From: Candidatus Paceibacterota bacterium
Lineage (GTDB): Bacteria; Actinomycetota; Actinomycetes; Nanopelagicales; Nanopelagicaceae
Length of the DNA stretch: 64,000 nt
Reading direction: 5' to 3'
Assembly: GCA_035530615.1 (NCBI GenBank)
Contig: DATKUL010000002.1
Span: 124,001-188,000 of the forward strand
Shown here: piece after piece, positions 1 through 64,000 of the stretch
Layout: every line of letters begins with the position of its first letter
Position numbering within the stretch: the stretch's first letter is position 1
Made by a program: the position numbers and the translations under genes
Notes under the pieces: model-generated
What the model was told of the DNA's origin: nothing
What the model saw: the letters and a program-made list of their open reading frames with translations, nothing else
Databases searched by the model: none

Positions 1-471
1 ATAATAATAGTTCCGCTTTTTGTACTATTTAGTAATCTTGGTTTGATAAATTCTTTTGTTGGCGCAATTATTGTTTTTACGGGTCTCCTGCTTCCATTTA
101 GTTGTTATCTCTTGCTCGGATTTTTTGACACGTTTCCAAAAGAAATTCTGGAAGCAGCATCAATGGATGGGGCTGGGCGACTGTCGACCCTTTTCCGGGT
201 AGTTTTGCCAACCGCTAAGGCCGCGATTGGAACGCAGCTAGTGCTTAATATGCTCTATGTTTGGAATTCGCTTTTGATTGTTCTCATCTTCTTGCAAGGA
301 AACGATCGGCGTACACTCGCTGCGGGTATTAGCGTCTTTCAAGGACGTTTTTTCCGAGACACACCTCTTGTTATGGCAGCTTCATTGCTCGTAATTTTGC
401 CAATGTTTGCTGTTTACTTATTCGCGCAGCGATATTTCCGTCGTGGCATTATGGCTGGTGCAGTGAAATGA
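1..471 (+). CDS. Carbohydrate ABC transporter permease, MalG type (5' end outside window)
   Basis: The frame is open from base 1, so this is the C-terminal part (about 156 residues) of a membrane permease; the internal TTG at 43 is not the real start. The inner-membrane EAA loop is visible (EILEAASMDGAGRLSTLFRVVLP region, about bases 151-220), which docks the ATPase in binding-protein-dependent importers. Hydrophobic segments flank it and the protein ends with a short basic tail (FRRGIMAGAVK), typical of MalG/CUT1 permeases. The partner genes must lie to the left. It is convergent with the SelA-like gene, the stop codons being only a few bases apart. Family is clear; the sugar is unknown, although the neighbourhood suggests a sugar acid or oligosaccharide. 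Confidence 0.85.
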   Translation: MIIVPLFVLFSNLGLINSFVGAIIVFTGLLLPFSCYLLLGFFDTFPKEILEAASMDGAGRLSTLFRVVLPTAKAAIGTQLVLNMLYVWNSLLIVLIFLQGNDRRTLAAGISVFQGRFFRDTPLVMAASLLVILPMFAVYLFAQRYFRRGIMAGAVK

Positions 472-475
472 AAGA

Positions 476-1564
476 TCAAGACAGGGAATTGACTGCACGT
501 TCAATTCCTGCAAGCACAAGGTCAATCTCGCCTTCGGATAGCATGTCTGGACTGATATAAAGACTTTCTGATAAATCAAGAACTATGGATGGATTCTCGT
601 TTACCAACGATGTGTATACCCTCTGCGCAACATCTGTAGGCTGAGAGGGATCAAAGGAAATCTTTACTCGGGGAACCGGCTGTCCTGCTTGATTCACGTT
701 CTCGGTAGTTCCGGCAACACCTGGGATCTTTTGTAAGCCAGAATTAATTGCTTGGCAGTCGCGGAGCCAACCTTTGAAATCTTCTTCGTGATCGTGAGCT
801 ATATACATTTCTACAGCTTGGAGCAATCCAAATATTTCCTCTTTGCCTACTTTGAACGCTCTTGCTATCTCTTGGTTGGGAGCGGCAAGCGAGGCGGCAA
901 CGTCCAAGATTTTAGATTTGCCCATCATCAGACCGCTGGCTTGGGGCCCTCTCAATGCCTTTCCTCCGCTAAATAAGACAACATCAGCTCCAGCATCTGC
1001 GGTGAAGAACCAAAGGTTTGAAACTGGTGGCAACTGAGCCGCTGCATCAACAATTACAGGGATTTTGTACTTTTTGGCAATCTTGACCGTAGAAATGATG
1101 TCGAGGGCGTCTGCTCCCACATAAGAACCGGCAACCCAGAAGATAGCTAAAGTGTTTTCATTGATTGCCTTTTCCAAATCTTCTTCTGTTCTCTTGCCAC
1201 TGGTGCCGTATTCCTTGATTTTGGCGCCGGCAAATGTAATCGCCTGGTCATAGGGGATCCGATGAGATTTATCAATGAGAACATCGGTCCGAGTGGGCGA
1301 GTCGGACAATCTACCTACCGCCAAGATGGAAAGAACAATTGCAGAGGCGCAGCCAGGGGTTATGTAGGCCGCCTCATTGCGAGTAATTTCAGCGAGCCTC
1401 CTTCCTGCTGCTGCATGCAAGCTTTGCATATCAACAAAAGATTCTGCGCCTCGGTTCATGGCTTCAATGACCTCAGGAAGCATTAAAGAACCTCCGAGTC
1501 GCGTGTACGTTGTCGCGCCATTTATCACGCGTTTTATACCAAGAGATTCATAAGATATTTTCAG
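476..1564 (-). CDS. SelA-like PLP-dependent lyase (D-glucosaminate-6-phosphate ammonia-lyase-like family)
   Basis: A fold-type I PLP enzyme of the SelA/DgaE group. The family N-terminal block VINGATTYTRLGGS is present, and the PLP lysine lies in LFSGGKALRGPQ (K190 counted from the GTG, K202 from the CTG). The first ATG/GTG/TTG-class codon in frame is GTG at 1528, but homologous N-terminal sequence (SYESLGIKRV) continues upstream. A GGAG Shine-Dalgarno sits 8 nt before an in-frame CTG at 1564, so I place the start there; GTG 1528 is the alternative. It is the last gene of a leftward operon with a dehydratase, an epimerase-like protein and an SDR, which suggests elimination of an amino or hydroxy group from a sugar acid. 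It is not a true selenocysteine synthase, as no selenium genes are nearby. The substrate cannot be read from the sequence. Confidence 0.75.
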   Translation of the reverse strand: MKISYESLGIKRVINGATTYTRLGGSLMLPEVIEAMNRGAESFVDMQSLHAAAGRRLAEITRNEAAYITPGCASAIVLSILAVGRLSDSPTRTDVLIDKSHRIPYDQAITFAGAKIKEYGTSGKRTEEDLEKAINENTLAIFWVAGSYVGADALDIISTVKIAKKYKIPVIVDAAAQLPPVSNLWFFTADAGADVVLFSGGKALRGPQASGLMMGKSKILDVAASLAAPNQEIARAFKVGKEEIFGLLQAVEMYIAHDHEEDFKGWLRDCQAINSGLQKIPGVAGTTENVNQAGQPVPRVKISFDPSQPTDVAQRVYTSLVNENPSIVLDLSESLYISPDMLSEGEIDLVLAGIERAVNSLS

Positions 1565-1618
1565 TTGAGTGTCTCCAATTCTTCACCAATGATCATTACA
1601 AAACTAATCTTCGTGTAG

Positions 1619-2359
1619 TTATTTTTTTACGCTAAAACCACCGTCTACGAGCAAGGAGGCGCCTGTTATATATGACGCCGCATCCGAGGAGAGGAAACAG
1701 ACGGCTTCGGCTACTTCCTCAGGCATGCCCATTCTGTTGAGCGCGGTATTTCTGATTGCCTCTTCGAAGTCTTTCTCTGTCGCAGTGTCCCAGACTGGCG
1801 TTAAAATCGGACCCGGTAGTACGGAATTAACTCTAATTTTTGGTCCGTATTCAACGGCCAATTGATTGCTCAATGAAACAATGCCGCCCTTGGTTGCTGC
1901 ATAGACACCATGTCCGGGGAACCCCAAACGCGCATGTACTGATGCCGTATTAACCATACTTCCATGCGTTTCTTCGAGGTCGCCGAGAAAGACGATCACA
2001 GATTTGTGAATCCCGCCGAAGTTGACTTCAGTTTGACGATTCCACTCCTCTACTGTGGTCAAATGGGCAGGTTTGACGATTTTTATATAAGCGTTATTAA
2101 AGACCACATTCACTTTTCCATAAATCTCATGGACGTGGGTTTTAACCCTCTCCCAATTGTCAAGATCTGTGATATCCAGTTTTAAACTGATGGCCTTCCC
2201 ATTTGCTTCCTTGATAGCAGTAGCCACCAATTCTGCGGATTCTTGATTGATATCTGTTACTACAACGTTTGCGCCATATTCGGCAAACTTCTTAGCCGTG
2301 GCGGATCCGATCCCACTTCCACCACCAGTGATCAGAACAGTTTTATTATTTAGGTTCAT
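1619..2359 (-). CDS. SDR-family NAD(P)-dependent oxidoreductase
   Basis: Classical short-chain dehydrogenase of 246 residues. The Rossmann glycine motif TGGGSGIG is at residues 11-18, with the acidic residue after beta-2 (VVTDIN) favouring NAD. The NNAG motif is altered to NNAY (88-91). The catalytic triad is Ser140, Tyr153, Lys157 (YAATK). The C-terminus GASLLVDGGFSVKK is typical of sugar or KDG-type dehydrogenases. It is third in a leftward operon after the dehydratase and epimerase-like genes, 51 bp after the latter. A perfect TATAAT only 5 nt before the ATG, with no Shine-Dalgarno, suggests an additional leaderless promoter. It probably oxidises a sugar or keto-deoxy acid; the exact substrate is unknown. 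Confidence 0.85.
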   Translation of the reverse strand: MNLNNKTVLITGGGSGIGSATAKKFAEYGANVVVTDINQESAELVATAIKEANGKAISLKLDITDLDNWERVKTHVHEIYGKVNVVFNNAYIKIVKPAHLTTVEEWNRQTEVNFGGIHKSVIVFLGDLEETHGSMVNTASVHARLGFPGHGVYAATKGGIVSLSNQLAVEYGPKIRVNSVLPGPILTPVWDTATEKDFEEAIRNTALNRMGMPEEVAEAVCFLSSDAASYITGASLLVDGGFSVKK

Positions 2360-2364
2360 GCTGC

Positions 2365-2370
2365 ATTATA
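2365..2370 (-). promoter_or_regulatory. -10 box of SDR gene, probable leaderless start
   Basis: On the minus strand a perfect TATAAT lies 5 nt upstream of the ATG at 2359. No good -35 is seen 16-18 nt further upstream and no Shine-Dalgarno is present. Transcription would begin at or within a base or two of the start codon. Confidence 0.5.
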
Positions 2371-2410
2371 TGCCTAGCAGCCCTGTTTTACTCCTAAGAG
2401 TAATTTTGAA

Positions 2411-3268
2411 TTACTCTTCAAGATCCATTCGCAGACTCCAGCTAATTGATTCCTCAGGTTTAAGAATTCGTATTCGGTGGGCCGTTTCAGCGTTGCGTTC
2501 ACTCACGCGGTGGGCGATTGCAGGTTGTGGCGATATCACCGTTTCCTTTGCATATTCTTTATTATCAACGAAAATTCCAAAGTACGGTACTTCTGACTTG
2601 TTCCAAGAAAGACTTAGTCGCTCACCTGTTGAGCGCACGAGTGTGATTCTCTCTATTGCAGTTTCTGGTCTGCACCAATACTCAACGGATGTGTTCGGTG
2701 GGAGGTCCTGCGGTAGAAAAGTTTGTTCGATTCTCGGTATTAATGGGGCGGTTTGTTCAAAGCTGATGTTTGGATAGATTTGCACTTGGGTGATATTCGC
2801 CGCCGAAAATAGCGGATGGCATGACCAGAACGCGGGTACATTGACCCTTCCGACATTGGTAATTCGGTATTCGATGGCAACGCTTGACTGCTTCATGTCT
2901 GACGAATTGAGAGAGACCTTTCTCCAAAATTCCAGAGTTCTTGTTGAAAGTTTTATGGACAGGGTCGCGGATGTCGAATTGGACTCTTCAACTCTCCAGG
3001 GCCTACTCCACACTTCGCCATGATCAGGCAGATCGTGAAGGCCATCCAAGGATCGGCAGGCATCCGTCGTCGGCACCATTTCATCCCATCCTGAAATCTC
3101 TGGCCGGATAAAATTGTCGCCTATATTCCTTGCAACTAAAGGGGCCGATGGTTGAGAAATCCATTCCTCGCATCCATCAAGTTTGACGCTCGCAATCCTT
3201 CCTCCAAATTCTGGCAGAATTGTGAGCGAAATATTGCCGAGCAGTAACTCGATACTAGACTTTTCCAT
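2411..3268 (-). CDS. Aldose 1-epimerase-like (galactose mutarotase-fold) protein
   Basis: About 285 residues with the all-beta mutarotase-like pattern: an N-terminal LTILPEFGGRIASV strand block, the central DLPDHGEVWSRPW segment, and FWSCHPLF with the His-Pro pair found in aldose epimerases. Such proteins interconvert sugar anomers or bind sugars in catabolic operons. The chosen ATG (3268) overlaps the end of the dehydratase gene by 14 bp; TTG 3295 and GTG 3289 are alternative starts. No signal peptide is visible, so it is cytoplasmic. It sits between the enolase-superfamily dehydratase and the SDR. It could belong to the DUF4432-type branch rather than true GalM; activity is not certain. Confidence 0.7.
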   Translation of the reverse strand: MEKSSIELLLGNISLTILPEFGGRIASVKLDGCEEWISQPSAPLVARNIGDNFIRPEISGWDEMVPTTDACRSLDGLHDLPDHGEVWSRPWRVEESNSTSATLSIKLSTRTLEFWRKVSLNSSDMKQSSVAIEYRITNVGRVNVPAFWSCHPLFSAANITQVQIYPNISFEQTAPLIPRIEQTFLPQDLPPNTSVEYWCRPETAIERITLVRSTGERLSLSWNKSEVPYFGIFVDNKEYAKETVISPQPAIAHRVSERNAETAHRIRILKPEESISWSLRMDLEE

Positions 3269-4397
3269 AAGGAAGATATTGTCCTTCACTTTCAAAACGT
3301 TTTTTGGCCTCGTTCAATGCTGCATCGTCTATATCGAAACCGAGGCCACTTCCCTCTGGAAGTCCCCATTTAGGCGAGGTGGTAGTAGGGATTTTTTGGA
3401 GCAGGATGTCGCCTTCCATGTGTGCCGCGGTCTGTTGATTGCCCAGGACAAGATTGGGAATGGTGAGACTGGCGTGGTGAAAAGCTGTGGCGGCGATGCC
3501 CAGTTCGCCATGGGTATGACGACATACCTTGCTACCCATTACTTGAGCAACGTAGGAAACTTGTCTAAATTTTTCAAGTGACCCGACCCAGTATGGCGAA
3601 AAGGTGTAAACATCGGCAACGCGGTTGAGTATTAATCTGTTTGCATCTTCCTCAGTCCACAACCCTTCGTTAGCTGCAAGGGGGATTGATGTTTTTGTAC
3701 GTAAATTTGCCATTAAGGACGTTGGATGTTCGCGGACTGGTTGTTCGATGAAGTCAATTCCAAAAGGAGCGAAACGCTCCAGGAAACGTGGAGCGTCCTG
3801 CAGCGACCAAGCCCCATTTGAATCAAGTCGTATGCGATTCTTCGGACCAATGGCATTTCGGATTGTTCTTACCATCTCTATCTCATGTTCTAAATCGACC
3901 CCAGTTTTCAGGTAGTAGGTTTCATACCCAGCTTTCATGCCCTCAGCGCACTGAGCCTCGATATCCTGGAGGGTCCCGTGTCCTAGATAGAAGAAATAGT
4001 CAACGTCTTTATGAACCGCACCACCCAGTAGTTTGTAAACTGGCAGTCCGGAACTCTTGCCGCAGAGATCCCATAGAGCCATGTCGAAAGAAGCCCACGC
4101 GTAGTTGCCGGTCATGGCACGTAGTGTCCAGAGCCCTCTGCGGAATAGGTCGCGCATAATATCGGCCGAATCCCAAGGAGATCGTCCTTGCACGAAGGGG
4201 AACATGGCTTTGACGGCAGCAGATATCGAGAGTACATCGGCGCCTGAGCAAGCCTCACCCCACCCAACTAAACCGGTATCTGTCGTCAATTTCACAACTA
4301 CAGACGTCACGCCGCTTCTTTGGACTATCGAACTGACTTCAGTTCGCTTATAGGGCACGTTGACAATGAACGTTTCTAAACTTTGAATTTTCACCAC
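3255..4397 (-). CDS. Mandelate racemase/muconate lactonizing-type enolase superfamily dehydratase
   Basis: Full-length (380 aa) enolase-superfamily enzyme. The N-terminal capping domain ends with the WGEA loop (46-49). The barrel carries Lys164 at the end of strand 2 (YLKTG), metal ligands Asp192 (RLDSNG), Glu218 (FIEQP) and Glu244 (ANEG), and a His pair HTH at 294-296. This set matches sugar-acid dehydratases and racemases, which abstract the proton alpha to a carboxylate. It starts at GTG 4397 with GGAG 7 nt upstream. It is the first gene of the leftward operon, divergent from the SMP-30 lactonase, so lactonase then dehydratase is a plausible order (lactone to aldonate to 2-keto-3-deoxy acid). 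Specificity is unknown. Confidence 0.88.
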   Translation of the reverse strand: MVKIQSLETFIVNVPYKRTEVSSIVQRSGVTSVVVKLTTDTGLVGWGEACSGADVLSISAAVKAMFPFVQGRSPWDSADIMRDLFRRGLWTLRAMTGNYAWASFDMALWDLCGKSSGLPVYKLLGGAVHKDVDYFFYLGHGTLQDIEAQCAEGMKAGYETYYLKTGVDLEHEIEMVRTIRNAIGPKNRIRLDSNGAWSLQDAPRFLERFAPFGIDFIEQPVREHPTSLMANLRTKTSIPLAANEGLWTEEDANRLILNRVADVYTFSPYWVGSLEKFRQVSYVAQVMGSKVCRHTHGELGIAATAFHHASLTIPNLVLGNQQTAAHMEGDILLQKIPTTTSPKWGLPEGSGLGFDIDDAALNEAKKRFESEGQYLPYGKV

Positions 4398-4466
4398 GCA
4401 ACTCCATCCACGAGTTAATCTATGGATTGGACATTACACTGAATCACTCGAGATGGAAGGAAAGAT

Positions 4467-5345
4467 ATGATTGAACTCATTGCCGAGTGCGTTCCTGGGA
4501 CAAAGGGAGATCTTTGCGAAGGAGTGCTCTGGGACGAGCGGTCTGGCACTCTTCTATGGTCTGACATCTTCAAAAACACGATTATTCAGTGGAAGCCAGG
4601 AAGCAATTCCTTTTTCCGAAAAGAATTCAAGAACATTATTACTTCGATAGGAAAGAACGCCGCGGGAGGATTCATTGTCGCGGCAGGGAATAGCATCCAA
4701 CTCCTTGATGAGAATCTAGTTGTGATAAACGAGACATTATTGGAGATGCCAAATCCAAATGTTCGAACTAATGATGGAAACATTGATCCACTGGGCAATT
4801 TCTGGATTGGCAGCATGGCATACGATGCGAAGGCCGGGATGGGCGACCTCAAGAGAGTTGCTGGAAATTTTCAAACTCACGTCGTGTTGCGAGACGTAAC
4901 AATCTCGAATGGTATGGACTGGTCCCCACGTGGAGATATTTTTTATTACATCGACACGCCCACGCAGCAGGTGAGCCGCTTTACATTTGATCTGGATTCG
5001 GGTTCGTTGGGTCAAGAAATGGAACCGATAGATGTGAGTGACAGCCCAGGAATGCCCGATGGCATGTGCGTCGACGCTGAAGGTAACTTGTGGGTTGCCT
5101 TCTGGGGCGGGGGGCAAGTGCGAAACTTTTCACCAGAGGGAAAACTCTTGGGAGTTGTCAAGGTTGCTGCCTCTCTCGTAACAAATTGTGCATTTGGGGG
5201 TGAAGACCTTTCAACGTTGTATGTCACGACGGCAGACGCCTCATATGAGGAGTCCATTACCAGCAGTGAGCCTCTGGCGGGTTCACTGTTTTTCGCTGAT
5301 GTGAAAGTCAAGGGCAGATTACCGAACAACTTCAAGGCAATCTGA
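4467..5345 (+). CDS. SMP-30/gluconolactonase-family lactonase
   Basis: A 292-residue six-bladed beta-propeller of the SMP-30/LRE family. Visible hallmarks are EGVLWDERSGTLLWSDI at the N-terminus (metal-binding Glu), RTNDGNIDPLGNFWIGSM in the middle (Asn/Asp ligands), SNGMDWSP, and PDGMCVDAEGNLWVAFW near the C-terminus (catalytic Asp). Members hydrolyse aldonolactones with a divalent metal. The ATG has a good AAGGA site about 8 nt upstream. It is transcribed alone, divergently from the dehydratase operon over a 69-bp gap that must contain both promoters. Its likely job is to open the lactone made by a sugar dehydrogenase. Confidence 0.88.
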   Translation: MIELIAECVPGTKGDLCEGVLWDERSGTLLWSDIFKNTIIQWKPGSNSFFRKEFKNIITSIGKNAAGGFIVAAGNSIQLLDENLVVINETLLEMPNPNVRTNDGNIDPLGNFWIGSMAYDAKAGMGDLKRVAGNFQTHVVLRDVTISNGMDWSPRGDIFYYIDTPTQQVSRFTFDLDSGSLGQEMEPIDVSDSPGMPDGMCVDAEGNLWVAFWGGGQVRNFSPEGKLLGVVKVAASLVTNCAFGGEDLSTLYVTTADASYEESITSSEPLAGSLFFADVKVKGRLPNNFKAI

Positions 5346-5648
5346 TTCGTGAACTTCTGCGTGCGGGGTCACCTTTGGTACCTCTAAAGGCGCACAACGT
5401 ATACATCCTGTTCTACGAGGCTTCTTCGTGAGACTAATCCGGCAATTAAAGGGGATTAGTATTAACTAAAAGGCGCATTTGGTGGATAAATCACTCTGAC
5501 CAACAAAGTCTCAATCTAAACTCAAGTCGTTCTTTCGGGGCTCCGGGGTATAACTATTTCGAAATCTTTGAAAAACCCTTGAATAGTCATTCCATATCAT
5601 CTATACATGGACAGGCTGATTCTAGCCAGACCTACTAGGAGGACATAG
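5346..5648. other. Intergenic region upstream of the CUT2 transporter operon, with repeated ACTAA motifs
   Basis: No gene is seen. It holds an inverted repeat ACTAATCC (5433-5440) / GGATTAGT (5453-5460), and the right arm overlaps a second small inverted repeat TTAGT-4-ACTAA (5456-5469). A 10-bp palindrome ATTTCGAAAT lies at 5556-5565, just upstream of the likely -35. The promoter and the AGGAGG ribosome site (about 5637-5642) of the binding-protein gene follow. Confidence 0.6.
5579..5607 (+). promoter_or_regulatory. Probable promoter of the CUT2 ABC operon
   Basis: TTGAAT (5579-5584) and TATACA (5602-5607) are separated by 17 nt, about 41 nt upstream of the ATG. Each box matches four of six consensus bases. 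A perfect 10-bp palindrome 13 nt before the -35 box could be an operator. Confidence 0.45.
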
Positions 5649-6665
5649 ATGAGAGCACGTCGTATTAAAGCCGGAGTAACAGCGCTGGCACTCGCCGCAT
5701 CCGTTGGATTAACAACCATCGGTACTGCCACGAGTTCGCAGGCAGCAGGTGGTTGGTGTTCTGGAGTAAAAATCGCCGCATTCCCTGGTGGACCTCAAGG
5801 TGGTGTTTTTGCTAACAACGTCTACAACGGTTTCAAACAAGCCGCGAAAGATCTCGGTCCAAGTGTCAAGTACTACTTCTCTGACTGGGATCCAGGAAAA
5901 ATGATGACGCAATTTAAAGAGGCAGTCGCGACAAAGCCAGACGGAGTTGCCATTTATGGATTTGGCGGACCAGAGGCCAGCAAGCCTATTGTTGACGCGG
6001 CAGAGAAAAAGGGAATCATTGTCACGACTCTTAACACGTCGCTGGTTGATTTGCAAAAAACATACAGCGCAAGAGGTTTTGGATTCGTAGGAGCTGTGAA
6101 CTACAAGGCCGGCAAAGATCTGGCTGCCGAAATGGTGAAACGCGCAAAACTTAAGAGTGGCGATTCAGCCTTTGTTTGGGGTCTAAAGGGACAAGGTGGA
6201 GATCGCGGTCAACGCACAGTTGGTGTGATTGACGGCTTTGAATCTGCCGGCGTAAAGGTTGTTTATCAAGAGATTGACCAAGCAACTAATACCTCACCTG
6301 CATCTGGTGGGCCAACCTTTGCCGGAATCATGGCAAAGAACCCTGATATTAAGGCTGTTGTCACCGACCATGGTGGTCTGACTGCAACTGCCGCTACTTA
6401 CATGAAGGCAGCTAATTTAAAGGCCGGCTCGGTCTATTTTGGTGGCTTTGATGTGTCACCAGCAACCGTGACTGCAGTCCAGAGTGGATATCTGCAACTT
6501 GTAATTGATCAACAACCATGGTTACAAGGGTATTTACCAATTCTTCAAATCTGCTTGACCAAAAAGTATGGTTTTTCGGGTTTGGACATTAATACCGCTG
6601 GTGGATTTGTCGATGCAAGCAACGTCAAAATAGTTGCGCCTCTTGCAAAGAGAGAGATCCGTTAA
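5649..6665 (+). CDS. Sugar ABC transporter substrate-binding protein (CUT2, RbsB-like)
   Basis: The 338-residue precursor has a clear Sec signal (basic MRARRIKAG, then a hydrophobic stretch, cleavage near SSQA-AGGW). The mature part is a type-1 periplasmic binding fold: KIAAFPGGPQGGVFANNVYNGF at the N-terminus, the strand-loop KPDGVAIYGFGGPEAS, and VVTDHGGLTATAATYMKAA in the second lobe. It would capture a monosaccharide or sugar acid outside the membrane. It is the first gene of an operon continuing with the ATPase and permease. A strong AGGAGG precedes the ATG. A large stem-loop directly after the stop probably keeps its transcript more abundant than the downstream genes. The ligand is unknown; the catabolic genes downstream suggest an aldose or aldonate. 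Confidence 0.88.
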   Translation: MRARRIKAGVTALALAASVGLTTIGTATSSQAAGGWCSGVKIAAFPGGPQGGVFANNVYNGFKQAAKDLGPSVKYYFSDWDPGKMMTQFKEAVATKPDGVAIYGFGGPEASKPIVDAAEKKGIIVTTLNTSLVDLQKTYSARGFGFVGAVNYKAGKDLAAEMVKRAKLKSGDSAFVWGLKGQGGDRGQRTVGVIDGFESAGVKVVYQEIDQATNTSPASGGPTFAGIMAKNPDIKAVVTDHGGLTATAATYMKAANLKAGSVYFGGFDVSPATVTAVQSGYLQLVIDQQPWLQGYLPILQICLTKKYGFSGLDINTAGGFVDASNVKIVAPLAKREIR

Positions 6666-6692
6666 AACAGTAAAGTAAGGAAGCATTAAGGT

Positions 6693-6736
6693 ATGTGGTG
6701 CTGGCGAGGAGTAATTTCTCCTGGTCGGCACCACAT
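6693..6736 (+). promoter_or_regulatory. Intercistronic stem-loop between binding protein and ATPase
   Basis: ATGTGGTGC (6693-6701) pairs perfectly with GCACCACAT (6728-6736). Inside, AGGAG (6707-6711) pairs with CTCCT (6718-6722) around a TAATTT loop, with wobble pairs between. No U-tract follows, so an mRNA-stabilising or partial-termination element is more likely than a full terminator. Confidence 0.65.
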
Positions 6737-6786
6737 ATTTTAGGTGAGAGTGTTAATGGGTTTTTAGTATCAACGAAAGGGCGGTC

Positions 6787-7557
6787 GTGAGCGTAGTTCC
6801 TGTTATTGAATTAAAGAATGTTTCTAAAACGTTCGGTGAGGTTAGGTCGTTATCAGATGTCAATCTGAGCATTTATCCGGGTGAAATCGTTGGCCTTCTT
6901 GGCGATAATGGCGCTGGCAAATCCACACTTGTAAAAACCATCATGGGGTTTCATGCACCCGATGAAGGGGGCGAGATCTGGTTTAAAGGTGAGAAGATTA
7001 CCGAATGGAATGTTGCCAAAGCTCGCTCCATTGGAATCGAAACTATTTACCAAGAGCGTGCGCTCTGCGAGCAACAACCCATTTGGCGCAATATGTTCAT
7101 GGGGCGTGAGATCACAAACCGTTTTGGCAAACTTGATGTCAAGCAGATGAAGTCTGAAGCTGCGCGTTTAATGGGTGCCCATATGGGCTTTACGTCGACC
7201 GCAGTACACCCTGATAACCCAGTGCTGACGATGTCGGGTGGCGAGAAGCAGGGTGTGGCTATTACTCGAGCATTGTACTTTGATGCCGAATTAGTGATTT
7301 TGGATGAACCTACGGTCGGGTTATCGCTCTCTGAAACTAAGAAAACTTTGGATTTTGTTCAAGAGATAAAGAAATCTGGCCGCTCAGCGATTTTCATTGA
7401 CCACAATATCTTCCATATCTATCCAGCAGTTGATCGCATGATTGTGTTGGATCGTGGGAAAGTTGCCGGTATGTACAACAAGAGTGAAATTACGATGGAT
7501 CAGCTCATCGAGGGCATGTATCGAGTCGCCCGCACGGGCAGTTTGCAGGAGAATTAG
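6787..7557 (+). CDS. Sugar ABC transporter ATP-binding protein (single-domain, CUT2)
   Basis: A 256-residue ABC ATPase with one nucleotide-binding domain: Walker A GDNGAGKST (39-47), signature MSGGEKQG (149-156), and Walker B LVILDEPT (169-176) followed by a switch His (FIDHN). Classical RbsA-type proteins have two fused domains; the single-domain form resembles FrcA/XylG-like ATPases and would act as a homodimer. It starts at GTG 6787 and is followed after 2 nt by the permease gene. It powers import of the ligand captured by the upstream binding protein. Confidence 0.9.
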   Translation: MSVVPVIELKNVSKTFGEVRSLSDVNLSIYPGEIVGLLGDNGAGKSTLVKTIMGFHAPDEGGEIWFKGEKITEWNVAKARSIGIETIYQERALCEQQPIWRNMFMGREITNRFGKLDVKQMKSEAARLMGAHMGFTSTAVHPDNPVLTMSGGEKQGVAITRALYFDAELVILDEPTVGLSLSETKKTLDFVQEIKKSGRSAIFIDHNIFHIYPAVDRMIVLDRGKVAGMYNKSEITMDQLIEGMYRVARTGSLQEN

Positions 7558-7559
7558 AG

Positions 7560-8567
7560 ATGAGCAAAAGTAAAGAAGTTTCCGTGGTCAAGAATAACGC
7601 TGCACGTCCGCCATCATTCTGGCGCCGTTTTGGAATGCAATTTGGAATCTGGGGTGTTGGGGTTGTCATCTGGCTGATCTTTGTTGTAACAGCTTCAGAG
7701 GCATTTACCTCTAGAGATATCTATCTGGCATTCGCTTCCTCTACGCCGATTTTTGCTTTGATGGCGATCCCATTGACATTAGTTGTTATTACAGGCGAAA
7801 TTGATCTCTCATTTCCTTCAACGATGGCACTAGCCACTGCTGGATTTGCAAAAATCTACTCTGGCACTGGGAGTATTTGGATTGGAATTGCAGGTGCACT
7901 TTTCATTGGAGTGCTTTGCGGTTACTTCAATGGATTCCTGATTACATACTTCGCCATACCGTCACTAGTTATTACGATCGGCACAGGATTTCTTTTCCGT
8001 GGCATCGAACTCGCATGGATGAATGGATCAGGCGTTGGATTGACTGATCCTAAATTACAGAAGATTACGACTCTCCTTGTTGGGCGGTCGTTCTTTGGTA
8101 TTGCAAATCAATTCTGGTGGACAATTTTGGCGACTTTGATTTTGTGGTTTATCTTGAATCGCACTAAGTACGGGTCTCACGTATTTCTTACGGGTGATAA
8201 CAAAATTTCTGCTCAGTTAATGGGTGTCAACGTTTCACGAGTTAAGCGCAGCACTTTTGCAGTTATGGGCTTCTTTGCGGCATTGGCTGGGTTGGTGGCA
8301 TCCTTTGAAGTATCTTATTTCTGGCCAACCCTTGGTGACGGTCTCATGCTCAACTCCATTGCATCAGTCTTCTTGGGTGGTACCAGCGTCTTTGGCGGAG
8401 TGGGTACCGTGACGGGAACTTTCGTTGGGTCCTTCATCATTGGCGCAATCAATGCAGGGATTGTCGCATCGGGAATCAATGCGTTCTACACGCAAGTTTT
8501 CTTCGGCTTAGTCATTATTCTTTCTGTAATCATGCAGGCAATCATCAGCCGCCGAGTCAAAAAATAG
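7560..8567 (+). CDS. Sugar ABC transporter permease (CUT2, RbsC-like)
   Basis: A 335-residue integral membrane protein with about 8-10 hydrophobic segments. It carries RbsC-family landmarks: GEIDLSFPSTMALA in the first third, the GYFNGFLITYFAIPSLVITIGT block, and a glycine-rich FLGGTSVFGGVGTVTGTFVGSF near the C-terminus. A soluble N-terminus of about 25 residues precedes the first segment. It forms the channel of the transporter with the preceding ATPase and binding protein; the gap to the ATPase is 2 nt. The downstream gene starts 28 nt later, so transport and catabolism are probably co-transcribed. Confidence 0.9.
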   Translation: MSKSKEVSVVKNNAARPPSFWRRFGMQFGIWGVGVVIWLIFVVTASEAFTSRDIYLAFASSTPIFALMAIPLTLVVITGEIDLSFPSTMALATAGFAKIYSGTGSIWIGIAGALFIGVLCGYFNGFLITYFAIPSLVITIGTGFLFRGIELAWMNGSGVGLTDPKLQKITTLLVGRSFFGIANQFWWTILATLILWFILNRTKYGSHVFLTGDNKISAQLMGVNVSRVKRSTFAVMGFFAALAGLVASFEVSYFWPTLGDGLMLNSIASVFLGGTSVFGGVGTVTGTFVGSFIIGAINAGIVASGINAFYTQVFFGLVIILSVIMQAIISRRVKK

Positions 8568-8595
8568 TTCTGCAACAGGGGGTAACCACGAGCAG

Positions 8596-9510
8596 ATGAG
8601 TAGTATGCAGCAAGTTCGTGGCGTCTGCCCTGTTCTCTCCGTTCCATTTACGCTAACTGGTGAAGTGGATTACCAGAGTTTTCGAAATCTCGTGCAATGG
8701 ATTATTTCATGCGGCGCTGAATCGGTATTGATGTTTGGCGTCGCAAGCGAAAACATAAAATTGGATGATCTTGAGCGCGATCGGCTACTTGAAATCTTGG
8801 TAGAAGAAAAACGTAAGGCATCTCTCACGATTGTGGCTTCAGTTGCTGATCATTCTCTCGAACTAGCGGTGGTTCGTGCGCGTAAGTATGAAGCGATGGG
8901 TGCTGATTTCATCAATATTTTGCCACCCTCTTTTTTTGCACCATCGGCCGAGCAAATCCTCGAACACCTGCGAGGAATCCTTTCTGCAGTGAAGATTCCC
9001 GTGATCATCCAACATCTGCCGCAGGCAGGGGGGATGGAGGACGTCGCAGTGCTGGCCCAATTGGCCGGCGAGTATGAAAATTTGGCAATGATTAAATGTG
9101 AAGCCAACCCACCTTCGGCATCCATTGAACGAGTAAAAAGTTTGACTCATGACTCAGTTGGAACGCTCATTGGGTGGGGCGGAATTTTCTGGGCTCAGGG
9201 AGTTCAAGCGGGTGCTCTAGGAGTACAACCGGGGTGCGCACTAACCGATGCGTATATATGGGCCGAAGACGCATTGGATGCGGGCGATTTTACAGAATTT
9301 GAAAGACGCTTGAACACTTTTATTCCTTGGATTGCACGTTGGATTTCCAATCTTGAGCAATTGATTGCGGTTGAGAAAAGTATTCTGCAACGTCGTGGGA
9401 TTATCGCTACTGCCTACTGTAGGCGCCCCACCACAATTTGGGATGCTGAAATTGAGGCAACGCTAGACGAGTCAATAGTTTTCCTTCAAAGCATAGGAGT
9501 GCACTTATGA
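8596..9510 (+). CDS. Dihydrodipicolinate synthase-family aldolase/dehydratase
   Basis: A 304-residue class I aldolase of the DapA/NanA superfamily. The N-terminal RGVCPVLSVPFTLTGEVDY matches the family opening, MFGVASENIKL corresponds to the substrate-carboxylate loop, and the Schiff-base Lys lies in LAMIKCEANPP. Members in sugar operons cleave or dehydrate 2-keto-3-deoxy sugar acids. It overlaps the next gene, a DgoD-like dehydratase, by ATGA, so dehydration to a 2-keto-3-deoxy acid followed by cleavage to pyruvate plus an aldehyde (or further dehydration) is the natural reading. ATG 8605 is an alternative start. It is not lysine-biosynthetic dapA, given the context and divergent loop. Confidence 0.82.
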   Translation: MSSMQQVRGVCPVLSVPFTLTGEVDYQSFRNLVQWIISCGAESVLMFGVASENIKLDDLERDRLLEILVEEKRKASLTIVASVADHSLELAVVRARKYEAMGADFINILPPSFFAPSAEQILEHLRGILSAVKIPVIIQHLPQAGGMEDVAVLAQLAGEYENLAMIKCEANPPSASIERVKSLTHDSVGTLIGWGGIFWAQGVQAGALGVQPGCALTDAYIWAEDALDAGDFTEFERRLNTFIPWIARWISNLEQLIAVEKSILQRRGIIATAYCRRPTTIWDAEIEATLDESIVFLQSIGVHL

Positions 9511-10670
9511 AGATCACGAAAATCACTACAACCGTCATTAATGCCAAGATGCGGAACTGGGTGATCGTTCAAGTCTTCACGGATCAGGCGGGACTTATTG
9601 GAATTGGGGAAGCGACAGTTGAATTTCAAGCCCAAGCAGTCGTGGGTGCTATAGAAGATCTGGGTCAGTTAATTGTCGGACAAGATCCACGGGATATTGA
9701 AAAACTTTGGCAGATAATTTATCGCCACCCTTTCTTCAAAGGCGGCGTAATCACAATGTCCGCCTTGAGTGGAATTGATCAAGCACTCTGGGACATTAGC
9801 GCTAAGGATTTAGGCGTACCACTTTGGAAAATTCTTGGCGGCCTTGCTCGGGATCGAGTGCGAATGTATGACCATCTTGGTGGTGGTAGTTCGGATGCTG
9901 TTTACAACTCCGATACTGCACAATCCTTTGCTGAAAAAATGAAGCAATCAATTGCAGATGGATTTACAGCTGTGAAAATCTTGGCAGTGCCACAATCGGC
10001 GCCACTTGGGGGAAGTGCCGGATTGCGACATGCGGAAGAACTAATGGGATCAGCGCGTGATGCCGCAGGTCCTGATGTGGATATTATGATCGATTTCCAT
10101 GGTCGTACGAGTGCAGCTATGGCGATCCAGTATGCAAAAGTTTTAGAACCATTCCATCCACTCTTTTTGGAAGAGGTGGTCCAACCAGACCAACATGAAG
10201 CCTTGGTGCGTGCCCGGCGCGGCATCAATCTTCCATTGGCAACAGGGGAGCGTTTACTCACGCGCTCTGAATTCTTACCACTCTTGAAAGACGGTCTCAT
10301 TGATGTCGCCCAGCCTGATGTCTGTCACGCTGGCGGCATCACTGAGTTGAGGAAGATCTCTGCGCTCTGTGAAACTTTCGGTGTCGTGATGGCTCCTCAT
10401 AACCCCTTGGGCCCTGTAGCCACGATGGTTAATGTCCATCTTGCGCTCACAACGCCCAATTTCCTTATTCAGGAAGTGATGCGCGCGGATGTTCCCTGGC
10501 GCGAAGAAGTATTTATCGGGGTGCCCGAGTTTGAGGACGGGCATATTCTTCCCCCGCAAGGTCTCGGTATCGGCATAGAGATTAACCAGATTGAGGCAAG
10601 TAAGCACCCATTCGTCTCGGTTATGCCAGTTCAGTGGTTCCATAATGACGGCTCAGTAGCAGATTGGTAA
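9507..10670 (+). CDS. D-galactonate dehydratase-like enolase-superfamily enzyme
   Basis: A 387-residue enolase-superfamily protein that reads closely like E. coli DgoD from memory: MKITKITT opening, IGQDP-like VGQDPRDIEKLWQ, DFHGR, CHAGGITE, APHNPLGP, and a C-terminal SVADW. Metal ligands are Asp196, Glu222 and Glu248 (GER); the catalytic histidines are His198 (DFHGR) and His298 (APHN). These enzymes dehydrate aldonates to 2-keto-3-deoxy acids. It lies between the DapA-family aldolase (ATGA overlap) and an SDR. The same island has a second DgoD-like enzyme (22502) and a third relative (3255), so each probably handles a different epimer. The exact aldonate is not determinable. Confidence 0.87.
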   Translation: MKITKITTTVINAKMRNWVIVQVFTDQAGLIGIGEATVEFQAQAVVGAIEDLGQLIVGQDPRDIEKLWQIIYRHPFFKGGVITMSALSGIDQALWDISAKDLGVPLWKILGGLARDRVRMYDHLGGGSSDAVYNSDTAQSFAEKMKQSIADGFTAVKILAVPQSAPLGGSAGLRHAEELMGSARDAAGPDVDIMIDFHGRTSAAMAIQYAKVLEPFHPLFLEEVVQPDQHEALVRARRGINLPLATGERLLTRSEFLPLLKDGLIDVAQPDVCHAGGITELRKISALCETFGVVMAPHNPLGPVATMVNVHLALTTPNFLIQEVMRADVPWREEVFIGVPEFEDGHILPPQGLGIGIEINQIEASKHPFVSVMPVQWFHNDGSVADW

Positions 10671-10675
10671 AATAA

Positions 10676-11434
10676 ATGAAACTTAAGAACGAACATATTT
10701 TAGTTACAGGTGGCGCAGCTGGAATTGGCGCGGCCATTGTTCTGGATGCGGTACAAGAAGGGGCAAGCGTGTCCTTCTGTGATATCAATGTCCCGGCAGG
10801 CGAGAAGTATGCCGAAGAACTCAGCACGCAAGGTTTCCAAGTTTTCTTCCACCAAGCAGATGTTGGAAATTTCGATAGCCTAAACGTGGCACACGACGCA
10901 ATGGTCGAACATTTCGGTCCAGTTACTGGCGTAGTCAATAACGCTGGTGTCAATGCCTATTACGATCCGGTTCTGATGACCAATGATGAATGGGAACGAT
11001 TCTTCAACGTTGACCTTAAGAGTGTGTGGCACACGGCGAAGTGCGTACTCCCCGGGATGCGTACGGCAAGGCGGGGAGCGATTGTAAATATCGCATCGAT
11101 CCATGCTCGCATGTCTTATCCCAAGTATTTTCCTTACGCAGCGGCCAAATCCGGTGTTATTGGATTGACCAGGAACCTTGCCCTTGACGAAGGGCGCAAC
11201 GGAATTCGCACCAATGCAGTTTCGCCTGGATACACCCTGACCCCGCTGCTGGAGTCTTGGTTCGTCCAGGAACCTGCCAAGCGGACTGAGGCGATGGCGG
11301 TACAGCCCATGGGCAGAATGGCGCAGACCTCGGAAATTGCAAAGGTGGTCACATTCCTTCTCTCCGATGATGCCTCCTTCGTCAACGGTGCTGACTGGAT
11401 TGTTGATGGCGGGCTTCACGCCCGTTTCGCCTGA
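10676..11434 (+). CDS. SDR-family oxidoreductase
   Basis: A 252-residue classical SDR: TGGAAGIG (11-18), acidic SFCDIN after beta-2 suggesting NAD, intact NNAG (88-91), and triad Ser141, Tyr154, Lys158. The C-terminus reads GADWIVDGGLHARFA. It starts 5 nt after the dehydratase stop and ends the CUT2 operon; the next gene has its own promoter. Likely roles are oxidation of the imported sugar to its lactone (feeding the SMP-30 lactonase) or oxidation of a keto-deoxy acid. It is a different paralogue from the SDRs at 1619 and 20627, whose active-site surroundings differ. Confidence 0.85.
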   Translation: MKLKNEHILVTGGAAGIGAAIVLDAVQEGASVSFCDINVPAGEKYAEELSTQGFQVFFHQADVGNFDSLNVAHDAMVEHFGPVTGVVNNAGVNAYYDPVLMTNDEWERFFNVDLKSVWHTAKCVLPGMRTARRGAIVNIASIHARMSYPKYFPYAAAKSGVIGLTRNLALDEGRNGIRTNAVSPGYTLTPLLESWFVQEPAKRTEAMAVQPMGRMAQTSEIAKVVTFLLSDDASFVNGADWIVDGGLHARFA

Positions 11435-11465
11435 TGTCGTGAAGAAAAAGTGGAGTGGACGAGCG

Positions 11466-11494
11466 TTGACAAGTATTTCTTCATATGAAAGTAT
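11466..11494 (+). promoter_or_regulatory. Probable promoter of CoA-transferase operon, with palindrome in the spacer
   Basis: A perfect -35 TTGACA (11466-11471) is followed after 17 nt by AAGTAT (11489-11494), 6 nt before the ATG at 11501. There is no Shine-Dalgarno, so the transcript may be leaderless. The spacer contains the perfect 10-bp palindrome TTCATATGAA (11480-11489), well placed for a repressor, possibly the GntR protein encoded in the operon. Confidence 0.55.
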
Positions 11495-11500
11495 TTAAGT

Positions 11501-12706
11501 ATGACACGTGGAGCCCTTGAGAAATTACGAGTAATTGATGCCACCCAGATGCTTGCCGGCCCCATCGCTGGAACGCGATTGGGGGATTTGGGCGCTGATG
11601 TGATCAAGATAGAGCCACCGATTTTGGGTGAGTTTAACCGCACTCGTGGCTTTGAGGATCAGATGAGTAATGGCGAGATGACTACTTTTCTCGCCGTCAA
11701 TCGCAACAAGCGTTCCCTTGCTATTGATCTAAAACATCCTGACGGAAAAGCTGTTATTCATGAATTAATTAAGAACTCTGATGTTTTTTTGCAAAATTTT
11801 CGATACGGGACTGCAGATCGTTTAGGTATTGGCTATGAAGAATTGCACAAAATAAATCCGCAATTGATCTATTGCTCTATTTCAGGGTATGGATCTTTTG
11901 GTCCTTATCGCGATCGTCCCGGTCAAGATCTTGTTGTACAGGGATATAGCGGTTCGATGTTTAGCGTTGGAGCCCTTGGCGACGATCCAACCCCTAGTGC
12001 ACTTTGGGGTGCCGATGTAATGACGGGGTATCAAGCGGTGATTGGAATTCTTGCCGCAATCGAATCACGCCATCTCACTGGCTTGGGCCAACATGTTGAG
12101 GTCGACATGCTGTCGGTAGTTATGGACTGCCAATTACAAGAGTTTGTTACGTATCTCAATACGGAGACGATGCCGCGCCGTATGGAAGAAAGAAGTGGGC
12201 ATGGATCTATTCCTGCTCCGTACGGCGTCTACAAGACTTCAGATGGTTGGATGACCTTAGCAATGGTTCCGCTTCCTATCCTTGGTGAAATTCTTAACGA
12301 TGATTGGTTACGTACTTTGGAGCATTACAACTCGGGCCATGAATATCGCGATGAGGTTTATCGCCTTATCCGTCATAAATTCGAAGGCAAGACCACTAAA
12401 GAATGGATTGAGATCTGCGATAAAGCCGGTGCATGGTGCGGACCCGTCTATAACTATGAAAACTTGGTTAATGATCCGCATATTCAGGAAGCTCAATACA
12501 TTGTCGAACAACCGCAATATCGTGGCACTAGTGCTAGGACGGTGCGTCCTCCATTACGACTTTCTGAGACGCCACCGACGATCCGTCGCGGTGCTCCTGC
12601 TCTTGGCGAGCACTCACGAGAAATTTTGAATGGCATTCTTGGGTTTTCTGACTTACAGATAGATGCATTAGTAGGAACTGGTGCAATCGGACTAGTAAAG
12701 GACTAA
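11501..12706 (+). CDS. CaiB/BaiF-family (family III) CoA-transferase
   Basis: 401 residues with family III features: LRVIDATQMLAGPIAGTRLGDLGADVIKIEPP at the N-terminus, the CoA-binding FLAVNRNKRSLAIDL block, SGYGSFGP, and the catalytic aspartate as Asp172 in ALWGADVMTG. These enzymes move CoA between carboxylic acids by covalent Asp-anhydride and thioester intermediates. It opens an operon with two crotonases, a GH105 hydrolase and a GntR regulator. That implies a carboxylic acid is activated as a CoA thioester and then hydrated or isomerised, which is unusual beside sugar-acid enzymes. The acid is unknown. Confidence 0.88.
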   Translation: MTRGALEKLRVIDATQMLAGPIAGTRLGDLGADVIKIEPPILGEFNRTRGFEDQMSNGEMTTFLAVNRNKRSLAIDLKHPDGKAVIHELIKNSDVFLQNFRYGTADRLGIGYEELHKINPQLIYCSISGYGSFGPYRDRPGQDLVVQGYSGSMFSVGALGDDPTPSALWGADVMTGYQAVIGILAAIESRHLTGLGQHVEVDMLSVVMDCQLQEFVTYLNTETMPRRMEERSGHGSIPAPYGVYKTSDGWMTLAMVPLPILGEILNDDWLRTLEHYNSGHEYRDEVYRLIRHKFEGKTTKEWIEICDKAGAWCGPVYNYENLVNDPHIQEAQYIVEQPQYRGTSARTVRPPLRLSETPPTIRRGAPALGEHSREILNGILGFSDLQIDALVGTGAIGLVKD

Positions 12707-12708
12707 CA

Positions 12709-13503
12709 ATGGCCGCAGCGAATCCCGGAAAAGTCATACTCGAACGCCATGGAAACACGGTACATCTGATTTTGGATCGTCCGGAGAAGATTAACGCGAT
12801 GACCACGGTGATGGACGAGATGATGAATTCTTATATTTATGAAATTAATAATGACCTCGATATTCGTGCCGTTGTATTGTATGGCAAAGGCGAGAAGGGG
12901 TTTTGTGCGGGAAGTGATTTAACTGAATTGGACGAGTATGGAACTAACTGGGAATACCGTAATCGCTTTAGTAGAGGACTCGATTACGCGCGCGCAATAT
13001 GGTTGATCAAGAAGCCCGTTGTTGCCGCAATTCATGGATGGTGCATCGGTGGTGGCCTAGAAATGGCCTGTGCTTCCGATATCCGTATTTCAACTTCTGA
13101 CGCCAAGTTTTTAGCGGGAGAAATTCGTTGGGGTTGGCATGGTGGTTCAGGTCAGACCCAACTCTTAACCCATGCGGTTGGTCCTGGAAATGCATCACTT
13201 TTTCTTCTCCATGGCGAGCCGGTAGATGCATCTACCTCATTGCGTATGGGTTTAATACAAGAAATGGTTTCCCGCGAAGAAGTTCTTCCCCGTGCAATTG
13301 AAATCGCCGAGTCCATCGCGGCAAAGGCTCCAATCGCGGCGCAAATGACAAAACATATGGTTCGTATGGCGCAGAGTATGCCGTTGGAAGTTGGGCTTCT
13401 TTATGAAAATGATTCATTCGCGTACTGCATGACAACGCAGGATGCGCAAGAAGGACAGAGAGCATTTGCTGAAAAACGTCCGCCGAATTTCAAGGGAAGG
13501 TAA
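12709..13503 (+). CDS. Enoyl-CoA hydratase/isomerase (crotonase) family protein, copy 1
   Basis: A 264-residue crotonase: LILDRPEKINAM, the oxyanion-hole block GFCAGSDLTEL, and GWCIGGGLEMA followed by FLAGEIRWGWHGG. The two acidic residues needed for hydratase activity are present and correctly spaced (Glu118 and Glu138, equivalent to Glu144/Glu164 of rat hydratase). It begins 2 nt after the CoA-transferase. It is clearly paralogous to the crotonase at 15309: both share (G)(T/S)NW, WHGG(S/A)G, YENDSFAYC / YENDTFAYC and TTQDAQEG, so the operon encodes either two steps on one substrate or a heteromer. The substrate is unknown. Confidence 0.87.
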   Translation: MAAANPGKVILERHGNTVHLILDRPEKINAMTTVMDEMMNSYIYEINNDLDIRAVVLYGKGEKGFCAGSDLTELDEYGTNWEYRNRFSRGLDYARAIWLIKKPVVAAIHGWCIGGGLEMACASDIRISTSDAKFLAGEIRWGWHGGSGQTQLLTHAVGPGNASLFLLHGEPVDASTSLRMGLIQEMVSREEVLPRAIEIAESIAAKAPIAAQMTKHMVRMAQSMPLEVGLLYENDSFAYCMTTQDAQEGQRAFAEKRPPNFKGR

Positions 13504-13507
13504 AGAT

Positions 13508-14596
13508 ATGTTCTCTGCCCCTGCGCTACCTAGTCGCCAGGAACGATTGGCAATACTTGAAAAAGTTGCAGCATCATTGCCTCGGATGCGTTTTGACACA
13601 TGGAATTTTGGTGATTCCACTGGGTTCGAAGGCATGATCGAATCCGGAAGGGTATTGAAAGACGACACTTATTTTGCCTTTGCTCATGGGTGGATGCGAG
13701 CTTGGGCGACCAGACCAACTCCATACCAACGGATGGATGCCACGGCTCCGGGAATGGCGATGGTTGAGGTTGCACATTTAGCTAATGACACCATTCTTCT
13801 TGGAGAACTCATTGGTTTAGCGCGCTACTTGATGTCGCGGCCCGTTGATCGCGGGATTTTTGATATGTGGGAGAGCATGTGCTTAATTCCGCCCTATGGG
13901 GGTGAGATGCTTCCTCCCAAGGAGGCTGCGCTGCTTGCTCAGCCGCCGCGAGGGTCGTGCGTTGATTGCTTGCATTTTGACCCGCCTTTTTTTACTGCTT
14001 TAGGCAAGGCCTTAGACGATCCAGAATTTACCGAAGTTGGAATCTCGCAAGCACTTGCATATATTGAAGCCTTGCAACAACCTGATGGAATCTTCGATCA
14101 TTTCTTTATGCATGGAGTAGCCGGAACTTTTGGCCCCGGATGGGGGCGGGGGCAGGGTTGGTCCATGCTAGGCCTACTAGATGTTCTTAAGAACATCTCC
14201 GAAGATAATCCCGCTCGAGCACATATTCTTAGCGCGGTACAGAAGCAGATTCACCGCATGATTGAACTGCAACGCCCCGACGGTCGTTGGTGGTGTGTTG
14301 TACATGATCCAACTTCGGGCGAAGAAGGATCAACTGCCGCCTTTATGGCAACGGGGTTTGCGCGCGCCATTAAGATGGGTATTGTGAGTAAAGAAGATGT
14401 ATTACCGCACGCGATCAATGCCCTTGCCGGTGCACTTGATGATACGGACGCGAACGGTCATCTTCGCAATGTTACTGCTGCGGTAATGGCATCTACTCGC
14501 GCATCGCATTACGTACATACTCCGCGTGGTTTCTTGGTCCCATGGGGGCAAGGGCCATTGGCACTAGCAATCTGTGAAATGGACGACTTAATATGA
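13508..14596 (+). CDS. Glycoside hydrolase family 105-like (unsaturated rhamnogalacturonyl hydrolase)
   Basis: About 362 residues from ATG 13508, which has AAGG upstream and lies 4 nt after the previous stop (an upstream in-frame start would overlap the crotonase). It has the alpha/alpha-barrel pattern of GH88/GH105: CVDCLHFDPPFF (Asp153, probable catalytic acid) and the signature WGRGQGW (212-218), normally WGRGNGW. No signal peptide, so it is cytoplasmic, as expected for GH105, which removes unsaturated galacturonate from imported pectin oligomers. It overlaps the regulator gene by ATGA. Its position between two crotonases is unusual and points to a substrate carrying both a sugar-acid and a carboxylate group, or to joint regulation. 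Confidence 0.8.
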   Translation: MFSAPALPSRQERLAILEKVAASLPRMRFDTWNFGDSTGFEGMIESGRVLKDDTYFAFAHGWMRAWATRPTPYQRMDATAPGMAMVEVAHLANDTILLGELIGLARYLMSRPVDRGIFDMWESMCLIPPYGGEMLPPKEAALLAQPPRGSCVDCLHFDPPFFTALGKALDDPEFTEVGISQALAYIEALQQPDGIFDHFFMHGVAGTFGPGWGRGQGWSMLGLLDVLKNISEDNPARAHILSAVQKQIHRMIELQRPDGRWWCVVHDPTSGEEGSTAAFMATGFARAIKMGIVSKEDVLPHAINALAGALDDTDANGHLRNVTAAVMASTRASHYVHTPRGFLVPWGQGPLALAICEMDDLI

Positions 14597-15312
14597 AAAC
14601 CAAGATCGCTAGAAATCTGCCAACCCAGATAGTCTGGGACTTGGGTAGTCGCATTATCTCTGGAGACATTCCACCAGGTTCAATTCTTACATCGGACACA
14701 TTAGAGGAACAGTTCGGCGTGAGTCGCACGGTCGTTCGCGAGGCTCTTAGGGTTCTTCATGACAAAGGGATGACCCGTGCTCGCACAAAGACCGGCACGA
14801 TTGTCCTTGAACGTGAAGAATGGAATTTGCTAGACCCTGATGTAATTTCATGGTTCCGGAGTTCTGGGCTGGCTCCAGAGTTATTGAAAGATCTTGAAGA
14901 GGTTCGTGCTAGTTACGAACCTTGGGTTGCTCGAATTGCTGCTAAACGGCGCGGCAGTAAAGATGTTGCCGTTCTTTCTTCAGCGTTAAAACGCATGACC
15001 GATGCGTACTACGGCAATGGCATGAAATCGGAAGTAATTGGCGAAGCTGACATGGCTTTTCATCAGGGCATGCTTGATGCGACGCAAAATGAGTTAATGA
15101 AACGGATTGGGACACTCTTCATTCCACTTCTGCGAATTCGCGATGAAATGGTTCGAGATGCCATTGATGATGGTTCTTTCATTATTCAGCATCAAGCAGT
15201 GCTTGATGCAATTATCGATGAAGACCCAGATGGTGCCGAACTTGCCATGAAAGCTCTCCTTGAAGCTGCAGCGCAGACCTCGTCGAATGCTCGGCGAAAG
15301 AACAAACAGTGA
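14593..15312 (+). CDS. GntR-family regulator, FadR subfamily (FCD domain)
   Basis: 239 residues. The N-terminal winged helix-turn-helix spans about residues 5-75: ISGDIPPGSILTSDTLEEQFGVSRTVVREALRVLHDKGM. The C-terminal all-alpha FCD ligand domain has the metal/ligand histidine segments AFHQGML and IQHQAVLDAI. FadR-type regulators of sugar acids (UxuR, DgoR, LldR) bind carboxylate effectors and usually repress. It lies inside the operon it probably controls, with ATGA/GTGA overlaps on both sides. A FadR-type site at 19432-19443 and the palindrome at 11480-11489 are candidate targets. Confidence 0.88.
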   Translation: MKTKIARNLPTQIVWDLGSRIISGDIPPGSILTSDTLEEQFGVSRTVVREALRVLHDKGMTRARTKTGTIVLEREEWNLLDPDVISWFRSSGLAPELLKDLEEVRASYEPWVARIAAKRRGSKDVAVLSSALKRMTDAYYGNGMKSEVIGEADMAFHQGMLDATQNELMKRIGTLFIPLLRIRDEMVRDAIDDGSFIIQHQAVLDAIIDEDPDGAELAMKALLEAAAQTSSNARRKNKQ

Positions 15313-16100
15313 CGCTGTCTATTCCAGTGCTCCCGGAAGAACTGGAATTTGATGTTGTTGATTCTGTTGCGACGTTAACACTCAACCGTCCTGAGAAATT
15401 GAACACGATGACACCAGCAATGGGCAAAGCGTTGATGCAACTAGTCTTTTACATTAACAACACCGAGAGTATTCGCGTTGTCATAATCACAGGGGCAGGG
15501 ACAAGAGCATTTTCTGCGGGTAGTGATATCAAAGTCTTAGATGATTACGGTTCAAACTGGCAATTGCGCAATCGTGACGACTATGCGCGAAGTATCTGGC
15601 AGATTAGGAAGCCTGCCATTGCAAAGATCCGTGGGTACTGTATCGGCGGTGGTCTGGAAATGGCGCTCCTGAGTGATATTCGCTATTCAACTCCTGATGC
15701 CAAATTCGGCGCCGGGGAAATTAAGTTGGGATGGCACGGTGGAGCGGGCAACACTCAGCTCCTTCCACGTCATATGAGTACAGGTCGAGCCCTTGAGATG
15801 CTGCTCACGGGGGACATGATTTCTGCGGACGAAGCTGAGAGGTCTGGATTGGTTGACCGAATATTTAACGAAGATGAGCTAGATCAGAAAGTTGGGGAAT
15901 TGGCAGCGCGAATTGCAAGTAATGCCCCGATTGCTTCAGAATTGGCTAAACATTTGGTTAGGATTTCGATGTCGACCGCTGTTGATGTTGGTCTAGCATA
16001 TGAAAACGACACCTTTGCTTATTGCTTCACTACCCAGGATGCTCAAGAGGGTAGAGACGCCTTTATTGGAAAACGTGCCCCGCATTTCGAAGGCAAATAA
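15309..16100 (+). CDS. Enoyl-CoA hydratase/isomerase (crotonase) family protein, copy 2
   Basis: A 263-residue crotonase with LTLNRPEKLNTM, AFSAGSDIKVL, YCIGGGLEMAL and FGAGEIKLGWHGG. The acidic pair is conserved as Glu117 and Glu137. It starts at GTG 15309, overlapping the regulator stop. It is clearly paralogous to the crotonase at 12709; the two genes are separated by the GH105 and GntR genes, so the duplication is not simply tandem. It closes the operon: 82 bp downstream lies the convergent end of the CUT1 permease operon. Substrate and reaction (hydration, isomerisation, or C-C cleavage) are not determinable. Confidence 0.87.
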   Translation: MTLSIPVLPEELEFDVVDSVATLTLNRPEKLNTMTPAMGKALMQLVFYINNTESIRVVIITGAGTRAFSAGSDIKVLDDYGSNWQLRNRDDYARSIWQIRKPAIAKIRGYCIGGGLEMALLSDIRYSTPDAKFGAGEIKLGWHGGAGNTQLLPRHMSTGRALEMLLTGDMISADEAERSGLVDRIFNEDELDQKVGELAARIASNAPIASELAKHLVRISMSTAVDVGLAYENDTFAYCFTTQDAQEGRDAFIGKRAPHFEGK

Positions 16101-16181
16101 TTGTGAAAGGTTCATCTGTCATATATCGGATCTAGCAATCTACTGATCCTGGATACATCGCAGTGGAGTATTCTGACTCTC

Positions 16182-17033
16182 CTATCCTTTAATTCCACCA
16201 CTTGTTAGCCCATCAACAATGCGTCGTTGGACAATTAGGAAAAAGATAATTGGTGGCAAGGTATAGAGCAAAGATGCTGACATGACTCGATCAAGGGGGG
16301 TTGTAAGTTCGCCAATAAGCGAGGCTAAGCCGGTAGAGGCGACCCTCTTATCCATATCAAGGATGAAAGTTGTGGCAAACAGGTACTCATTCCAGGCGTG
16401 GAAAAAGGCTAGAACCGCCCCAGCAACGATTGACGGGGCAATTAGCGGCCAGATGATTAAGCGCTGGATTTGCAACGTCGAGCATCCATCGACAATAGCT
16501 GCTTCTTCAATTTCATGCGGAATCGAATCAATTGCACCTTTGAGCACCCAAACAATGATTGGCATCACGAACGCTGCGTTAACAAGGATCAATCCCCAAA
16601 GGTTATTGATTAGTCCTAAGGAAATGAATAGTGCATACAGTGGAATCACTAGAAGTGCTTCTGGAAGCATTTGAGTTGCAAACATAATGAAGCCGATAAA
16701 TCCTCGGCCACGAAATTTGCGACGTGAAATTGCATAGGCAGCAAAGAGTGCCATTCCGAGACTAGCAAAAGTTGTTCCGACTGCGATGAATGCGGAGTTC
16801 GTCAACCACTTTGCGATTTCCAATTTTTGAAAAAGATTAGAAAATCCACCTAAATTATCGAAGGAAGGCCACAGACGTGGGGATGATGTGAACATTTCAT
16901 TTGTTGGCAGAAGCGAAGTGTTAAACATCCAATAAATAGGAAAGCCAGCGATTATGGCAATGCCGATAATGCATAACAAGATGATCATTGTTGAGATTCG
17001 AGAAGAACGTGCTTTCTTTCGGTTAGAGGACAT
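16182..17033 (-). CDS. Carbohydrate ABC transporter permease, MalG type (CUT1)
   Basis: 283 residues with six hydrophobic segments and the EAA loop EIEEAAIVDGCSTLQIQRLIIWPLIAP. The C-terminus RRIVDGLTSGGIKG is the typical MalG ending. It overlaps the preceding permease stop by one base (TAATG), so the two are translationally coupled. It forms the channel with the MalF-type partner for the ligand bound by the protein at 18070. No ATPase gene accompanies the operon; a shared MsmX/UgpC-like ATPase elsewhere is likely. Confidence 0.9.
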   Translation of the reverse strand: MSSNRKKARSSRISTMIILLCIIGIAIIAGFPIYWMFNTSLLPTNEMFTSSPRLWPSFDNLGGFSNLFQKLEIAKWLTNSAFIAVGTTFASLGMALFAAYAISRRKFRGRGFIGFIMFATQMLPEALLVIPLYALFISLGLINNLWGLILVNAAFVMPIIVWVLKGAIDSIPHEIEEAAIVDGCSTLQIQRLIIWPLIAPSIVAGAVLAFFHAWNEYLFATTFILDMDKRVASTGLASLIGELTTPLDRVMSASLLYTLPPIIFFLIVQRRIVDGLTSGGIKG

Positions 17034-17944
17034 TAGATATTCCGCTCAAGTCGACGATTGGCAAGAAAATAGACAACGGTGCAAGAAACTGAAAGGACAA
17101 ATCCGATTGTTCCGATTGCTGCTCCATAACCGAGATTGCCGTACTGAAAACTTTCGCGATAGAGGCGAACAACGAGAGTTGAAGTTTTGTCAACGGGCCC
17201 ACCTTGGGTCAGAACCCAAATCACGTCAAAACGGCGTAGTGCCCAGATCGACAAAAGCAGCATCATTACATACATCGTTGGACGAATTAATGGGATCGTC
17301 ACATAACGGAAAAGCTTGAAGGATGTTGCCCCATCCACTTTTGCGGCGTCATAAAGATCTTTTGGAACAGATTGAAGAGCAGCTAGAAGTATCAGACTCG
17401 TCAATGGAAAGGTCATCCAAATCGTGACTGTAACGAGGGTTGGGAGTGCTAAAGATGGATTATCTAGCCAATGTTGTTCTTTTCCGATGATGTTTAATTT
17501 ATGCAGGCCTGAGTTGATAATTCCGTATTGAGGATTGAACATCCAAGTGAAAATAAGAGCTACGGCTATGGGAGGAGATGCCCAAGGTAAAGTCACCATG
17601 GTCCGAACGAAAACCTTGCCACGCATTGATCTGTTCATTAGCAACGCTGCGCCTAAACCAAGTATCAGTGCACCGATAACACTTGCGATTGCATAACGTA
17701 CAGTGACAGATAGGGTGCTGAAGAATCCAGAAGAATGTAGAATTTCGTCGTAATTCTTCAATCCAATGTAAGTATTTAATCCGGGATTCAATGTATTTGT
17801 TTCGGTGAAACTAAGTTGGAAGCCGCGGAAAAGTGGATAACCCAAAAATAGTCCAAGATAAATCAGGGCAGGAGCAAGAAGAATCCAATGGGCATTGCGT
17901 CTATACCAAACGTCCGTGTTTGATAATTTTTCCACTTTCGCCAC
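17033..17944 (-). CDS. Carbohydrate ABC transporter permease, MalF/UgpA type (CUT1)
   Basis: 303 residues. A cytoplasmic N-terminus of about 17 residues is followed by hydrophobic segments (LLAPALIYLGLFLGYPLF first), and the EAA loop reads DLYDAAKVDGATSFKLFRYVTIPLIRP. The GTG start has AAGGAG 8 nt upstream. It sits 125 bp downstream of the binding-protein gene, and that gap contains a strong stem-loop which probably reduces permease relative to binding-protein expression. It partners the MalG-type permease at 16182. Confidence 0.9.
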   Translation of the reverse strand: MAKVEKLSNTDVWYRRNAHWILLAPALIYLGLFLGYPLFRGFQLSFTETNTLNPGLNTYIGLKNYDEILHSSGFFSTLSVTVRYAIASVIGALILGLGAALLMNRSMRGKVFVRTMVTLPWASPPIAVALIFTWMFNPQYGIINSGLHKLNIIGKEQHWLDNPSLALPTLVTVTIWMTFPLTSLILLAALQSVPKDLYDAAKVDGATSFKLFRYVTIPLIRPTMYVMMLLLSIWALRRFDVIWVLTQGGPVDKTSTLVVRLYRESFQYGNLGYGAAIGTIGFVLSVSCTVVYFLANRRLERNI

Positions 17945-18001
17945 TATGGCTTCTCCTTATTTTTCAAAATTGAGAGTACTTTGCCGGATAGATCGGTAAC
18001 A

Positions 18002-18054
18002 ATGTGGTTTGGAGTGGGATTCTGTTGCATGTTAAAACCCACTCCAAACCACAT
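18002..18054 (-). promoter_or_regulatory. 17-bp perfect intercistronic hairpin after the binding-protein gene
   Basis: The arms at 18002-18018 and 18038-18054 (ATGTGGTTTGGAGTGGG and its exact complement) enclose a 19-nt loop. It lies between the binding-protein stop (18070) and the permease start (17944), reading leftward. No U-run follows, which argues for an RNase-blocking or attenuating element rather than a simple terminator. The base of the stem (AUGUGGU/ACCACAU) is the same as in the hairpin at 6693-6736. Confidence 0.8.
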
Positions 18055-18069
18055 CAACTTGATATCTTG

Positions 18070-19341
18070 TTACTTATGCAGGATTGACTTCACCTCAGTT
18101 TGTGCTGCATTCATAGCGTCCGTAGGGCTCAAGCCGGATCGAAGGACCAGATCCATCTGCGCGAGAACCGCATGGCGAATTTCAGCAGTCTTCAACTCCG
18201 CCCGCTGAGGCAAAATGAGTTTGCCATAGCGACCAACAGCCTGATATGGCACTACCCATGGTTTATCGAAGATCAGAGCCTTAGGTGGAGTGACCACCGC
18301 TGCAACTCCAGGATGACCAAGGGCGTTCATCAATTGACGCTGTTGGGCTGTCTGTAGCAACCAATTGATGAAAACGGCCGCAGCTTCTTTGTTTTTTGAA
18401 GCTGCATTGATTGATGTACCTTCCAAGATTTGAGCATTAGTTGGAAACGGAAATGGATTCTTGATAATTACAAGATTCTTTTTGATTGCAGGATTCTGGG
18501 TGGAAAAGATTGTTGGTACAGACCCGTTATCAATCTCCATCGCAACTTTGCCTTCCCAGAACATTTGCCGATAAGTAGCAGCTTCTGCTCCTTGAGGGAT
18601 GTACTTCTGGTCGAAAAAGTTCTTATATTCAGTGACAGCCTTAATTACTGCTGCGGAGTTTACGGTTGGGTTTCCATTTGCATCAGTCCAAGAGCCTCCG
18701 AACCCGTAAACCCAATTGCTGAGGTCATACCACCAACCAGTTTCCTGAGTCATTGTGTTACGGAAAGCGAACCCATACTGATCCGTGCCATTTGTTAGTT
18801 TTTTTGCAGCGGCAACAAACTCTGCGAAAGTTGTGGGCACTGCGACATTAGCCTTGTCAAGTAAATCTTTATTTACGATCAGGGCATAACCTAGCGTCTC
18901 CCAAGGAACTCCAAATCGTTTTTTCCCGACTAAAAATTTTGCGTCATAGACGGCTAATCCGCCTGCTGGTTTCTTAATTAATTTAGTGATGTCAGCAAGC
19001 AAGCCAGCTTGTTGGGCCTGGACGAAAACGTCATAATCTAAATTGACAACATCAGGGCCTGATCTAGCACCAAGTTGGGTCAAAATGGTGTTCGCGTAGG
19101 TTGGATACGGAACAGAGACTACTTTCACTTGAATTTTCTTGTGTGATTCGTTGAATGTATCAATCAAGTCGCTTAAGGCTTCACCGCGGCCTGGCTCAAC
19201 AAACTGCCAACTGGACAGAGTAATTGTTACCGGTTTCACAGCCTTACTTTTTGCAGCGAAAGATGGAGAAACCGCTGATATAGCCAGAAATGAGATTGCT
19301 GCCCCTAATGCCAGCGCTCTCAGATGAGAATTTCGAATCAT
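18070..19341 (-). CDS. Extracellular sugar-binding protein, CUT1 (UgpB/MalE-like)
   Basis: A 423-residue precursor with a Sec signal (MIRNSHLRALALGAAISFLAI..., probable cleavage after FAA). The mature protein is a type-2 binding fold: ITLSSWQFVEPGRGEALSDLIDTFNESH at the start, QLGARSGPDVVNLDYD, a central TGWWYDLSNWVYGFGGSW, and a C-terminal helix SPTDAMNAAQTEVKSILHK typical of UgpB-like proteins. It starts at ATG with AGGAGG 8 nt upstream. It is the first gene of a leftward operon with two permeases. Aromatic residues in the centre suggest a sugar ligand; which one is unknown. Confidence 0.88.
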   Translation of the reverse strand: MIRNSHLRALALGAAISFLAISAVSPSFAAKSKAVKPVTITLSSWQFVEPGRGEALSDLIDTFNESHKKIQVKVVSVPYPTYANTILTQLGARSGPDVVNLDYDVFVQAQQAGLLADITKLIKKPAGGLAVYDAKFLVGKKRFGVPWETLGYALIVNKDLLDKANVAVPTTFAEFVAAAKKLTNGTDQYGFAFRNTMTQETGWWYDLSNWVYGFGGSWTDANGNPTVNSAAVIKAVTEYKNFFDQKYIPQGAEAATYRQMFWEGKVAMEIDNGSVPTIFSTQNPAIKKNLVIIKNPFPFPTNAQILEGTSINAASKNKEAAAVFINWLLQTAQQRQLMNALGHPGVAAVVTPPKALIFDKPWVVPYQAVGRYGKLILPQRAELKTAEIRHAVLAQMDLVLRSGLSPTDAMNAAQTEVKSILHK

Positions 19342-19431
19342 TAATCAGGCCTCCTGGGTTCTGGTACTCATAGAAGAAATTTGAGCGTGGCTGGGGACGG
19401 CCAATCGGCTTTTATTCAACATATGAATCAT

Positions 19432-19443
19432 TTGTATGACCAA
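19432..19443. promoter_or_regulatory. Candidate FadR/GntR-type operator
   Basis: TTGTATGACCAA fits the FadR-subfamily pattern T-n-GT-n3-AC-n-A exactly. It abuts the -10 box and would cover the predicted transcription start of the CUT1 operon. The natural candidate binder is the GntR protein encoded at 14593. Confidence 0.45.
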
Positions 19444-19471
19444 TTGTGAAGTTCAAAATGGCGGTTGTCAA
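19443..19471 (-). promoter_or_regulatory. Promoter of the CUT1 transporter operon
   Basis: On the minus strand a perfect -35 TTGACA (19466-19471) and a -10 CACAAT (19443-19448) are separated by 17 nt. The start site would be near 19436, leaving a leader of about 95 nt before the ATG at 19341. Confidence 0.55.
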
Positions 19472-19651
19472 TGGTTCTCAGGTGGTTTTTACCGGCGGCG
19501 GTGCCAGCGCCTGGTCGGCATTAACTCGTGTCAGCCAAGTCGGTATCCCCTCTGTATATAGGGTGGCCCTCGAGATAACGCTCTGAGTCATACACCTTGG
19601 AGTTCACCCGAGTATCCGAAAATGTGTCCGACATTTGCAGGGGAGGTAAGC

Positions 19652-20611
19652 ATGGAAATTCTTCCAGGTATACATCGAATTGAATGCCCCATTGGCACTA
19701 GGTATATTGCCGTTTACGCAATTGTTGGTTCAGCGGCGACCCTCATTGTTGACACTGGATTTGATGGATCGATGCGCGAGGTTGTTGTCCCATATTTTAA
19801 TGCGAATGGTCTTTCTTTAGATGCCGTTCTATATGCCGTGAATACGCATTCAGATTTCGATCACACGGGTGGCAACAGGGCAGTTAAAGAGTTAATGCCT
19901 AATGCTCTGATCTGCTGCGGTGAACGCGATCGACCCATGATCGAAAATCTTCAATCGATGATAGATGATCGCTATGGGGAGTTTGCAGATGATCATAATT
20001 TTGATGAAACTTCTGAGACGAAGGCATTTATAAGAACTGTTGCTTTCCAGACTCGTGTCGATATTGGGTTTTCAGGTAATGAACGCATTGACCTAGGTGA
20101 CCGTGTTATCGAAATTTTGCACACTCCCGGTCACTCATGGGGGCACCTTTCATTCTGGGACGAGAAGACGGGCGTCGTCATTATTGGTGATGCGGTCCTT
20201 GGTGCAAGCGTGCTGCATGCAGATGGTCAACCAGCTTTTCCGCCCACCTATCGTTTTGTTGAGGCATATCGTTCCACGATTCGCTTGCTCAAGGGATACA
20301 AGCCAACAGAAGTACTCACTTCTCACTACCCTCGTTACCAAGGGCAGAGCGCCATTGATTTTCTTGATACCTCTTTGGCGTATACAGATCTAGTGGAACG
20401 CACATGCATGGAAACTTTACAGATGGCCTTTAGGCCATTAACGCTCATGGAATTAATCGACCAATGTCATGAGCGTTTGGGTCCATGGGGGGATCCGGAA
20501 TACAAATACTTGGTTTACCCGGTACTTGGTCATCTTGAGGTACTTGAGTCGTACCAGCGCATTGCTCGCTCGCGAAATGCATCTGGCCTTATGACGTGGT
20601 CGGTAGATTAA
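19652..20611 (+). CDS. MBL-fold metallo-hydrolase
   Basis: About 319 residues starting at ATG 19652, chosen for the GGGGAGG site 8 nt upstream. Metallo-beta-lactamase fold: VDTGFDGSM (first Asp loop), the metal motif NTHSDFDHTGGN in which the second His of HxHxDH is Asp (HxDxDH, a known variant), HTPGHSWGHLSFW, and VIIGDAVLG. A C-terminal helical extension (about 80 residues) carries a winged-helix-like segment, as in glyoxalase-II-like hydrolases of the SdsA/LACTB2 type. It stands alone between the CUT1 operon and the convergent SDR. It probably hydrolyses a lactone or thioester; the latter would connect with the CoA enzymes nearby, but that is inference. Confidence 0.8.
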   Translation: MEILPGIHRIECPIGTRYIAVYAIVGSAATLIVDTGFDGSMREVVVPYFNANGLSLDAVLYAVNTHSDFDHTGGNRAVKELMPNALICCGERDRPMIENLQSMIDDRYGEFADDHNFDETSETKAFIRTVAFQTRVDIGFSGNERIDLGDRVIEILHTPGHSWGHLSFWDEKTGVVIIGDAVLGASVLHADGQPAFPPTYRFVEAYRSTIRLLKGYKPTEVLTSHYPRYQGQSAIDFLDTSLAYTDLVERTCMETLQMAFRPLTLMELIDQCHERLGPWGDPEYKYLVYPVLGHLEVLESYQRIARSRNASGLMTWSVD

Positions 20612-20626
20612 AGTTTTCCAAAAGAT

Positions 20627-21343
20627 TCAAGGTAGGAATGTCACGGAAAAAGCATTATCGACCAATAGGCTTTGGCCAGAAACTCCAGTGTTCAATTCAC
20701 TGCCCAGTGAATAAACGCTATTTCCTACATCCGTAGGAGTTACTAATGTTCCAATTGGTGTAGCGTCGATGACATTGGCTATCTGATCCGACGTTAGACC
20801 TTTTCGAGACATTGGTGTATCCACGACACCAGGTAGAACGGCGTTGACCAAAATGCGATGAGAGCGTCCGAGATCAACAGCTAGAGACCGTACAAGTCCG
20901 CCGACCGCTGCTTTGGAAACTGTATAAGCAAATTTCTCTCTTCGAGTAAATACTTCCGCTAAGGAACTTACGACAACTATCTTGCCCTCTGTGGCAATCG
21001 CATTTTTCTCCATTAGGAGTTTTACTTGTCGAACAATAAAAGTGACATTAACATCAAAAAGTCGTTGGAAATCTTCCTCCTCGGTTGTCATAATAGAACC
21101 ATTCATGTTTATACCTTGCGCAAATACGACTGAATCAAAACTATTTGCCACAATAGCATTTTCAAATTCTTTAGAGTCTTCTAACGGAAGCAATACTTCA
21201 TCTACGAGGCCAGTCGACTGCCGTACTACTGGAAAGACTTGCCATCCATGACTTTTGTATGTTTCGCTGATTGCTGTGCCAAGTGCGCCGGTTGCTCCAA
21301 ATAGAAGTACGCGATTTCGGGGCATCAGAGGATCAACCTTCAT
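20627..21343 (-). CDS. SDR-family oxidoreductase
   Basis: A 238-residue SDR with glycine motif GATGALG (16-22), a shortened NAG-like segment FAQGINMNG, and triad Ser126/127, Tyr140, Lys144. The start at 21343 overlaps the upstream gene by 11 bp; ATG 21325 is an alternative. The basic residue after beta-2 (PVVRQSTG) suggests NADP preference, unlike the other two SDRs of the island. It is co-transcribed leftward with the U32-like gene. The reaction is unknown. Confidence 0.78.
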   Translation of the reverse strand: MKVDPLMPRNRVLLFGATGALGTAISETYKSHGWQVFPVVRQSTGLVDEVLLPLEDSKEFENAIVANSFDSVVFAQGINMNGSIMTTEEEDFQRLFDVNVTFIVRQVKLLMEKNAIATEGKIVVVSSLAEVFTRREKFAYTVSKAAVGGLVRSLAVDLGRSHRILVNAVLPGVVDTPMSRKGLTSDQIANVIDATPIGTLVTPTDVGNSVYSLGSELNTGVSGQSLLVDNAFSVTFLP

Positions 21344-22262
21344 AGTTGTAGCGGGTCAACATCGAGTATCCGATCGCGGCACGGCGCACTCGTTCACGAC
21401 CTGTCGCTTCGATAAGCCCTTGGATATGTCCGCCTGCGGGATATAGTCCGGGAGAGTTTCGGACGGTGAACTTAAGATAGATCGGAGCGGCGACGCGCAC
21501 TAGATCAGGTACCTCGTAGTGACGTACCACTCCGCCAAAATCGTCAGGACCCTCAACATAGACATCGACTGGAATATCCACTTGCGCGCGAATGGTGGCA
21601 ATTTGTTGAAGTGATAGATCGGTGGCGAGATTCAATGTCGATGCGCCTAAGTCGGCAAGCACTTGTGCTGTTGCTGCATTCGGACAGGGCATCGCTACTG
21701 AAGTTTTGAGGATGAAATCTGCAGGCAGATCCCCACGACTTTTCGCTTCGCCCAAGACTTTGAGTAGACCGATATCACCGACTAGGACGGAGCGCACACC
21801 TAGGTCGGCACCGTGAAGAACATCTTCGAGTGCAAAACGAACTTGATCTGTGCCACGTAACGTCGGGGATGCAACGCCACCGGCGGATGAAAGCGGTTGT
21901 TTGCCAATATCCCAGGCCGCTCGCGGTCCTACGAAAAGACAGACTTCGAGGTTGTGCGCATTTCCTAATCTAACCATTTCTTGGATCTCATCATCGGTCT
22001 GCATCATGATGCCTGAACCTTGCGAAATACGATGAAACTTCAAATTTCGTTTCTGTGCTTCGTCAAGAATAGCTTTAAACGCTGATGGACCTTCGACGGA
22101 TGGAATTTCAATCTTCCATCGGTCTCCATCTGGAAATCTTTTCTCTGATTCGGGCAACCCGTCAGCATCGTGATATTCGATTCCCTGCGCTTGGAGTATA
22201 GAAATGGACTTTCCCATGGGACCATGTGGGTCTCGTGTCGATGGCCAGGTTCGCGCTGTCAT
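21333..22262 (-). CDS. U32-peptidase-like TIM-barrel protein of unknown function
   Basis: 309 residues, no signal peptide; the start ATG has AAGGAG 5 nt upstream. The sequence alternates strands and helices like a TIM barrel. Segments such as DLGVRSVLVGDIGLLKVL, ILKTSVAMPCPNAATAQVL, LGASTLNLATDLSLQQI and VYVEGPDDFGG resemble the U32 peptidase/prephenate-dependent hydroxylase superfamily, but the full U32 signature is not evident. It overlaps the downstream SDR by 11 bp. Being within a sugar-acid island, it may act on a small metabolite rather than peptide. I am not sure of the family. Confidence 0.5.
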   Translation of the reverse strand: MTARTWPSTRDPHGPMGKSISILQAQGIEYHDADGLPESEKRFPDGDRWKIEIPSVEGPSAFKAILDEAQKRNLKFHRISQGSGIMMQTDDEIQEMVRLGNAHNLEVCLFVGPRAAWDIGKQPLSSAGGVASPTLRGTDQVRFALEDVLHGADLGVRSVLVGDIGLLKVLGEAKSRGDLPADFILKTSVAMPCPNAATAQVLADLGASTLNLATDLSLQQIATIRAQVDIPVDVYVEGPDDFGGVVRHYEVPDLVRVAAPIYLKFTVRNSPGLYPAGGHIQGLIEATGRERVRRAAIGYSMLTRYNYEG

Positions 22263-22378
22263 GGATACTCCTTCGAATAATTAGCGTGATTCTATCCTTA
22301 TTATGAACAGATGCAATGGTTGCTATTGTCACTGTAATGTTGGTGAACATTTATTTCGATTTGTACTTTCAAAACCGG

Positions 22379-22394
22379 TTTGTTTTGGAACAAA
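22379..22394. promoter_or_regulatory. Inverted repeat in the divergent region upstream of the DgoD-like operon
   Basis: TTTGTT-TTGG-AACAAA is a perfect 6-bp inverted repeat lying about midway between the divergent genes at 22262 and 22502. It is a candidate operator; no regulator gene adjoins it. Confidence 0.3.
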
Positions 22395-22501
22395 TAGGAA
22401 CCTATGCTCATTATTCGAGGAAAGCAGTAGACTTTTAACCGATGTTAGTTTAAGAATTATAAAGAGCGAGTGCCAAGAGCGAATGCGGGGTTGCATGTTT
22501 C

Positions 22502-23671
22502 ATGAAGATCACTGGATTTGAAATTGTTGTAGTTGGGACGCCGTGGCGAGAGTTAACAATTGTCGAAGTCCAGACGGATGTTGGAATTACTGGTCTTGGA
22601 GAAGTACGCATGGTGAATAAAACCGATACTTTGATTGCGGCGATTGAAGAGTTGGGAAACCGTTACCTCATAGGCGCTGACCCCGCAGATCTTTCCAAGC
22701 TTGCTTGGAATATCAAAGTTGCTGAGTATGGCTTACCAGGTGAAGTTGGACAGAGCGCGTTAGCAGTTTTTGATATTGCGTGTTGGGACATCCTTGGTAA
22801 ATCTTTGGGAGTGCCTGTTTACCAATTGTTGGGTGGTGTATTTACCGCACGGGTCGAAGCATATGCCAACGGTTGGTATCAAGGAGATCGTGATCCCAAA
22901 GTTATTGCGGAGTACGCGGGGAAGGTTGTTGAACGTGGATATCGTGGATTGAAGATCGATCCCTTCGGCCATGCAAGTGCTGAGATAAGTCGCAATGCTC
23001 TGCGTGAATCTGTCGGCATTCTGGAAGCGGTGAGGGGTGCGGTGGGACCGGATATAAATATTTATGTTGAAATGCACGGTCGATTTACATCCTCATCCGC
23101 TCGAGCGGTTGCCAAAGCCATCGAACATATTGAGCCGGCATGGATAGAGGAGCCTGTTTCGCCGATGGATATTGGCGGTTTGCGCAATGTTCGTAATCAT
23201 ACACATCTGCCAATCGCATTAGGTGAACGAATTCATCAAGAGACAGATTTGATTCCATTCTTGGAAGAAGGTCTTGTAGACATCCTGCAAGTTGATACAA
23301 CTCACTGCGGAGGGATTACGGGACTACAGCGTTTAGTGGGGTGGAGTGATGCTTACAATGTTCGTCTGGCACCACATAATGTGGCTGGACCAATCGGTAC
23401 GGCTGCGGCTCTGCATGTTGCCATTGCAGCATCAAACACCAAAGTATTAGAACACTTTAATGATTTCGCTGACCCGTGGATTCATGAAATCGTTGAGGGA
23501 GCCCCATACGTAAATCCAAAAGATGGTTGTTTTGAGTTGCCGACAGCACCTGGATTAGGAGTAACTCTCAATCGGGCGGCGTGTGCCGAGCATCCACGGA
23601 CTGGTGGGCGACTAGCGTTGTATGCTCCAGGCTGGGAGAAACGACAGGATGTCAAGAACTACGGTGGCTGA
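22502..23671 (+). CDS. Galactonate dehydratase-like enolase-superfamily enzyme
   Basis: 389 residues. The barrel has Lys151 (LKIDPFG, a K-x-D variant), Glu190 in place of the usual Asp metal ligand (EMHGR), catalytic His192, Glu216 (IEEP), Glu242 (GER) and His292 (APHN). Capping-domain and barrel landmarks (IGADPADLSKL, LGEV, CGGITG) match aldonate dehydratases. It starts an operon with a sugar-acid kinase and a DgoA-like aldolase, which together would complete aldonate to pyruvate plus glyceraldehyde-3-phosphate. It differs from the dehydratase at 9507 in the Asp-to-Glu ligand, suggesting another aldonate epimer. Confidence 0.87.
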   Translation: MKITGFEIVVVGTPWRELTIVEVQTDVGITGLGEVRMVNKTDTLIAAIEELGNRYLIGADPADLSKLAWNIKVAEYGLPGEVGQSALAVFDIACWDILGKSLGVPVYQLLGGVFTARVEAYANGWYQGDRDPKVIAEYAGKVVERGYRGLKIDPFGHASAEISRNALRESVGILEAVRGAVGPDINIYVEMHGRFTSSSARAVAKAIEHIEPAWIEEPVSPMDIGGLRNVRNHTHLPIALGERIHQETDLIPFLEEGLVDILQVDTTHCGGITGLQRLVGWSDAYNVRLAPHNVAGPIGTAAALHVAIAASNTKVLEHFNDFADPWIHEIVEGAPYVNPKDGCFELPTAPGLGVTLNRAACAEHPRTGGRLALYAPGWEKRQDVKNYGG

Positions 23672-24608
23672 TCTTTTTACCTTTGGTGAAGCACTTGCGT
23701 TGTTTCTAGCTGAAGACACAGACTCAGTTGTTTCTGCACGTAAATTCGACCTCCAAGTGGTTGGGGCTGAGGCTAATGTTGCTGTAGCCGTGAGCCGCTT
23801 GGGTCTTTCCTCTATTTTTCAAACTCGTGTCGGCTTGGACGAATTGGGGGATGTGATTATTGGGGAGTTGCTAAAGGAAAAAATTGATGTTTCTCGGATC
23901 CGACGAGTTGATAACTACACAGGGGCGATCGTGCGCAACCGAGGAACCTCACAACCAGTCAACGTGACCTATTTGCGCACTTCGAGTGCGGCTTCGACGA
24001 TGACGCCACGCGATATCGAGGCATCGGACATAGAGGAATGTCGTTGGTTGCATGTCACGGGAATAACTGCGGCAATTTCGCAGAGCGCCTGCGCTACTGT
24101 TGCCGAAGCACTAAATATTGGGCGCGCTGCAGAGACTATGAAGAGTTTTGACCTCAATATCCGTCGAAAATTATGGAGTGAGACGCGAGCGCGCGAGGTT
24201 TTATATGATCTAGTGCAGAATATAGATGTCGTATTCGGGGGTGCCGATGAGTACCAAGTGGTGTGGGGGTCAGATGATCCCAAAACAAATTTACAAAACG
24301 CCGTTAATCGGGGAATCAAGACAGCAATTATGACCGCGGGACCAGCACTGATCAGGGTGCTAAGCGATGGAGAATATTTCGAAGTATCCCCACCCCTGGT
24401 CACGGCGATCGATCCAGTCGGTTCGGGTGATGCTTTTGTTGGTGGCACGATTGCTGGCCTGCTCGCTGGACTCGAACTGGAGCGGGCTGTTGTGCAGGGA
24501 AGTGAATGCGGCGCTTCAGTTGCTACGCAAATTGGAGATTGGATCGGCCTTCCATATGGCATTGCGGGGCGCAGGATAGACACCAGCGAAAGGGAGCCGA
24601 CTTCATGA
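23649..24608 (+). CDS. PfkB-family carbohydrate kinase, 2-keto-3-deoxy-sugar-acid kinase-like
   Basis: About 319 residues from ATG 23649, overlapping the dehydratase end by 23 bp; a GTG at about 23663 is also possible. Ribokinase-fold hallmarks are GEALALF, the substrate-contacting VGAEANVAVAVSRLG, and the ATP/catalytic segment DPVGSGDAFVGGTIAG with the catalytic Asp. The downstream gene overlaps by ATGA and encodes the matching aldolase. It most likely phosphorylates 2-keto-3-deoxy-gluconate or -galactonate at C6 using ATP. Specificity between the epimers is not decidable. Confidence 0.85.
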   Translation: MSRTTVADLFTFGEALALFLAEDTDSVVSARKFDLQVVGAEANVAVAVSRLGLSSIFQTRVGLDELGDVIIGELLKEKIDVSRIRRVDNYTGAIVRNRGTSQPVNVTYLRTSSAASTMTPRDIEASDIEECRWLHVTGITAAISQSACATVAEALNIGRAAETMKSFDLNIRRKLWSETRAREVLYDLVQNIDVVFGGADEYQVVWGSDDPKTNLQNAVNRGIKTAIMTAGPALIRVLSDGEYFEVSPPLVTAIDPVGSGDAFVGGTIAGLLAGLELERAVVQGSECGASVATQIGDWIGLPYGIAGRRIDTSEREPTS

Positions 24609-25225
24609 TTCAAGACCTTAAATCCAGTGGCATTATGGCGATTGTTCGCACGTCAAGTTCCGATGAAGCTCGCGAGATTGCCCGTAGCCTCATTGCTTCC
24701 AAAGTTCTAGTCTTGGAGTTCACCACAACTTGTCCCAATGTTTTTGATCTTATTGAAGAGTTCTCTCATGAGACATCTATACATATTGGCGTGGGTACGG
24801 CAATGACGACCAGTGATGTGCTCAATGCCAAAAGAGCAGGGGCCCAATTTGTTGTCTCTCCCAATACGGACAGTGACGTGATAAAAATGACGAAATCCGC
24901 GGGATTGATATCAATGCCGGGAGTGGCCACCGCAACAGACGTTGCAATTGCGATAGGGGCCGGATGCGATGCCTTGAAACTCTTCCCGGCTTCGACATAT
25001 GGACCAGGGCATCTCAAAGCACTGCGAGACCCTTTTCCGAATCAGATATGGGTAGCTACGGGTGGAGTGAACAAGGAGAATGTGGCGTCTTGGTTTGGTG
25101 CTGGCGCAGATGCATTTGGTCTGGGTGGGCCATTAAGTGGTGGTGGCGTATCTGAGATCGGCAGTCGAGTTGATCTTTTCAGGGCAGAAATTGCTGATGT
25201 CAGATCGCATACGATTACCTCGTGA
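24605..25225 (+). CDS. dgoA: 2-dehydro-3-deoxy-6-phosphogalactonate/-gluconate aldolase (DgoA/Eda family)
   Basis: 206 residues from ATG 24605 (ATGA overlap). Class I aldolase barrel: IMAIVRT, catalytic Glu38 in VLEFTTTCP, GVGTAMTTSDV, SPNTDSDVI, MPGVATATDV, Schiff-base Lys125 in CDALKLFPASTYGP, and ATGGVNKENV. The Arg four residues after the Glu in Eda is Thr here, as in DgoA where it is Asn; several blocks read closer to DgoA than Eda. It cleaves the phosphorylated keto-deoxy acid to pyruvate and glyceraldehyde-3-phosphate, the last step of the DgoD-kinase-DgoA route encoded by this operon. Confidence 0.82.
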   Translation: MIQDLKSSGIMAIVRTSSSDEAREIARSLIASKVLVLEFTTTCPNVFDLIEEFSHETSIHIGVGTAMTTSDVLNAKRAGAQFVVSPNTDSDVIKMTKSAGLISMPGVATATDVAIAIGAGCDALKLFPASTYGPGHLKALRDPFPNQIWVATGGVNKENVASWFGAGADAFGLGGPLSGGGVSEIGSRVDLFRAEIADVRSHTITS

Positions 25226-26625
25226 GCACATACGCCTGCGCTCACGACCAAATCAATGCAGTACGAGATGGCAATAGTTCTTCACGTCAATTGGTTGAAG
25301 CAGCTCTAGATCGAATCGAGAGCATGGATTCCTCTGGCTACGAACTTAATTCTGTACTAGCTCTGGCGCCCCGAGCCCGAGAAAATGCAGAACAGATTGA
25401 TACCAACCTGCCGCTGGCAGGATTGCCGATAGTTATTAAGGACAATATTGAGGCGGTTAGTCTGCCTGGAACTGCTGGTTCTCTTGCCCTCACCAAGTAT
25501 CCGGTAGAACGAGACTCTCCCATCGTTTCTCGTCTACGTGCAGCAGGGGCAAATATCATTGGCGCCACCAATCTTTCTGAGTGGGCAAATATTCGTTCTA
25601 CTAAGTCAACAAGCGGATGGTCAGGTGTGGGTGGTCTGACCGCCAACCCATGGAAGCACATTCATAGCCCGGGCGGTTCTTCCTCCGGCTCGGGTGCCGC
25701 AATTTCTGCTGGTTTAGTTTCACTTGCAGTCGGCACCGAGACGGACGGATCTATCGTCTGTCCCGCGTCATTAAACGGTTGCGTTGGGATAAAACCAACT
25801 GTCGGATCGGTACCGCGCGGGGGAGTCATCCCCATCAGTTCGAGTCAAGATTCACCAGGCTCAATGGCGAGAACGGTCCAAGATTCTGCGTTGCTGCTAG
25901 AGGTAATGATGGGTAGATCGGGATTAGTGAATGCCACTTTAGACAGGAGATCGCTGAAAATTGGAGTCGTCAAATCCTGGTTAACGACTCATGAGGGAAC
26001 AGATGCACTCTTTGATGGAGTGCTCACTCAGCTGAGTAAATTCGGCCTAACTTTGGTTGACGTTGATCTCCCAGCTCCTGATGAGTCGATTGGTGAGGAT
26101 GAGGTTCACGTTCTGCTTCACGAACTGGTAGATGATCTTGCCTCATATTTTTCAATTCGCTGCGATTCGAAACTCTCATCCCTGGCAGATGTTGTTCGTT
26201 TTAACGCAGAGAACGCCGATACTGAGCTTCAATACTTTGCGCAGGAACTCTTTGAGCAAGCCCTCGAACTAGGTGGCCGTGGAATTGAGTATGCCGAAAA
26301 ACGTGCCAGGAATCTGGCCTGGGCAGAGAAGACTTTGGCATTGGGATTGGATGGCGTTGATGTCCTGATTGGCGCTACCTATTCACCGGCATGGGTGAGC
26401 ACGCTTGGCGAAGGTGATGACTTTTCTAAATCAAGTTGGATCACAACGGCGCCTGCCATTGCAGGAACACCGATCGGTTGTCTTCCGATGGGGTTCACTG
26501 ACGGACTCCCAGTTGGGATGGGAGTTGTTTCGCGCAGAGATGATGAGGCTCGATTGATTACGGCGATGGCGCAGATAGAGAACTCGCTAGCCCTGGGAAT
26601 ATTAGAACCGACTTTTATTAAGTAG
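25222..26625 (+). CDS. Amidase signature-family hydrolase
   Basis: 467 residues. The Ser-cisSer-Lys triad region is complete: Lys in PIVIKDNIE, the glycine/serine motif SPGGSSSGSGAAISAG, and GTETDGSIVCPASLNG with the nucleophilic Ser. It starts at GTG with a GTGA overlap to the aldolase gene, so it belongs to the aldonate operon. It is not GatA, since GatB/GatC are absent and the C-terminal part differs. It may release a carboxylate from a sugar amide or an N-acyl group to feed the pathway; this is inference. It ends convergent to the MFS gene. Confidence 0.85.
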   Translation: MSTYACAHDQINAVRDGNSSSRQLVEAALDRIESMDSSGYELNSVLALAPRARENAEQIDTNLPLAGLPIVIKDNIEAVSLPGTAGSLALTKYPVERDSPIVSRLRAAGANIIGATNLSEWANIRSTKSTSGWSGVGGLTANPWKHIHSPGGSSSGSGAAISAGLVSLAVGTETDGSIVCPASLNGCVGIKPTVGSVPRGGVIPISSSQDSPGSMARTVQDSALLLEVMMGRSGLVNATLDRRSLKIGVVKSWLTTHEGTDALFDGVLTQLSKFGLTLVDVDLPAPDESIGEDEVHVLLHELVDDLASYFSIRCDSKLSSLADVVRFNAENADTELQYFAQELFEQALELGGRGIEYAEKRARNLAWAEKTLALGLDGVDVLIGATYSPAWVSTLGEGDDFSKSSWITTAPAIAGTPIGCLPMGFTDGLPVGMGVVSRRDDEARLITAMAQIENSLALGILEPTFIK

Positions 26626-26660
26626 ATCTATTCCAAGAGCGCGAAAGGTCGATTCTTTGG

Positions 26661-28148
26661 TCAGTGGGCTGAAACAACCAGGTCTGCTTCAACGAGTGAT
26701 TCACGACCGATGCGGACTGTAAAGGCAAGAATCACTGCGCCTACAAGCAACAAAGTTGCTCCGACTCTGAATGATTCGGCGTAGCCATGTGTGAGTGCCC
26801 AGAACTGCGCCTGCTTGCCATTGCCTCCGTGGATCACAATGTAACTAGTTGTTGCAGTGGCTGCGATTGTGTTCAATAGCGCGGTACCTAGAGATGCACC
26901 GATCTGCTGGCTGGTGTTGAGCATTGCACTTCCCACGCCTGAGTCATGGCTCCCGATTCCATGCAGAGCGGTCGATGCCATTGGAATGAATACCAGTGCC
27001 ATACCCGTGCTCATGATGATGAGCGTCGGGAGCACATGAGTGAGGTAGGACGTTGCAGGCGTGATTCGCGACAGGAGGAGAAGTCCGATTGCGGCTTGAA
27101 CAAGACCCCATAACATCAAAGGGCGAGGACCTGTTTTTGGAAGCAACTTCGCCGCGAGACCTGCGAAGAGAATGATTCCCGTTGAGAATGGCAGGAATGC
27201 GAAGCCAGTGTGCAGTGGGGTGTATCCGAGAATCACTTGGAGATAGAGGCCAAGGAATAGGAACATTGAGAATAGGCCGGCGCTTACAAAGAGCGAACCG
27301 AGGTAGGAGCCTGCACGGTTTCGCTCAGAGAGGATTCGCATTGGTAGCAGTGGATTTTTCGCACGGCGCTCGATGGAGATGAAGACGGTAAGGAATACCG
27401 CTGCTAGACCAAAGAACAAGAAAGTGTGCCCATCTGTCCATCCGTCTTTTGCTGCCAGCGTGAAAGCGTAAACGAGAGAGAACAATCCCGCGGTCGCAGT
27501 GAGAACTCCGGGGGTATCATAGCTGCGATCACCGAGTGCTTTGGATTCTTTGATGAATGGTCGAGCCAAGAGCGCAGCAATGATCGCGATAGGGACGTTG
27601 ACGAAAAGGCACCAGCGCCAGTTGGCATATTCGGTGAGAGTTCCTCCGAGAATAAGGCCGATTGCTGCGCCACCGCCGGAGATAGCGCCGTATACACCAA
27701 AGGCTTTTGCGCGTTCTTTCGGAACGGTGAAGGTCACATTGAGAAGCGAGAGTGCAGCAGGAGATAGGAGTGCGGCAAATGCGCCTTGCAGACCTCGAGA
27801 TGCGAAGAGAAGTCCTTGTGTGGAGGCGATTCCACCCAGAGCAGATGCTCCAGCGAAACCTAGAAGGCCGACGATAAAGATCTTCTTGCGACCTACGTAG
27901 TCGGCGATTCGGCCACCTAGGAGAAGGAGAGAGCCGAAGGCAAGTGTGTAGGATGTGACAATCCACTGCTGATTTGCGTTAGTGATATGCAAAGAGATTT
28001 TTGCGCTAGGAATTGCGATGTTGACGATTGATGAGTCAAGAATGACCATTAATTGTGCAATGGCAATGACGAAAAGAGCTCTCCACCTCTTGGGATCAAG
28101 ACCTTCTTCTGTGCTTGTGGTACTTAGATCAACTGTTGTCTTTGACAC
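26661..28148 (-). CDS. MFS multidrug exporter, DHA2 family (EmrB/QacA type)
   Basis: 495 residues with about 14 hydrophobic segments. Motif D1 LDSSIVNIAIPS lies in segment 1, motif A GGRIADYVGRKK between segments 2 and 3, and motif C-like GAISGGGAAIGLILGG in segment 5, which together define drug/H+ antiporters with 14 segments. It starts at GTG 28148 with AGGAG 6 nt upstream. It follows the TetR gene by 34 bp on the same strand, so the pair is an autoregulated efflux operon. The substrate is unknown. Confidence 0.9.
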   Translation of the reverse strand: MSKTTVDLSTTSTEEGLDPKRWRALFVIAIAQLMVILDSSIVNIAIPSAKISLHITNANQQWIVTSYTLAFGSLLLLGGRIADYVGRKKIFIVGLLGFAGASALGGIASTQGLLFASRGLQGAFAALLSPAALSLLNVTFTVPKERAKAFGVYGAISGGGAAIGLILGGTLTEYANWRWCLFVNVPIAIIAALLARPFIKESKALGDRSYDTPGVLTATAGLFSLVYAFTLAAKDGWTDGHTFLFFGLAAVFLTVFISIERRAKNPLLPMRILSERNRAGSYLGSLFVSAGLFSMFLFLGLYLQVILGYTPLHTGFAFLPFSTGIILFAGLAAKLLPKTGPRPLMLWGLVQAAIGLLLLSRITPATSYLTHVLPTLIIMSTGMALVFIPMASTALHGIGSHDSGVGSAMLNTSQQIGASLGTALLNTIAATATTSYIVIHGGNGKQAQFWALTHGYAESFRVGATLLLVGAVILAFTVRIGRESLVEADLVVSAH

Positions 28149-28182
28149 GCATGTCTCCTCTTAGATGGCTGCTTACGACGGA

Positions 28183-28776
28183 TTATTTGTTGGTGTGCTT
28201 TATGACTGGGATAAGAACGTCATCGACGAAGTTCTCGACGAACTTGCGACTGACGCTCTGGTGAGACATAAAAACCCGGAAGCTGATCACTGCGGGAACT
28301 ATCTGCAATATAAGTTCACGCTTGGCATCTTTGGAAATTTCTCCTCGTGCAACGGCTCGATCGAACATGGCTGCGTGGGCTGCACTGGCGTAATCGGCAA
28401 GTGATTGAGTCAGTACGCTGGCAAGGTCGGTGTCTGTTCGGGCCATACACATCAGACCCGCGATCAACTGACCATCTGCACTCTTCATTGTTTTAACTTT
28501 TTCTGAAATCACCCCAATGAGGTCGCCCCGAAGAGATCCGGTATCGATAGCGGGGGCTTTGCAGAAGGCGTAGTGGTGAACTGAATCGGTAATGAGAGCT
28601 GCCTTGTTCTTCCAACGGCGATAAATAGTTGCCTTGCTTACCTGCGCACGAGTGGCTACCGACTCGATGGTGAGTTGCTCGTAGCCGACCTCTCGGAGGA
28701 GTTCAATTGCGGCTTTTTCAATTACGACATCTCGGGATGTGTCGCGAGGGCGGCCGATGCATTGGGCGATACTCAT
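28183..28776 (-). CDS. TetR-family transcriptional regulator
   Basis: 197 residues from ATG 28776, chosen for AGGAGG 5 nt upstream. The N-terminal HTH spans about residues 15-60: VIEKAAIELLREVGYEQLTIESVATRAQVSKATIYRRWKNK, the classic TetR recognition helix. The C-terminal domain is helical and ligand-binding. It is the first gene of an operon with the MFS exporter and probably represses it until a ligand binds. A near-perfect 20-bp palindrome lies 23 bp upstream of its start. Confidence 0.9.
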   Translation of the reverse strand: MSIAQCIGRPRDTSRDVVIEKAAIELLREVGYEQLTIESVATRAQVSKATIYRRWKNKAALITDSVHHYAFCKAPAIDTGSLRGDLIGVISEKVKTMKSADGQLIAGLMCMARTDTDLASVLTQSLADYASAAHAAMFDRAVARGEISKDAKRELILQIVPAVISFRVFMSHQSVSRKFVENFVDDVLIPVIKHTNK

Positions 28777-28799
28777 CTTGCCTCCTGTCGACTTCCGAA

Positions 28800-28819
28800 A
28801 CGATACCGTACCGTATCGT
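28800..28819. promoter_or_regulatory. Probable TetR operator, 20-bp near-perfect palindrome
   Basis: ACGATACCGTACCGTATCGT is palindromic at all but one base pair (positions 8 and 13). It lies directly upstream of the tetR-MFS operon and between it and the divergent toxin-antitoxin operon, the expected place for an autoregulatory TetR site. Confidence 0.7.
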
Positions 28820-28864
28820 AATTTCTGGGAGCAAATCAATCTTCCAAGGGGCCTTCGCGGTCTA

Positions 28865-28893
28865 TTGACTTTGATAGGATTTGTACGGACAAT
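28865..28893 (+). promoter_or_regulatory. Promoter of the toxin-antitoxin operon
   Basis: TTGACT (28865-28870) and GACAAT (28888-28893) are separated by 17 nt, 24 nt before the ATG. TTGT-ACGG-ACAA (28881-28892) overlaps the -10 box and could be the antitoxin's own operator. Confidence 0.5.
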
Positions 28894-28917
28894 GTACGTA
28901 GTGGAAGGAGGAATCCA

Positions 28918-29196
28918 ATGACAACCTCTGCAACGGAACGGTTTGAGATCCGCCTACCTGAGGAAGCTCTTCGCCAGATTCGCGAAGCCGCAAGTTTGGA
29001 GCGGACGAGCGCAAGCAAGTTTGCCCTTGATGCCGCGTTAGAAAGAGCTCAAGAAGTGATTGAAGCGCAGCGAACGTGGAGAGTTCCGGTGTCTTTCTTT
29101 GAGGAACTATTGAGCGCACTTGACGCGCCCCCAGTTTTCAACGAAGAACTAGCGAAGGCCCGGGCTGAAGCTGATGCTCTAATCGAACGTCGATAA
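28918..29196 (+). CDS. DUF1778-type antitoxin (TacA-like, ribbon-helix-helix)
   Basis: 92 residues. The N-terminal part ATERFEIRLPEEALRQIREAASLERTSASKFALDAAL is the ribbon-helix-helix DNA-binding domain of DUF1778 antitoxins. The C-terminal part (VSFFEELLSALDAPP...) is the toxin-neutralising tail. AGGAGG precedes the ATG. The GNAT toxin gene starts 6 nt downstream. It probably represses its own promoter together with the toxin. Confidence 0.88.
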   Translation: MTTSATERFEIRLPEEALRQIREAASLERTSASKFALDAALERAQEVIEAQRTWRVPVSFFEELLSALDAPPVFNEELAKARAEADALIERR

Positions 29197-29202
29197 CACC
29201 TG

Positions 29203-29706
29203 GTGAGCAGTCGAATTGTTCGAGAACAGTTGGCTAGCCATCACGAATTGGCTAAATTCGACTCTGGTGAACCAAAGATTGATTTATGGCTTCGTAGCCA
29301 CGCTTCAGCTGCCAGTGCGCGAGGCTACGGCCGTACTTATGTCTGGCACTTTGGCGATGGCGTTGTTGTTGCCTTTTATACCCTCACTGCGCACTCTTTT
29401 AGTCGAGATGAGCTTCCCAAGAAATTGGCAAGGGGTGAACAAGTCATCGTTCCCGCACTTCTCTTGGGTAAATTCGCCTTGGATGTTTCGTTACAAGGTC
29501 AGGGATTAAGCAGAATTCTAATTGCGGACGTTGTGACGGAAGCGGAGAAGGCATCCCAGATTGCTGCAGCGCGATACCTAATTGTCGACGCCTTGACCCC
29601 GGAGATGATGGGACTATACGAGAGGTTTGGCTTCCATAGATCCTCGCGACCGGTTGCTCACCCAAACCGACTTTTTGCCCGAATCGCGGACCTCGCAGTT
29701 CAGTAA
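29203..29706 (+). CDS. GNAT-family acetyltransferase toxin (TacT-like)
   Basis: 167 residues starting at GTG. Family features are FDSGEPKIDLWLRSHA, YVWHFGDGVVVAFYTLTAHS, the acetyl-CoA loop FALDVSLQGQGLSRILI (pattern Q-x-x-G-x-G/A), and LYERFGF with the probable catalytic Tyr. TacT-type toxins acetylate the amino group of charged tRNAs and block translation. It is paired with a DUF1778 antitoxin. No inactivating mutation is visible, so the pair is probably functional. Confidence 0.88.
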   Translation: MSSRIVREQLASHHELAKFDSGEPKIDLWLRSHASAASARGYGRTYVWHFGDGVVVAFYTLTAHSFSRDELPKKLARGEQVIVPALLLGKFALDVSLQGQGLSRILIADVVTEAEKASQIAAARYLIVDALTPEMMGLYERFGFHRSSRPVAHPNRLFARIADLAVQ

Positions 29707-29725
29707 AGAATTTGTTTCGCCAAAC

Positions 29726-29749
29726 AATCGTGGGCGATCGCCTACGATT
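29726..29749. repeat. 24-bp palindrome upstream of ilvD
   Basis: AATCGT-G-GGCGATCGCC-T-ACGATT: all positions are symmetrical except one G/T pair. It sits 5 nt before the ilvD ATG and overlaps the candidate -10 TACGAT (29743-29748). It could be an operator or a bidirectional transcript end after the toxin gene; there is no U-tract. Confidence 0.55.
29743..29748 (+). promoter_or_regulatory. Candidate -10 box for a leaderless ilvD transcript
   Basis: TACGAT ends 6 nt before the ATG at 29755 and there is no Shine-Dalgarno, the arrangement seen for leaderless actinobacterial mRNAs. No convincing -35 is seen. Confidence 0.4.
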
Positions 29750-29754
29750 ACCCA

Positions 29755-31428
29755 ATGAGCACAATGAAGCCCCGGTCTGGTCTGGTCACTGATGGAATGG
29801 AACGAGCACCCGCCCGCGGAATGTTGCGCGCGGTGGGCATGGGGGATGAGGATTGGGTCAAGCCGCAGATCGGCATTGTCTCGTCGTGGAACGAAATTAC
29901 CCCCTGCAATTTATCCCTGGACCGTTTAGCAAAAGCATCCCGCCAGGGAGTGATTGACGCCGGCGGATTTCCTCTTCAATTTGGAACCATATCTGTCTCA
30001 GATGGAATTTCCATGGGCCACGAAGGCATGCACTTCTCACTCGTATCGCGAGAAGTTATCGCCGACTCCGTCGAGACAGTCATGCAGGCCGAACGACTTG
30101 ATGGCATGGTGACTTTCGCCGGATGCGATAAATCGTTGCCAGGCATGATGATGGCTGCGGCGCGCATCGATGTCGCAAGCGTTTTTGTTTACGCAGGTTC
30201 GACATTGCCAGGACAAGTGGATGGCAAAGATGTCACGATTATTGATGCATTCGAAGCAGTCGGTGCATGCGCTCGCGGATTGATTTCCCAAGCCCAATTA
30301 GACAAGATCGAGCGTGCGATCTGTCCCGGTGAAGGTGCCTGTGGTGGCATGTACACCGCAAACACCATGGCAACCGTCGGCGAAGCAATTGGTCTTTCAC
30401 TTCCCGGGTCTGCCGCACCACCCGCAGTTGACCGTCGACGCGATGCATACTCAGTAAAGGCCGGCGCCGCCGTAGTTGAATTGATCCGGCAAGGAATTAC
30501 CACTCGCGACATTCTCACCAAGCCGGCTTTTGAGAACGCCATCACTGCTGTCATGGCATTGGGTGGTTCGACCAATGCGGTTCTGCACTTGCTGGCAATT
30601 GCGCACGAGGCCGAAGTGGATCTTGATCTCGAAGACTTCCATCGCATTGGTTCGCGTGTGCCGCTGCTTGGTGATCTCAAGCCATTTGGCCGCTTCGTCA
30701 TGAGTGACATGGATAAAGTCGGCGGAGTTCCGGTTGTTCTTAAAGCACTACTAGATGCTGGTTTATTGCATGGGGATGTTCTGACCGTGACAGGAAAGAC
30801 GATGGCCGAGAACTTGGCCGATATCGCGCCCCCTGATCCAGACGGAGAGATCCTTCGTGCAACGACAAATCCAATGTCCCTAGGTGGGGGAATCACAATT
30901 CTCCATGGTTCACTGGCACCAGATGGAGCAGTAACCAAAACTGCTGGCGTAGATGTCGATATTTTTGAAGGCCCCGCCCGCGTTTTCGAACGCGAACAAC
31001 AAGCAATGACTGCACTTGAAGACGGCTCCATTCAGGCTGGCGATGTGGTCGTGATCCGCTACGAAGGCCCTAAAGGCGGACCAGGGATGCGCGAGATGTT
31101 GATGATAACGGGCGCTATCAAGGGTGCAGGATTGGGCAAATCCGTATTGCTTCTCACCGACGGACGTTTCTCGGGTGGAACCACTGGACTTTGCGTGGGA
31201 CATGTTGCGCCAGAAGCTTCTCTGGGCGGTCCGATTGCATTTGTGCGAGAAGGTGATCGCATTCGCATCAACACCATCACTCGGACCCTTGACCTTCTTG
31301 TCGATGAAGAAGAATTGGCGAAGCGTCGTATCAATTTTTCACCGATGCCGCATAAGTACACACGTGGAGTGCTCTCGAAGTACTCGAAATTAGTGGGATC
31401 TGCCAGCAAAGGCGCTGTCTGCGACTAA
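29755..31428 (+). CDS. ilvD: Dihydroxy-acid dehydratase
   Basis: 557 residues, full length. It catalyses dehydration of 2,3-dihydroxy-isovalerate and -3-methylvalerate to the keto acids of valine and isoleucine, using an Fe-S cluster. Family motifs are [39 protein letters not shown] (cluster Cys with Mg-binding residues), [15 protein letters not shown], and the C-terminal [21 protein letters not shown]. It is probably leaderless, with its own promoter. It lies just upstream of the ilvBNC attenuator, so the whole branched-chain pathway is grouped here. Confidence 0.97.
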
Positions 31429-31478
31429 AAAAAGTGTTTCAGGTCATGTCCATATGGTGAGATCACAATCTCAAAGGA

Positions 31479-31507
31479 TTGACGCTTGCGCATGCTCATT
31501 AGAGAAT
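31479..31507 (+). promoter_or_regulatory. Promoter of the ilvBNC-serA-leuB-ilvE-cimA operon
   Basis: TTGACG (31479-31484) and GAGAAT (31502-31507) are separated by 17 nt. Transcription would start at about 31514, which is the A of the leader-peptide ATG. Confidence 0.6.
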
Positions 31508-31513
31508 ATGCCA

Positions 31514-31552
31514 ATGAAGACATCAGTAGTGATTGAAAAGCGCGCGATCTAG
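31514..31552 (+). CDS. ilv attenuator leader peptide (12 aa, Val-Val-Ile rich)
   Basis: The open frame reads MKTSVVIEKRAI and stops. Four of its 12 codons are branched-chain amino acids: Val-Val-Ile in a row and a final Ile just before the stop. It begins about where transcription should start, so it would be translated as a leaderless message. A hairpin (31540-31570) includes its stop codon, and a terminator follows at 31573-31597, the classical layout of ribosome-mediated attenuation: starvation for Val or Ile stalls the ribosome and changes RNA folding. The competing antiterminator pairing is not obvious by eye. Confidence 0.7.
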   Translation: MKTSVVIEKRAI

Positions 31553-31570
31553 CACAATCAGATCCCGCGC
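31540..31570 (+). promoter_or_regulatory. Attenuator pause hairpin
   Basis: GCGCG-C-GATCT (31540-31550) pairs with AGATC-C-CGCGC (31560-31570), giving 10 pairs with one C/C mismatch around a 9-nt loop. Its left arm covers the last codons and stop of the leader peptide, so a translating ribosome would disrupt it. Confidence 0.65.
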
Positions 31571-31572
31571 TA

Positions 31573-31597
31573 CCCTCAGTTATCACTGAGGGTTTTT
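31573..31597 (+). terminator. Intrinsic terminator of the ilv attenuator
   Basis: CCCTCAG (31573-31579) and CTGAGGG (31586-31592) form a perfect 7-bp stem with a TTATCA loop, followed by five T residues. It lies 51 nt before the ilvB start and downstream of the leader peptide. Confidence 0.85.
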
Positions 31598-31648
31598 GCA
31601 TTATTAGGCGCAAATTTTTAATTACCAGAGACGGAAGGGAGTGGGCGA

Positions 31649-33387
31649 ATGAGCAAAGAGATGACTGGGGCGAGCAGTTTGGTGAAATCACTAGAGGCTG
31701 CAGGCGTGGACGTGATGTTCGGTATCCCCGGTGGCGCCATCCTTCCTGCCTACGATCCAATCTTCGACTCAAAGATCCGTCATATCTTGGTCCGTCACGA
31801 GCAGGGCGCGGGACATGCGGCCACCGGATACGCCCAAGCGACTGGTCGAGTCGGTACATGCATCGTGACTTCTGGCCCAGGTGCCACCAACTTGGTCACG
31901 CCTATCGCCGACGCTGCTATGGACTCAGTGCCACTCGTGGCAATCACAGGGCAGGTCCCATCGGCTGCCATTGGTACCGATGCCTTTCAAGAAGCTGACA
32001 TTCGCGGCATCACCATGCCGATCACTAAGCACAATTACCTGATCACCAATCCTGACGATATTCCACGCGCCATTGCAGAGGCTTTCCATATCGCGAGCAC
32101 GGGTCGTCCTGGTCCAGTTCTGGTTGATATCGCCAAGGACGCACTTCAGGCGATGACTCATTTCAAGTATCCAACGAAGTTGCAATTCGCCGGATACAAA
32201 CCGCAGATTGATCCCGATGATGAGGCAATTCGCGATGCAGCCGCTCTAATCGCGCAATCAGCCCGACCGGTTTTATTTGTCGGCGGGGGAGTCATCAAGT
32301 CCAACGCACATAAAGAGTTGATGCGGCTGGCTGAACTCACGGGTGCCCCAGTCGTGACCACCCTCATGGCGCGGGGTGCTTTTCCTGACAGTCACCATCT
32401 CCATCTTGGAATGCCAGGAATGCACGGCACTGTCGCTGCAGTCACCGCTTTGCAGAAAGCCGACCTCCTGATCACTCTTGGCGCTCGCTTTGACGATCGA
32501 GTCACTGGAAAACTCTCATCCTTTGCCGTGAATGCAAAGGTAATTCATGCAGATATCGATCCAGCCGAAATCGGCAAGAACCGATTTGCGGACGTTGCTG
32601 TCATCGGCGATCTTGCACACACGATCAAGGCTTTGATTCCCGCTCTACAAGGCGAGTTCAAGAAATCAAAACCAGATTTGACGCAATGGTGGAGATTCTT
32701 GAGTTCGCTACGTTCGACCTATCCGCTTGGCTACACCCATCCCGAGGATGGTTCTGTCTCACCCCAGTACGTGATTGAGCGAATCGGCGCAATCTCGGGT
32801 CCCGATTCAATTTACGTAGCCGGTGTTGGGCAGCATCAGATGTGGGCTTCTCAATTCGTTAAGTACGAAAAGCCGCGGACGTGGTTGAACTCTGGCGGGC
32901 TCGGAACCATGGGTTACGCAGTTCCGGCAGCTATGGGTGCGAAAGTTGGCATGCCGGACACAACGGTTTGGGCGATTGATGGTGATGGTTGTTTCCAGAT
33001 GACTAACCAAGAATTGGTGACCTGCGCACTCAACAACATTCCAATCAAGGTTGCGATCATCAACAACGAGAGTCTGGGCATGGTCCGTCAGTGGCAGACC
33101 ATGTTCTACGAAGGTCGCTACTCAAATACCTCACTGCACTCCAAGCGCATTCCTGACTTTGTGAAGTTGGCGGATGCGATGGGATGTGCGGGTCTTCGAT
33201 GCGAACGGACGGAAGACGTCGATGCAGTCATCAAGGAAGCGATGTCAATAAACGATCAACCCGTTGTTGTCGATTTCAGCGTATTTCGCGATGCAATGGT
33301 CTGGCCGATGGTTGCGGCCGGAACCTCTAATGATGAAATCATGATTGCTCGGGGCTTAGCTCCCGACTGGGATTCAGAGGAGTTGTG

Positions 33388-33388
<1 letters not shown>
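31649..33388 (+). CDS. ilvB: Acetolactate synthase large subunit
   Basis: 579 residues. ThDP-dependent condensation of pyruvate (or with 2-ketobutyrate) is the first common step of valine, leucine and isoleucine synthesis. Visible are [32 protein letters not shown] (catalytic Glu), [17 protein letters not shown], the ThDP/Mg motif [14 protein letters not shown]...[12 protein letters not shown], and the FAD region [15 protein letters not shown] precedes the ATG. The regulatory subunit gene follows with a one-base TGATG overlap. Expression is probably set by the upstream attenuator. Confidence 0.97.
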
Positions 33389-36591
<3,203 letters not shown>

Positions 36592-36593
36592 AA

Positions 36594-37640
36594 ATGAATG
36601 CAAGTTCATTTAATGTTGCCGTCATTGCAGGCGATGGAATCGGTCCTGAGGTTGTTGGCGAGGGGCTAAAGGTTCTCGATGTTGTCGGCGCAAAGCATGG
36701 TGTCTCATTTGTGAAGACTCCGTACGAACTCGGCGCAGGCTATTGGCACCGAACAGGTGAAGTTCTGCCAAAGTCCGTACTCGATGAACTGAAAAAATCC
36801 GACGTCATATTGTTAGGCGCAGTTGGAGACCCTTCAGTTCCAAGCGGTGTTCTTGAGCGAGGATTACTTCTTAAATTGCGCTTTGAATTTGATCAGTACG
36901 TCAACTTACGCCCAGCGCGTCTTTATGAAGGCGTAACGTCCCCTCTTTCAACTGCCGATGTCGTCGACTTCATCGTTGTTCGCGAAGGAACTGAGGGCCC
37001 GTATTCTGGCGCCGGCGGGTTCTTAGGTTACGGTAGCGAGAGTGAAGTAGCGATTGAGGACAGTATCAACAGCCGAAAAGGTGTTGAGCGCGTCATCCGC
37101 GATGCATTTGATCGCACCATGCTGCGCCCGCGTAAGAAGTTGACCATGGTTCACAAGAACAATGTTCTGGTTCATGCCGGCGATCTGTGGACGCGTACCT
37201 TCTATGAAGTGGCCAAGGAATATCCAGCGGTCACGACCGAGTACTTGCATGCGGACGCGGCAGCGATGTTCTTCATAACCAATCCAGGGCGCTTTGATGT
37301 TGTTGTTACTGACAATTTATTTGGAGATTTACTAACAGATATCGCTGCGGCCATTTGTGGTGGAATCGGCTTGGCGGCATCGGGAAATATCAATCCAACT
37401 CGAAAGTATCCATCTATGTTCGAACCTGTACACGGTTCGGCCCCGGATATCGCGGGCAAGAACTTGGCTGACCCAACTGCCACGATCCTTTCAATTGCGA
37501 TGATGCTCGACCACTTGGGTCTATCGGAGGCGGCTCGCGATGTTGAAAGAGTTGTTGCGCAGGATCTTCGCAGTCGCGGTATTACCAAACGAAGCACCAC
37601 TGAAATCGGAAGCGCGCTCGTGGCAGCGCTGAGGGGATAA
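36594..37640 (+). CDS. leuB: 3-isopropylmalate dehydrogenase
   Basis: 348 residues. It oxidatively decarboxylates 3-isopropylmalate (leucine) and, with CimA present, probably also erythro-3-methylmalate (isoleucine via citramalate). The family landmarks [57 protein letters not shown], the metal-binding [15 protein letters not shown], and [24 protein letters not shown] are present. AGGAG lies upstream of the ATG, 2 nt after serA. leuA and leuCD are not in the window. Confidence 0.95.
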
Positions 37641-37642
37641 TC

Positions 37643-38728
37643 ATGACGGTCAAAATCACACCATCTACTCATCCATTAACTCCGGAGCAGCGTGCTGAGA
37701 AATTAGCCAACCCCGGTTTTGGTAAGTACTACACCGATCACATGGTTGTGGCCGAGTGGAGTGAAGAGAGTGGCTGGTCTGAGGCGGAATTGAAGCCATA
37801 TGCGCCGATTTCCCTGGATCCAGCGACGATGGTTTTTCATTATGGCCAGGAGATCTTTGAAGGATTAAAGGCGTATCGTCAACCAGATGGAGGCGTTGCA
37901 CTCTTCCGCCCGGAGGCAAACGCTGCTCGCTTTGCACGAAGCGCGAAACGACTGGCACTGCCAGAACTACCAATTGAACTCTTTATCGAATCAGTCGATG
38001 CACTCGTAAGAGCGGATGCAAGTTGGGTTCCGGACAAGGTGGGGGAGTCGCTCTATCTGCGCCCATTTATGTTTGCCACCGAAGTTGGACTTGGAGTGCG
38101 ACCAACAAACCGTGCGGTTTACATGTTGATTGCTACACCAGCGGGTGCTTACTTCAATCCAGAGAATGCAGTGACTGTCTGGATTTCCACTGAATATGTA
38201 CGGGCGGCACCGGGTGGTACCGGCGAGGCTAAATGTGGGGGGAATTATGCCGCCTCCCTTGTGGCACAAAAGGTTGCAGCTGAGCAGGGATGCGACCAGG
38301 TTGTGTGGATCGATGCAATCGAACGTAAATGGGTTGAAGAGATGGGCGGCATGAATCTTTATTTTGTTAAGGGTTCAGGAAAAGACGCGTCTGTAATCAC
38401 TCCCAAGTTGACTGGCACTTTACTGCCTGGAATCACGCGTGATTCCATACTTAGTGTTGCGGCAGATCTTGGCTACAAAGTCGAAGAAACAATGATCAGT
38501 GTTGACGACTGGCACAAAGGCGTCGAGAGTGGAGAGATCACTGAGATTTTTGCGTGCGGAACCGCGGCGGTTGTTTCTCCAGTCGGAACTGCTAAGAGTG
38601 CCATGGGCACGTGGGTGACCGGCGATGGCAACCCAGGTCCCATCACGATGCAGATTCGCAATACCCTCCTTGGAATTCAGCATGGCACCGTTGAGGATTC
38701 ACATCATTGGCTGAGAAAAGTTCTCTAA
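37643..38728 (+). CDS. ilvE: Branched-chain amino acid aminotransferase
   Basis: 361 residues, fold-type IV PLP enzyme. Visible are FHYGQEIFEGLKAYRQPDGGVALFRPEANAARF, LYLRPFMFATEVGLGVRPT, KCGGNYAASLVAQKVAAEQGCDQVVWIDA (PLP Lys region upstream of the EEMGGMNLYFV block), and IFACGTAAVVSPVG. It transfers amino groups from glutamate to the keto acids of Val, Leu and Ile. It begins 2 nt after leuB and ends with a TAATG overlap into cimA. Confidence 0.95.
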   Translation: MTVKITPSTHPLTPEQRAEKLANPGFGKYYTDHMVVAEWSEESGWSEAELKPYAPISLDPATMVFHYGQEIFEGLKAYRQPDGGVALFRPEANAARFARSAKRLALPELPIELFIESVDALVRADASWVPDKVGESLYLRPFMFATEVGLGVRPTNRAVYMLIATPAGAYFNPENAVTVWISTEYVRAAPGGTGEAKCGGNYAASLVAQKVAAEQGCDQVVWIDAIERKWVEEMGGMNLYFVKGSGKDASVITPKLTGTLLPGITRDSILSVAADLGYKVEETMISVDDWHKGVESGEITEIFACGTAAVVSPVGTAKSAMGTWVTGDGNPGPITMQIRNTLLGIQHGTVEDSHHWLRKVL

Positions 38729-40317
38729 TGAAAATGTCTGATACTTTTCATATCTATGACACCACGCTGCGTGACGGCGCGCAACAAGAGGGTTTGAATC
38801 TGTCGGTTCATGACAAACTTGCGATTGCACGCCATCTAGACGACTTAGGTGTTGGATTTATTGAAGGCGGATGGCCAGGTGCTAATCCAAAAGACACTGA
38901 GTTCTTTGCGCGGGCAAAGACTGAATTGCAGCTTAAGAATGCGACTCTCGTGGCTTTCGGTGCGACCCGACGCCCACATGTAAATGCCGCGGATGACGTG
39001 CTTCTTGGCGCCTTGCGCGACTCGAGTGCTTCTGTGGTCACTCTCGTTGCCAAGGCTCATGACCGACACGTTGATTTGGCACTGCGCACCACGCTTGATG
39101 AGAACTTGGAGATGATTGCCGATTCGATCAAGCATCTTCGCGGCGAAGGGCAGAGAGTCTTCCTCGATGCCGAGCACTTCTTTGATGGCTACCGCTCGAA
39201 TCGTGCTTACTCCTTGGAGGTTATCCGAGTCGCGGTTGAGGCGGGTGCCGATGTAGTTGCGCTCTGCGACACCAATGGCGGCATGTTGCCAGATGAACTT
39301 TCAGATATTGTCCATGACATCATCCAAAGTACTTCTGCTCGTGTTGGAATTCATTGCCACAACGACACAGGTTGTGCCGTCGCAAACTCGATGGCTGCGG
39401 TTGCAGCAGGTGCGACACATGTTCAGGGGACACTCAACGGGTATGGCGAAAGGACTGGTAACGCAGACTTAGTCACAATCATTGCAAACCTGCAGTTGAA
39501 GAAGGGCCAACAAGTTCTTCCCGCGAGCGCGCTGCAGGAAGCATTCCGTATTTCGCATGCAGTTGCAGAAGTTACAAATGTCGCCCCCAGTGCTCGCCAG
39601 CCCTACGTTGGCGTGTCAGCCTTCGCCCATAAAGCCGGTCTGCATGCAAGTGCGATCAAAGTTGACCCATCGTTGTATCAACACGAAGACCCAGCCTCTG
39701 TTGGAAATGACATGCGCATGCTTGTTTCCGAGATGGCTGGAAGAGCGTCCATAGAATTGAAGTCACAAGAACTTGGATTTGATCTGGGAGGAGACCGCGA
39801 AGTCATAGGTCGGGTTGTCGAGCGCGTTAAGGAAATGGAATCACGCGGATTCACCTTCGAAGCCGCCGATGCCTCCTTTGAATTATTGTTGCGCGAAGAG
39901 GCTACTGGAGTACGACCAAGTTTCTTCTCAATCGATCACTGGCTCACAACTGTGGAGCGAGCCGAAGATCAGAGCATCGTGACAAAGGCTGAGATTACTC
40001 TTACCGCACAAGGGGAGAAGATCGCCTGCGTGGGACGAGGAAATGGTCCGGTAAACGCTTTTGATAAGGCACTTCGATCCGGGCTACTACGTTTTTATCC
40101 AGAATTGGCCCAACTCGAACTTACCGACTACAAGGTCCGTATTCTTGAAGGTCGCCTCGGAACCGGCGCTATAACTCGAGTTCTTGTAGAGACAAGTGAC
40201 GGCAAGGGTGAATGGAGTACGGTCGGTGTGCATGAGAACGTCATTGCTGCATCGGCTATGGCGTTAGAGGACGCAGTCACCTATGGACTTCTTAGACAAG
40301 GCAGAATTCCAGAGTAA
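38728..40317 (+). CDS. cimA: (R)-citramalate synthase (LeuA-like, CimA)
   Basis: 529 residues from ATG 38728 (TAATG overlap); ATG 38734 is also possible. The HMGL-like barrel contains IYDTTLRDGAQQEGLNLSVHDKLAIARHLDDLGVGFIEGGWPGANPKD, the metal His pair in GIHCHNDTGCAVANS, and FAHKAGLHASAI. The C-terminal part is the LeuA-type allosteric dimer domain. It condenses acetyl-CoA with pyruvate to citramalate, giving 2-ketobutyrate for isoleucine without threonine deaminase. A homocitrate/isopropylmalate specificity cannot be excluded by eye, but the sequence is the CimA type. Confidence 0.9.
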   Translation: MKMSDTFHIYDTTLRDGAQQEGLNLSVHDKLAIARHLDDLGVGFIEGGWPGANPKDTEFFARAKTELQLKNATLVAFGATRRPHVNAADDVLLGALRDSSASVVTLVAKAHDRHVDLALRTTLDENLEMIADSIKHLRGEGQRVFLDAEHFFDGYRSNRAYSLEVIRVAVEAGADVVALCDTNGGMLPDELSDIVHDIIQSTSARVGIHCHNDTGCAVANSMAAVAAGATHVQGTLNGYGERTGNADLVTIIANLQLKKGQQVLPASALQEAFRISHAVAEVTNVAPSARQPYVGVSAFAHKAGLHASAIKVDPSLYQHEDPASVGNDMRMLVSEMAGRASIELKSQELGFDLGGDREVIGRVVERVKEMESRGFTFEAADASFELLLREEATGVRPSFFSIDHWLTTVERAEDQSIVTKAEITLTAQGEKIACVGRGNGPVNAFDKALRSGLLRFYPELAQLELTDYKVRILEGRLGTGAITRVLVETSDGKGEWSTVGVHENVIAASAMALEDAVTYGLLRQGRIPE

Positions 40318-40326
40318 TCTGGTTAT

Positions 40327-41238
40327 GTGAGCGATCTGGATTCGGTAACCGCATCTTTTGAGAGTCACCTTCGTCATGAACGTAATCTTGCGACTCATAC
40401 TATTCGTGCATATCTAGGGGACCTAGAGAGCCTTTTCAAACAACTCCGCGTGCTGGAGGTTGAGAGAATCGAAGAGTTGGATCTTTCACATATTCGATCA
40501 TGGCTTGCCACAATGCAAGTCAAAGGGGGAGCTCGCACCTCTTTATCGAGGCGAGCAGTATCGATTCGCCTCTTCACTCAGTGGGCTTTTAAATCCGGCC
40601 TGATTCCCACCGATGTCGGCCTCACTCTGGCCATTCCAAAAGCGCATCGCACATTGCCCGAGATTCTTGACATTCCAAATGCTCTGCTCGCAATGGAAGC
40701 TCTTTCGGTACGTGTAGGTGAAGAGGAGACGCCGCTGGCTCTTCGCGATTGCGCCATGGTCGAAGTGCTCTATGCCAGCGGTGCTCGTGTCGCCGAATTA
40801 TGTGGACTCAATCTTCTGGATATTGATTACGAACGTCAAACTCTTCGAGTTCTGGGTAAAGGTAATAAGGAACGAACCGTCCCTGTCGGTAATCCGGCGA
40901 TGAGGGCGTTGAAAGCGTGGATCAAAGAAGGCCGACCTGCTTTAATCAATTCGGTTTCGGGCGACGCAGTTTTTCTTGGCGCCCGTGGAAAGCGGATAGA
41001 TCCACGAACTGTGAGAACGGTGGTTTATGAAGCACTCTCGGCCCTCGAAGGAGTAGGGAGAATGGGTCCGCATGCTCTGCGTCATTCAGCTGCGACCCAT
41101 TTGCTCGAAGGCGGCGCCGATCTGCGGACGGTTCAGGAGATATTGGGTCACGCCTCACTTGCGACTACTCAGATTTACACCCATGTTTCGACGGAAAGGC
41201 TACAAAAAGCCTTCAAACAGGCACATCCGCGGGCGTAA
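40327..41238 (+). CDS. xerC: Tyrosine recombinase XerC
   Basis: 303 residues, starting at GTG. The N-terminal SAM-like core-binding domain (FESHLRHERNLATHTIRAYLGDLESL) is followed by the catalytic domain with Arg in YASGARVAELCGL, Lys in LGKGNKERTVPVG, His/Arg in HALRHSAATHLLEGG, His in ILGHASLATTQ, and the nucleophile Tyr in IYTHVSTERLQ. With XerD it resolves chromosome dimers at dif. It is 9 nt after cimA and precedes rpsB, its usual actinobacterial place; this is not a mobile-element integrase. Confidence 0.93.
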   Translation: MSDLDSVTASFESHLRHERNLATHTIRAYLGDLESLFKQLRVLEVERIEELDLSHIRSWLATMQVKGGARTSLSRRAVSIRLFTQWAFKSGLIPTDVGLTLAIPKAHRTLPEILDIPNALLAMEALSVRVGEEETPLALRDCAMVEVLYASGARVAELCGLNLLDIDYERQTLRVLGKGNKERTVPVGNPAMRALKAWIKEGRPALINSVSGDAVFLGARGKRIDPRTVRTVVYEALSALEGVGRMGPHALRHSAATHLLEGGADLRTVQEILGHASLATTQIYTHVSTERLQKAFKQAHPRA

Positions 41239-41316
41239 CGCCCCCAGACTTATACGGTTTTCTACGCAAAATAATGCGGAACTTCGACCCCAATCGGTCA
41301 GGTAGGATTGCCCCTG

Positions 41317-41336
41317 CATCACAGACCATCGTGATG
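41317..41336 (+). promoter_or_regulatory. rpsB leader hairpin 1
   Basis: CATCAC (41317-41322) pairs with GTGATG (41331-41336) around an 8-nt loop. It lies near the presumed start of the rpsB transcript (a TAGGAT at 41303-41308 could be the -10 box). Confidence 0.5.
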
Positions 41337-41343
41337 ACTTCAC

Positions 41344-41394
41344 GCGCCTAGTAAGTACCACCTCGGTCCAGTTCGCTGGTCGGTGTCTAGGCGC
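41344..41394 (+). promoter_or_regulatory. rpsB leader hairpin 2, long stem with UUCG tetraloop
   Basis: Nested complementary arms: GCGCCTAG (41344-41351) with CTAGGCGC (41387-41394), CACC (41359-41362) with GGTG (41382-41385), and CCAG (41368-41371) with CTGG (41376-41379) closing a TTCG loop. It has no U-tract, so it is a structured leader element rather than a terminator, perhaps recognised by S2. Confidence 0.65.
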
Positions 41395-41430
41395 TAGCGG
41401 GCCAGCAGATAGTTGACCCAATAACCGAGA

Positions 41431-41452
41431 GCGAACTTCGAGAGAAGTGCGC
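41431..41452 (+). promoter_or_regulatory. rpsB leader hairpin 3, GNRA tetraloop next to the ribosome site
   Basis: GCG-A-ACTTC (41431-41439) pairs with GAAGT-G-CGC (41444-41452) around a GAGA tetraloop. The AAGGAG ribosome site (41456-41461) starts 3 nt later, so folding could affect rpsB translation. Confidence 0.6.
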
Positions 41453-41470
41453 AAGAAGGAGTGTGCCGCC

Positions 41471-42337
41471 ATGGCGGTTGTAACAATGCGAGAACTTCTC
41501 GACAGCGGAGTTCACTTCGGACACCAGACGCGTCGATGGAACCCAAAGATGAAGCGCTTTATTTTCACAGAGCGCAATGGCATCTACATCATCGATATTC
41601 AGCAATCACTCGGATTGATCGATAGCGCCTACGAATTTGTAAAGGATGTCGTGGCTAAGGGCGGACATATTCTTTATGTGGGCACAAAGAAGCAAGCACA
41701 AGAGCCAATCATTCAGCAGTCTGCTCGCGTAGGCATGCCTTACGTCACCGAGCGCTGGCTTGGCGGAATGCTCACCAACTTTCCAACTGTCTACAAGCGA
41801 ATTCAGCGTCTCAAGGAACTTGAAGCACTAGAAAGCGCCAATGATCAGTTGCTGACCAAGAAGGAACTTCTCGTTCTTCGTCGTGAGCGCGAGAAGCTCA
41901 ATAAGAACCTCAATGGAATTCGTAATATGACCAAGTTGCCAAGTGCAATTTGGGTTGTCGACACCAAGAAGGAACACCTCGCAGTTGCCGAAGCAAAGAA
42001 GCTCGGTATTCCAGTTATTGCAATCTTGGATACCAACTGCGATCCAGATGAAGTTGACTTCAAAATTCCAGGTAATGATGACGCAATCCGCTCCATCGGA
42101 CTCCTCACCCGTGTCATCACTGATGCAGTAGCTGCCGGACTGCAAGCGCGCGCGGCAGCCAGTGTGAAAGAAGAAGTGAAGGCTGATACAGAAACTGTTG
42201 CTGCTGGTGAGCCACTCGCCGATTGGGAGAAAGAAATCCTCTCCGGCGATGCCGCTCCCGACACGGAGGCGGTTGAGGTTCGTCCAGAGGTAGAAGTACC
42301 AATGGTCGTCGAAACCAATGCTGTAACGGAGGGTTAA
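41471..42337 (+). CDS. rpsB: 30S ribosomal protein S2
   Basis: 288 residues from ATG 41471, with AAGGAG 9 nt upstream; the upstream in-frame codon at 41447 lies within the leader and is rejected. It begins [44 protein letters not shown], the canonical S2 opening, and contains the coiled-coil insertion ([33 protein letters not shown]). It has an acidic C-terminal extension typical of actinobacteria. It forms an operon with tsf. Confidence 0.98.
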
Positions 42338-42338
42338 A

Positions 42339-43163
42339 TTGAATTACTCAGCTGCCGATGTAAAGAGACTTCGCGAGGCAACCGCGGCGGGAATGCTTGA
42401 TTGCAAGAAGGCTCTCGATGAAGCGGAAGGCGATTTCGACAAGGCTGTTGAAATCATCCGAGTCAAGGGCTTGAAGGGAATCACCAAGCGCGAGGGCCGG
42501 ACGGCTTCCAACGGGCTTGTTATTGCCAAGGTCCAGAACAACTATGGCGTCATGCTCGAACTCAACTGCGAGACTGACTTCGTCGCCAAAGGTGAGCGCT
42601 TTCAGGTGCTGGCAGGCGAGCTTTTGGAGCACTTGCTTGAGTCCAACATTTCAGAGCTTGATGCGTATTTGGCTTCAGAAATTAAACCAGGTAGCACTGT
42701 TCAAAATGTTATCGACGAAGCAAATGCGACTTTGGGCGAGAAGATTGAGGTCCGCCGCATTGCCGTTCTTGATGGTCCTGCCGCGGTTTACCTTCACCGC
42801 ACCAGTCCTGATTTGCCACCACAACTGGGCGTTCTTGTTCAGTTGTCCAAGGATGCACTTGAGGTGGGCAAGGACATTGCCCAGCACATTGCCGCCTTTG
42901 CTCCTACATACGTCAATCGCGAAGATGTTCCAACCGAACTCATCGAGAACGAGCGACGCCTGGCGGAGGAGACAGCCCGCAATGAGGGTAAGCCAGAGGC
43001 AGCCCTTATTAAGATCGTTGAAGGTCGCGTGACTGGTTTCGTGAAGGAGGTCAGTTTGATCGAACAGGCATTCGCCAAGGATGCCAAGAAAACGGTCAAG
43101 CAGATCCTTGATGAGGCGGGTACAACCGTAAAGGCATTCCAACGCTTCCGCGTGGGTCAGTAA
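42339..43163 (+). CDS. tsf: Translation elongation factor Ts
   Basis: 274 residues starting at TTG 42339, with GGAGGG 5 nt upstream and 1 nt after the rpsB stop. The UBA-like N-terminal domain reads SAADVKRLREATAAGMLDCKKALDEAEGDFDKAVEIIRVKG, and the core contains ELNCETDFVAKGERF and VNREDVPTE. It is the GDP-GTP exchange factor for EF-Tu. The overlap-tight coupling with rpsB is universal in bacteria; the TTG start may help tune expression. Confidence 0.98.
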   Translation: MNYSAADVKRLREATAAGMLDCKKALDEAEGDFDKAVEIIRVKGLKGITKREGRTASNGLVIAKVQNNYGVMLELNCETDFVAKGERFQVLAGELLEHLLESNISELDAYLASEIKPGSTVQNVIDEANATLGEKIEVRRIAVLDGPAAVYLHRTSPDLPPQLGVLVQLSKDALEVGKDIAQHIAAFAPTYVNREDVPTELIENERRLAEETARNEGKPEAALIKIVEGRVTGFVKEVSLIEQAFAKDAKKTVKQILDEAGTTVKAFQRFRVGQ

Positions 43164-43213
43164 CCTTTAGGACCAGACCTTTAGACTCTAGTAATTAAGC
43201 GAAAGGAGCACTT

Positions 43214-43936
43214 ATGCCCGGTAGTAGAGGTAGTTACGGGCGGGTGCTCCTTAAACTTTCTGGAGAAGTATTTGGCGGGGCAAAGGGCATTGGCGTGGAT
43301 CCCGATGTTGTCCAAGATGTTGCCAAGCAGATTGCGGATGTGGTTCGTACGGGTGTCCAAATTGCCATCGTTGTTGGCGGAGGAAATTACTTCCGCGGTG
43401 CGGAATTACAGCAACGGGGAATGGACCGCGCTCGTGCCGACTACATGGGGATGCTCGGAACGGTCATGAACTGCCTTGCGCTTCAAGATTTTCTGGAGAA
43501 GCAAGGCATTGATACTCGAGTCCAAACCGCGATCACCATGGGGCAAGTTGCCGAGCCTTACATTCCGCGCCGCGCAATCCGACACTTGGAAAAAGGACGA
43601 GTTGTGATTTTCGGAGCGGGCGCAGGCATGCCGTTCTTCACCACCGACACCGTCTCGGCGCAACGTGCACTTGAGATCGGCGCGGAAGCATTGCTCTTAG
43701 CTAAGAGCGGAGTCGACGGTGTTTACTCTGATGATCCTCGTAAGAATCCAAAAGCCGTTAAGTACGAAAGTATTTCTTATGATGAAGTGATTTCGAAGTC
43801 TCTGGCAGTGGCAGACGCAGCTGCATTTAGTATCTGCCGTGAAAATGGACTTCCCATCATTGTTTTTGATCTCAAATCGAATGGAAATATTGGTCGCGCC
43901 GTTCGTGGTGAGACTATCGGCACGCTGGTCGCATAA
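43214..43936 (+). CDS. pyrH: UMP kinase
   Basis: 240 residues of the amino-acid-kinase fold: [14 protein letters not shown] at the phosphate-binding start, [42 protein letters not shown], the central [31 protein letters not shown], and [16 protein letters not shown]. It phosphorylates UMP to UDP. AAAGGAG precedes the ATG. It lies 50 nt after tsf, upstream of frr, the conserved bacterial order. Confidence 0.97.
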
Positions 43937-43975
43937 TCGTAAACTTCAAAGAAGTTACAAGAATGAGGAGTAGTA

Positions 43976-44539
43976 ATGAGTGATGTTGCTGGCAACCTGA
44001 AGGATGCCGAGACAAAGATGGACAAAGCTATCGAGGTCGCGAAGGAAGATTTCGCGTCCATTCGAACCGGTCGCGCCCATCCCTCGCTCTTCAACAAGAT
44101 AATGGTTGATTACTACGGCACCTTTACTTCGCTTTCGCAGTTGGCTTCTATTCAGGTGCCGGAGGCTCGTATGGCGATTGTCTCTCCCTTTGATAAGGGT
44201 GCGATGGCTGCGATTGAGAAGGCCATCCGTGAATCGGACCTTGGTGTAAATCCGGGCAATGATGGGGTTGTCATTCGGGTTGGTTTTCCACAGCTTACAG
44301 AAGAGCGCCGCAAGGAGTACATCAAGGTGGTACGTACCAAGTCCGAAGATGCCAAGATCTCACTTCGCAATATCCGACGGGGTGCGAAAGAGAGTATCGA
44401 AAAGTTAGAGAAAGACGGCCTAATCGGGAAAGATGACCTCACTCGTGGCGAGAAAGAATTAGAGAAGATCACATCCGAGCACGTCGCAAAAATCGATGAC
44501 CTGCTTAAGCATAAGGAGATCGAACTTCTCGAGGTCTGA
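43976..44539 (+). CDS. frr: Ribosome recycling factor
   Basis: 187 residues. Helical domain I carries AIEVAKEDFASIRTGRAHPSLFNKIMVDYYGTFTSLSQLASIQVPEARM and domain II follows (IVSPFDKGAMAAIEKAIRESDLGVNPGNDG). The conserved SLRNIRRGAKESIEKLEKDGLI region near the C-terminus contacts the ribosome. It splits post-termination ribosomes with EF-G. A GAGGAG site precedes the ATG. Confidence 0.98.
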   Translation: MSDVAGNLKDAETKMDKAIEVAKEDFASIRTGRAHPSLFNKIMVDYYGTFTSLSQLASIQVPEARMAIVSPFDKGAMAAIEKAIRESDLGVNPGNDGVVIRVGFPQLTEERRKEYIKVVRTKSEDAKISLRNIRRGAKESIEKLEKDGLIGKDDLTRGEKELEKITSEHVAKIDDLLKHKEIELLEV

Positions 44540-44554
44540 GAGTTCCACTGTCGA

Positions 44555-45400
44555 ATGAATGACTTACATGCGATCAATGAAGCGATAAATCGCAAGGCGG
44601 GGAGAAAACTTCTTCCTTCGATCGCTGTCAGCGCTTCCATCGTCGCTCTTGTCTGGTTTGCACTTGCCTACCATCGTGAACTTTTTGCAATCCTCATCGG
44701 CGCAGCAGTGATTCTTGGTATTCGTGAAATTACCCAAGCGTTTCGTGTTGGCAAGACTTACCTTTCTTTGCCAGCATTAATCATTGCGACGGTGGTTCTC
44801 ACTGCGGCTACGTGGCGGGGGAGTCTTACTGGTCTGGCAATCTCTACCGCGTTCTGCCTACCGATACTTCTTGTCGATTTGCTGCGCCGCGGACCCGATG
44901 GATTTATTAAGAGTGCTACAGCTACGACGCTGGTACTTATTTATTTGCCCTTTCTCTCCGGTTTTATAATTCTTCTGGCGCGACCAGTTGACGGTTTCGA
45001 TCGGGTCATGACTTTTGTGGTGCTTATTGCGTGTAATGACACGTTCGGCTATTTGGTAGGAGTCCTAATTGGCAAGCATCCGTTGGTACCAAAAATTAGT
45101 CCGAAGAAGACATGGGAGGGTTTGGCAGGATCTCTGGTATTTACCGTTCTTGGCGGGGCCCTCACATTTCATTACCTCATGCACGAACATTGGTGGGTCG
45201 GCGCACTTGTTGGACTCATGGTTGTCTTTACCGCCACCAGTGGCGATCTGATTGAAAGCGCGATGAAGCGTGATCTTTCATTGAAGGATATGGGAACAAT
45301 TCTTCCGGGCCATGGCGGCATGCTTGATCGATTGGATTCTGCCCTTCTTTCAGGCCCCGCTGTTTGGTTGGCCTTCGAAATTGTTAAGCGCTATTTATGA
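44555..45400 (+). CDS. cdsA: Phosphatidate cytidylyltransferase
   Basis: 281 residues with about eight hydrophobic segments and the CDS signature near the C-terminus: [15 protein letters not shown] earlier, then [37 protein letters not shown]. It makes CDP-diacylglycerol from phosphatidate and CTP, the branch point of phospholipid synthesis, at the inner membrane. It starts 15 nt after frr and overlaps rlmN by ATGA. Confidence 0.95.
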
Positions 45401-46524
45401 CTCGCCTTGAGAAGACTCCAGAAATCAAATTGGTTTTCGACGAACCCAAGTTGAAGAAGAAGACACCCCGCCATCTTGCGGACTACTCTCCCGAACAGCG
45501 ACGTGAACTAGCTATTGAACTTGGGCTTCCAGCATTTCGGGCCAATCAAGTTGCAAATCACTATTTCACACACCTTTCTTCAGATCCCGAGACGTGGAGT
45601 GATATTCCGGCGAATTTACGAGGGACAATTGCCGAACTCTTGACGCCTAAACTCATCGAATTGGTTCGTTCGGTTACTTGCGACAATGGGATGACGCGCA
45701 AAGATTTATGGCGTCTGCACGATGGCGTACTTGTTGAAAGTGTTCTGATGCGTTACACCGATCGCACAACGGTATGTATCTCATCCCAAGCCGGGTGTGG
45801 AATGAACTGTCCGTTCTGTGCAACAGGACAGGCAGGACTCACTCGCAATTTAACAGCCGGTGAAATTACCGAGCAGATCGTTGCCGCAGCCAGGTCATGT
45901 GCGCAGGGTGAGTTACCCGGCGGACCTACCCGCCTTTCAAATATTGTGTTTATGGGAATGGGCGAGCCGATGGCGAACTACAACGCCGTCATGCGAACCC
46001 TTCGCAACATCACCGATCCAAACCCACATGGACTTGGAATTAGTGCAAGATCGGTAACAGTTTCTACTGTTGGCCTGGTCAACGGAATTGAAAAATTAAT
46101 GAATGAGGGTCTTCCAGTGACTCTTGCTGTGTCCCTTCACTGTCCTGATGATGATCTTCGAGACACGCTCGTCCCAATTAATTCGCGCTGGAAAATAAAG
46201 GAAGTTCTTCAGGCAGCAGATGCCTACGCAGAAAAGACTGGACGTAGATATTCGATTGAGTACGCACTCATTCGCGATATCAACGACCAAACCTGGCGCG
46301 CAGATCTTTTAGGGCGGTTGCTTAAGAATCGCAATGCCCACGTTAATTTGATTCCTCTGAATCCAACGCCAGGATCTAAATGGACGGCATCTCGTCCGGA
46401 AGACGAAGCAGAATTTGTGCGGATTCTGGAAAGTTATGGTGTACCGACGACTGTGCGAGATACGCGTGGACGAGAAATTGAAGGTGCCTGTGGGCAGTTG
46501 GCAGCGGCCGAGAATCTAAAGTAA
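45397..46524 (+). CDS. rlmN: 23S rRNA (adenine-2503) methyltransferase
   Basis: 375 residues. Radical-SAM motif [14 protein letters not shown] (three Cys for the 4Fe-4S cluster), followed by the SAM-binding [12 protein letters not shown] and VSLHCPDD. The C-terminal [16 protein letters not shown] holds the resolving/methyl-carrying Cys. It methylates C2 of A2503 in 23S rRNA and certain tRNAs. ATGA overlap with cdsA; convergent to the ABC ATPase gene 23 nt downstream. Confidence 0.95.
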
Positions 46525-46547
46525 AACGAACGAGTTGGTGCTCCAGA

Positions 46548-47597
46548 TCAGCTCGCTACTTTCACAAAGACCGGCATATCAAGTACTGAGACATCGACGG
46601 TTGCTCCGGCAATGAGACCGACGCTTTCCGAACTCGGCATCTGCGCAGTAATGCGTGTGCCATCAGCCAAGGTGATCATGAGGCGACATGATGCACCGAG
46701 AAAACTGGCAGAGAAAATTCTGGCGGTTCCTGTTTTATTAGCCTTCACTTGAATGCTCTCAGGGCGAACAAGGGCAATTCCTATGCCCGAGGTAATCGAA
46801 CCAGGAAGAACCTGAAGCGATCCACCGAGAATTTCGATTGATCCACCATTGACCTTTCCCTGCATGGGATTGGTCAGCCCAACGAATTCGGCAACGAAGG
46901 CGGTGCCGGGACGGTCATAGAGTTCGGCAGGGACTGCAATCTGTTCCAGTTGACCATTGCGCATAACTCCGACGCGGTCGGCAATGCTAAGTGCTTCCTC
47001 TTGATCGTGTGTCACAAAGAGTGTTGTGGTGCCAAGTTCCAACTGAATGCGGCGAATTTCCTCGCGCAATTGCGTGCGCACCTTTGCATCAAGGGCAGAT
47101 AGAGGTTCGTCGAGGAGTAGGACTTTGGGAGAGATTGCTAGAGCGCGAGCCAGTGCAACTCGCTGCTGCTGCCCACCGGAGAGTTGGTGGGGGTAGTGGT
47201 TTCTGTGCGTTGAAAGTCCGACAATTTCGAGAAGTTCGCTGGAGCGTTGCTTCCGTTTCTCGGCAGAAGTTTTATGCGCGCGCAATTTCAACCCGTATTC
47301 AACGTTCTCCCCAGCGGTCATATGGGGGAAGAGAGAATAAGCTTGAAAAACCATTCCCATGCCGCGCTTATTGGCATTTTGGAAAGTTACATCCTTGCCA
47401 TCGACGATCATCTGTCCGCGATCCAACTCTTGCAGACCAGCCAACGATCGAAGTGCCGTCGTCTTGCCACATCCCGATGGGCCAAGCAGTGCGACAAGTT
47501 CGCCTTGAGCAATATCAAGGCTTAACCCATCGAGGGCTTTAACTTTGCCAAAGTGCTTAGCAAGGTCAAGCAACTGTACGTACGGCGAAGAGCTCAA
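46548..47597 (-). CDS. ABC transporter ATP-binding protein (Fe3+/polyamine/PotA-type)
   Basis: 349 residues: Walker A LLGPSGCGKTTALRSLAG, signature LSGGQQQRVALARAL, Walker B VLLLDEPLSALDAKVR, and a C-terminal TOBE-like regulatory domain (about residues 270-345). It starts at TTG with AAGGA upstream. It is the last gene of the leftward operon binding protein-permease-permease-ATPase. It is not ModC: although molybdate genes are 12 kb away, it is coupled to another transporter. Confidence 0.88.
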   Translation of the reverse strand: MSSSPYVQLLDLAKHFGKVKALDGLSLDIAQGELVALLGPSGCGKTTALRSLAGLQELDRGQMIVDGKDVTFQNANKRGMGMVFQAYSLFPHMTAGENVEYGLKLRAHKTSAEKRKQRSSELLEIVGLSTHRNHYPHQLSGGQQQRVALARALAISPKVLLLDEPLSALDAKVRTQLREEIRRIQLELGTTTLFVTHDQEEALSIADRVGVMRNGQLEQIAVPAELYDRPGTAFVAEFVGLTNPMQGKVNGGSIEILGGSLQVLPGSITSGIGIALVRPESIQVKANKTGTARIFSASFLGASCRLMITLADGTRITAQMPSSESVGLIAGATVDVSVLDMPVFVKVAS

Positions 47598-47614
47598 CGT
47601 ATGGTTCCTTTCGG

Positions 47615-48409
47615 TCAGGCGAGGTCAACGTCGAGAACTGCGGCACGACGTTTAGTGGCAGGGACGAGTAAGAGCAAAATCAAGACGAAAATGATTGATG
47701 CAAGCGAAACAGAAACGGCTATATTCCCGCTCGTTCTACCAATTTGAGCAATCACCACCTGGAAGGTCTTGAAGTTGAGAATATTTGAAATTGTGAATTC
47801 ACCAAGGACCAATGCAATTGCAATGAACGAACCATTAATGATGCCCGTACGAATGGTCGGCATAATGACGCCAGAGATCATCCTAAAAGTTGATGCGCCC
47901 AATGTTTGCGCGGCTTCGGCAAGTGTATGAATGTCTACCGCGTCCAACGCCGCGGAAAGCGACCGATATGTATATGGCAAGATCAACATTGAATAGACAC
48001 CAGCGAGCGTAATGGGTGACTCAGATAAATTAATTGAAATCCAGCGGTAGAGGGGTGCGATTCCAACCACAATTACAATTGCCGGAATCGCCAAGGGAAG
48101 CAAGCAGAGTAATTCAAATGGTCTGATCAATTTTGGTAATTTCAATTGGATCCAGATGACGGTAGGCACGATCATAAAGAGGATCAGCATCATCACTATC
48201 CCGGCGGTAATCAAAGATCGTAGAACTGCTATGCCTAAATCGGGTTGGCTGGGGATAATTCTCCAGGCGCGCAGGTTTCTTCCGCTGTCTGCAATGGCAA
48301 AGGGCTTGGTTGAAAAGTCAAACATTGAATATAGAGGCACCATTAAATAGAGGCCAACAAAGCCGATGATGATTCGACGCCACGTTTGTAGTTTCCAGGT
48401 GCGCTTCAT
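47615..48409 (-). CDS. ABC transporter permease (PotC/FbpB-like)
   Basis: 264 residues from ATG 48409 (ATGA overlap with the upstream permease, GGGAGG 7 nt upstream); GTG 48424 is an alternative. Six hydrophobic segments; the EAA-type loop reads HTLAEAAQTLGASTFRMISGVIMPTIRTG. The C-terminal VPATKRRAAVLDVDLA is cytoplasmic. It forms a heterodimeric channel with the gene at 48406. It lies 17 nt before the ATPase gene. Confidence 0.88.
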   Translation of the reverse strand: MKRTWKLQTWRRIIIGFVGLYLMVPLYSMFDFSTKPFAIADSGRNLRAWRIIPSQPDLGIAVLRSLITAGIVMMLILFMIVPTVIWIQLKLPKLIRPFELLCLLPLAIPAIVIVVGIAPLYRWISINLSESPITLAGVYSMLILPYTYRSLSAALDAVDIHTLAEAAQTLGASTFRMISGVIMPTIRTGIINGSFIAIALVLGEFTISNILNFKTFQVVIAQIGRTSGNIAVSVSLASIIFVLILLLLVPATKRRAAVLDVDLA

Positions 48410-49323
48410 CGGTTCGCCTCCCACTTGGTTACGCGACGGCGGAGAAGTGCGTAGAGAGCCATGACGAATGTTACGAGCACAATCATAAAGAAGGAGAGCG
48501 CTTTCGCTTCTGCCGGGTTGGCGCCACCTACCTCGCTATTGAGCGAGGTGGCAATCTGAAGCGGAGTCAAGAAACTTGATAAATTTATGAGTGTTGCAGC
48601 AGTGGCATACGCGGAGAATGAATTAACAAAAAGTAACAGCGCGGCTCCTGCAAAGGAAGGCGTGAGCACAGGAATGCCAATTTTCGTCCAGTATTCGCGG
48701 GAATTGCCGCCCAGAGAGTCAGAGGCTTCTCTCCATTGGGGGCGCAGATTTTCGATTGTGGGGAGAAAGACCAAAATCATCAAGGGAATTTGGAAGAAGG
48801 TGTAGACGACAATGAGGCCATTTAACCCGTACAACCAGGCGGAGTCGGCCAAGAATGAGCCGGGCATAACTTTTAGGGCGAGGGTGGAAATAACGCCGTT
48901 AAAACCAAAGGTTGCCAGAAAAGCGAAGGTAAGCATGACGCCACCGAATTGAGCCAGTACTGAACTGAGGGCAACGGAGAAGCGGTAAAAGAAGCCCTTC
49001 TTCTTTCCGGTGATCAGAGCCCACGCGAACAATCCACCCAATATCGAACCGGCTAGGGCGGTCCACAATGAGAGGATAAGTGAATTCTTAAAAGCGTGAC
49101 GCGTGATACTTGAGTTGAATGCTTCCGTAAGGGCTGAAAGGCTAAATTTGTTTTCATTGTTTTTGAATGCGCCCAAAATGACGTTATACGTCGGATAAAG
49201 CAGAAATAAACCAGAAAAGATTAGGAAAGGCAGAACTCCCAGGTAGGCACTCTTGCTACGCCAACGCCGAGAGCCGGCGCTGCTAGTGGCAGAACCGGCT
49301 CTCGTATCAGTGACCTGAGTCAT
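48406..49323 (-). CDS. ABC transporter permease (PotB-like)
   Basis: 305 residues from ATG 49323, placed 17 nt after the binding-protein stop with GGAG about 13 nt upstream; an in-frame start at 49365 would overlap the binding protein. A 30-residue basic N-terminus precedes six hydrophobic segments, and the EAA loop reads QWREASDSLGGNSREYWTKIGIPVLTP. It pairs with the permease at 47615. Confidence 0.87.
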   Translation of the reverse strand: MTQVTDTRAGSATSSAGSRRWRSKSAYLGVLPFLIFSGLFLLYPTYNVILGAFKNNENKFSLSALTEAFNSSITRHAFKNSLILSLWTALAGSILGGLFAWALITGKKKGFFYRFSVALSSVLAQFGGVMLTFAFLATFGFNGVISTLALKVMPGSFLADSAWLYGLNGLIVVYTFFQIPLMILVFLPTIENLRPQWREASDSLGGNSREYWTKIGIPVLTPSFAGAALLLFVNSFSAYATAATLINLSSFLTPLQIATSLNSEVGGANPAEAKALSFFMIVLVTFVMALYALLRRRVTKWEANR

Positions 49324-49340
49324 TGGGCGACTATATCTCC

Positions 49341-50471
49341 TTAGCCACCAACCGCTGCTGGCCATGCTTTCTTAAGATATATGACTGCCGCACTGGCCTG
49401 ATCAGGTGTTGCCTTTGAGGCAGCAATCTTGCTCTTGCCGATTGCGGCAATTCCCTCAGCAGGCGCATGGTTGACCTTTAGCATCCATACCCATAATGCT
49501 GGGGTAGCTCCACCGATTGCGAAGGTCTTCGCGCCGATCTCGCCAAGTGTGTATTCCAACCAGAGGCGAGCACATGCTGGGTGCGGAGCCCAAGCAGAAA
49601 TTGCCAGGTTGTATGTCGAGCCAACCAGGGCTGGGGTGAACATCTTCCAGCTCTTTCCAGCTGCCGCCATCTGCTTCTGAACTCCAGCTTGAACATAGCC
49701 ATTGTCAATAACAACTGGGGTTTGACCCGAGGCAATGGTGGCTTCGGTTGGGTCGACGTTGATGAAGTTTCCGGCATCCTTCAATTTCTTGAAGAAGGCA
49801 ACACCTTTTGAGACATCATCGAAGGTTCCGCCGAGCGCCTTGTTGATCATGAATAAGCCATTGAGCGCGGTGGCTGACCCCGTTGGATCGCCGTTCAAGG
49901 CAACTTTGCCCTTGAACTTTGGAAGCAAGAGATCATCCAACTTCGTAATTGTCCCAAGTGATCCGTCGTACCCGATGGTCAACGTTCCGGTGTAGTCCGG
50001 GGTGAATTCGCCCGTTGGCGAAAGAGTTGATGCAAAAGATAGGTAATGCCACATCTTAACTTTGTATGGGGCGAAAGTGCCGGTGCCGGCATACTTATCT
50101 GCAACAGCGATACCGATGTCGAAAACGTCCGGTGAGCGGTTGGTGCCCTTGTTGGTATTTGCGGCATCAATCTCTTCCTGCGAAGAGCCTTCTGGGTTGG
50201 CTTCATCAATCTTCACGCCGTATGCCGCCTTGAAACCTGCAAGCATATCGCCCCAGTTGGCCCAGTAGTGAGGCAATGCGATGACGTTGAGCTGGCCTTC
50301 CTTTTGGCAGGCGGCGATCATGCCGTTTATTCCGCCATTGCCAACTGATAACTTTTTGACGGTGTTGTAATTCGCAGCGGCGGATGCCGTTGTGATGCTT
50401 AACGCAGGGAACGTGAGTGCGACAGCAAGTACTGCGCCCACCGATCCCCGAGTGAACTTCGAGAACGTCAC
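49341..50471 (-). CDS. ABC transporter substrate-binding protein (type-2 fold, PotD/AfuA-like)
   Basis: 376 residues from GTG 50471, chosen because AGGAGG lies 6 nt upstream; the ATG at 50486 would start within that site. A Sec signal (FTRGSVGAVLAVALTFPALSI, cleavage near ASAA) precedes a mature protein with EGQLNVIALPHYWANWGDMLAGFKAAYG, SPDVFDIGIAVADKYA and KGKVALNGDPTGSATALNGL, the ferric/polyamine binding-protein pattern. The ligand is unknown. It is divergent from a FadR-type regulator beside the formate genes, so a compound that yields one-carbon units is possible. Confidence 0.85.
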   Translation of the reverse strand: MTFSKFTRGSVGAVLAVALTFPALSITTASAAANYNTVKKLSVGNGGINGMIAACQKEGQLNVIALPHYWANWGDMLAGFKAAYGVKIDEANPEGSSQEEIDAANTNKGTNRSPDVFDIGIAVADKYAGTGTFAPYKVKMWHYLSFASTLSPTGEFTPDYTGTLTIGYDGSLGTITKLDDLLLPKFKGKVALNGDPTGSATALNGLFMINKALGGTFDDVSKGVAFFKKLKDAGNFINVDPTEATIASGQTPVVIDNGYVQAGVQKQMAAAGKSWKMFTPALVGSTYNLAISAWAPHPACARLWLEYTLGEIGAKTFAIGGATPALWVWMLKVNHAPAEGIAAIGKSKIAASKATPDQASAAVIYLKKAWPAAVGG

Positions 50472-50841
50472 TATATTCCTCCTCATTGGTTATGTTGTTT
50501 CGATCAATCCGTTCAGTACGGTACGCATATTGACTGCAGGCGAACGACTATTCGCACTGATAATGCGTATCGCGCTCCTTCTCTCGCCCGCGACCGACCC
50601 TGGGCAAGGCTTAGTTCGGCTAAACTTAGTCTTCGGAACATCGCTCGTCTAGGAAAAGTTGACCGACTTGATAACTATTGCATAACGGTCTAACCAAACT
50701 TCGTTGCTACGGGATCCAATGCACGAACCTTTAGTGGATTTCTTATGAATAGATGGCCACCATTTTGGGGGAGGGCTAACCCACTTTTAGGAAGACCTTC
50801 GAATTCGTAGAATCATGCTTCGTGTGCTGGGCAGACCTTCA

Positions 50842-50857
50842 GTTCAATTGATTGAAC
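50842..50857. promoter_or_regulatory. Perfect inverted repeat, candidate operator
   Basis: GTTCAAT-TG-ATTGAAC: 7-bp arms with a 2-nt spacer, near the middle of the long divergent intergenic region. No known consensus is matched; a transcription-factor site is the likeliest reading. Confidence 0.4.
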
Positions 50858-51133
50858 ATCAACCTGAGTGGGTGATGGGTAGTACATCGTGCGCTCGCGA
50901 ACATTCGTCTATGTAAGGCCGTGACCCCTAGGCAATCCAATCGGTGTGCCATGTGGGTGCCAGTACTTCACGTCATAGTGAGCAGTCCCGTCATCTATGA
51001 CACCTTCGTATTTCTCATGCGATCCAGAGTCCGGTCGGAGAGCAAGTCCATCAAGAAGTGCCAAGTACCCATTGATTTCAGCGATTTCTCAGAAATCACT
51101 CGCTCTTATGTATCTATCTGTTTGATACTGATA

Positions 51134-51139
51134 TATCAT
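51134..51139 (+). promoter_or_regulatory. -10 box of GntR gene, probable leaderless start
   Basis: TATCAT ends 7 nt before the GTG start at 51147, and no Shine-Dalgarno is present. The palindrome TGATATATCA (51129-51138) overlaps it, suggesting autoregulation. Confidence 0.45.
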
Positions 51140-51146
51140 CGCCTAC

Positions 51147-51824
51147 GTGAGCGTGACCTCCATCTCGACGGGTGCAAAGGGACCCAGCCAGCCTGGCGTA
51201 TCCCAATCGGAGGAGGCCTATAACCAGATTCGCGCCATGATCGTCTCGTTAGAGCTTGAGCCCGGTTCGCTGATCAATGAATCCGAACTTATGTCACGTT
51301 TGGGGTTCGGTCGTACTCCCATTCGGGAAGCGCTTCGAACGTTGGCAAGTGAGAAGTTGGTGGATGTCTATCCTCGTCGCGGAATGTTTGTCGCAAGCGT
51401 CGATGTTCAGAATCTTTCTGCGATTTCAGAAGTTCGTGCAGTGCTGGAAATCAAAGCGGCAAGTTTGGCAGCCGAGCGTTCGACACCACACGATAGGGCA
51501 ATCACGGTCGCATTAATTGCGGAGATTGACGCCATCAAAGGCAAGTTGAATATGACCAAGCTCATTCAATTGGACCAGCGTATTCATCGACACATTTATC
51601 AGTGCACCCACAATCAATTTCTTGAGACGACTCTTGAGCAGTATTACGGTCACGCACTTCGTATCTGGTTTCTTGCGCTAGACCGTGTAGACAATCTTTC
51701 AGAGGCAACGATCGAGCATCGTGCACTTCTTAAGGCGATCCGCGATCACGACTCAATCGCCGCAGCAAAGGCAATGCAAGATCACGTTGAAGGGTTTGAA
51801 GGCAATATTCGTCGCAATCTTTAA
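51147..51824 (+). CDS. GntR-family regulator, FadR/FCD subfamily
   Basis: 225 residues. The winged helix (about residues 20-85) contains YNQIRAMIVSLELEPGSLINESELMSRLGFGRTPIREALRTLASEKLVDVYPRRGMFV; the FCD domain carries LDQRIHRHIYQCTHNQFLE and EHRALLKAIRDHD with metal-binding histidines. It is the first gene of the formate cluster and divergent from the ABC transporter, so it probably controls both. The effector is presumably a small carboxylate. Confidence 0.88.
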   Translation: MSVTSISTGAKGPSQPGVSQSEEAYNQIRAMIVSLELEPGSLINESELMSRLGFGRTPIREALRTLASEKLVDVYPRRGMFVASVDVQNLSAISEVRAVLEIKAASLAAERSTPHDRAITVALIAEIDAIKGKLNMTKLIQLDQRIHRHIYQCTHNQFLETTLEQYYGHALRIWFLALDRVDNLSEATIEHRALLKAIRDHDSIAAAKAMQDHVEGFEGNIRRNL

Positions 51825-51860
51825 TACTTGAAGTCAACTGATAGAGAAAAGGATCGAGTC

Positions 51861-51959
51861 ATGAGCACGGTTCCAGTGAAGGCAAAGGCGGTTGTCATCG
51901 GCGACCTTCACCAAATTATTCCCGCACTCACTGCCGCAGTCAGAGCAAGCAAAAACTAA
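51861..51959 (+). CDS. Small ORF (32 aa) between GntR regulator and fhs
   Basis: ATG with AAAGGA 8-9 nt upstream, ending TAA 23 nt before the fhs GTG. The product starts [16 protein letters not shown] and ends RASKN; it has a hydrophobic centre and basic ends. I recognise no family. Tight spacing on both sides (36 and 23 nt) and a ribosome site support translation; it may be a real small protein or a leader ORF for fhs. Confidence 0.45.
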
Positions 51960-51982
51960 CAAGAGATAAGAGGGCTATAAAA

Positions 51983-53647
51983 GTGTCAGATATTGAAATC
52001 GCACAGTCGGCCAGCATGAAACCAATTGCGGAGATTGGAGCGGTACTTGGAATCGATCCGGCACAGCTTGAGCCCTATGGGCACTACAAGGCGAAGGTGT
52101 CTCTCAAGTATTTGGACTCTCTTCCCAAGCGTGCAGATAGCAAATTGATTCTTGTGACCGCGATCAGTCCGACGCCAGCAGGGGAGGGAAAGACAACAAC
52201 CACCGTTGGGTTAGGCGATGCTCTCCGTCACATCGGCAAAGACGCCATGATCTGTCTGCGTGAGCCATCACTTGGACCTGTATTCGGAATGAAGGGCGGA
52301 GCAGCAGGAGGCGGCTACGCGCAGGTTGTTCCCATGGAAGATATCAATCTTCACTTCACGGGGGATTTCAACGCGATTGCGCTAGCCAACAACCTGCTTG
52401 CTGCCCTTTTGGACAATCACATTCACCACGGGAACGTATTGAATATTGATGTCAGACGGGTGACATGGAAGCGCGTTGTCGATATGAACGATCGTGCCCT
52501 TCGCGACATTGTGGTTTCACTCGGTGGAGTAGGAAATGGTTATCCGCGCCAGGATGGATTCGACATTGTGGTGGCATCCGAGATCATGGCCATCTTCTGC
52601 CTGGCTACTTCAATCGAGGATCTAAAGGAGCGAATCGGCAAAATCGTGGTGGCATACAGCCGCGACAAGAAACCAATTCTGGCAAGTGATCTCAATGCCC
52701 AAGGGGCGATGACGGTCATTCTTAAGGATGCATTCCAGCCAAACCTGGTACAGACTCTCGAGAACACGCCAGCATTCGTTCACGGAGGGCCCTTTGCAAA
52801 TATCGCTCACGGCTGCAACTCAGTTGTTGCCACAACCTCTGCTCTCAAGCTCGCAGATTATGTGATCACCGAGGCTGGATTTGGCGCTGATCTCGGGGCT
52901 GAGAAGTTCATAGATATCAAGTGCCGCAAATCCGGACTTCGTCCATCGGCCTGCGTTCTAGTGGCAACCATTCGCGCGCTTAAATACCATGGTGGTGCTG
53001 ACCTCAAGACAATTACTGAAGAGAATCTAGCGGCACTTGATGCTGGCATTGTTAACTTGGAGAAGCATGTATCCAACATTAAGGATGTCTACGGAATGCC
53101 GGTTGTAGTTTCGATCAACCACTTCACAAGTGATACTGAGGCTGAAGTTCAACTCCTCCGGAAGAGAGTCGAAGCGATCGGCGTGAGAATTGTTCTGGCA
53201 ACTCACTGGGCCGATGGCGGTAAAGGCGCAACAGATCTAGCACAGGCAGTTGTAGAACTTTGCGACGAGAAGAGCGAAGTCACCTTCGTTTACCCAAATG
53301 AGGCAACTCTCTGGGAGAAAGTAAATGCCGTTGCAACCCGTGTGTATGGTGCATCAGAAGTCACTGCAGATTCAAAGGTTCGATCCAAAATTAAGGAATT
53401 GCAGGAATCTGGATATGGTCATTTCCCAATCTGCGTTGCCAAGACCCAGTATTCATTCTCTACTGATGCAGCATTGCGCGGCGCACCGAAGGGTCATTCA
53501 ATCAACATCCGAGAGGTGCGGCTTTCTGCGGGGGCTGAATTTATTGTGATGGTATGTGGCGAAATTATGACAATGCCCGGTCTGCCGAAGGTTCCATCGA
53601 GTGAGCGCATTGACTATGTCGACGGAAAAGTGGTGGGGTTGTTCTAA
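51983..53647 (+). CDS. fhs: Formate-tetrahydrofolate ligase
   Basis: 554 residues, starting at GTG. It makes 10-formyl-THF from formate, THF and ATP. The P-loop [15 protein letters not shown] is followed by [37 protein letters not shown], the family's hallmark block, and [19 protein letters not shown]. It overlaps the first formate dehydrogenase gene by one base, so formate assimilation and oxidation are encoded in one operon. Confidence 0.97.
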
Positions 53648-54093
53648 TGACATTCACGCCTTGGTCAAAGGAGTCGGCATCGACCGTTCTGGATACCACC
53701 CGCCGCGAGCCAGGACCGGTCCTGATTTCCTTGCAAGCACTACAAGCGAAGTTCGGTTATGTCCATGCCGAGGCGGTTTCCCTGGTGGCCGAGGCGTGCA
53801 ATGTTTCCCGCGCAGATGTACATGGAGTGCTTACCTATTATCACGACCTGCGACGAACACCTCCACCAGAAAATATCGTGAGTATTTGCGGCGCCGAGGC
53901 TTGCCAGTCTGTGGGTGCGCGAGAACTTATCAAGGACGCCAAGAAATCACTCCCACGTGAGGTTGAGATCAGAGAGGTCTTCTGCTTTGGAAACTGCGCT
54001 TTAGGTCCTGCGGCCAGCGTCAATGGCAAACTCATTGGTCGTGCGCGTGTGGAGGATCTTCTTGCGAATCTGCAGGCGAGTGATAAAAAATGA
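53647..54093 (+). CDS. fdsG: NAD-dependent formate dehydrogenase gamma subunit (NuoE-like)
   Basis: 148 residues of the 24-kDa/NuoE family. An N-terminal helical part (REPGPVLISLQALQAKFGYV) is followed by a thioredoxin-like [2Fe-2S] domain with ligands Cys81, Cys86, Cys113 and Cys117. It passes electrons between the beta-subunit FMN and the alpha-subunit clusters in the soluble FdsGBA complex. TAATG overlap with fhs and ATGA overlap with the next gene. Confidence 0.92.
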   Translation: MTFTPWSKESASTVLDTTRREPGPVLISLQALQAKFGYVHAEAVSLVAEACNVSRADVHGVLTYYHDLRRTPPPENIVSICGAEACQSVGARELIKDAKKSLPREVEIREVFCFGNCALGPAASVNGKLIGRARVEDLLANLQASDKK

Positions 54094-55643
54094 GCCAAGC
54101 ACGCATCTTTGTACCTAGAGACTCAGCCGCTCGGTCAGTCGGCGCTGATGAAGTCGCGGAAGCGATTGAACGCGAATCGATCAAGCGGGGAATTGCAATC
54201 ACGATCGTGCGCAACGGGTCACGTGGGGCTCTCTGGCTAGAACCATTGGTAGAAGTCGAAACAAGTGAAGGGCGGGTGGCTTATGGTCCCGTCCAAGTCG
54301 TGGATGTTCCGTCTCTCTTTGATGCCGGATTTCAGTTGGGTCACCAACACTTGCTTTCGCACGGACTTACCGCGGACATTGCCTGGCTGGCACGGCAGGA
54401 TCGCTTTACTTTTGAGCGAGTCGGTGTCGTCGACCCATTATCAATAGCCGATTACCAAGATCACGGCGGACTCGTTGGTTTAAGAAGAGCACTTGAGATG
54501 GATTCAGACACAATCGTGGCTGAGGTGACAGACTCGGGATTGCGCGGTCGCGGTGGCGCAGGTTTCCCCGCTGGAATTAAATGGAGAACCGTGCTCGCAA
54601 CTCCCGATGAGCAGAAATTTGTTTGTTGCAATGCAGATGAGGGAGATAGCGGAACATTCGCCGACCGCATGTTGATGGAGGGCGATCCTTTTACTCTCCT
54701 TGAAGGTATGACAATTGCGGCGGTTGCAGTGGGGGCGACTGAAGGAGTTATTTATATTCGCTCCGAGTATCCAGATGCAATTGCGACGATGCACCAAGCC
54801 ATTGAAATTGCCCGAGAGTTTGGATGGTTGGGTGCAAGCGTCTTAGGAAGTACTCACGCATTTGATATCCGGGTACGCACTGGCGGCGGGTCTTATGTCT
54901 GCGGTGAAGAGACTGCGATGCTGGAAAGTATTGAGGGAAAACGGGGAGTGGTCCGTTCTAAACCACCTCTTCCCGCAATTCAGGGCCTCTTTGGAAAACC
55001 AACCGTTATCAATAACGTTCTCACTCTTGCCACTGTGCCATCGATTCTTGCAAAGGGTGCCGCCGCGTACTCTGGAAGAGGTGTAGGTCGCTCGATCGGT
55101 ACTCAAGTTTTCCAGCTCGCCGGAAATATCGCACAAGGTGGAATTGTCGAAATTGCCTTTGGTGTCACTCTAGAGACCTTGGTCAACGATTTCGGGGGCG
55201 GGACACTAAGCAAGCGCCCAGTGAGAGCTGTGCAAATTGGTGGCCCGCTCGGCGCCTATTTACCCGTCTCGGCCTTCGACGTTTCCATGGATTACGAGTC
55301 ACTGATCGCTGCAGGTGGAATGTTGGGCCACGGTGGGATTGTGATCTTTGACGAGAGCGTCGACATGGCGGTGCAGGCGAAATTCGCGATGGAGTTCTGC
55401 GCCATTGAGTCATGCGGCAAATGCACACCATGTCGGCTCGGTTCTGTGCGTGGAGCTGAGACCATTGCGAAGATGATGCGAGGGGAGGATTTCCAAGGCA
55501 GTAAGAAGCTCCTCCTGGATCTGTGCGAAGTGATGACGGATGGCTCGCTCTGTGCGATGGGCGGGCTTACACCGTTACCCGTAAGGAGCGCGATGCTACA
55601 TTTTGAGGAAGACTTCGCAGTACGGAGAGAGGTCAAACAATGA
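54090..55643 (+). CDS. fdsB: NAD-dependent formate dehydrogenase beta subunit (NuoF-like, FMN/NAD site)
   Basis: 517 residues. The N-terminal thioredoxin-like domain (about 1-110) lacks cluster cysteines, as in FdsB. The NADH/FMN domain contains GLRGRGGAGFPAGIKW (about 151-166) and CCNADEGDSGTFADR; the 4Fe-4S (N3-like) ligands lie in ESCGKCTPCRLGS (Cys442, 445, 448) with a later Cys. It reduces NAD+ with electrons from formate. Overlaps both neighbours by ATGA. Confidence 0.93.
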   Translation: MSQARIFVPRDSAARSVGADEVAEAIERESIKRGIAITIVRNGSRGALWLEPLVEVETSEGRVAYGPVQVVDVPSLFDAGFQLGHQHLLSHGLTADIAWLARQDRFTFERVGVVDPLSIADYQDHGGLVGLRRALEMDSDTIVAEVTDSGLRGRGGAGFPAGIKWRTVLATPDEQKFVCCNADEGDSGTFADRMLMEGDPFTLLEGMTIAAVAVGATEGVIYIRSEYPDAIATMHQAIEIAREFGWLGASVLGSTHAFDIRVRTGGGSYVCGEETAMLESIEGKRGVVRSKPPLPAIQGLFGKPTVINNVLTLATVPSILAKGAAAYSGRGVGRSIGTQVFQLAGNIAQGGIVEIAFGVTLETLVNDFGGGTLSKRPVRAVQIGGPLGAYLPVSAFDVSMDYESLIAAGGMLGHGGIVIFDESVDMAVQAKFAMEFCAIESCGKCTPCRLGSVRGAETIAKMMRGEDFQGSKKLLLDLCEVMTDGSLCAMGGLTPLPVRSAMLHFEEDFAVRREVKQ

Positions 55644-58600
55644 CGCTAATAATGGAGCCTGATTACGGCACCCCTGCGAGTAAGCGGACCGAACTTGTTC
55701 ACGTTGAAATTGACGGGATCGCAGTAGAGATCCCTGCCGAAACTTCAATCATGCGGGCATCTGAGATTGTCGGGATTTCTATTCCTAAGCTCTGCGCGAC
55801 AGATAGTCTCAACGCTTTTGGGTCATGTCGTCTATGTGTCGTTGAAATCGATGGCCGAAATGGAACACCTTCTTCGTGCACCACTCCTGTTGTCGAAGGA
55901 ATGAAAATCTTGACAAATAGCGAACGCATTGATCGGATTCGCCAAGGAGTGATGGAACTTTATTTGTCTGATCACCCTGCGGTCTGCGCATCCGGACACG
56001 AGTGCGAAGTGCACGGGATGGCCAAACGGGTGGGTTTGAATGAAGTCCGGTATTCTGGACGCACGCACTTGGATTTGCCTAAAGATGAGTCCAATCCCTA
56101 TTTCACCTTTGATTCGACAGAGTGCATTGTTTGCAATCGGTGTGTACGTGCTTGCGATGAAGTTCAGGGTACCTTCGCGCTCACCATCGAGAACCGTGGA
56201 TTTGAGGCGCGTGTCTCATCATCCGGCACATCCTTTATCGAGAGCGAATGCGTTTCTTGCGGTGCTTGCGTGCAAGCATGTCCCACCGGTGCTCTGACCG
56301 AGAAGACTCTGTACACCATTGGTACCCCCACTCGGTCGGTCATTACTACCTGCGCATATTGCGGTGTTGGTTGCTCATTTAAGGCGGAGATGCGCGGAGA
56401 CGAATTAGTTCGCATGGTCCCTTACAAGGAAGGCGGCGCGAACGAGGGCCATTCCTGCGTAAAGGGCCGTTTTGCGTGGGGATATGCGACTCACGAAGAC
56501 CGCATAACCTCTCCAATGATTCGCGAGAAAATCACCGATTCATGGAAAACTGTGAGTTGGCAAGAAGCGATTGGATATGCAGCCTCACGATTGAAAACGA
56601 TTCAAAATGAGTACGGAAACGAGAGCATTGGCGGAATTACGTCATCAAGATGTACAAATGAGGAAGTGTATGTTGTGCAGAAAATGGTTCGTGCGGCCAT
56701 GGGCAATAACAATGTTGATACCTGCGCAAGGGTCTGCCACTCGCCCACTGGGTATGGACTCAGCCAGACTTTTGGGACTTCGGCGGGTACACAAGATTTC
56801 GAATCGGTAGAGCATTCAGATGTCATCATGCTCATTGGTGCCAATCCAACCGCGGCTCATCCAGTCTTCGCCGCTCGAATGAAGCAAGCTCTGCGTAAAG
56901 GGGCTCAACTCATCGTGATAGACCCCCGTGCCATTGAATTAGTCCGTACTCCTCATGTGGAAGCCACGCATCACCTTCAACTGATGCCAGGAGCAAACGT
57001 AGCCATCATCAACGCTCTGGCTTATGTGATTGCGGAGGAGGGTCTCTTTGATCGCGCATTCGTCAATGAGCGTTGCGACCTTGAGTCATTTGCACGCTGG
57101 GAAGAGTTCATAAGCCTTCCTGAGAACAGTCCTGAATCACTTGAAGGCATCACTCGAGTACCTGCAGAGCAGGTTCGTGCCGCAGCCCGGTTATTTGCTT
57201 CCGCCCCAAATGGTGCTATCTATTACGGGCTCGGTGTCACAGAGCACAGTCAGGGCTCAACCATGGTGATGGGTATCGCAAACTTGGCGATGGCAACTGG
57301 AAATATTGGCCGCCCCGGTGTGGGCGTCAATCCGCTCCGTGGCCAGAACAATGTGCAGGGTTCATGCGATATGGGATCGTTCCCGCACGAACTACCTGGA
57401 TACCGTCACATTTCAAATCCGAAGACTCGTGAAATTTTTGAAAATATCTGGGGCCGGAAAATCAAGGCAGAGCCGGGACTTCGTATCCCGAATATGTTCG
57501 ATGCAGCGATCTCGGGTGAGTTCAAGGGTCTTTATGTGCAAGGTGAAGATATAGCCCAGTCCGACCCAAATACTTCTCACGTACATGCGGCCCTACGTGC
57601 TATGGAATTGATTATTGTTCAAGATCTCTTCCTCAATGAGACGTCAAAGTTTGCGCACGTCTTTTTACCCGGGACATCTTTTCTAGAAAAGGATGGGACC
57701 TTCACAAACGCCGAGCGTCGGATCAACCGCGTCCGTCCAGTGATGCCATCCAAGACTGGAAAGTCGGAGTGGGAAGTCACTTGCGATTTAGCTAAGGCAC
57801 TCGGCTTTGAAATGGAGTATAAGAACGGTGCCGAGATCATGGATGAGATCGCCGCCACGACTCCGACATTTAGCGGAGTCTCTTTTGCAAAGCTTGACGA
57901 ATTGGGAAGCATCCAGTGGCCTTGCAATGAAGCAAATCCAACCGGCACTCCGGTTATGCACGTCAATCATTTCGTCCGTGGCGAAGGTCGTTTCATGGAG
58001 ACTCCTTTTGTACCGACAGATGAGCGGGCGTCACGTAAATTCCCACTACTGCTTACAACGGGGCGTATTCTTAGCCAGTACAACGTCGGTGCTCAGACTC
58101 GTCGCACCGCAAATGTGATTTGGCACTCCGAAGATATTCTTGATATTCACGAGTCAGACGCGATGCTACGCGGAATCAGTGACGGGGGATGGGTGCGTCT
58201 TTCCAGCCGAGTGGGCGAAACCGTCTTAAGGGCTCGAATCACTGATGAAGTTCCAGCCGGCGTGGTCTACACGACCTTCCACTTTCCCGAAAGTGGCGCC
58301 AACGTCATCACTACTGATTACTCCGATTGGGCGACAAACTGCCCCGAATACAAAGTGACTGCGGTAGAGATCGCTCCAAGCCTGCGTGGTCCGAGAGAAA
58401 TCTTGGAACATGTCCTACATGGAGATGTTGAGCTGGCATCAATCATTCGTATGGCGAATCAAATCGCGGCTAATGTGCCGGCACATGCAGCGCCAGAGTT
58501 AGCGGTCGCCCACCACATCGTTCAATTCTGGACACCCACCATGAAAGAGCGATTGATTAATGAGGCTGATCGATCAGAACTTTCACCAATTGTCCAGCAG

Positions 58601-58669
58601 GCAATCGATCTGGAGCTTAATCCCCTCCCACCTGAGAATTTCGAGTTCTCCCGACACCAGCAGGCATAA
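55640..58669 (+). CDS. fdsA: NAD-dependent formate dehydrogenase alpha subunit with fused FdsD-like C-terminus
   Basis: 1009 residues. The N-terminal NuoG-like part has a [2Fe-2S] cluster (Cys52, 63, 66, 80), a His/Cys 4Fe-4S site (His112, Cys116, Cys122 region) and two ferredoxin clusters (Cys162-172, Cys204-214). The molybdopterin part starts with a 4Fe-4S cluster (Cys238, 241, 245, 273). The Mo ligand is Cys366 in CARVCHSPTGYG, so it is a cysteine, not selenocysteine, enzyme. Residues about 933-992 (RMANQIA...FWTPTMKERL...LSPIVQQAI) resemble the separate small delta subunit FdsD of proteobacterial enzymes, here fused. It oxidises formate to CO2 in the cytosol. Confidence 0.93.
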   Translation: MTLIMEPDYGTPASKRTELVHVEIDGIAVEIPAETSIMRASEIVGISIPKLCATDSLNAFGSCRLCVVEIDGRNGTPSSCTTPVVEGMKILTNSERIDRIRQGVMELYLSDHPAVCASGHECEVHGMAKRVGLNEVRYSGRTHLDLPKDESNPYFTFDSTECIVCNRCVRACDEVQGTFALTIENRGFEARVSSSGTSFIESECVSCGACVQACPTGALTEKTLYTIGTPTRSVITTCAYCGVGCSFKAEMRGDELVRMVPYKEGGANEGHSCVKGRFAWGYATHEDRITSPMIREKITDSWKTVSWQEAIGYAASRLKTIQNEYGNESIGGITSSRCTNEEVYVVQKMVRAAMGNNNVDTCARVCHSPTGYGLSQTFGTSAGTQDFESVEHSDVIMLIGANPTAAHPVFAARMKQALRKGAQLIVIDPRAIELVRTPHVEATHHLQLMPGANVAIINALAYVIAEEGLFDRAFVNERCDLESFARWEEFISLPENSPESLEGITRVPAEQVRAAARLFASAPNGAIYYGLGVTEHSQGSTMVMGIANLAMATGNIGRPGVGVNPLRGQNNVQGSCDMGSFPHELPGYRHISNPKTREIFENIWGRKIKAEPGLRIPNMFDAAISGEFKGLYVQGEDIAQSDPNTSHVHAALRAMELIIVQDLFLNETSKFAHVFLPGTSFLEKDGTFTNAERRINRVRPVMPSKTGKSEWEVTCDLAKALGFEMEYKNGAEIMDEIAATTPTFSGVSFAKLDELGSIQWPCNEANPTGTPVMHVNHFVRGEGRFMETPFVPTDERASRKFPLLLTTGRILSQYNVGAQTRRTANVIWHSEDILDIHESDAMLRGISDGGWVRLSSRVGETVLRARITDEVPAGVVYTTFHFPESGANVITTDYSDWATNCPEYKVTAVEIAPSLRGPREILEHVLHGDVELASIIRMANQIAANVPAHAAPELAVAHHIVQFWTPTMKERLINEADRSELSPIVQQAIDLELNPLPPENFEFSRHQQA

Positions 58670-58670
58670 C

Positions 58671-59504
58671 ATGCTTGGTGATGAATCTGCTCCATCTTCT
58701 ATCGCTCGAGTAAGAGTTCAAGCGACCGATTCAGGGGAAGTCGCTACTGACAGTGTCGTAGTTGAAGAGCCCTTGGAGATTCGCATCAAACGTGGGAGTG
58801 TTGAAGAGCAACTCGGCATAACCATGAGAACCCCAGGTTCTGATCTAGAACTTACCGCAGGTTTTTTGTGGGGAGAGGGATTCCTAAATTCTCCAGATCA
58901 GCTAGTGAATGTAAAGTCATGTGGAGACAAATTACTTACACCTCGACAACGGGCAAATATAACAATCGCTCAAGTGAGTGATGATGCACCTGTCCATTCA
59001 CGATCCATGGATCGTCGCTTTACAATGACTTCTGCATGTGGGGTTTGTGGCTCCACCAGCATGGCTGATCTTCATAAGCGCGGTGTCAAACCCGTTGTGA
59101 AGAGCTCGCGCGATATTCAAACTCTCGCAGGCATGACGACCTTTCTTGAGGGCCGCCAGAGCGTCTTTAAGAAGACAGGCGGGTTACACGCCGCACTTTT
59201 AGTTGACCCCAATGGCGAACCTAAGTGGATTCGTGAAGATGTGGGACGGCACAATGCCGTCGATAAGGTGAATGGTGCGGCGCTTATGGCTGGCCAACTT
59301 CCACTGCATGATTGGACTCTTGTTGTATCGGGAAGAGTTGGATACGAGATTGTTCAAAAGGCAATCGTTGCTGGAATTTCTGCACTCGTGGGCGTTTCGG
59401 CACCGACTTCGTTGGCGGTGGATCTTGCTTTTGAATTCGATCTCACCTTATTGGCCTTTGCGCGCAACGGGAAGGCCAAGGTCTATTTACCGTTGCTAGG
59501 ATGA
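58671..59504 (+). CDS. fdhD: Formate dehydrogenase accessory sulfurtransferase FdhD
   Basis: 277 residues from ATG 58671, 1 nt after the fdsA stop; upstream in-frame starts overlap fdsA too far. FdhD motifs are EEPLEIRIKRG, LTAGFLWGEGFL, the sulfur-carrying Cys pair in TSACGVCGSTSM, EDVGRHNAVDKVNG, and SGRVGYEIVQKA. It transfers sulfur from IscS to the Mo cofactor of formate dehydrogenase, so its place directly after fdsA fits. Confidence 0.95.
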   Translation: MLGDESAPSSIARVRVQATDSGEVATDSVVVEEPLEIRIKRGSVEEQLGITMRTPGSDLELTAGFLWGEGFLNSPDQLVNVKSCGDKLLTPRQRANITIAQVSDDAPVHSRSMDRRFTMTSACGVCGSTSMADLHKRGVKPVVKSSRDIQTLAGMTTFLEGRQSVFKKTGGLHAALLVDPNGEPKWIREDVGRHNAVDKVNGAALMAGQLPLHDWTLVVSGRVGYEIVQKAIVAGISALVGVSAPTSLAVDLAFEFDLTLLAFARNGKAKVYLPLLG

Positions 59505-59508
59505 CGAA

Positions 59509-60291
59509 GTGAAAAGTCGTCTAGAGATACTAGCTCTGACCGTCGTAGTCCTGCTTGCGGGCTGTTCCTCTTCTGTTACTGCATCTGTGAAAATAGAACA
59601 GAGCAAGAAAGAGACACTCACAGTTTTTGCCGCATCAAGCCTAAACGGGGTCTTCACTAAATTAGGCAGAGTGTTCGAGGAAACTCATTCCGGAGTGAAC
59701 GTCCAATTTTCATTTTTATCTTCCACGACGCTGGCAACGCAAATAGTTGCTGGAGCGCCCGCCGATCTTTTTGCTTCAGCGTCAGAGTCGGATATGAAGG
59801 CCGCGGAGACACAAATTCCCCATTCTAAAATATTTACTTCTAACCGTATTGTTCTGGCCACGCCGAAAGCAAACCCCTTTCGTATCAGTGCGGTTGCCGA
59901 TCTGAACAAGCCGGGAGTGAAGTGGATTCAATGTAATCCAGCTGCCCCGTGTGGAGTTGTCGCTGCTTCTGCGTTTTTATCCGAAGGATCCGTAAAATCC
60001 AAGCCAGTTTCTTTTGAGCAGAATGTCGCAAGTGTTGTCTCGAAATTGATCAGCGGGGAAGTGGATGCCGCCCTCATTTACCATACAGATTACCTAGCCC
60101 ATGTAGCGGCTCTCAGGGAGATTGCCTTTAAAGACTCGAAAGCAGCGACCACTTTGTATTCTGTAGGAGTGGTGAAATTGAGTTCAAAGAAAGCACTTTC
60201 AAAGTCCTTTGTAGATCTACTCCTTTCCGCCGTGGGCCAAAAGACTCTTGCCGACGCCGGATTTATGAACGTTGCTAAGAGCGCTTCATGA
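59509..60291 (+). CDS. modA: Molybdate ABC transporter binding protein (lipoprotein)
   Basis: 260 residues, starting at GTG. A lipoprotein signal with lipobox LLAGC at about residues 16-20 anchors it outside the membrane. The mature part shows the ModA pattern: LTVFAASSLNGVFTKLGRVFEETH, VQFSFLSSTTLATQIVAGAPADLFASAS, and NPAAPCGVVAASAF, whose Ser/Ala residues bind the oxyanion. ATGA overlap with modB. It supplies molybdate for the formate dehydrogenase encoded upstream. Confidence 0.92.
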   Translation: MKSRLEILALTVVVLLAGCSSSVTASVKIEQSKKETLTVFAASSLNGVFTKLGRVFEETHSGVNVQFSFLSSTTLATQIVAGAPADLFASASESDMKAAETQIPHSKIFTSNRIVLATPKANPFRISAVADLNKPGVKWIQCNPAAPCGVVAASAFLSEGSVKSKPVSFEQNVASVVSKLISGEVDAALIYHTDYLAHVAALREIAFKDSKAATTLYSVGVVKLSSKKALSKSFVDLLLSAVGQKTLADAGFMNVAKSAS

Positions 60292-61079
60292 CGAGACGAA
60301 AGTTGGATTCCTTCAATTGGACGGTCGCCATATTGGCGAGTTTGCTGCTAGTACTTCCATTGGTCGCGCTCTTTACAAAAGTTCCTTGGGCTTCACTCCT
60401 CACCCGTCTGTCTGAACCGAATTCGATCAGTGCAATTCGCCTCTCGCTTTGGAGTTCATTAATTGCCGCACTGCTTTGCGTGGCGCTCGGCGTTCCACTT
60501 GCCTGGGTTTTAGCAAAGGGGAATCCTCGTTTAATAAACATTTTACGTCCACTTGTCCTTGCTCCCATGGTTCTACCTCCAACCGTTGCAGGCATGTCAC
60601 TTCTGGCGCTCCTTGGTCGCGAAGGGTTGTTGGGACGGTACATCTATCAGGCGACGGGATGGTCGATGCCATTCACCACTACTGCGGTGGTCGTCACCGG
60701 TGTATTCGTGGGAATGCCCTTTCTTGCACTTGTGGTGGAATCTACTTTTCGCCACCTTCCAACGGATCAAGTTGATGCCGCCGAGATTGACAGAGCAACT
60801 CCGTTCATGCTCTTTTGGAAGATTGCTCTGCCACAAGCAAGGAACGGCATTGCCACGGGTGCTGTATTAGCGTGGGCGCGGGCGCTTGGTGAATTTGGTG
60901 CGACGATGATGTTTGCAGGATCTCTTCCAGGTTTAACGCAGACCTGGCCCATGCAGGTGTATTTCGCTGCTGATCAGGATATGTCGACTGCTTATGCGTT
61001 AAGCGCAGTAATGGCGTTTGTAGCATTTGGCGTTGTTTACAGTCTTCGAAAACAACTACGTCACGCTTTTTCGAGTTAG
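60288..61079 (+). CDS. modB: Molybdate ABC transporter permease
   Basis: 263 residues with about six hydrophobic segments and the EAA-like loop QVDAAEIDRATPFMLFWKIALPQARNG, followed by GAVLAWARALGEFGATMMFAGSLPG, a strong ModB/CysT hallmark. It forms the molybdate channel with ModA. No modC gene follows: the next gene is moaD, so the ATPase must be supplied from elsewhere. Confidence 0.92.
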   Translation: MTRRKLDSFNWTVAILASLLLVLPLVALFTKVPWASLLTRLSEPNSISAIRLSLWSSLIAALLCVALGVPLAWVLAKGNPRLINILRPLVLAPMVLPPTVAGMSLLALLGREGLLGRYIYQATGWSMPFTTTAVVVTGVFVGMPFLALVVESTFRHLPTDQVDAAEIDRATPFMLFWKIALPQARNGIATGAVLAWARALGEFGATMMFAGSLPGLTQTWPMQVYFAADQDMSTAYALSAVMAFVAFGVVYSLRKQLRHAFSS

Positions 61080-61092
61080 GGTCTAGGACGCC

Positions 61093-61335
61093 ATGGATAA
61101 AGTGTTAGTCCGCTTCTATGCGGCCGCTAGAGATGCCGCCGGAAGCGTCGAAATTCGGGTTAATCCAAGTTCTCTTGAGAAATTGCTTCTCGATATTTCT
61201 CAAGGCAATCCCCGACTTTCGCAGGTTCTAGAAAGGTGCAGTTTCTTAGTTGACGGAAGTATCTGTCACGATCGAACTATGACGATTTCTGCAGGAAGCA
61301 CTGTGGATGTCCTGCCACCCTTTGCGGGAGGGTAG
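61093..61335 (+). CDS. moaD: Molybdopterin synthase sulfur carrier subunit
   Basis: 80 residues of the ubiquitin-like MoaD/ThiS fold ending in the obligatory Gly-Gly (PPFAGG). The N-terminus VLVRFYAAARDAAGSVEI matches MoaD. As a thiocarboxylate it donates sulfur to precursor Z together with MoaE, encoded 1 kb downstream on the opposite strand. It starts 13 nt after modB and is convergent with moaA, with 7 nt between the stops. Confidence 0.9.
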   Translation: MDKVLVRFYAAARDAAGSVEIRVNPSSLEKLLLDISQGNPRLSQVLERCSFLVDGSICHDRTMTISAGSTVDVLPPFAGG

Positions 61336-61342
61336 GTACGTA

Positions 61343-62344
61343 CTAGCCGCCGATTGCCGACATGGGTCTGGCTGGTTGGATGAAACTTGGATCATTGATC
61401 CCGTGCCCAGCGAGCTTTCCCAGGACGGTTTTCTGCAATCTACGTGAGATCTCTGATCTGACTTCCTCGTTTGAAAGTTCGTGGTTACGGAGCACCTTGC
61501 GAAGATCGGTTTCGTCGCTGGAGAACAGGCAGGAGCGGAGTTGTCCATCCGATGTTAAGCGGAGTCGGTCGCAAGCACCGCAGAATGGTTGGGAGACACT
61601 GGCGATGATCCCTACTTTCGCGGTGCCGCCATCGATATAGAACTCCTCGGCTGGTGCAGATCCTCGTGCTGGCACGGGAGTTAACGTGAAGTGCCGTGCG
61701 AGAGATTTAAGGATTTGCTCTGCACTCACCATAGTGTTTCGGTCCCAAATTCCACCTGCATCCAACGGCATCTGTTCGATAAAGCGGAGGGTAAGACCTT
61801 CTTCTAACGCCCAGTGAAGCAGCGCCGGTGCCTCATCATCATTTATGCCGGGCATTAAGACACTATTGATTTTGATCGGAGTTAACCCTGCCTCACGGGC
61901 AGCTTTAATTCCTTTAAATACGTCACCAATGCGGTCGCGGAATGTCAGAGTTTTGAATCGATCGCGATCAAGCGTGTCGAGGCTGATGTTTACGCGCACC
62001 AGCCCTGCCGCAAAGAGAGGTGCAGCAAGATCTGCAAGTCGAAGTCCGTTTGTGGTGAGTGAAAGTTCTGGTGGGTTTGAAAGCGAATTAATTCGCGTAA
62101 CAATGTCGACTATGTCAGGTCGCAAAAGTGGCTCGCCACCGGTGAGTCGAACTTGATTGATGCCGTTTTCTGTCGCGACATCAATAACTGTCACTAATTC
62201 ATCGGTAGTCAGAAGTTCGTGCGAAGGTAGCCATTTATCAAAGTCTTGGGGCATGCAATATGTGCAGCGAAGCGAACATCGATCTGTCAGTGAGACTCGA
62301 AGATCACGGTGAGTACGATTGAAGGTATCGACCAATTCGCTCAT
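61343..62344 (-). CDS. moaA: GTP 3',8-cyclase (molybdenum cofactor biosynthesis MoaA)
   Basis: 333 residues from ATG 62344, which overlaps the moaE stop by ATGA; an upstream ATG at 62359 is in frame but less likely. Radical-SAM cluster CSLRCTYC, SAM-binding TGGEPLLRPD, and the C-terminal second-cluster cysteines in FCGACDRLRLTSDGQLRSC. It ends in the essential Gly-Gly (SAIGG). It converts GTP to 3',8-cyclo-dihydro-GTP, the first step of molybdopterin synthesis, with MoaC. It is last in the leftward moeA-moaC-mogA-moaE-moaA operon. Confidence 0.96.
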   Translation of the reverse strand: MSELVDTFNRTHRDLRVSLTDRCSLRCTYCMPQDFDKWLPSHELLTTDELVTVIDVATENGINQVRLTGGEPLLRPDIVDIVTRINSLSNPPELSLTTNGLRLADLAAPLFAAGLVRVNISLDTLDRDRFKTLTFRDRIGDVFKGIKAAREAGLTPIKINSVLMPGINDDEAPALLHWALEEGLTLRFIEQMPLDAGGIWDRNTMVSAEQILKSLARHFTLTPVPARGSAPAEEFYIDGGTAKVGIIASVSQPFCGACDRLRLTSDGQLRSCLFSSDETDLRKVLRNHELSNEEVRSEISRRLQKTVLGKLAGHGINDPSFIQPARPMSAIGG

Positions 62345-62775
62345 GCGCAGTTGATCCATTCATCTGTGCCGTCAGTGAAAACTTGGTGCTTCCAGATCGG
62401 TATTTTTGCTTTGATTTCATCAACGAGTTCAGCGCAGGCGGCGAATGCTTCGCCACGGTGCACGGCTGCCACCGCTACTACGAGGGCAGCTTCCCCGATG
62501 GGAATTTCGCCATAACGATGGGCGACCGCAATTCCGGTTAGATTGTGTCGTAAAGCGACCTCTTCCACCGTCTCCGAAAGTATCAGGGATGAAGAAGGGT
62601 GAATTTCGTAGCGAAGACTTGCGACTGATTTTTCATGGTCGTGATCTCTCACATTTCCGCTAAAAGTAACAACCGCACCGGAATTATCGGAAGCTACCTC
62701 TTCGGCAAGAAGGGATGCAGAAACTGGCTGGGGAGTTAACAAAGTCATTACCGGGAAATCCGCGCTCATCTTCAT
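62341..62775 (-). CDS. moaE: Molybdopterin synthase catalytic subunit
   Basis: 144 residues. MoaE landmarks are GAVVTFSGNVRDHD, LRYEIHPSS, AVAHRYGEIPIGEAALVVAVAAVHRGEAFAAC, and IKAKIPIWKHQVFTDG with the catalytic lysines. It inserts two sulfurs from MoaD into the pterin. It overlaps mogA by ATGA at its start and moaA at its end. Confidence 0.95.
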   Translation of the reverse strand: MKMSADFPVMTLLTPQPVSASLLAEEVASDNSGAVVTFSGNVRDHDHEKSVASLRYEIHPSSSLILSETVEEVALRHNLTGIAVAHRYGEIPIGEAALVVAVAAVHRGEAFAACAELVDEIKAKIPIWKHQVFTDGTDEWINCA

Positions 62776-63263
62776 TTCGATCTCACGTGATCTTCGCCTT
62801 GGAGTTGGCTAATGATGTGCGGCGCTAGGCGTTCAATAATGACAAGTCCGTCTCGTACACTTCCAGGGGATCCAGGCAGGTTGACGATTAAAGAACGACC
62901 GTTCGTGCCAGCAAGTCCTCGAGTGAGATCAGCGGTGGGAACTTTTTCCCGGGAGTATGCACGAAGCGCCTCATTGAAACCCGGAAGTAATTTTTCAATG
63001 TGCGGAGCCGTTGCTTCGGGAGTTACATCCGTCGGAGAAACTCCCGTTCCACCGGTAGTTACGATGAGGTCTATCTTCGCATCAATAGCATTCGCAATTT
63101 CATGACCGATAAGAACCCGGTCATCCGAAACAATTACTTTAGGAAGAACGCTAAATCCCAAAGTAGTAAGACCTGCAACAAGTATTTCTCCGCTGGAGTC
63201 TTCATAAAGTCCTTGTGATGCTCTACTGCTTGCGGTTATGACGATTGCTCTAGAGGCAGTCAC
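62772..63263 (-). CDS. mogA: Molybdopterin adenylyltransferase, MogA/MoaB family
   Basis: 163 residues with the MogA/MoaB signature IDLIVTTGGTGVSPTDVTPEAT and the LPGSPGSVRDGL loop; Asp and Thr residues of TTGGTG bind molybdopterin. It adenylates molybdopterin before metal insertion by MoeA. Whether it is better called MoaB or MogA is a naming matter, as no second paralogue is seen here. It overlaps moaC and moaE by ATGA. Confidence 0.9.
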   Translation of the reverse strand: MTASRAIVITASSRASQGLYEDSSGEILVAGLTTLGFSVLPKVIVSDDRVLIGHEIANAIDAKIDLIVTTGGTGVSPTDVTPEATAPHIEKLLPGFNEALRAYSREKVPTADLTRGLAGTNGRSLIVNLPGSPGSVRDGLVIIERLAPHIISQLQGEDHVRSK

Positions 63264-63742
63264 GATCGTTTCCAGGCACCATTGCGTCCACCATCTTTGC
63301 TTTCGACGCGAACATCAGAGATTATGGCGCCAGGATCTATGGACTTCACCATATCGATGACGGTGAGTGCAGCAATCGACACTGAAGTGAGTGCTTCCAT
63401 TTCAACGCCGGTGCGATCAGCAGTTTTCACTTCAACTCTGATCGCTACGCCATCTTCTTGAATCTCTAAATCAACGCTAACTCCGTGCAGCGCAATGGGA
63501 TGGCACAAGGGAATGAGATCAGGAGTTCTTTTTGCGCCCATAATTCCTGCGATACGGGCGGTGGCGAGAACATCCCCTTTGGGAACGCCACCTTCGCGAA
63601 GCAGATTGATAACTCTCTCCGATAGAAGTACTTTTCCGGATGCAGTGGCCGTGCGGGTGGTGACATCGCGGTCGGTCACATCAACCATATGGGCATTGCC
63701 CTCTTCGGTGATGTGCGAAAAAGAATGCGACGAGGGGCTCAT
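63260..63742 (-). CDS. moaC: Cyclic pyranopterin monophosphate synthase
   Basis: 160 residues from ATG 63742; an in-frame TTG lies 9 nt upstream. MoaC motifs are GNAHMVDVTDRDVTTRTATASG, PLCHPIALHGVSVDLEIQEDG, TGVEMEALTSVSIAALTVIDMVKSID (catalytic Lys/His regions) and VRVESKDGGRNGAWKR. It turns the MoaA product into cyclic pyranopterin. No Shine-Dalgarno is seen; a TACGAT (plus-strand 63751-63756) lies 8 nt before the ATG, so a leaderless internal promoter is possible. Confidence 0.95.
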   Translation of the reverse strand: MSPSSHSFSHITEEGNAHMVDVTDRDVTTRTATASGKVLLSERVINLLREGGVPKGDVLATARIAGIMGAKRTPDLIPLCHPIALHGVSVDLEIQEDGVAIRVEVKTADRTGVEMEALTSVSIAALTVIDMVKSIDPGAIISDVRVESKDGGRNGAWKRS

Positions 63743-63766
63743 AAGAGGCAATCGTAGTCATGTTAC

Positions 63767-64000
63767 CTAGGGAAGGGGCAGCCACCGAACTGCGCCACCA
63801 ACAGGTGTTAGGCCCGAATTAGCCACTGCGAATCCGGTTGAAAGAGCCAGACCGCGGAGCATTGCCGAGCCTAGATGCTCGCCCATTTCAAAATGACCAT
63901 CTCGGAGATTTCCCAATACCAGTCGTGTGAAATCGGCGGGTGCTGAAATTTCGTTGGCGGTCCTGACCTGCGCGAGCGGTGGCTCCGTTTCACCAAGAAG
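63767..64000 (-). CDS. moeA: Molybdopterin molybdenumtransferase MoeA, C-terminal end (partial)
   Basis: The minus strand is open from the window edge to a TAG at 63767-63769, giving 77 residues. The segment matches the C-terminal MoeA domain IV: LGNLRDGHFEM, LGSAMLRGLALSTGFAVANSG, and a GGAVRWLPLP end. MoeA inserts molybdate into adenylated molybdopterin. It is upstream of moaC in the same direction, with 24 nt between the genes. The N-terminal part lies beyond the window. Confidence 0.8.
   Translation of the reverse strand, partial: LLGETEPPLAQVRTANEISAPADFTRLVLGNLRDGHFEMGEHLGSAMLRGLALSTGFAVANSGLTPVGGAVRWLPLP

Follow-up and report, generated by a model that had tools for sequence, protein, structure and literature searches.

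The family III CoA-transferase (CoAT), the two crotonases and the GH88/GH105-like hydrolase encoded between positions 11501 and 16100 of the window (the whole stretch of 64,000 nucleotides analysed here) belong to a real gene module, conserved in actinobacterial relatives, and not to a chance co-location. Tentatively, and with rather less than even confidence, these genes and the regulator among them are read as the core of an operon for the breakdown of a small acidic sugar or glycoside, acting through CoA-linked dehydration of a uronide and a GH105-type hydrolase.

Gene content and extent of the operon

All five gene families named in the initial annotation were recovered on the forward strand with Pfam support, in the order CoAT (CoA_transf_3, 11501-12706; E = 1e-103, 347.7 bits), crotonase 1 (ECH_1, 12709-13503; E = 7e-51), GH88/GH105-like hydrolase (Glyco_hydro_88, 13508-14596; E = 1e-31, 110 bits against a cut-off of 26.6), GntR/FCD regulator (14593-15312; family match and relatives) and crotonase 2 (ECH_1, 15309-16100; E = 1e-54). 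Overlaps, earlier reported at most junctions, occur at two of the four, the spacings being +2, +4, -4 and -4 nt. The long overlap between crotonase 1 and the hydrolase stems from an upstream ATG of the hydrolase frame; as three relatives (G076, G079, G097) carry a stop codon inside this extension, 13508 is the likelier start of the gene.

The operon itself stood, but its extent did not, the five genes being the middle of a longer unit. Genes for an importer, an aldolase, an enolase and a short-chain dehydrogenase (SDR) precede them on the same strand, and in relatives a metallo-beta-lactamase-fold gene follows. The sugar-binding protein of the importer (Peripla_BP_4, 5649-6665) shares 64-81% identity with proteins at the same position in relatives; its top NCBIfam model is a rhizopine binding protein, below cut-off, and its solved relatives are weak (best E = 8e-11) and do not name a ligand. 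The importer ATPase (6787-7557), the permease (BPD_transp_2, 7560-8567), a DHDPS-type aldolase or dehydratase (8596-9510) and the SDR (10676-11434) were assigned by family match and relatives, the DHDPS-type gene reaching no NCBIfam model at cut-off. The enolase-superfamily gene (9507-10670), also supported by relatives, passed the cut-off of PRK14017 (347.8 against 311 bits) and is predicted to encode a D-galactonate dehydratase. Further downstream on the forward strand are the metallo-beta-lactamase-fold hydrolase (19622-20611), which adjoins crotonase 2 in relatives and which we would guess to be a lactonase or thioesterase, and a PfkB kinase (23622-24608; top NCBIfam model KDG/KDGal kinase, below cut-off), whose gene sits within the operon in several relatives.

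Conservation in actinobacterial relatives

Ca. Planktophila (freshwater acI) belongs to the host family, and the operon is present in Ca. Planktophila versatilis. Conservation in relatives had been proposed as a test of the gene set, its absence as a refutation, and the set proved to be conserved. In one of the surveys of conservation no more than six candidates were scored in each genome, and its counts are lower bounds. A GH88 orthologue was found in 13 of 151 family genomes, CoAT and crotonase orthologues in 12 of these 13, and a crotonase orthologue in none of the remaining genomes surveyed (nested co-occurrence, Fisher p = 7e-17, relatedness ignored). One genome (G126) has the GH88 gene without this crotonase, and in four with weak GH88 matches (G022, G051, G074, G128), left out of the 13, the stretches inspected contained neither CoAT nor crotonase. 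CoAT, crotonase and GH88 also occur together in two further families, making three actinobacterial families in two classes. They lie among genes of sugar-acid metabolism (enolase or ILVD/EDD, DHDPS, PfkB, SGL), with an enolase beside the CoAT/crotonase pair in the acI operons and in G747, and ILVD/EDD in G984. In some high-G+C stretches antisense frames were called as genes, and several without a Pfam match were set aside.

The module is real because of the co-occurrence in 12 of 13 genomes, the presence of its core in further families and the motif shared by its crotonases. That the crotonases serve ordinary enoyl-CoA metabolism, with the GH88 gene adjacent by chance, is highly improbable: each gene type is widespread and beta-oxidation is encoded elsewhere in the genome, but chance accounts poorly for the nested co-occurrence and for the same neighbours in three families and two classes.

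Catalytic residues

The CoAT belongs to family III both by sequence and by D172, which is invariant in 10 acI orthologues and pairs in the alignment with the Asp of 9br6, the position that we take to be the catalytic Asp of the family. It scored 131 bits against the NCBIfam L-carnitine CoA-transferase model (cut-off 413) and is not assigned as CaiB.

Both crotonases had been described as keeping the two hydratase glutamates. This is correct for crotonase 2, which has Glu at both positions as in two-glutamate enoyl-CoA hydratases, but not for crotonase 1, a superfamily member outside that class with E138 and a Leu (L164) at the second position in all 10 acI orthologues aligned, window included. 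The second Glu is absent in 25 of 35 aligned crotonases, and Gln aligns there in the solved 5z7r, named a short-chain enoyl-CoA hydratase. All 35 share a YxxxWxxRNR motif, with E138, Y77, W81, RNR 84-86 and Y93 invariant, which suggests a single shared, polar acyl group; bootstrap values of the crotonase tree had not settled. Beta-oxidation genes elsewhere in the genome comprise a 757-residue FadB-like frame or fusion with a nearby thiolase gene, thiolases and other crotonases. Given the invariant motif and this separate FadB-like fusion with its thiolase gene, an ordinary fatty-acid role of the operon crotonases is unlikely; later steps of the pathway may lie among these genes outside the operon.

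The hydrolase belongs to the GH88/GH105 family by sequence and by its (alpha/alpha)6 fold, and its top Foldseek matches are GH105 entries. Profile position 153 pairs in the alignment with residue 143 of the 1nc5 chain (YteR), whose D143 is presumably the catalytic Asp. D153 was found in 8/8 GH88 proteins compared, from three actinobacterial families, as were H198, W212, R214 and W218, and their retention makes GH105-type chemistry plausible. The sole NCBIfam match was a beta-galactosidase model, far below cut-off.

CoAT/crotonase pairs in other sugar clusters

The CoAT/crotonase pair, mostly without GH88, was also found in proteobacterial and Streptomyces sugar clusters. Plasmid relatives of the GH88 protein share 22.6-25.6% identity among the 20 matches listed of 194 records; the one plasmid GH88 neighbourhood inspected (Rhizobium L071) has GH28 and GH88 with no annotated CoA gene. 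The FAH neighbour of the pair in Proteobacteria is of the kind that dehydrates 2-keto-3-deoxy acids, as judged from a search with one protein. In one gene set a MaoC-type gene stands in place of the crotonase, a substitution that favours hydratase or dehydratase chemistry. A search with presumed S. meliloti locus tags found no function.

These clusters bear on a rather unlikely alternative, CoA-dependent aldonate dehydration, in which the SDR would oxidise an aldose, a lactonase would open the lactone, and CoAT and crotonase would yield a 2-keto-3-deoxyaldonate via a CoA thioester, the GH105-like protein merely freeing the aldose from a glycoside beforehand. The Azospirillum cluster L068 (SDR-CoAT-SBP-like-crotonase-FAH-aldehyde dehydrogenase-importer) reads as an oxidative sugar route with the pair in the aldonate dehydratase's place, and in Variovorax, Pararhizobium, Streptomyces and Pseudosulfitobacter FAH is annotated and no enolase-type or ILVD dehydratase appears in the incomplete gene tables. 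Moreover, FAH and DHDPS proteins both act as 2-keto-3-deoxy-acid dehydratases (PMC9795676). Against this alternative are the dehydratases already near the pair, namely enolase or ILVD/EDD in the actinobacterial sets and enolase-family genes in Martelella and Sinorhizobium, and it leaves the conserved GH105 active site without a special role.

It is still less probable that the GH105-like protein splits a glycoside whose sugar enters the galactonate route, while a carboxylic aglycone (a hydroxycinnamate, a 3-hydroxy acid or similar) passes to the CoAT and crotonases. Two enzyme sets would then match two moieties, acids of this kind are known substrates of family III CoA-transferases, and the G034 block has an esterase-like (AXE1) gene nearby. 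However, DUF4432 (mutarotase-like), SDR, CoAT and crotonase are consecutive in several non-acI clusters, resembling one linear route, and no thiolase or hydroxyacyl-CoA dehydrogenase that could finish the acid was among the product names annotated in the 12 plasmid stretches that carry the pair (tables incomplete). Of the initial proposal, CoA-linked activation of a sugar carboxylate survives as a better reading than fatty-acid crotonases, but a pectin source and a hydroxycinnamate as the activated group are not supported.

Proposed pathway

Whereas the gene families, their residues, their conservation and their co-occurrence are observed, we infer the substrate, the reactions and their order in the preferred reading, CoA-linked uronide dehydration, as follows. 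The ABC importer would take up an acidic sugar or glycoside, and the CoAT would load CoA onto the sugar carboxylate, perhaps of a glycuronide. The crotonase would dehydrate between the alpha and beta carbons of the acyl group, so that in a glucuronide C5 would lose H and C4 would lose OH. The CoAT would then pass CoA on to the next acid, in the manner of the hand-over by CaiB/CaiD for carnitine. This would yield a 4,5-unsaturated uronide, of the class on which GH88/GH105 enzymes act, and the GH105-like protein would hydrate and split it. Both the deoxy-keto acid and its partner sugar would enter 2-keto-3-deoxy-acid catabolism by way of the SDR, the galactonate-type dehydratase, the KDG-type kinase and the DHDPS-type aldolase. 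Clusters lacking GH88 would use the pair to dehydrate a free sugar acid. The scheme as a whole, with recycled CoA, GH105 fed without a polysaccharide lyase and the pair dehydrating sugar acids in general in the clusters of Proteobacteria and Streptomyces, is possible but doubtful. As the operon already encodes a galactonate-type dehydratase (ILVD/EDD in G984), a second dehydration requires the assumption of two moieties. Further points against the preferred reading are that most of the aligned crotonases lack the second Glu, that the NCBIfam match of the GH88 protein is to a beta-galactosidase model, that beta-oxidation is encoded elsewhere in the genome and that G126 carries GH88 but not this crotonase.

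The GH105 product is usually processed next by KduI. A search for KduI (PF04962) gave no match in the host genome, the control matching in 6/14, so the classical KduI/KduD unsaturated-uronate route is not assigned and the usual step after GH105 is missing or replaced. A very unlikely variant is that CoAT and crotonase hydrate an imported 4,5-unsaturated uronate to the saturated uronate, parallel to GH105. The CoA thioester of an unsaturated uronate is an enoyl-CoA, on which crotonases normally act, and GH105 uses the same unsaturated compounds, but the two activities would compete inside one operon.

The conserved association of the pair with a sugar-cleaving enzyme hints at an undescribed breakdown of acidic sugars via CoA attachment. 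No description of the gene combination was found in the literature searched (supplements and subscription journals lying outside the search), and separate precedents exist. GH88/GH105 enzymes are usually placed last, following polysaccharide lyases; should dehydration of CoA thioesters also be able to supply their substrates, GH105 genes of lyase-free genomes need a new reading. The pathway would also provide a concrete, testable acidic-sugar diet for freshwater acI bacteria and a sugar-acid dehydration outside the enolase and IlvD/EDD families.

Comparison with known systems

The solved GH105/GH88 unsaturated uronyl hydrolases (YteR, 1nc5/2gh4; 4ce7; UGL, 2fv0) share the Pfam family of the operon protein, its fold (Z of 32 to 1nc5, 31 to 4ce7 and 25 to 2fv0) and the Asp aligned at YteR residue 143; the operon protein differs in its 14-18% identity over the fold and its place in a CoA operon, and its activity is predicted. 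In ulvan breakdown, the dehydratase P29_PDnc feeds GH105, and the role proposed here is alike, water being taken from a saturated uronide to enable GH105; P29_PDnc is cofactor-free according to the paper (PMC8511951), whereas the operon is proposed to use a crotonase acting on a CoA thioester. The CaiB/CaiD carnitine module likewise pairs a family III CoA-transferase with a crotonase and may recycle CoA, but the operon CoAT falls short of the L-carnitine model (131 against 413 bits) and is surrounded by sugar genes. Sugar-acid CoA thioesters have been proposed, as here, for deoxyribonate catabolism in Klebsiella michiganensis (PMC6365646), although that route has a CoA-synthetase, a hydroxyacyl-CoA dehydrogenase and a thiolase in place of the family III CoAT, crotonase and GH105 of this operon. 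Finally, the Weimberg and De Ley-Doudoroff routes resemble the proposed pathway in their FAH/DHDPS 2-keto-3-deoxy-acid enzymes, sugar-acid dehydratase and KDG-type kinase, and differ in using IlvD/EDD or enolase dehydratases, with no CoA step described in the sections consulted (PMC9795676).

Conservation of the gene set within the family

All five families named for 11501-16100 in the initial annotation were found there by sequence family searches, namely a family III CoA-transferase (CoAT; 11501-12706), crotonase 1 (12709-13503), a GH88/GH105-like protein (GH88; 13508-14596), a GntR/FCD regulator (FCD; 14593-15312) and crotonase 2 (15309-16100), all on the + strand with successive junctions of +2, +4, -4 and -4 nt. 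The GH88 open frame begins 66 nt 5' of 13508, and as this extension is interrupted by a stop in three genomes (G076, G079 and G097), 13508 is the likelier start. The window covers 124001-188000 of contig C2 of its source genome (2.16 Mb, completeness rating 100%), which is regarded as a member of the freshwater acI group (Ca. Nanopelagicaceae); Ca. Planktophila versatilis (NZ_CP016774.1) has the same operon.

A GH88 orthologue (identity ≥60%) was present in 13 of the 151 family genomes, and four more had matches of 26-28% in different contexts. The crotonase (E 1e-40 or better) was detected in 12 of the 151, all within the GH88-bearing 13 (Fisher p = 7e-17, relatedness of genomes being ignored), the thirteenth being G126. 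CoAT orthologues (≥843 bits) occurred in 11 family genomes and in G129, where a contig end truncates the gene; weaker CoAT relatives were more widespread, with some match at E 1e-60 in 38 of the 151. Among better genomes (≥90% complete, ≤5% contaminated; n = 83), 10 had any GH88 match and 8 the crotonase.

Across eleven family stretches (L018-L028, some truncated by contig ends), the order was binding protein-ATPase-permease-DHDPS-(PfkB)-enolase-SDR-CoAT-crotonase 1-GH88-FCD-crotonase 2-MBL, the last a metallo-beta-lactamase-fold hydrolase (19622-20611 in the window). CoAT, crotonase 1 and GH88 were side by side in 10 of the 11, the only exception being L024 (G126), which had a CoAT relative of 39% and lacked a crotonase of this kind. 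FCD and crotonase 2 came next in nine stretches, and MBL in ten. In L021 (G034) the block was CoAT-crotonase 1-GH88-MBL, and the stretch also held Gfo/Idh/MocA, ThuA, esterase-like and aldehyde dehydrogenase genes. Whereas crotonase 2 and MBL are adjacent in relatives, a reverse-strand transporter block (binding protein and two permeases; 16182-19341) separates them in the window, whose PfkB gene also sits farther downstream. When ten additional loci were compared, several being the same records under different ids, the entire order was found again in L036 and L038. The acI-type operon was also present in metagenome records filed as Streptomyces griseus or Bifidobacterium breve (L033, L042 and L044); these names look wrong for L033 and L042, which appear to correspond to G003 and G087 of the window's family.

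A peptidase-U32-like protein is encoded at 21333-22262, close to the operon, and a 44% identical counterpart (L021 8582-9496) close to the G034 block. A second galactonate-dehydratase-like enolase (22502-23671, under the cut-off) and an ILVD/EDD-like stretch (29812-31425) suggest that sugar-acid catabolism is strongly represented in the window.

Related clusters outside the family

The operon's type of GH88 was found in 8 of the 394 genomes of a class-wide search, one of which, G413, is outside the window's family; in G413's own family it occurred in 3 of 150 genomes. G413 has SDR-GH88-MBL-crotonase with CoAT-FCD pointing away. G559 carries PfkB, a protein that we read as aldose-epimerase-like (without a match in the Pfam search), SDR, GH88, MBL, crotonase, FCD and CoAT, and G573 (L041) a DHDPS-type gene, aldehyde dehydrogenase, Gfo/Idh/MocA, CoAT, GH88, crotonase 2 and MBL. 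Two genomes of a different class, found among 396 from the phylum in a search that scored no more than six candidates per genome, had SGL, enolase, GH2, CoAT, crotonase, MBL, GH88, SDR, FCD, DHDPS and PfkB (G747), and CoAT, crotonase, GH88, FCD, ILVD/EDD and DHDPS (G984).

In the plasmid collection, the closest relatives of CoAT and of the crotonase sit together, and the Croceibacterium crotonase matched 44 of its records at E 1e-60. Thirteen stretches with the pair were examined (12 annotated; Azospirillum L068 read by tblastn). The usual order in these proteobacterial and Streptomyces clusters starts, in five stretches, with Gfo/Idh/MocA and xylose-isomerase-like genes and runs through DUF4432, SDR, CoAT, a solute-binding-like protein and crotonase to either FAH or a ribose-type importer. 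The solute-binding-like protein (365-380 residues; L072 8836-9984, L073 6817-7959, L076 6868-7965) had no signal peptide evident by eye. Croceibacterium has GH78-DUF4432-SDR-CoAT-crotonase-kinase, with GH88 ~5 kb further along. A second set in Martelella (L078 15621-18762) comprises a MaoC-type gene, solute-binding-like protein, CoA-transferase and Gfo/Idh/MocA without crotonase, as if MaoC, a hydratase fold unrelated to crotonase, replaced it; the second set of Rhizobium Q54 adjoins a TRAP importer. The Martelella FAH protein matched 2-keto-3-deoxyarabinonate dehydratase (2q18, E 4e-17) and an FAH entry with no stated function (9kkt, E 3e-122).

Conserved residues and fold

E138, Y77, W81, R84-N85-R86 and Y93 were invariant in all 35 aligned cluster crotonases, and the RNR triplet was found neither in two other translated crotonases of the window's genome nor in the three solved enzymes seen in alignments. 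Only the crotonase 2 group (10 of 35), including L041, has the second Glu. The two paralogue groups split apart in both trees, and as L041, from another family, falls within the crotonase 2 group, the duplication either predates the acI family or spread by transfer. In the GH88 protein, D153, H198, W212, R214 and W218 were conserved in 8/8 compared, D153 aligning with residue 143 of the solved GH105 enzyme YteR (1nc5). Its predicted model (pLDDT 80, with two low-confidence stretches flanking D153) has the GH105 fold.

Proposed route and comparison with known systems

The carboxylate of a uronide is C6, with C5 as the alpha carbon and C4-OH as the beta hydroxyl, so that a CoA thioester would be a 3-hydroxyacyl-CoA, the compound type dehydrated by crotonases. 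This makes chemical sense of our leading explanation, in which the CoA-transferase would act first, the crotonase would dehydrate the saturated uronide thioester and the GH105-like enzyme would then split the product. Crotonases act in syn mode, which would fit glucuronides better than galacturonides; the operon's galactonate-type dehydratase would handle a galactose partner sugar, and our guess at the substrate is GlcA-Gal. According to PMC8511951, GH88 and GH105 require an unsaturated uronic acid, and a dehydratase was shown there to be able to produce it from a saturated uronide. In clusters without GH88, a free acid would pass through an enol to a 2-keto-3-deoxy acid, which is the kind of compound that FAH and DHDPS enzymes act on (PMC9795676).

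Several observations count against the uronide route. The operon includes another sugar-acid dehydratase, and KduI was not found in the window's genome. That CoAT and crotonase dehydrate an aldonate, again via a CoA thioester, is a reading we consider less likely. The second Glu is missing in 25 of the 35 crotonases, and beta-oxidation genes lie elsewhere in the genome. As the sole NCBIfam match of the GH88 protein was an Agrobacterium beta-galactosidase model (92 bits versus a cut-off of 420), it may possibly hydrolyse an ordinary galactoside. It seems unlikely that CoAT and the crotonases process a carboxylic-acid aglycone freed from a glycoside.

The CoAT/crotonase/GH88 gene set is real and conserved, and the proposed uronide route is testable with four proteins. 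Literature searches, with supplements and subscription journals outside their scope, returned no published description of the combination. The families are known individually and their combination in one set is unusual; a sugar-acid CoA thioester was proposed earlier for deoxyribonate (PMC6365646).

Follow-up and report, generated by a model that had tools for sequence, protein, structure and literature searches.

The ilvB gene in the window (the whole stretch of 64,000 nucleotides of Nanopelagicaceae DNA analyzed here) is preceded by a twelve-codon reading frame and two hairpins, raising the question of whether its operon is controlled by a translated leader peptide and, if so, through which switching step.

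Organization of the ilvB operon and its leader region

The features identified are listed in Table 1. The preliminary description of this DNA, made from the letters alone, had proposed a seven-gene operon that includes serA and cimA, and NCBIfam assignments bear this out (ilvB, ilvN, ilvC, serA, leuB, ilvE and cimA). The genes are tightly spaced or overlapping, and scans of positions 33300-41500 returned no promoters or terminators above chance numbers. Since cimA overlaps ilvE and lies inside the operon, it has no leader of its own. NCBIfam identifies ilvD directly upstream of the operon and a XerC-type recombinase next. The ilvD gene (29755-31428) ends 51 nt ahead of the ilvB promoter, with no evident terminator in 31429-31478.

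Table 1. Features of the ilvB operon and its upstream region, in window coordinates.
Feature	Position	Strand	Basis
Palindrome TGAGATCACAATCTCA, candidate operator, 5 nt upstream of the -35 box	31458..31473		conservation
Promoter TTGACG-17-GAGAAT	31479..31507	+	direct reading and scan; TTGAC-N17/18-NANNNT in relatives
Predicted transcription start, A of the leader ATG (leaderless)	31514	+	-10-to-start spacing, mapped homologues
Leader peptide ORF, MKTSVVIEKRAI	31514..31552	+	direct reading; family comparison
Sensor codons GTA GTG ATT (Val-Val-Ile)	31526..31534	+	Val/Ile run conserved in relatives
Hairpin P1, encloses the stop codon and abuts the terminator (gap 0 nt)	31539..31571	+	folding, covariation
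Intrinsic terminator ACCCTCAGTTATCACTGAGGGT with T5 tract	31572..31597	+	scan, covariation
ilvB ribosome-binding site, purine-rich, GGAAGGGAG	31633..31641	+	direct reading
ilvB, acetolactate synthase large subunit	31649..33388	+	NCBIfam NF005860
ilvN, acetolactate synthase small subunit	33385..33942	+	NF008864
ilvC, ketol-acid reductoisomerase	33975..35006	+	NF004017
serA, phosphoglycerate dehydrogenase	34972..36591	+	TIGR01327
leuB, 3-isopropylmalate dehydrogenase	36594..37640	+	NF002898
ilvE, branched-chain aminotransferase	37643..38728	+	NF009897
cimA, citramalate synthase	38707..40317	+	TIGR00977

Direct reading and a promoter scan agree on the promoter given in the preliminary description, with a -35 box TTGACG (31479-31484), a 17-bp spacer and a -10 box GAGAAT (31502-31507) that is followed after 6 nt by the ATG at 31514. 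Taken alone, the scan yields one match against 0.6 expected, which is within chance, and the case for this promoter therefore rests on the conservation of its position in relatives, which is what makes the match significant. Given the promoter spacing and the mapped starts of homologues, the RNA likely starts at 31514 and is leaderless. A second in-frame ATG (31508-31513 region) lies two codons upstream of the leader ATG and touches the -10 box, a configuration that recurs in 9 of 40 held-out relatives; if transcription starts at 31514, the ATG at 31508 would be absent from the RNA.

The twelve-codon frame with its Val-Val-Ile run was read directly where it had been reported, and it closes with a TAG stop codon (31550-31552) inside hairpin P1. 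The ATT of the sensor run begins 8 nt upstream of the GC foot of P1. The terminator that follows, described earlier as perfect, has a 9-bp stem without mismatches and a 4-nt loop (31572-31593), running into five T residues (31593-31597), and is conserved and covarying in relatives. The RNA from 31514 to 31604 has a folding energy of -32.3 kcal/mol, against -17.3 +/- 3.1 kcal/mol for shuffled sequences (z -4.9), and none of 200 shuffles was as stable.

Conservation of the leader in Nanopelagicales and other actinomycetes

The upstream regions of ilvB were compared across 39 Nanopelagicaceae and about 50 other actinomycetes. Relatives that bear names in public records are freshwater actinobacteria of the Nanopelagicaceae type. 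The family leaders begin with ATG or GTG at a distance of 5-7 nt, nearly always 6, past the -10 box, and for each relative examined the promoter-to-start spacing fits transcription beginning at this codon, in keeping with the start at the ATG that had been proposed. Family leader peptides include MISVVVIEKRAI, MRSLVVIHELAI, MSTTFVVVI, MQKKLALISSSVIVVVIR and MKKSSLISQIVITSVVVVIIERAR; the branched-chain amino acids (BCAA) Ile, Val and Leu make up 46% of their residues, and the Val/Ile run is conserved. A final Ile had been counted among the features of the leader. The last codon before the stop varies among relatives (Ile, Leu, Arg, Ser or Gly), and on this comparison the final Ile codon is therefore part of the coding of P1 and not of the sensor. 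In leaders with an upstream-shifted stop codon, such as MSTTFVVVI, the RNA still retains the P1 strand, and several species carry a relic GATCTAG there.

A covariance model (R1) was built on the stretch from the sensor codons to the T tract, with the promoter and start codon outside the model. It finds a single strong match in this genome (E 8e-15) and matches 259 of 296 genomes of the order, including 104 of the 108 of good quality, almost always once per genome. All 40 newly fetched loci of a held-out test have a leader start 6-7 nt after the -10 box. The attenuator module is ancient. By sequence, leaderless mini-gene attenuation is nearly universal in this abundant order of small-genome freshwater actinobacteria, where the attenuator precedes a larger operon that includes serA, leuB, ilvE and cimA.

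Several public metagenome bins titled 'Bifidobacterium breve' (L047, L054, L056 and L063) carry ilvB genes and leaders of Nanopelagicales or actinomycete type, with 73-81% identity to the ilvB of the window, and their titles therefore look wrong.

RNA structure and fixed spacings

In a 34-sequence alignment, eight base pairs are changed on both sides, and double-sided changes that keep pairing occupy 26 cells, against 11.4 in shuffles. The covariation score (0.174, against 0.115 for shuffled alignments) is reached by none of 500 shuffles and falls sharply once the pairing partners are slid. Both P1 and the terminator covary; where HERAI has become HELAI through a CGC to CTC change, for instance, the opposite P1 strand is altered to match. 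Hardly any variation is seen in the outermost G-C pairs of P1 or in the terminator's C-G base. The alignment of leaders from related genomes, suggested earlier as a check, shows the hairpins conserved and the Val/Ile codons and the terminator kept.

Leader length (8-29 codons), P1 length (23-65 nt) and the position of the stop codon, anywhere between 18 nt inside P1 and 5 nt upstream of it, are all variable, and the geometry of the element is fixed. With unrestricted folding, the gap between P1 and the terminator is 0-1 nt in 80 of 85 species, compared with 38% in shuffles. The P1 foot follows the final BCAA codon of the run at a distance of 8 nt in 31 of the 39 family members and in 28 of 48 actinomycetes from elsewhere. 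In the window the P1 base adjoins the terminator base with a gap of 0, the arrangement of attenuators classed as 'fast'. The two hairpins do not overlap there, and no boundary trinucleotide able to pair in either hairpin was found in the window; overlaps of 1-3 nt are possible in a minority of relatives. A hairpin around the stop codon is present, as the preliminary description had it, but because P1 abuts the terminator, the supposed pause hairpin is probably the antitermination element itself.

Proposed switching mechanism

The locus very probably represents ribosome-mediated attenuation by a leaderless, BCAA-sensing leader of the kind found before actinobacterial ilvB genes, and the comparison among relatives supports the earlier interpretation that such a leader controls the operon. 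From the promoter spacing and the mapped homologues we infer that the first base of the RNA would be the A of the leader ATG and that a 70S ribosome would initiate at its 5' end without a Shine-Dalgarno sequence. When Val-tRNA or Ile-tRNA is scarce, the ribosome would stall on GTA-GTG-ATT with its edge about at the P1 foot, allowing P1 to form; the intact P1 foot, abutting the terminator, would keep the lowest part of the terminator stem, next to the U tract, from pairing, and the seven-gene operon would be transcribed. Closing of the last terminator base pairs would fall where P1 stands, at the exit channel of RNA polymerase. When amino acids are plentiful, the ribosome would reach the stop codon inside P1 and melt the hairpin, and the terminator would close, ending transcription about 50 nt upstream of ilvB.

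The usual footprint of a ribosome reaches 12 nt downstream. A ribosome with the first Val codon in its A site would end about at the P1 foot and leave P1 intact, and one on the stop codon would cover all or much of one P1 strand. The sign of regulation (on in starvation, off in plenty) is what we infer from this arrangement. To the abutting-hairpin step taken by itself, with P1 as a steric antiterminator, we assign an even chance.

Several points weigh against this reading. The equilibrium probability of the terminator is about 0.9-1.0 in the window at any ribosome position, and nearly all other loci behave similarly; since the terminator forms wherever the ribosome stands, the block of termination by P1 rests on a steric argument. 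Moreover, part of the ilvB RNA may derive from ilvD read-through and carry an untranslated leader, as such RNA would contain the leader without a leaderless start. P1 and the terminator also merely adjoin here and lack the overlap seen in Corynebacterium glutamicum. A further objection comes from Streptomyces coelicolor, where substituting codons of the ilvB leader changed nothing (Craster et al., 1999, as cited in PMC1262725).

The strongest alternative is a classical trp-type attenuator, in which a 2:3 antiterminator that excludes the terminator forms on stalling and P1 is merely a pause hairpin. This is the textbook model and has also been proposed for Mycobacterium tuberculosis ilvB1 (PMC13236596), and the minimum-energy structure of the leader RNA in the window does pair leader codons with the terminator. 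However, when ribosome masks were placed on the codon at either end of the sensor run or on the stop codon and the remaining RNA was folded, the mean terminator probability was about 0.96-0.99 in the 39 family members and 0.93-0.95 in 46 others, and no classical 2:3 antiterminator was found under these masks, a result that describes equilibrium folding and is compatible with a short-lived cotranscriptional form. True combinations of leader and terminator paired no better than mismatched ones (p 0.57 and 0.99), and the leader codons needed for such pairing would lie under a stalled ribosome. We consider the trp-type model unlikely, while granting it a real share of the probability. A long-range antiterminator in which the Val codons pair with the terminator was likewise considered and rejected, as mismatched pairs were equally good and few relatives show the pairing.

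Isoleucine-biased leaders upstream of cimA

The model built on the family ilvB leaders also matches those of ilvB in other families. Several genomes have an additional match before cimA, where the leader peptides are MTHFATIICERVG, MSTITIICERVG, MTSWTIISERVD and MLRPCIIIH. A survey of 65 cimA genes outside the family revealed an Ile-Ile leader and a terminator upstream of 42, and a start-site-aware pass retained 40 cimA leaders from 19 families (the loci upstream of cimA are L164, L167, L169, L171, L172 and L203-L262). The geometry recurs: of the 40, 38 have a P1-terminator gap of 0-1, and 21 have their final BCAA codon 8 nt ahead of P1. The codons differ: Ile, Val and Leu stand at 98:28:18 in the cimA leaders, as against 40:106:113 in ilvB leaders outside the family (Fisher test of the codon swap, p 4e-17, a value that ignores shared ancestry). 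CimA commits pyruvate to isoleucine, and the leader codons therefore track the end product. That codon identity follows the downstream gene amounts to a natural codon swap, supporting codon-specific sensing as read from sequence, and the cimA leaders make such sensing directly testable.

At one cimA upstream region, in a large-genome family (locus L213, family f19), the cimA-type terminator is present and an Ile-Ile leader was not recognized; this lineage may have lost or changed its sensor. We found no paper on a cimA attenuator in the open-access literature, and the Ile-biased cimA leaders of about 19 actinomycete families are apparently undescribed.

Tentatively, and at somewhat less than an even chance, the ilvB and cimA elements may be one leaderless actinomycete module that works without an alternative antiterminator, with a hairpin whose foot, a fixed 8 nt past the last sensor codon, abuts the terminator and would block its final closure in the RNA polymerase exit channel. 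If true, the module would have been copied and retuned, using Val, Ile and Leu codons before ilvB and, in about 19 families, mostly Ile codons before cimA.

A conserved palindrome upstream of the promoter

The preliminary description missed an operator-like palindrome before the -35 box. At least 10 of 12 palindrome positions match in 38 of 39 Nanopelagicaceae loci, against 0.3% of shuffles, and in 36 of the 39 the -35 box follows TGAGAT-N4-ATCTCA at a distance of 4-5 nt. The exact sequence occurs only here in this genome and once per genome in 14 genomes of the genus; eight sites with one mismatch elsewhere in this genome are all within ORFs. The palindrome suggests a second, protein-based layer of control and looks like the operator of a single-target regulator. 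NdgR/LtbR was considered as its reader and set aside, the published NdgR motif being different and this genome having no second intergenic site.

Could such a repressor account for the control by itself? End-product control would then come from a repressor at TGAGAT-N4-ATCTCA, with a constitutive terminator, a structured 5' end and no sensing by the leader. In favour of this, the palindrome shows strict conservation and marks only the ilvB promoter, the ilvB region of S. coelicolor is bound by the IclR-type regulator NdgR (PMC4340878), and the silent leader codon changes reported from that species (as cited in PMC1262725) would fit. Against this, families that lack the palindrome conserve the Val/Ile run, the spacing from that run to P1 and the abutment of P1 and terminator, the codons switch to Ile before cimA, and the mismatch with the published NdgR motif applies here too, making a repressor-only explanation improbable.

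A riboswitch or T-box in place of a translated leader is more improbable still, to the point of being negligible: some Firmicutes ilvB genes are under ppGpp riboswitches (PMC10272879) and T-boxes exist in Actinobacteria (PMC1262725), but conservation here lies in codons, stem feet and the terminator with no aptamer-like core, the leader frames, with their BCAA runs, stay open and vary in length by codon units, and no Rfam covariance model, including those of the T-box and ppGpp riboswitch, matched the leader RNA at E up to 5.

Comparison with known attenuators

Probable attenuation by a BCAA-sensing leader places the window element beside the ilvB leader-peptide attenuators described in Corynebacterium, Mycobacterium and Streptomyces (Seliverstov et al., 2005, PMC1262725). 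Like these, it combines a short Ile/Val/Leu-rich ORF, here MKTSVVIEKRAI, with a U-run terminator directly upstream of ilvB, here at 31572-31597. That study did not cover Nanopelagicales, the text consulted gives neither the palindrome nor the fixed 8-nt and 0-nt spacings, and its authors call the mode of ilvB regulation unclear.

One mapped counterpart is S. lividans IlvL (MRTRILVLGKRVG), a 13-codon leader with a mapped leaderless start and a terminator before ilvBHC (PMC8079986). The identical peptide is encoded at locus L104, where the promoter spacing is nearly equal and the hairpin layout is the same; IlvL differs from the window in having one Val, one Ile and two Leu codons, a very long P1 and no TGAGAT palindrome. 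A homologous leader in C. diphtheriae also has a mapped leaderless start (PMC5784534), and in C. glutamicum the start of the ilvBNC transcript and the start codon of the leader are about one nucleotide apart, similar to the start predicted in the window. We found no paper on leaderless transcripts in Nanopelagicales in the open-access literature.

The M. tuberculosis ilvB1NC attenuator shares a translated BCAA-rich uORF and a terminator controlling the operon, and ilvB1 is no longer induced once LVVI is replaced by AAAA, evidence that the sensor codons matter; the model proposed for it has a mutually exclusive antiterminator (PMC13236596), whereas none is seen at equilibrium in the window. In C. 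glutamicum, the bases of antiterminator and terminator adjoin and overlap, and mutations in the terminator base derepress (PMC11857589), which lends support to a switch of the kind proposed here. The window element shares with this 'fast' ilvBNC attenuator (PMC11857589) and the ilvB-II motif (PMC10272879) a hairpin base that adjoins the terminator base, P1 being the candidate antiterminator in the window; the C. glutamicum model has three hairpins with a 3-nt overlap, whereas in the window two hairpins adjoin without overlap. The mycobacterial poly-Cys uORF attenuators (Canestrari et al., 2020, as cited in PMC13236596) are likewise leaderless short ORFs whose codons sense the amino acid of the pathway but, as described in that citation, they respond to cysteine and act by translation attenuation.

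The fixed spacing of codons, hairpin and terminator supplies a rule that can be put to the test in attenuators of this type, for which the switching step is unsettled and the S. coelicolor codon mutants pose a paradox. The attenuator of the window is of a known kind, the actinobacterial ilvB leader-peptide attenuator, found here in a new order and before a larger operon.
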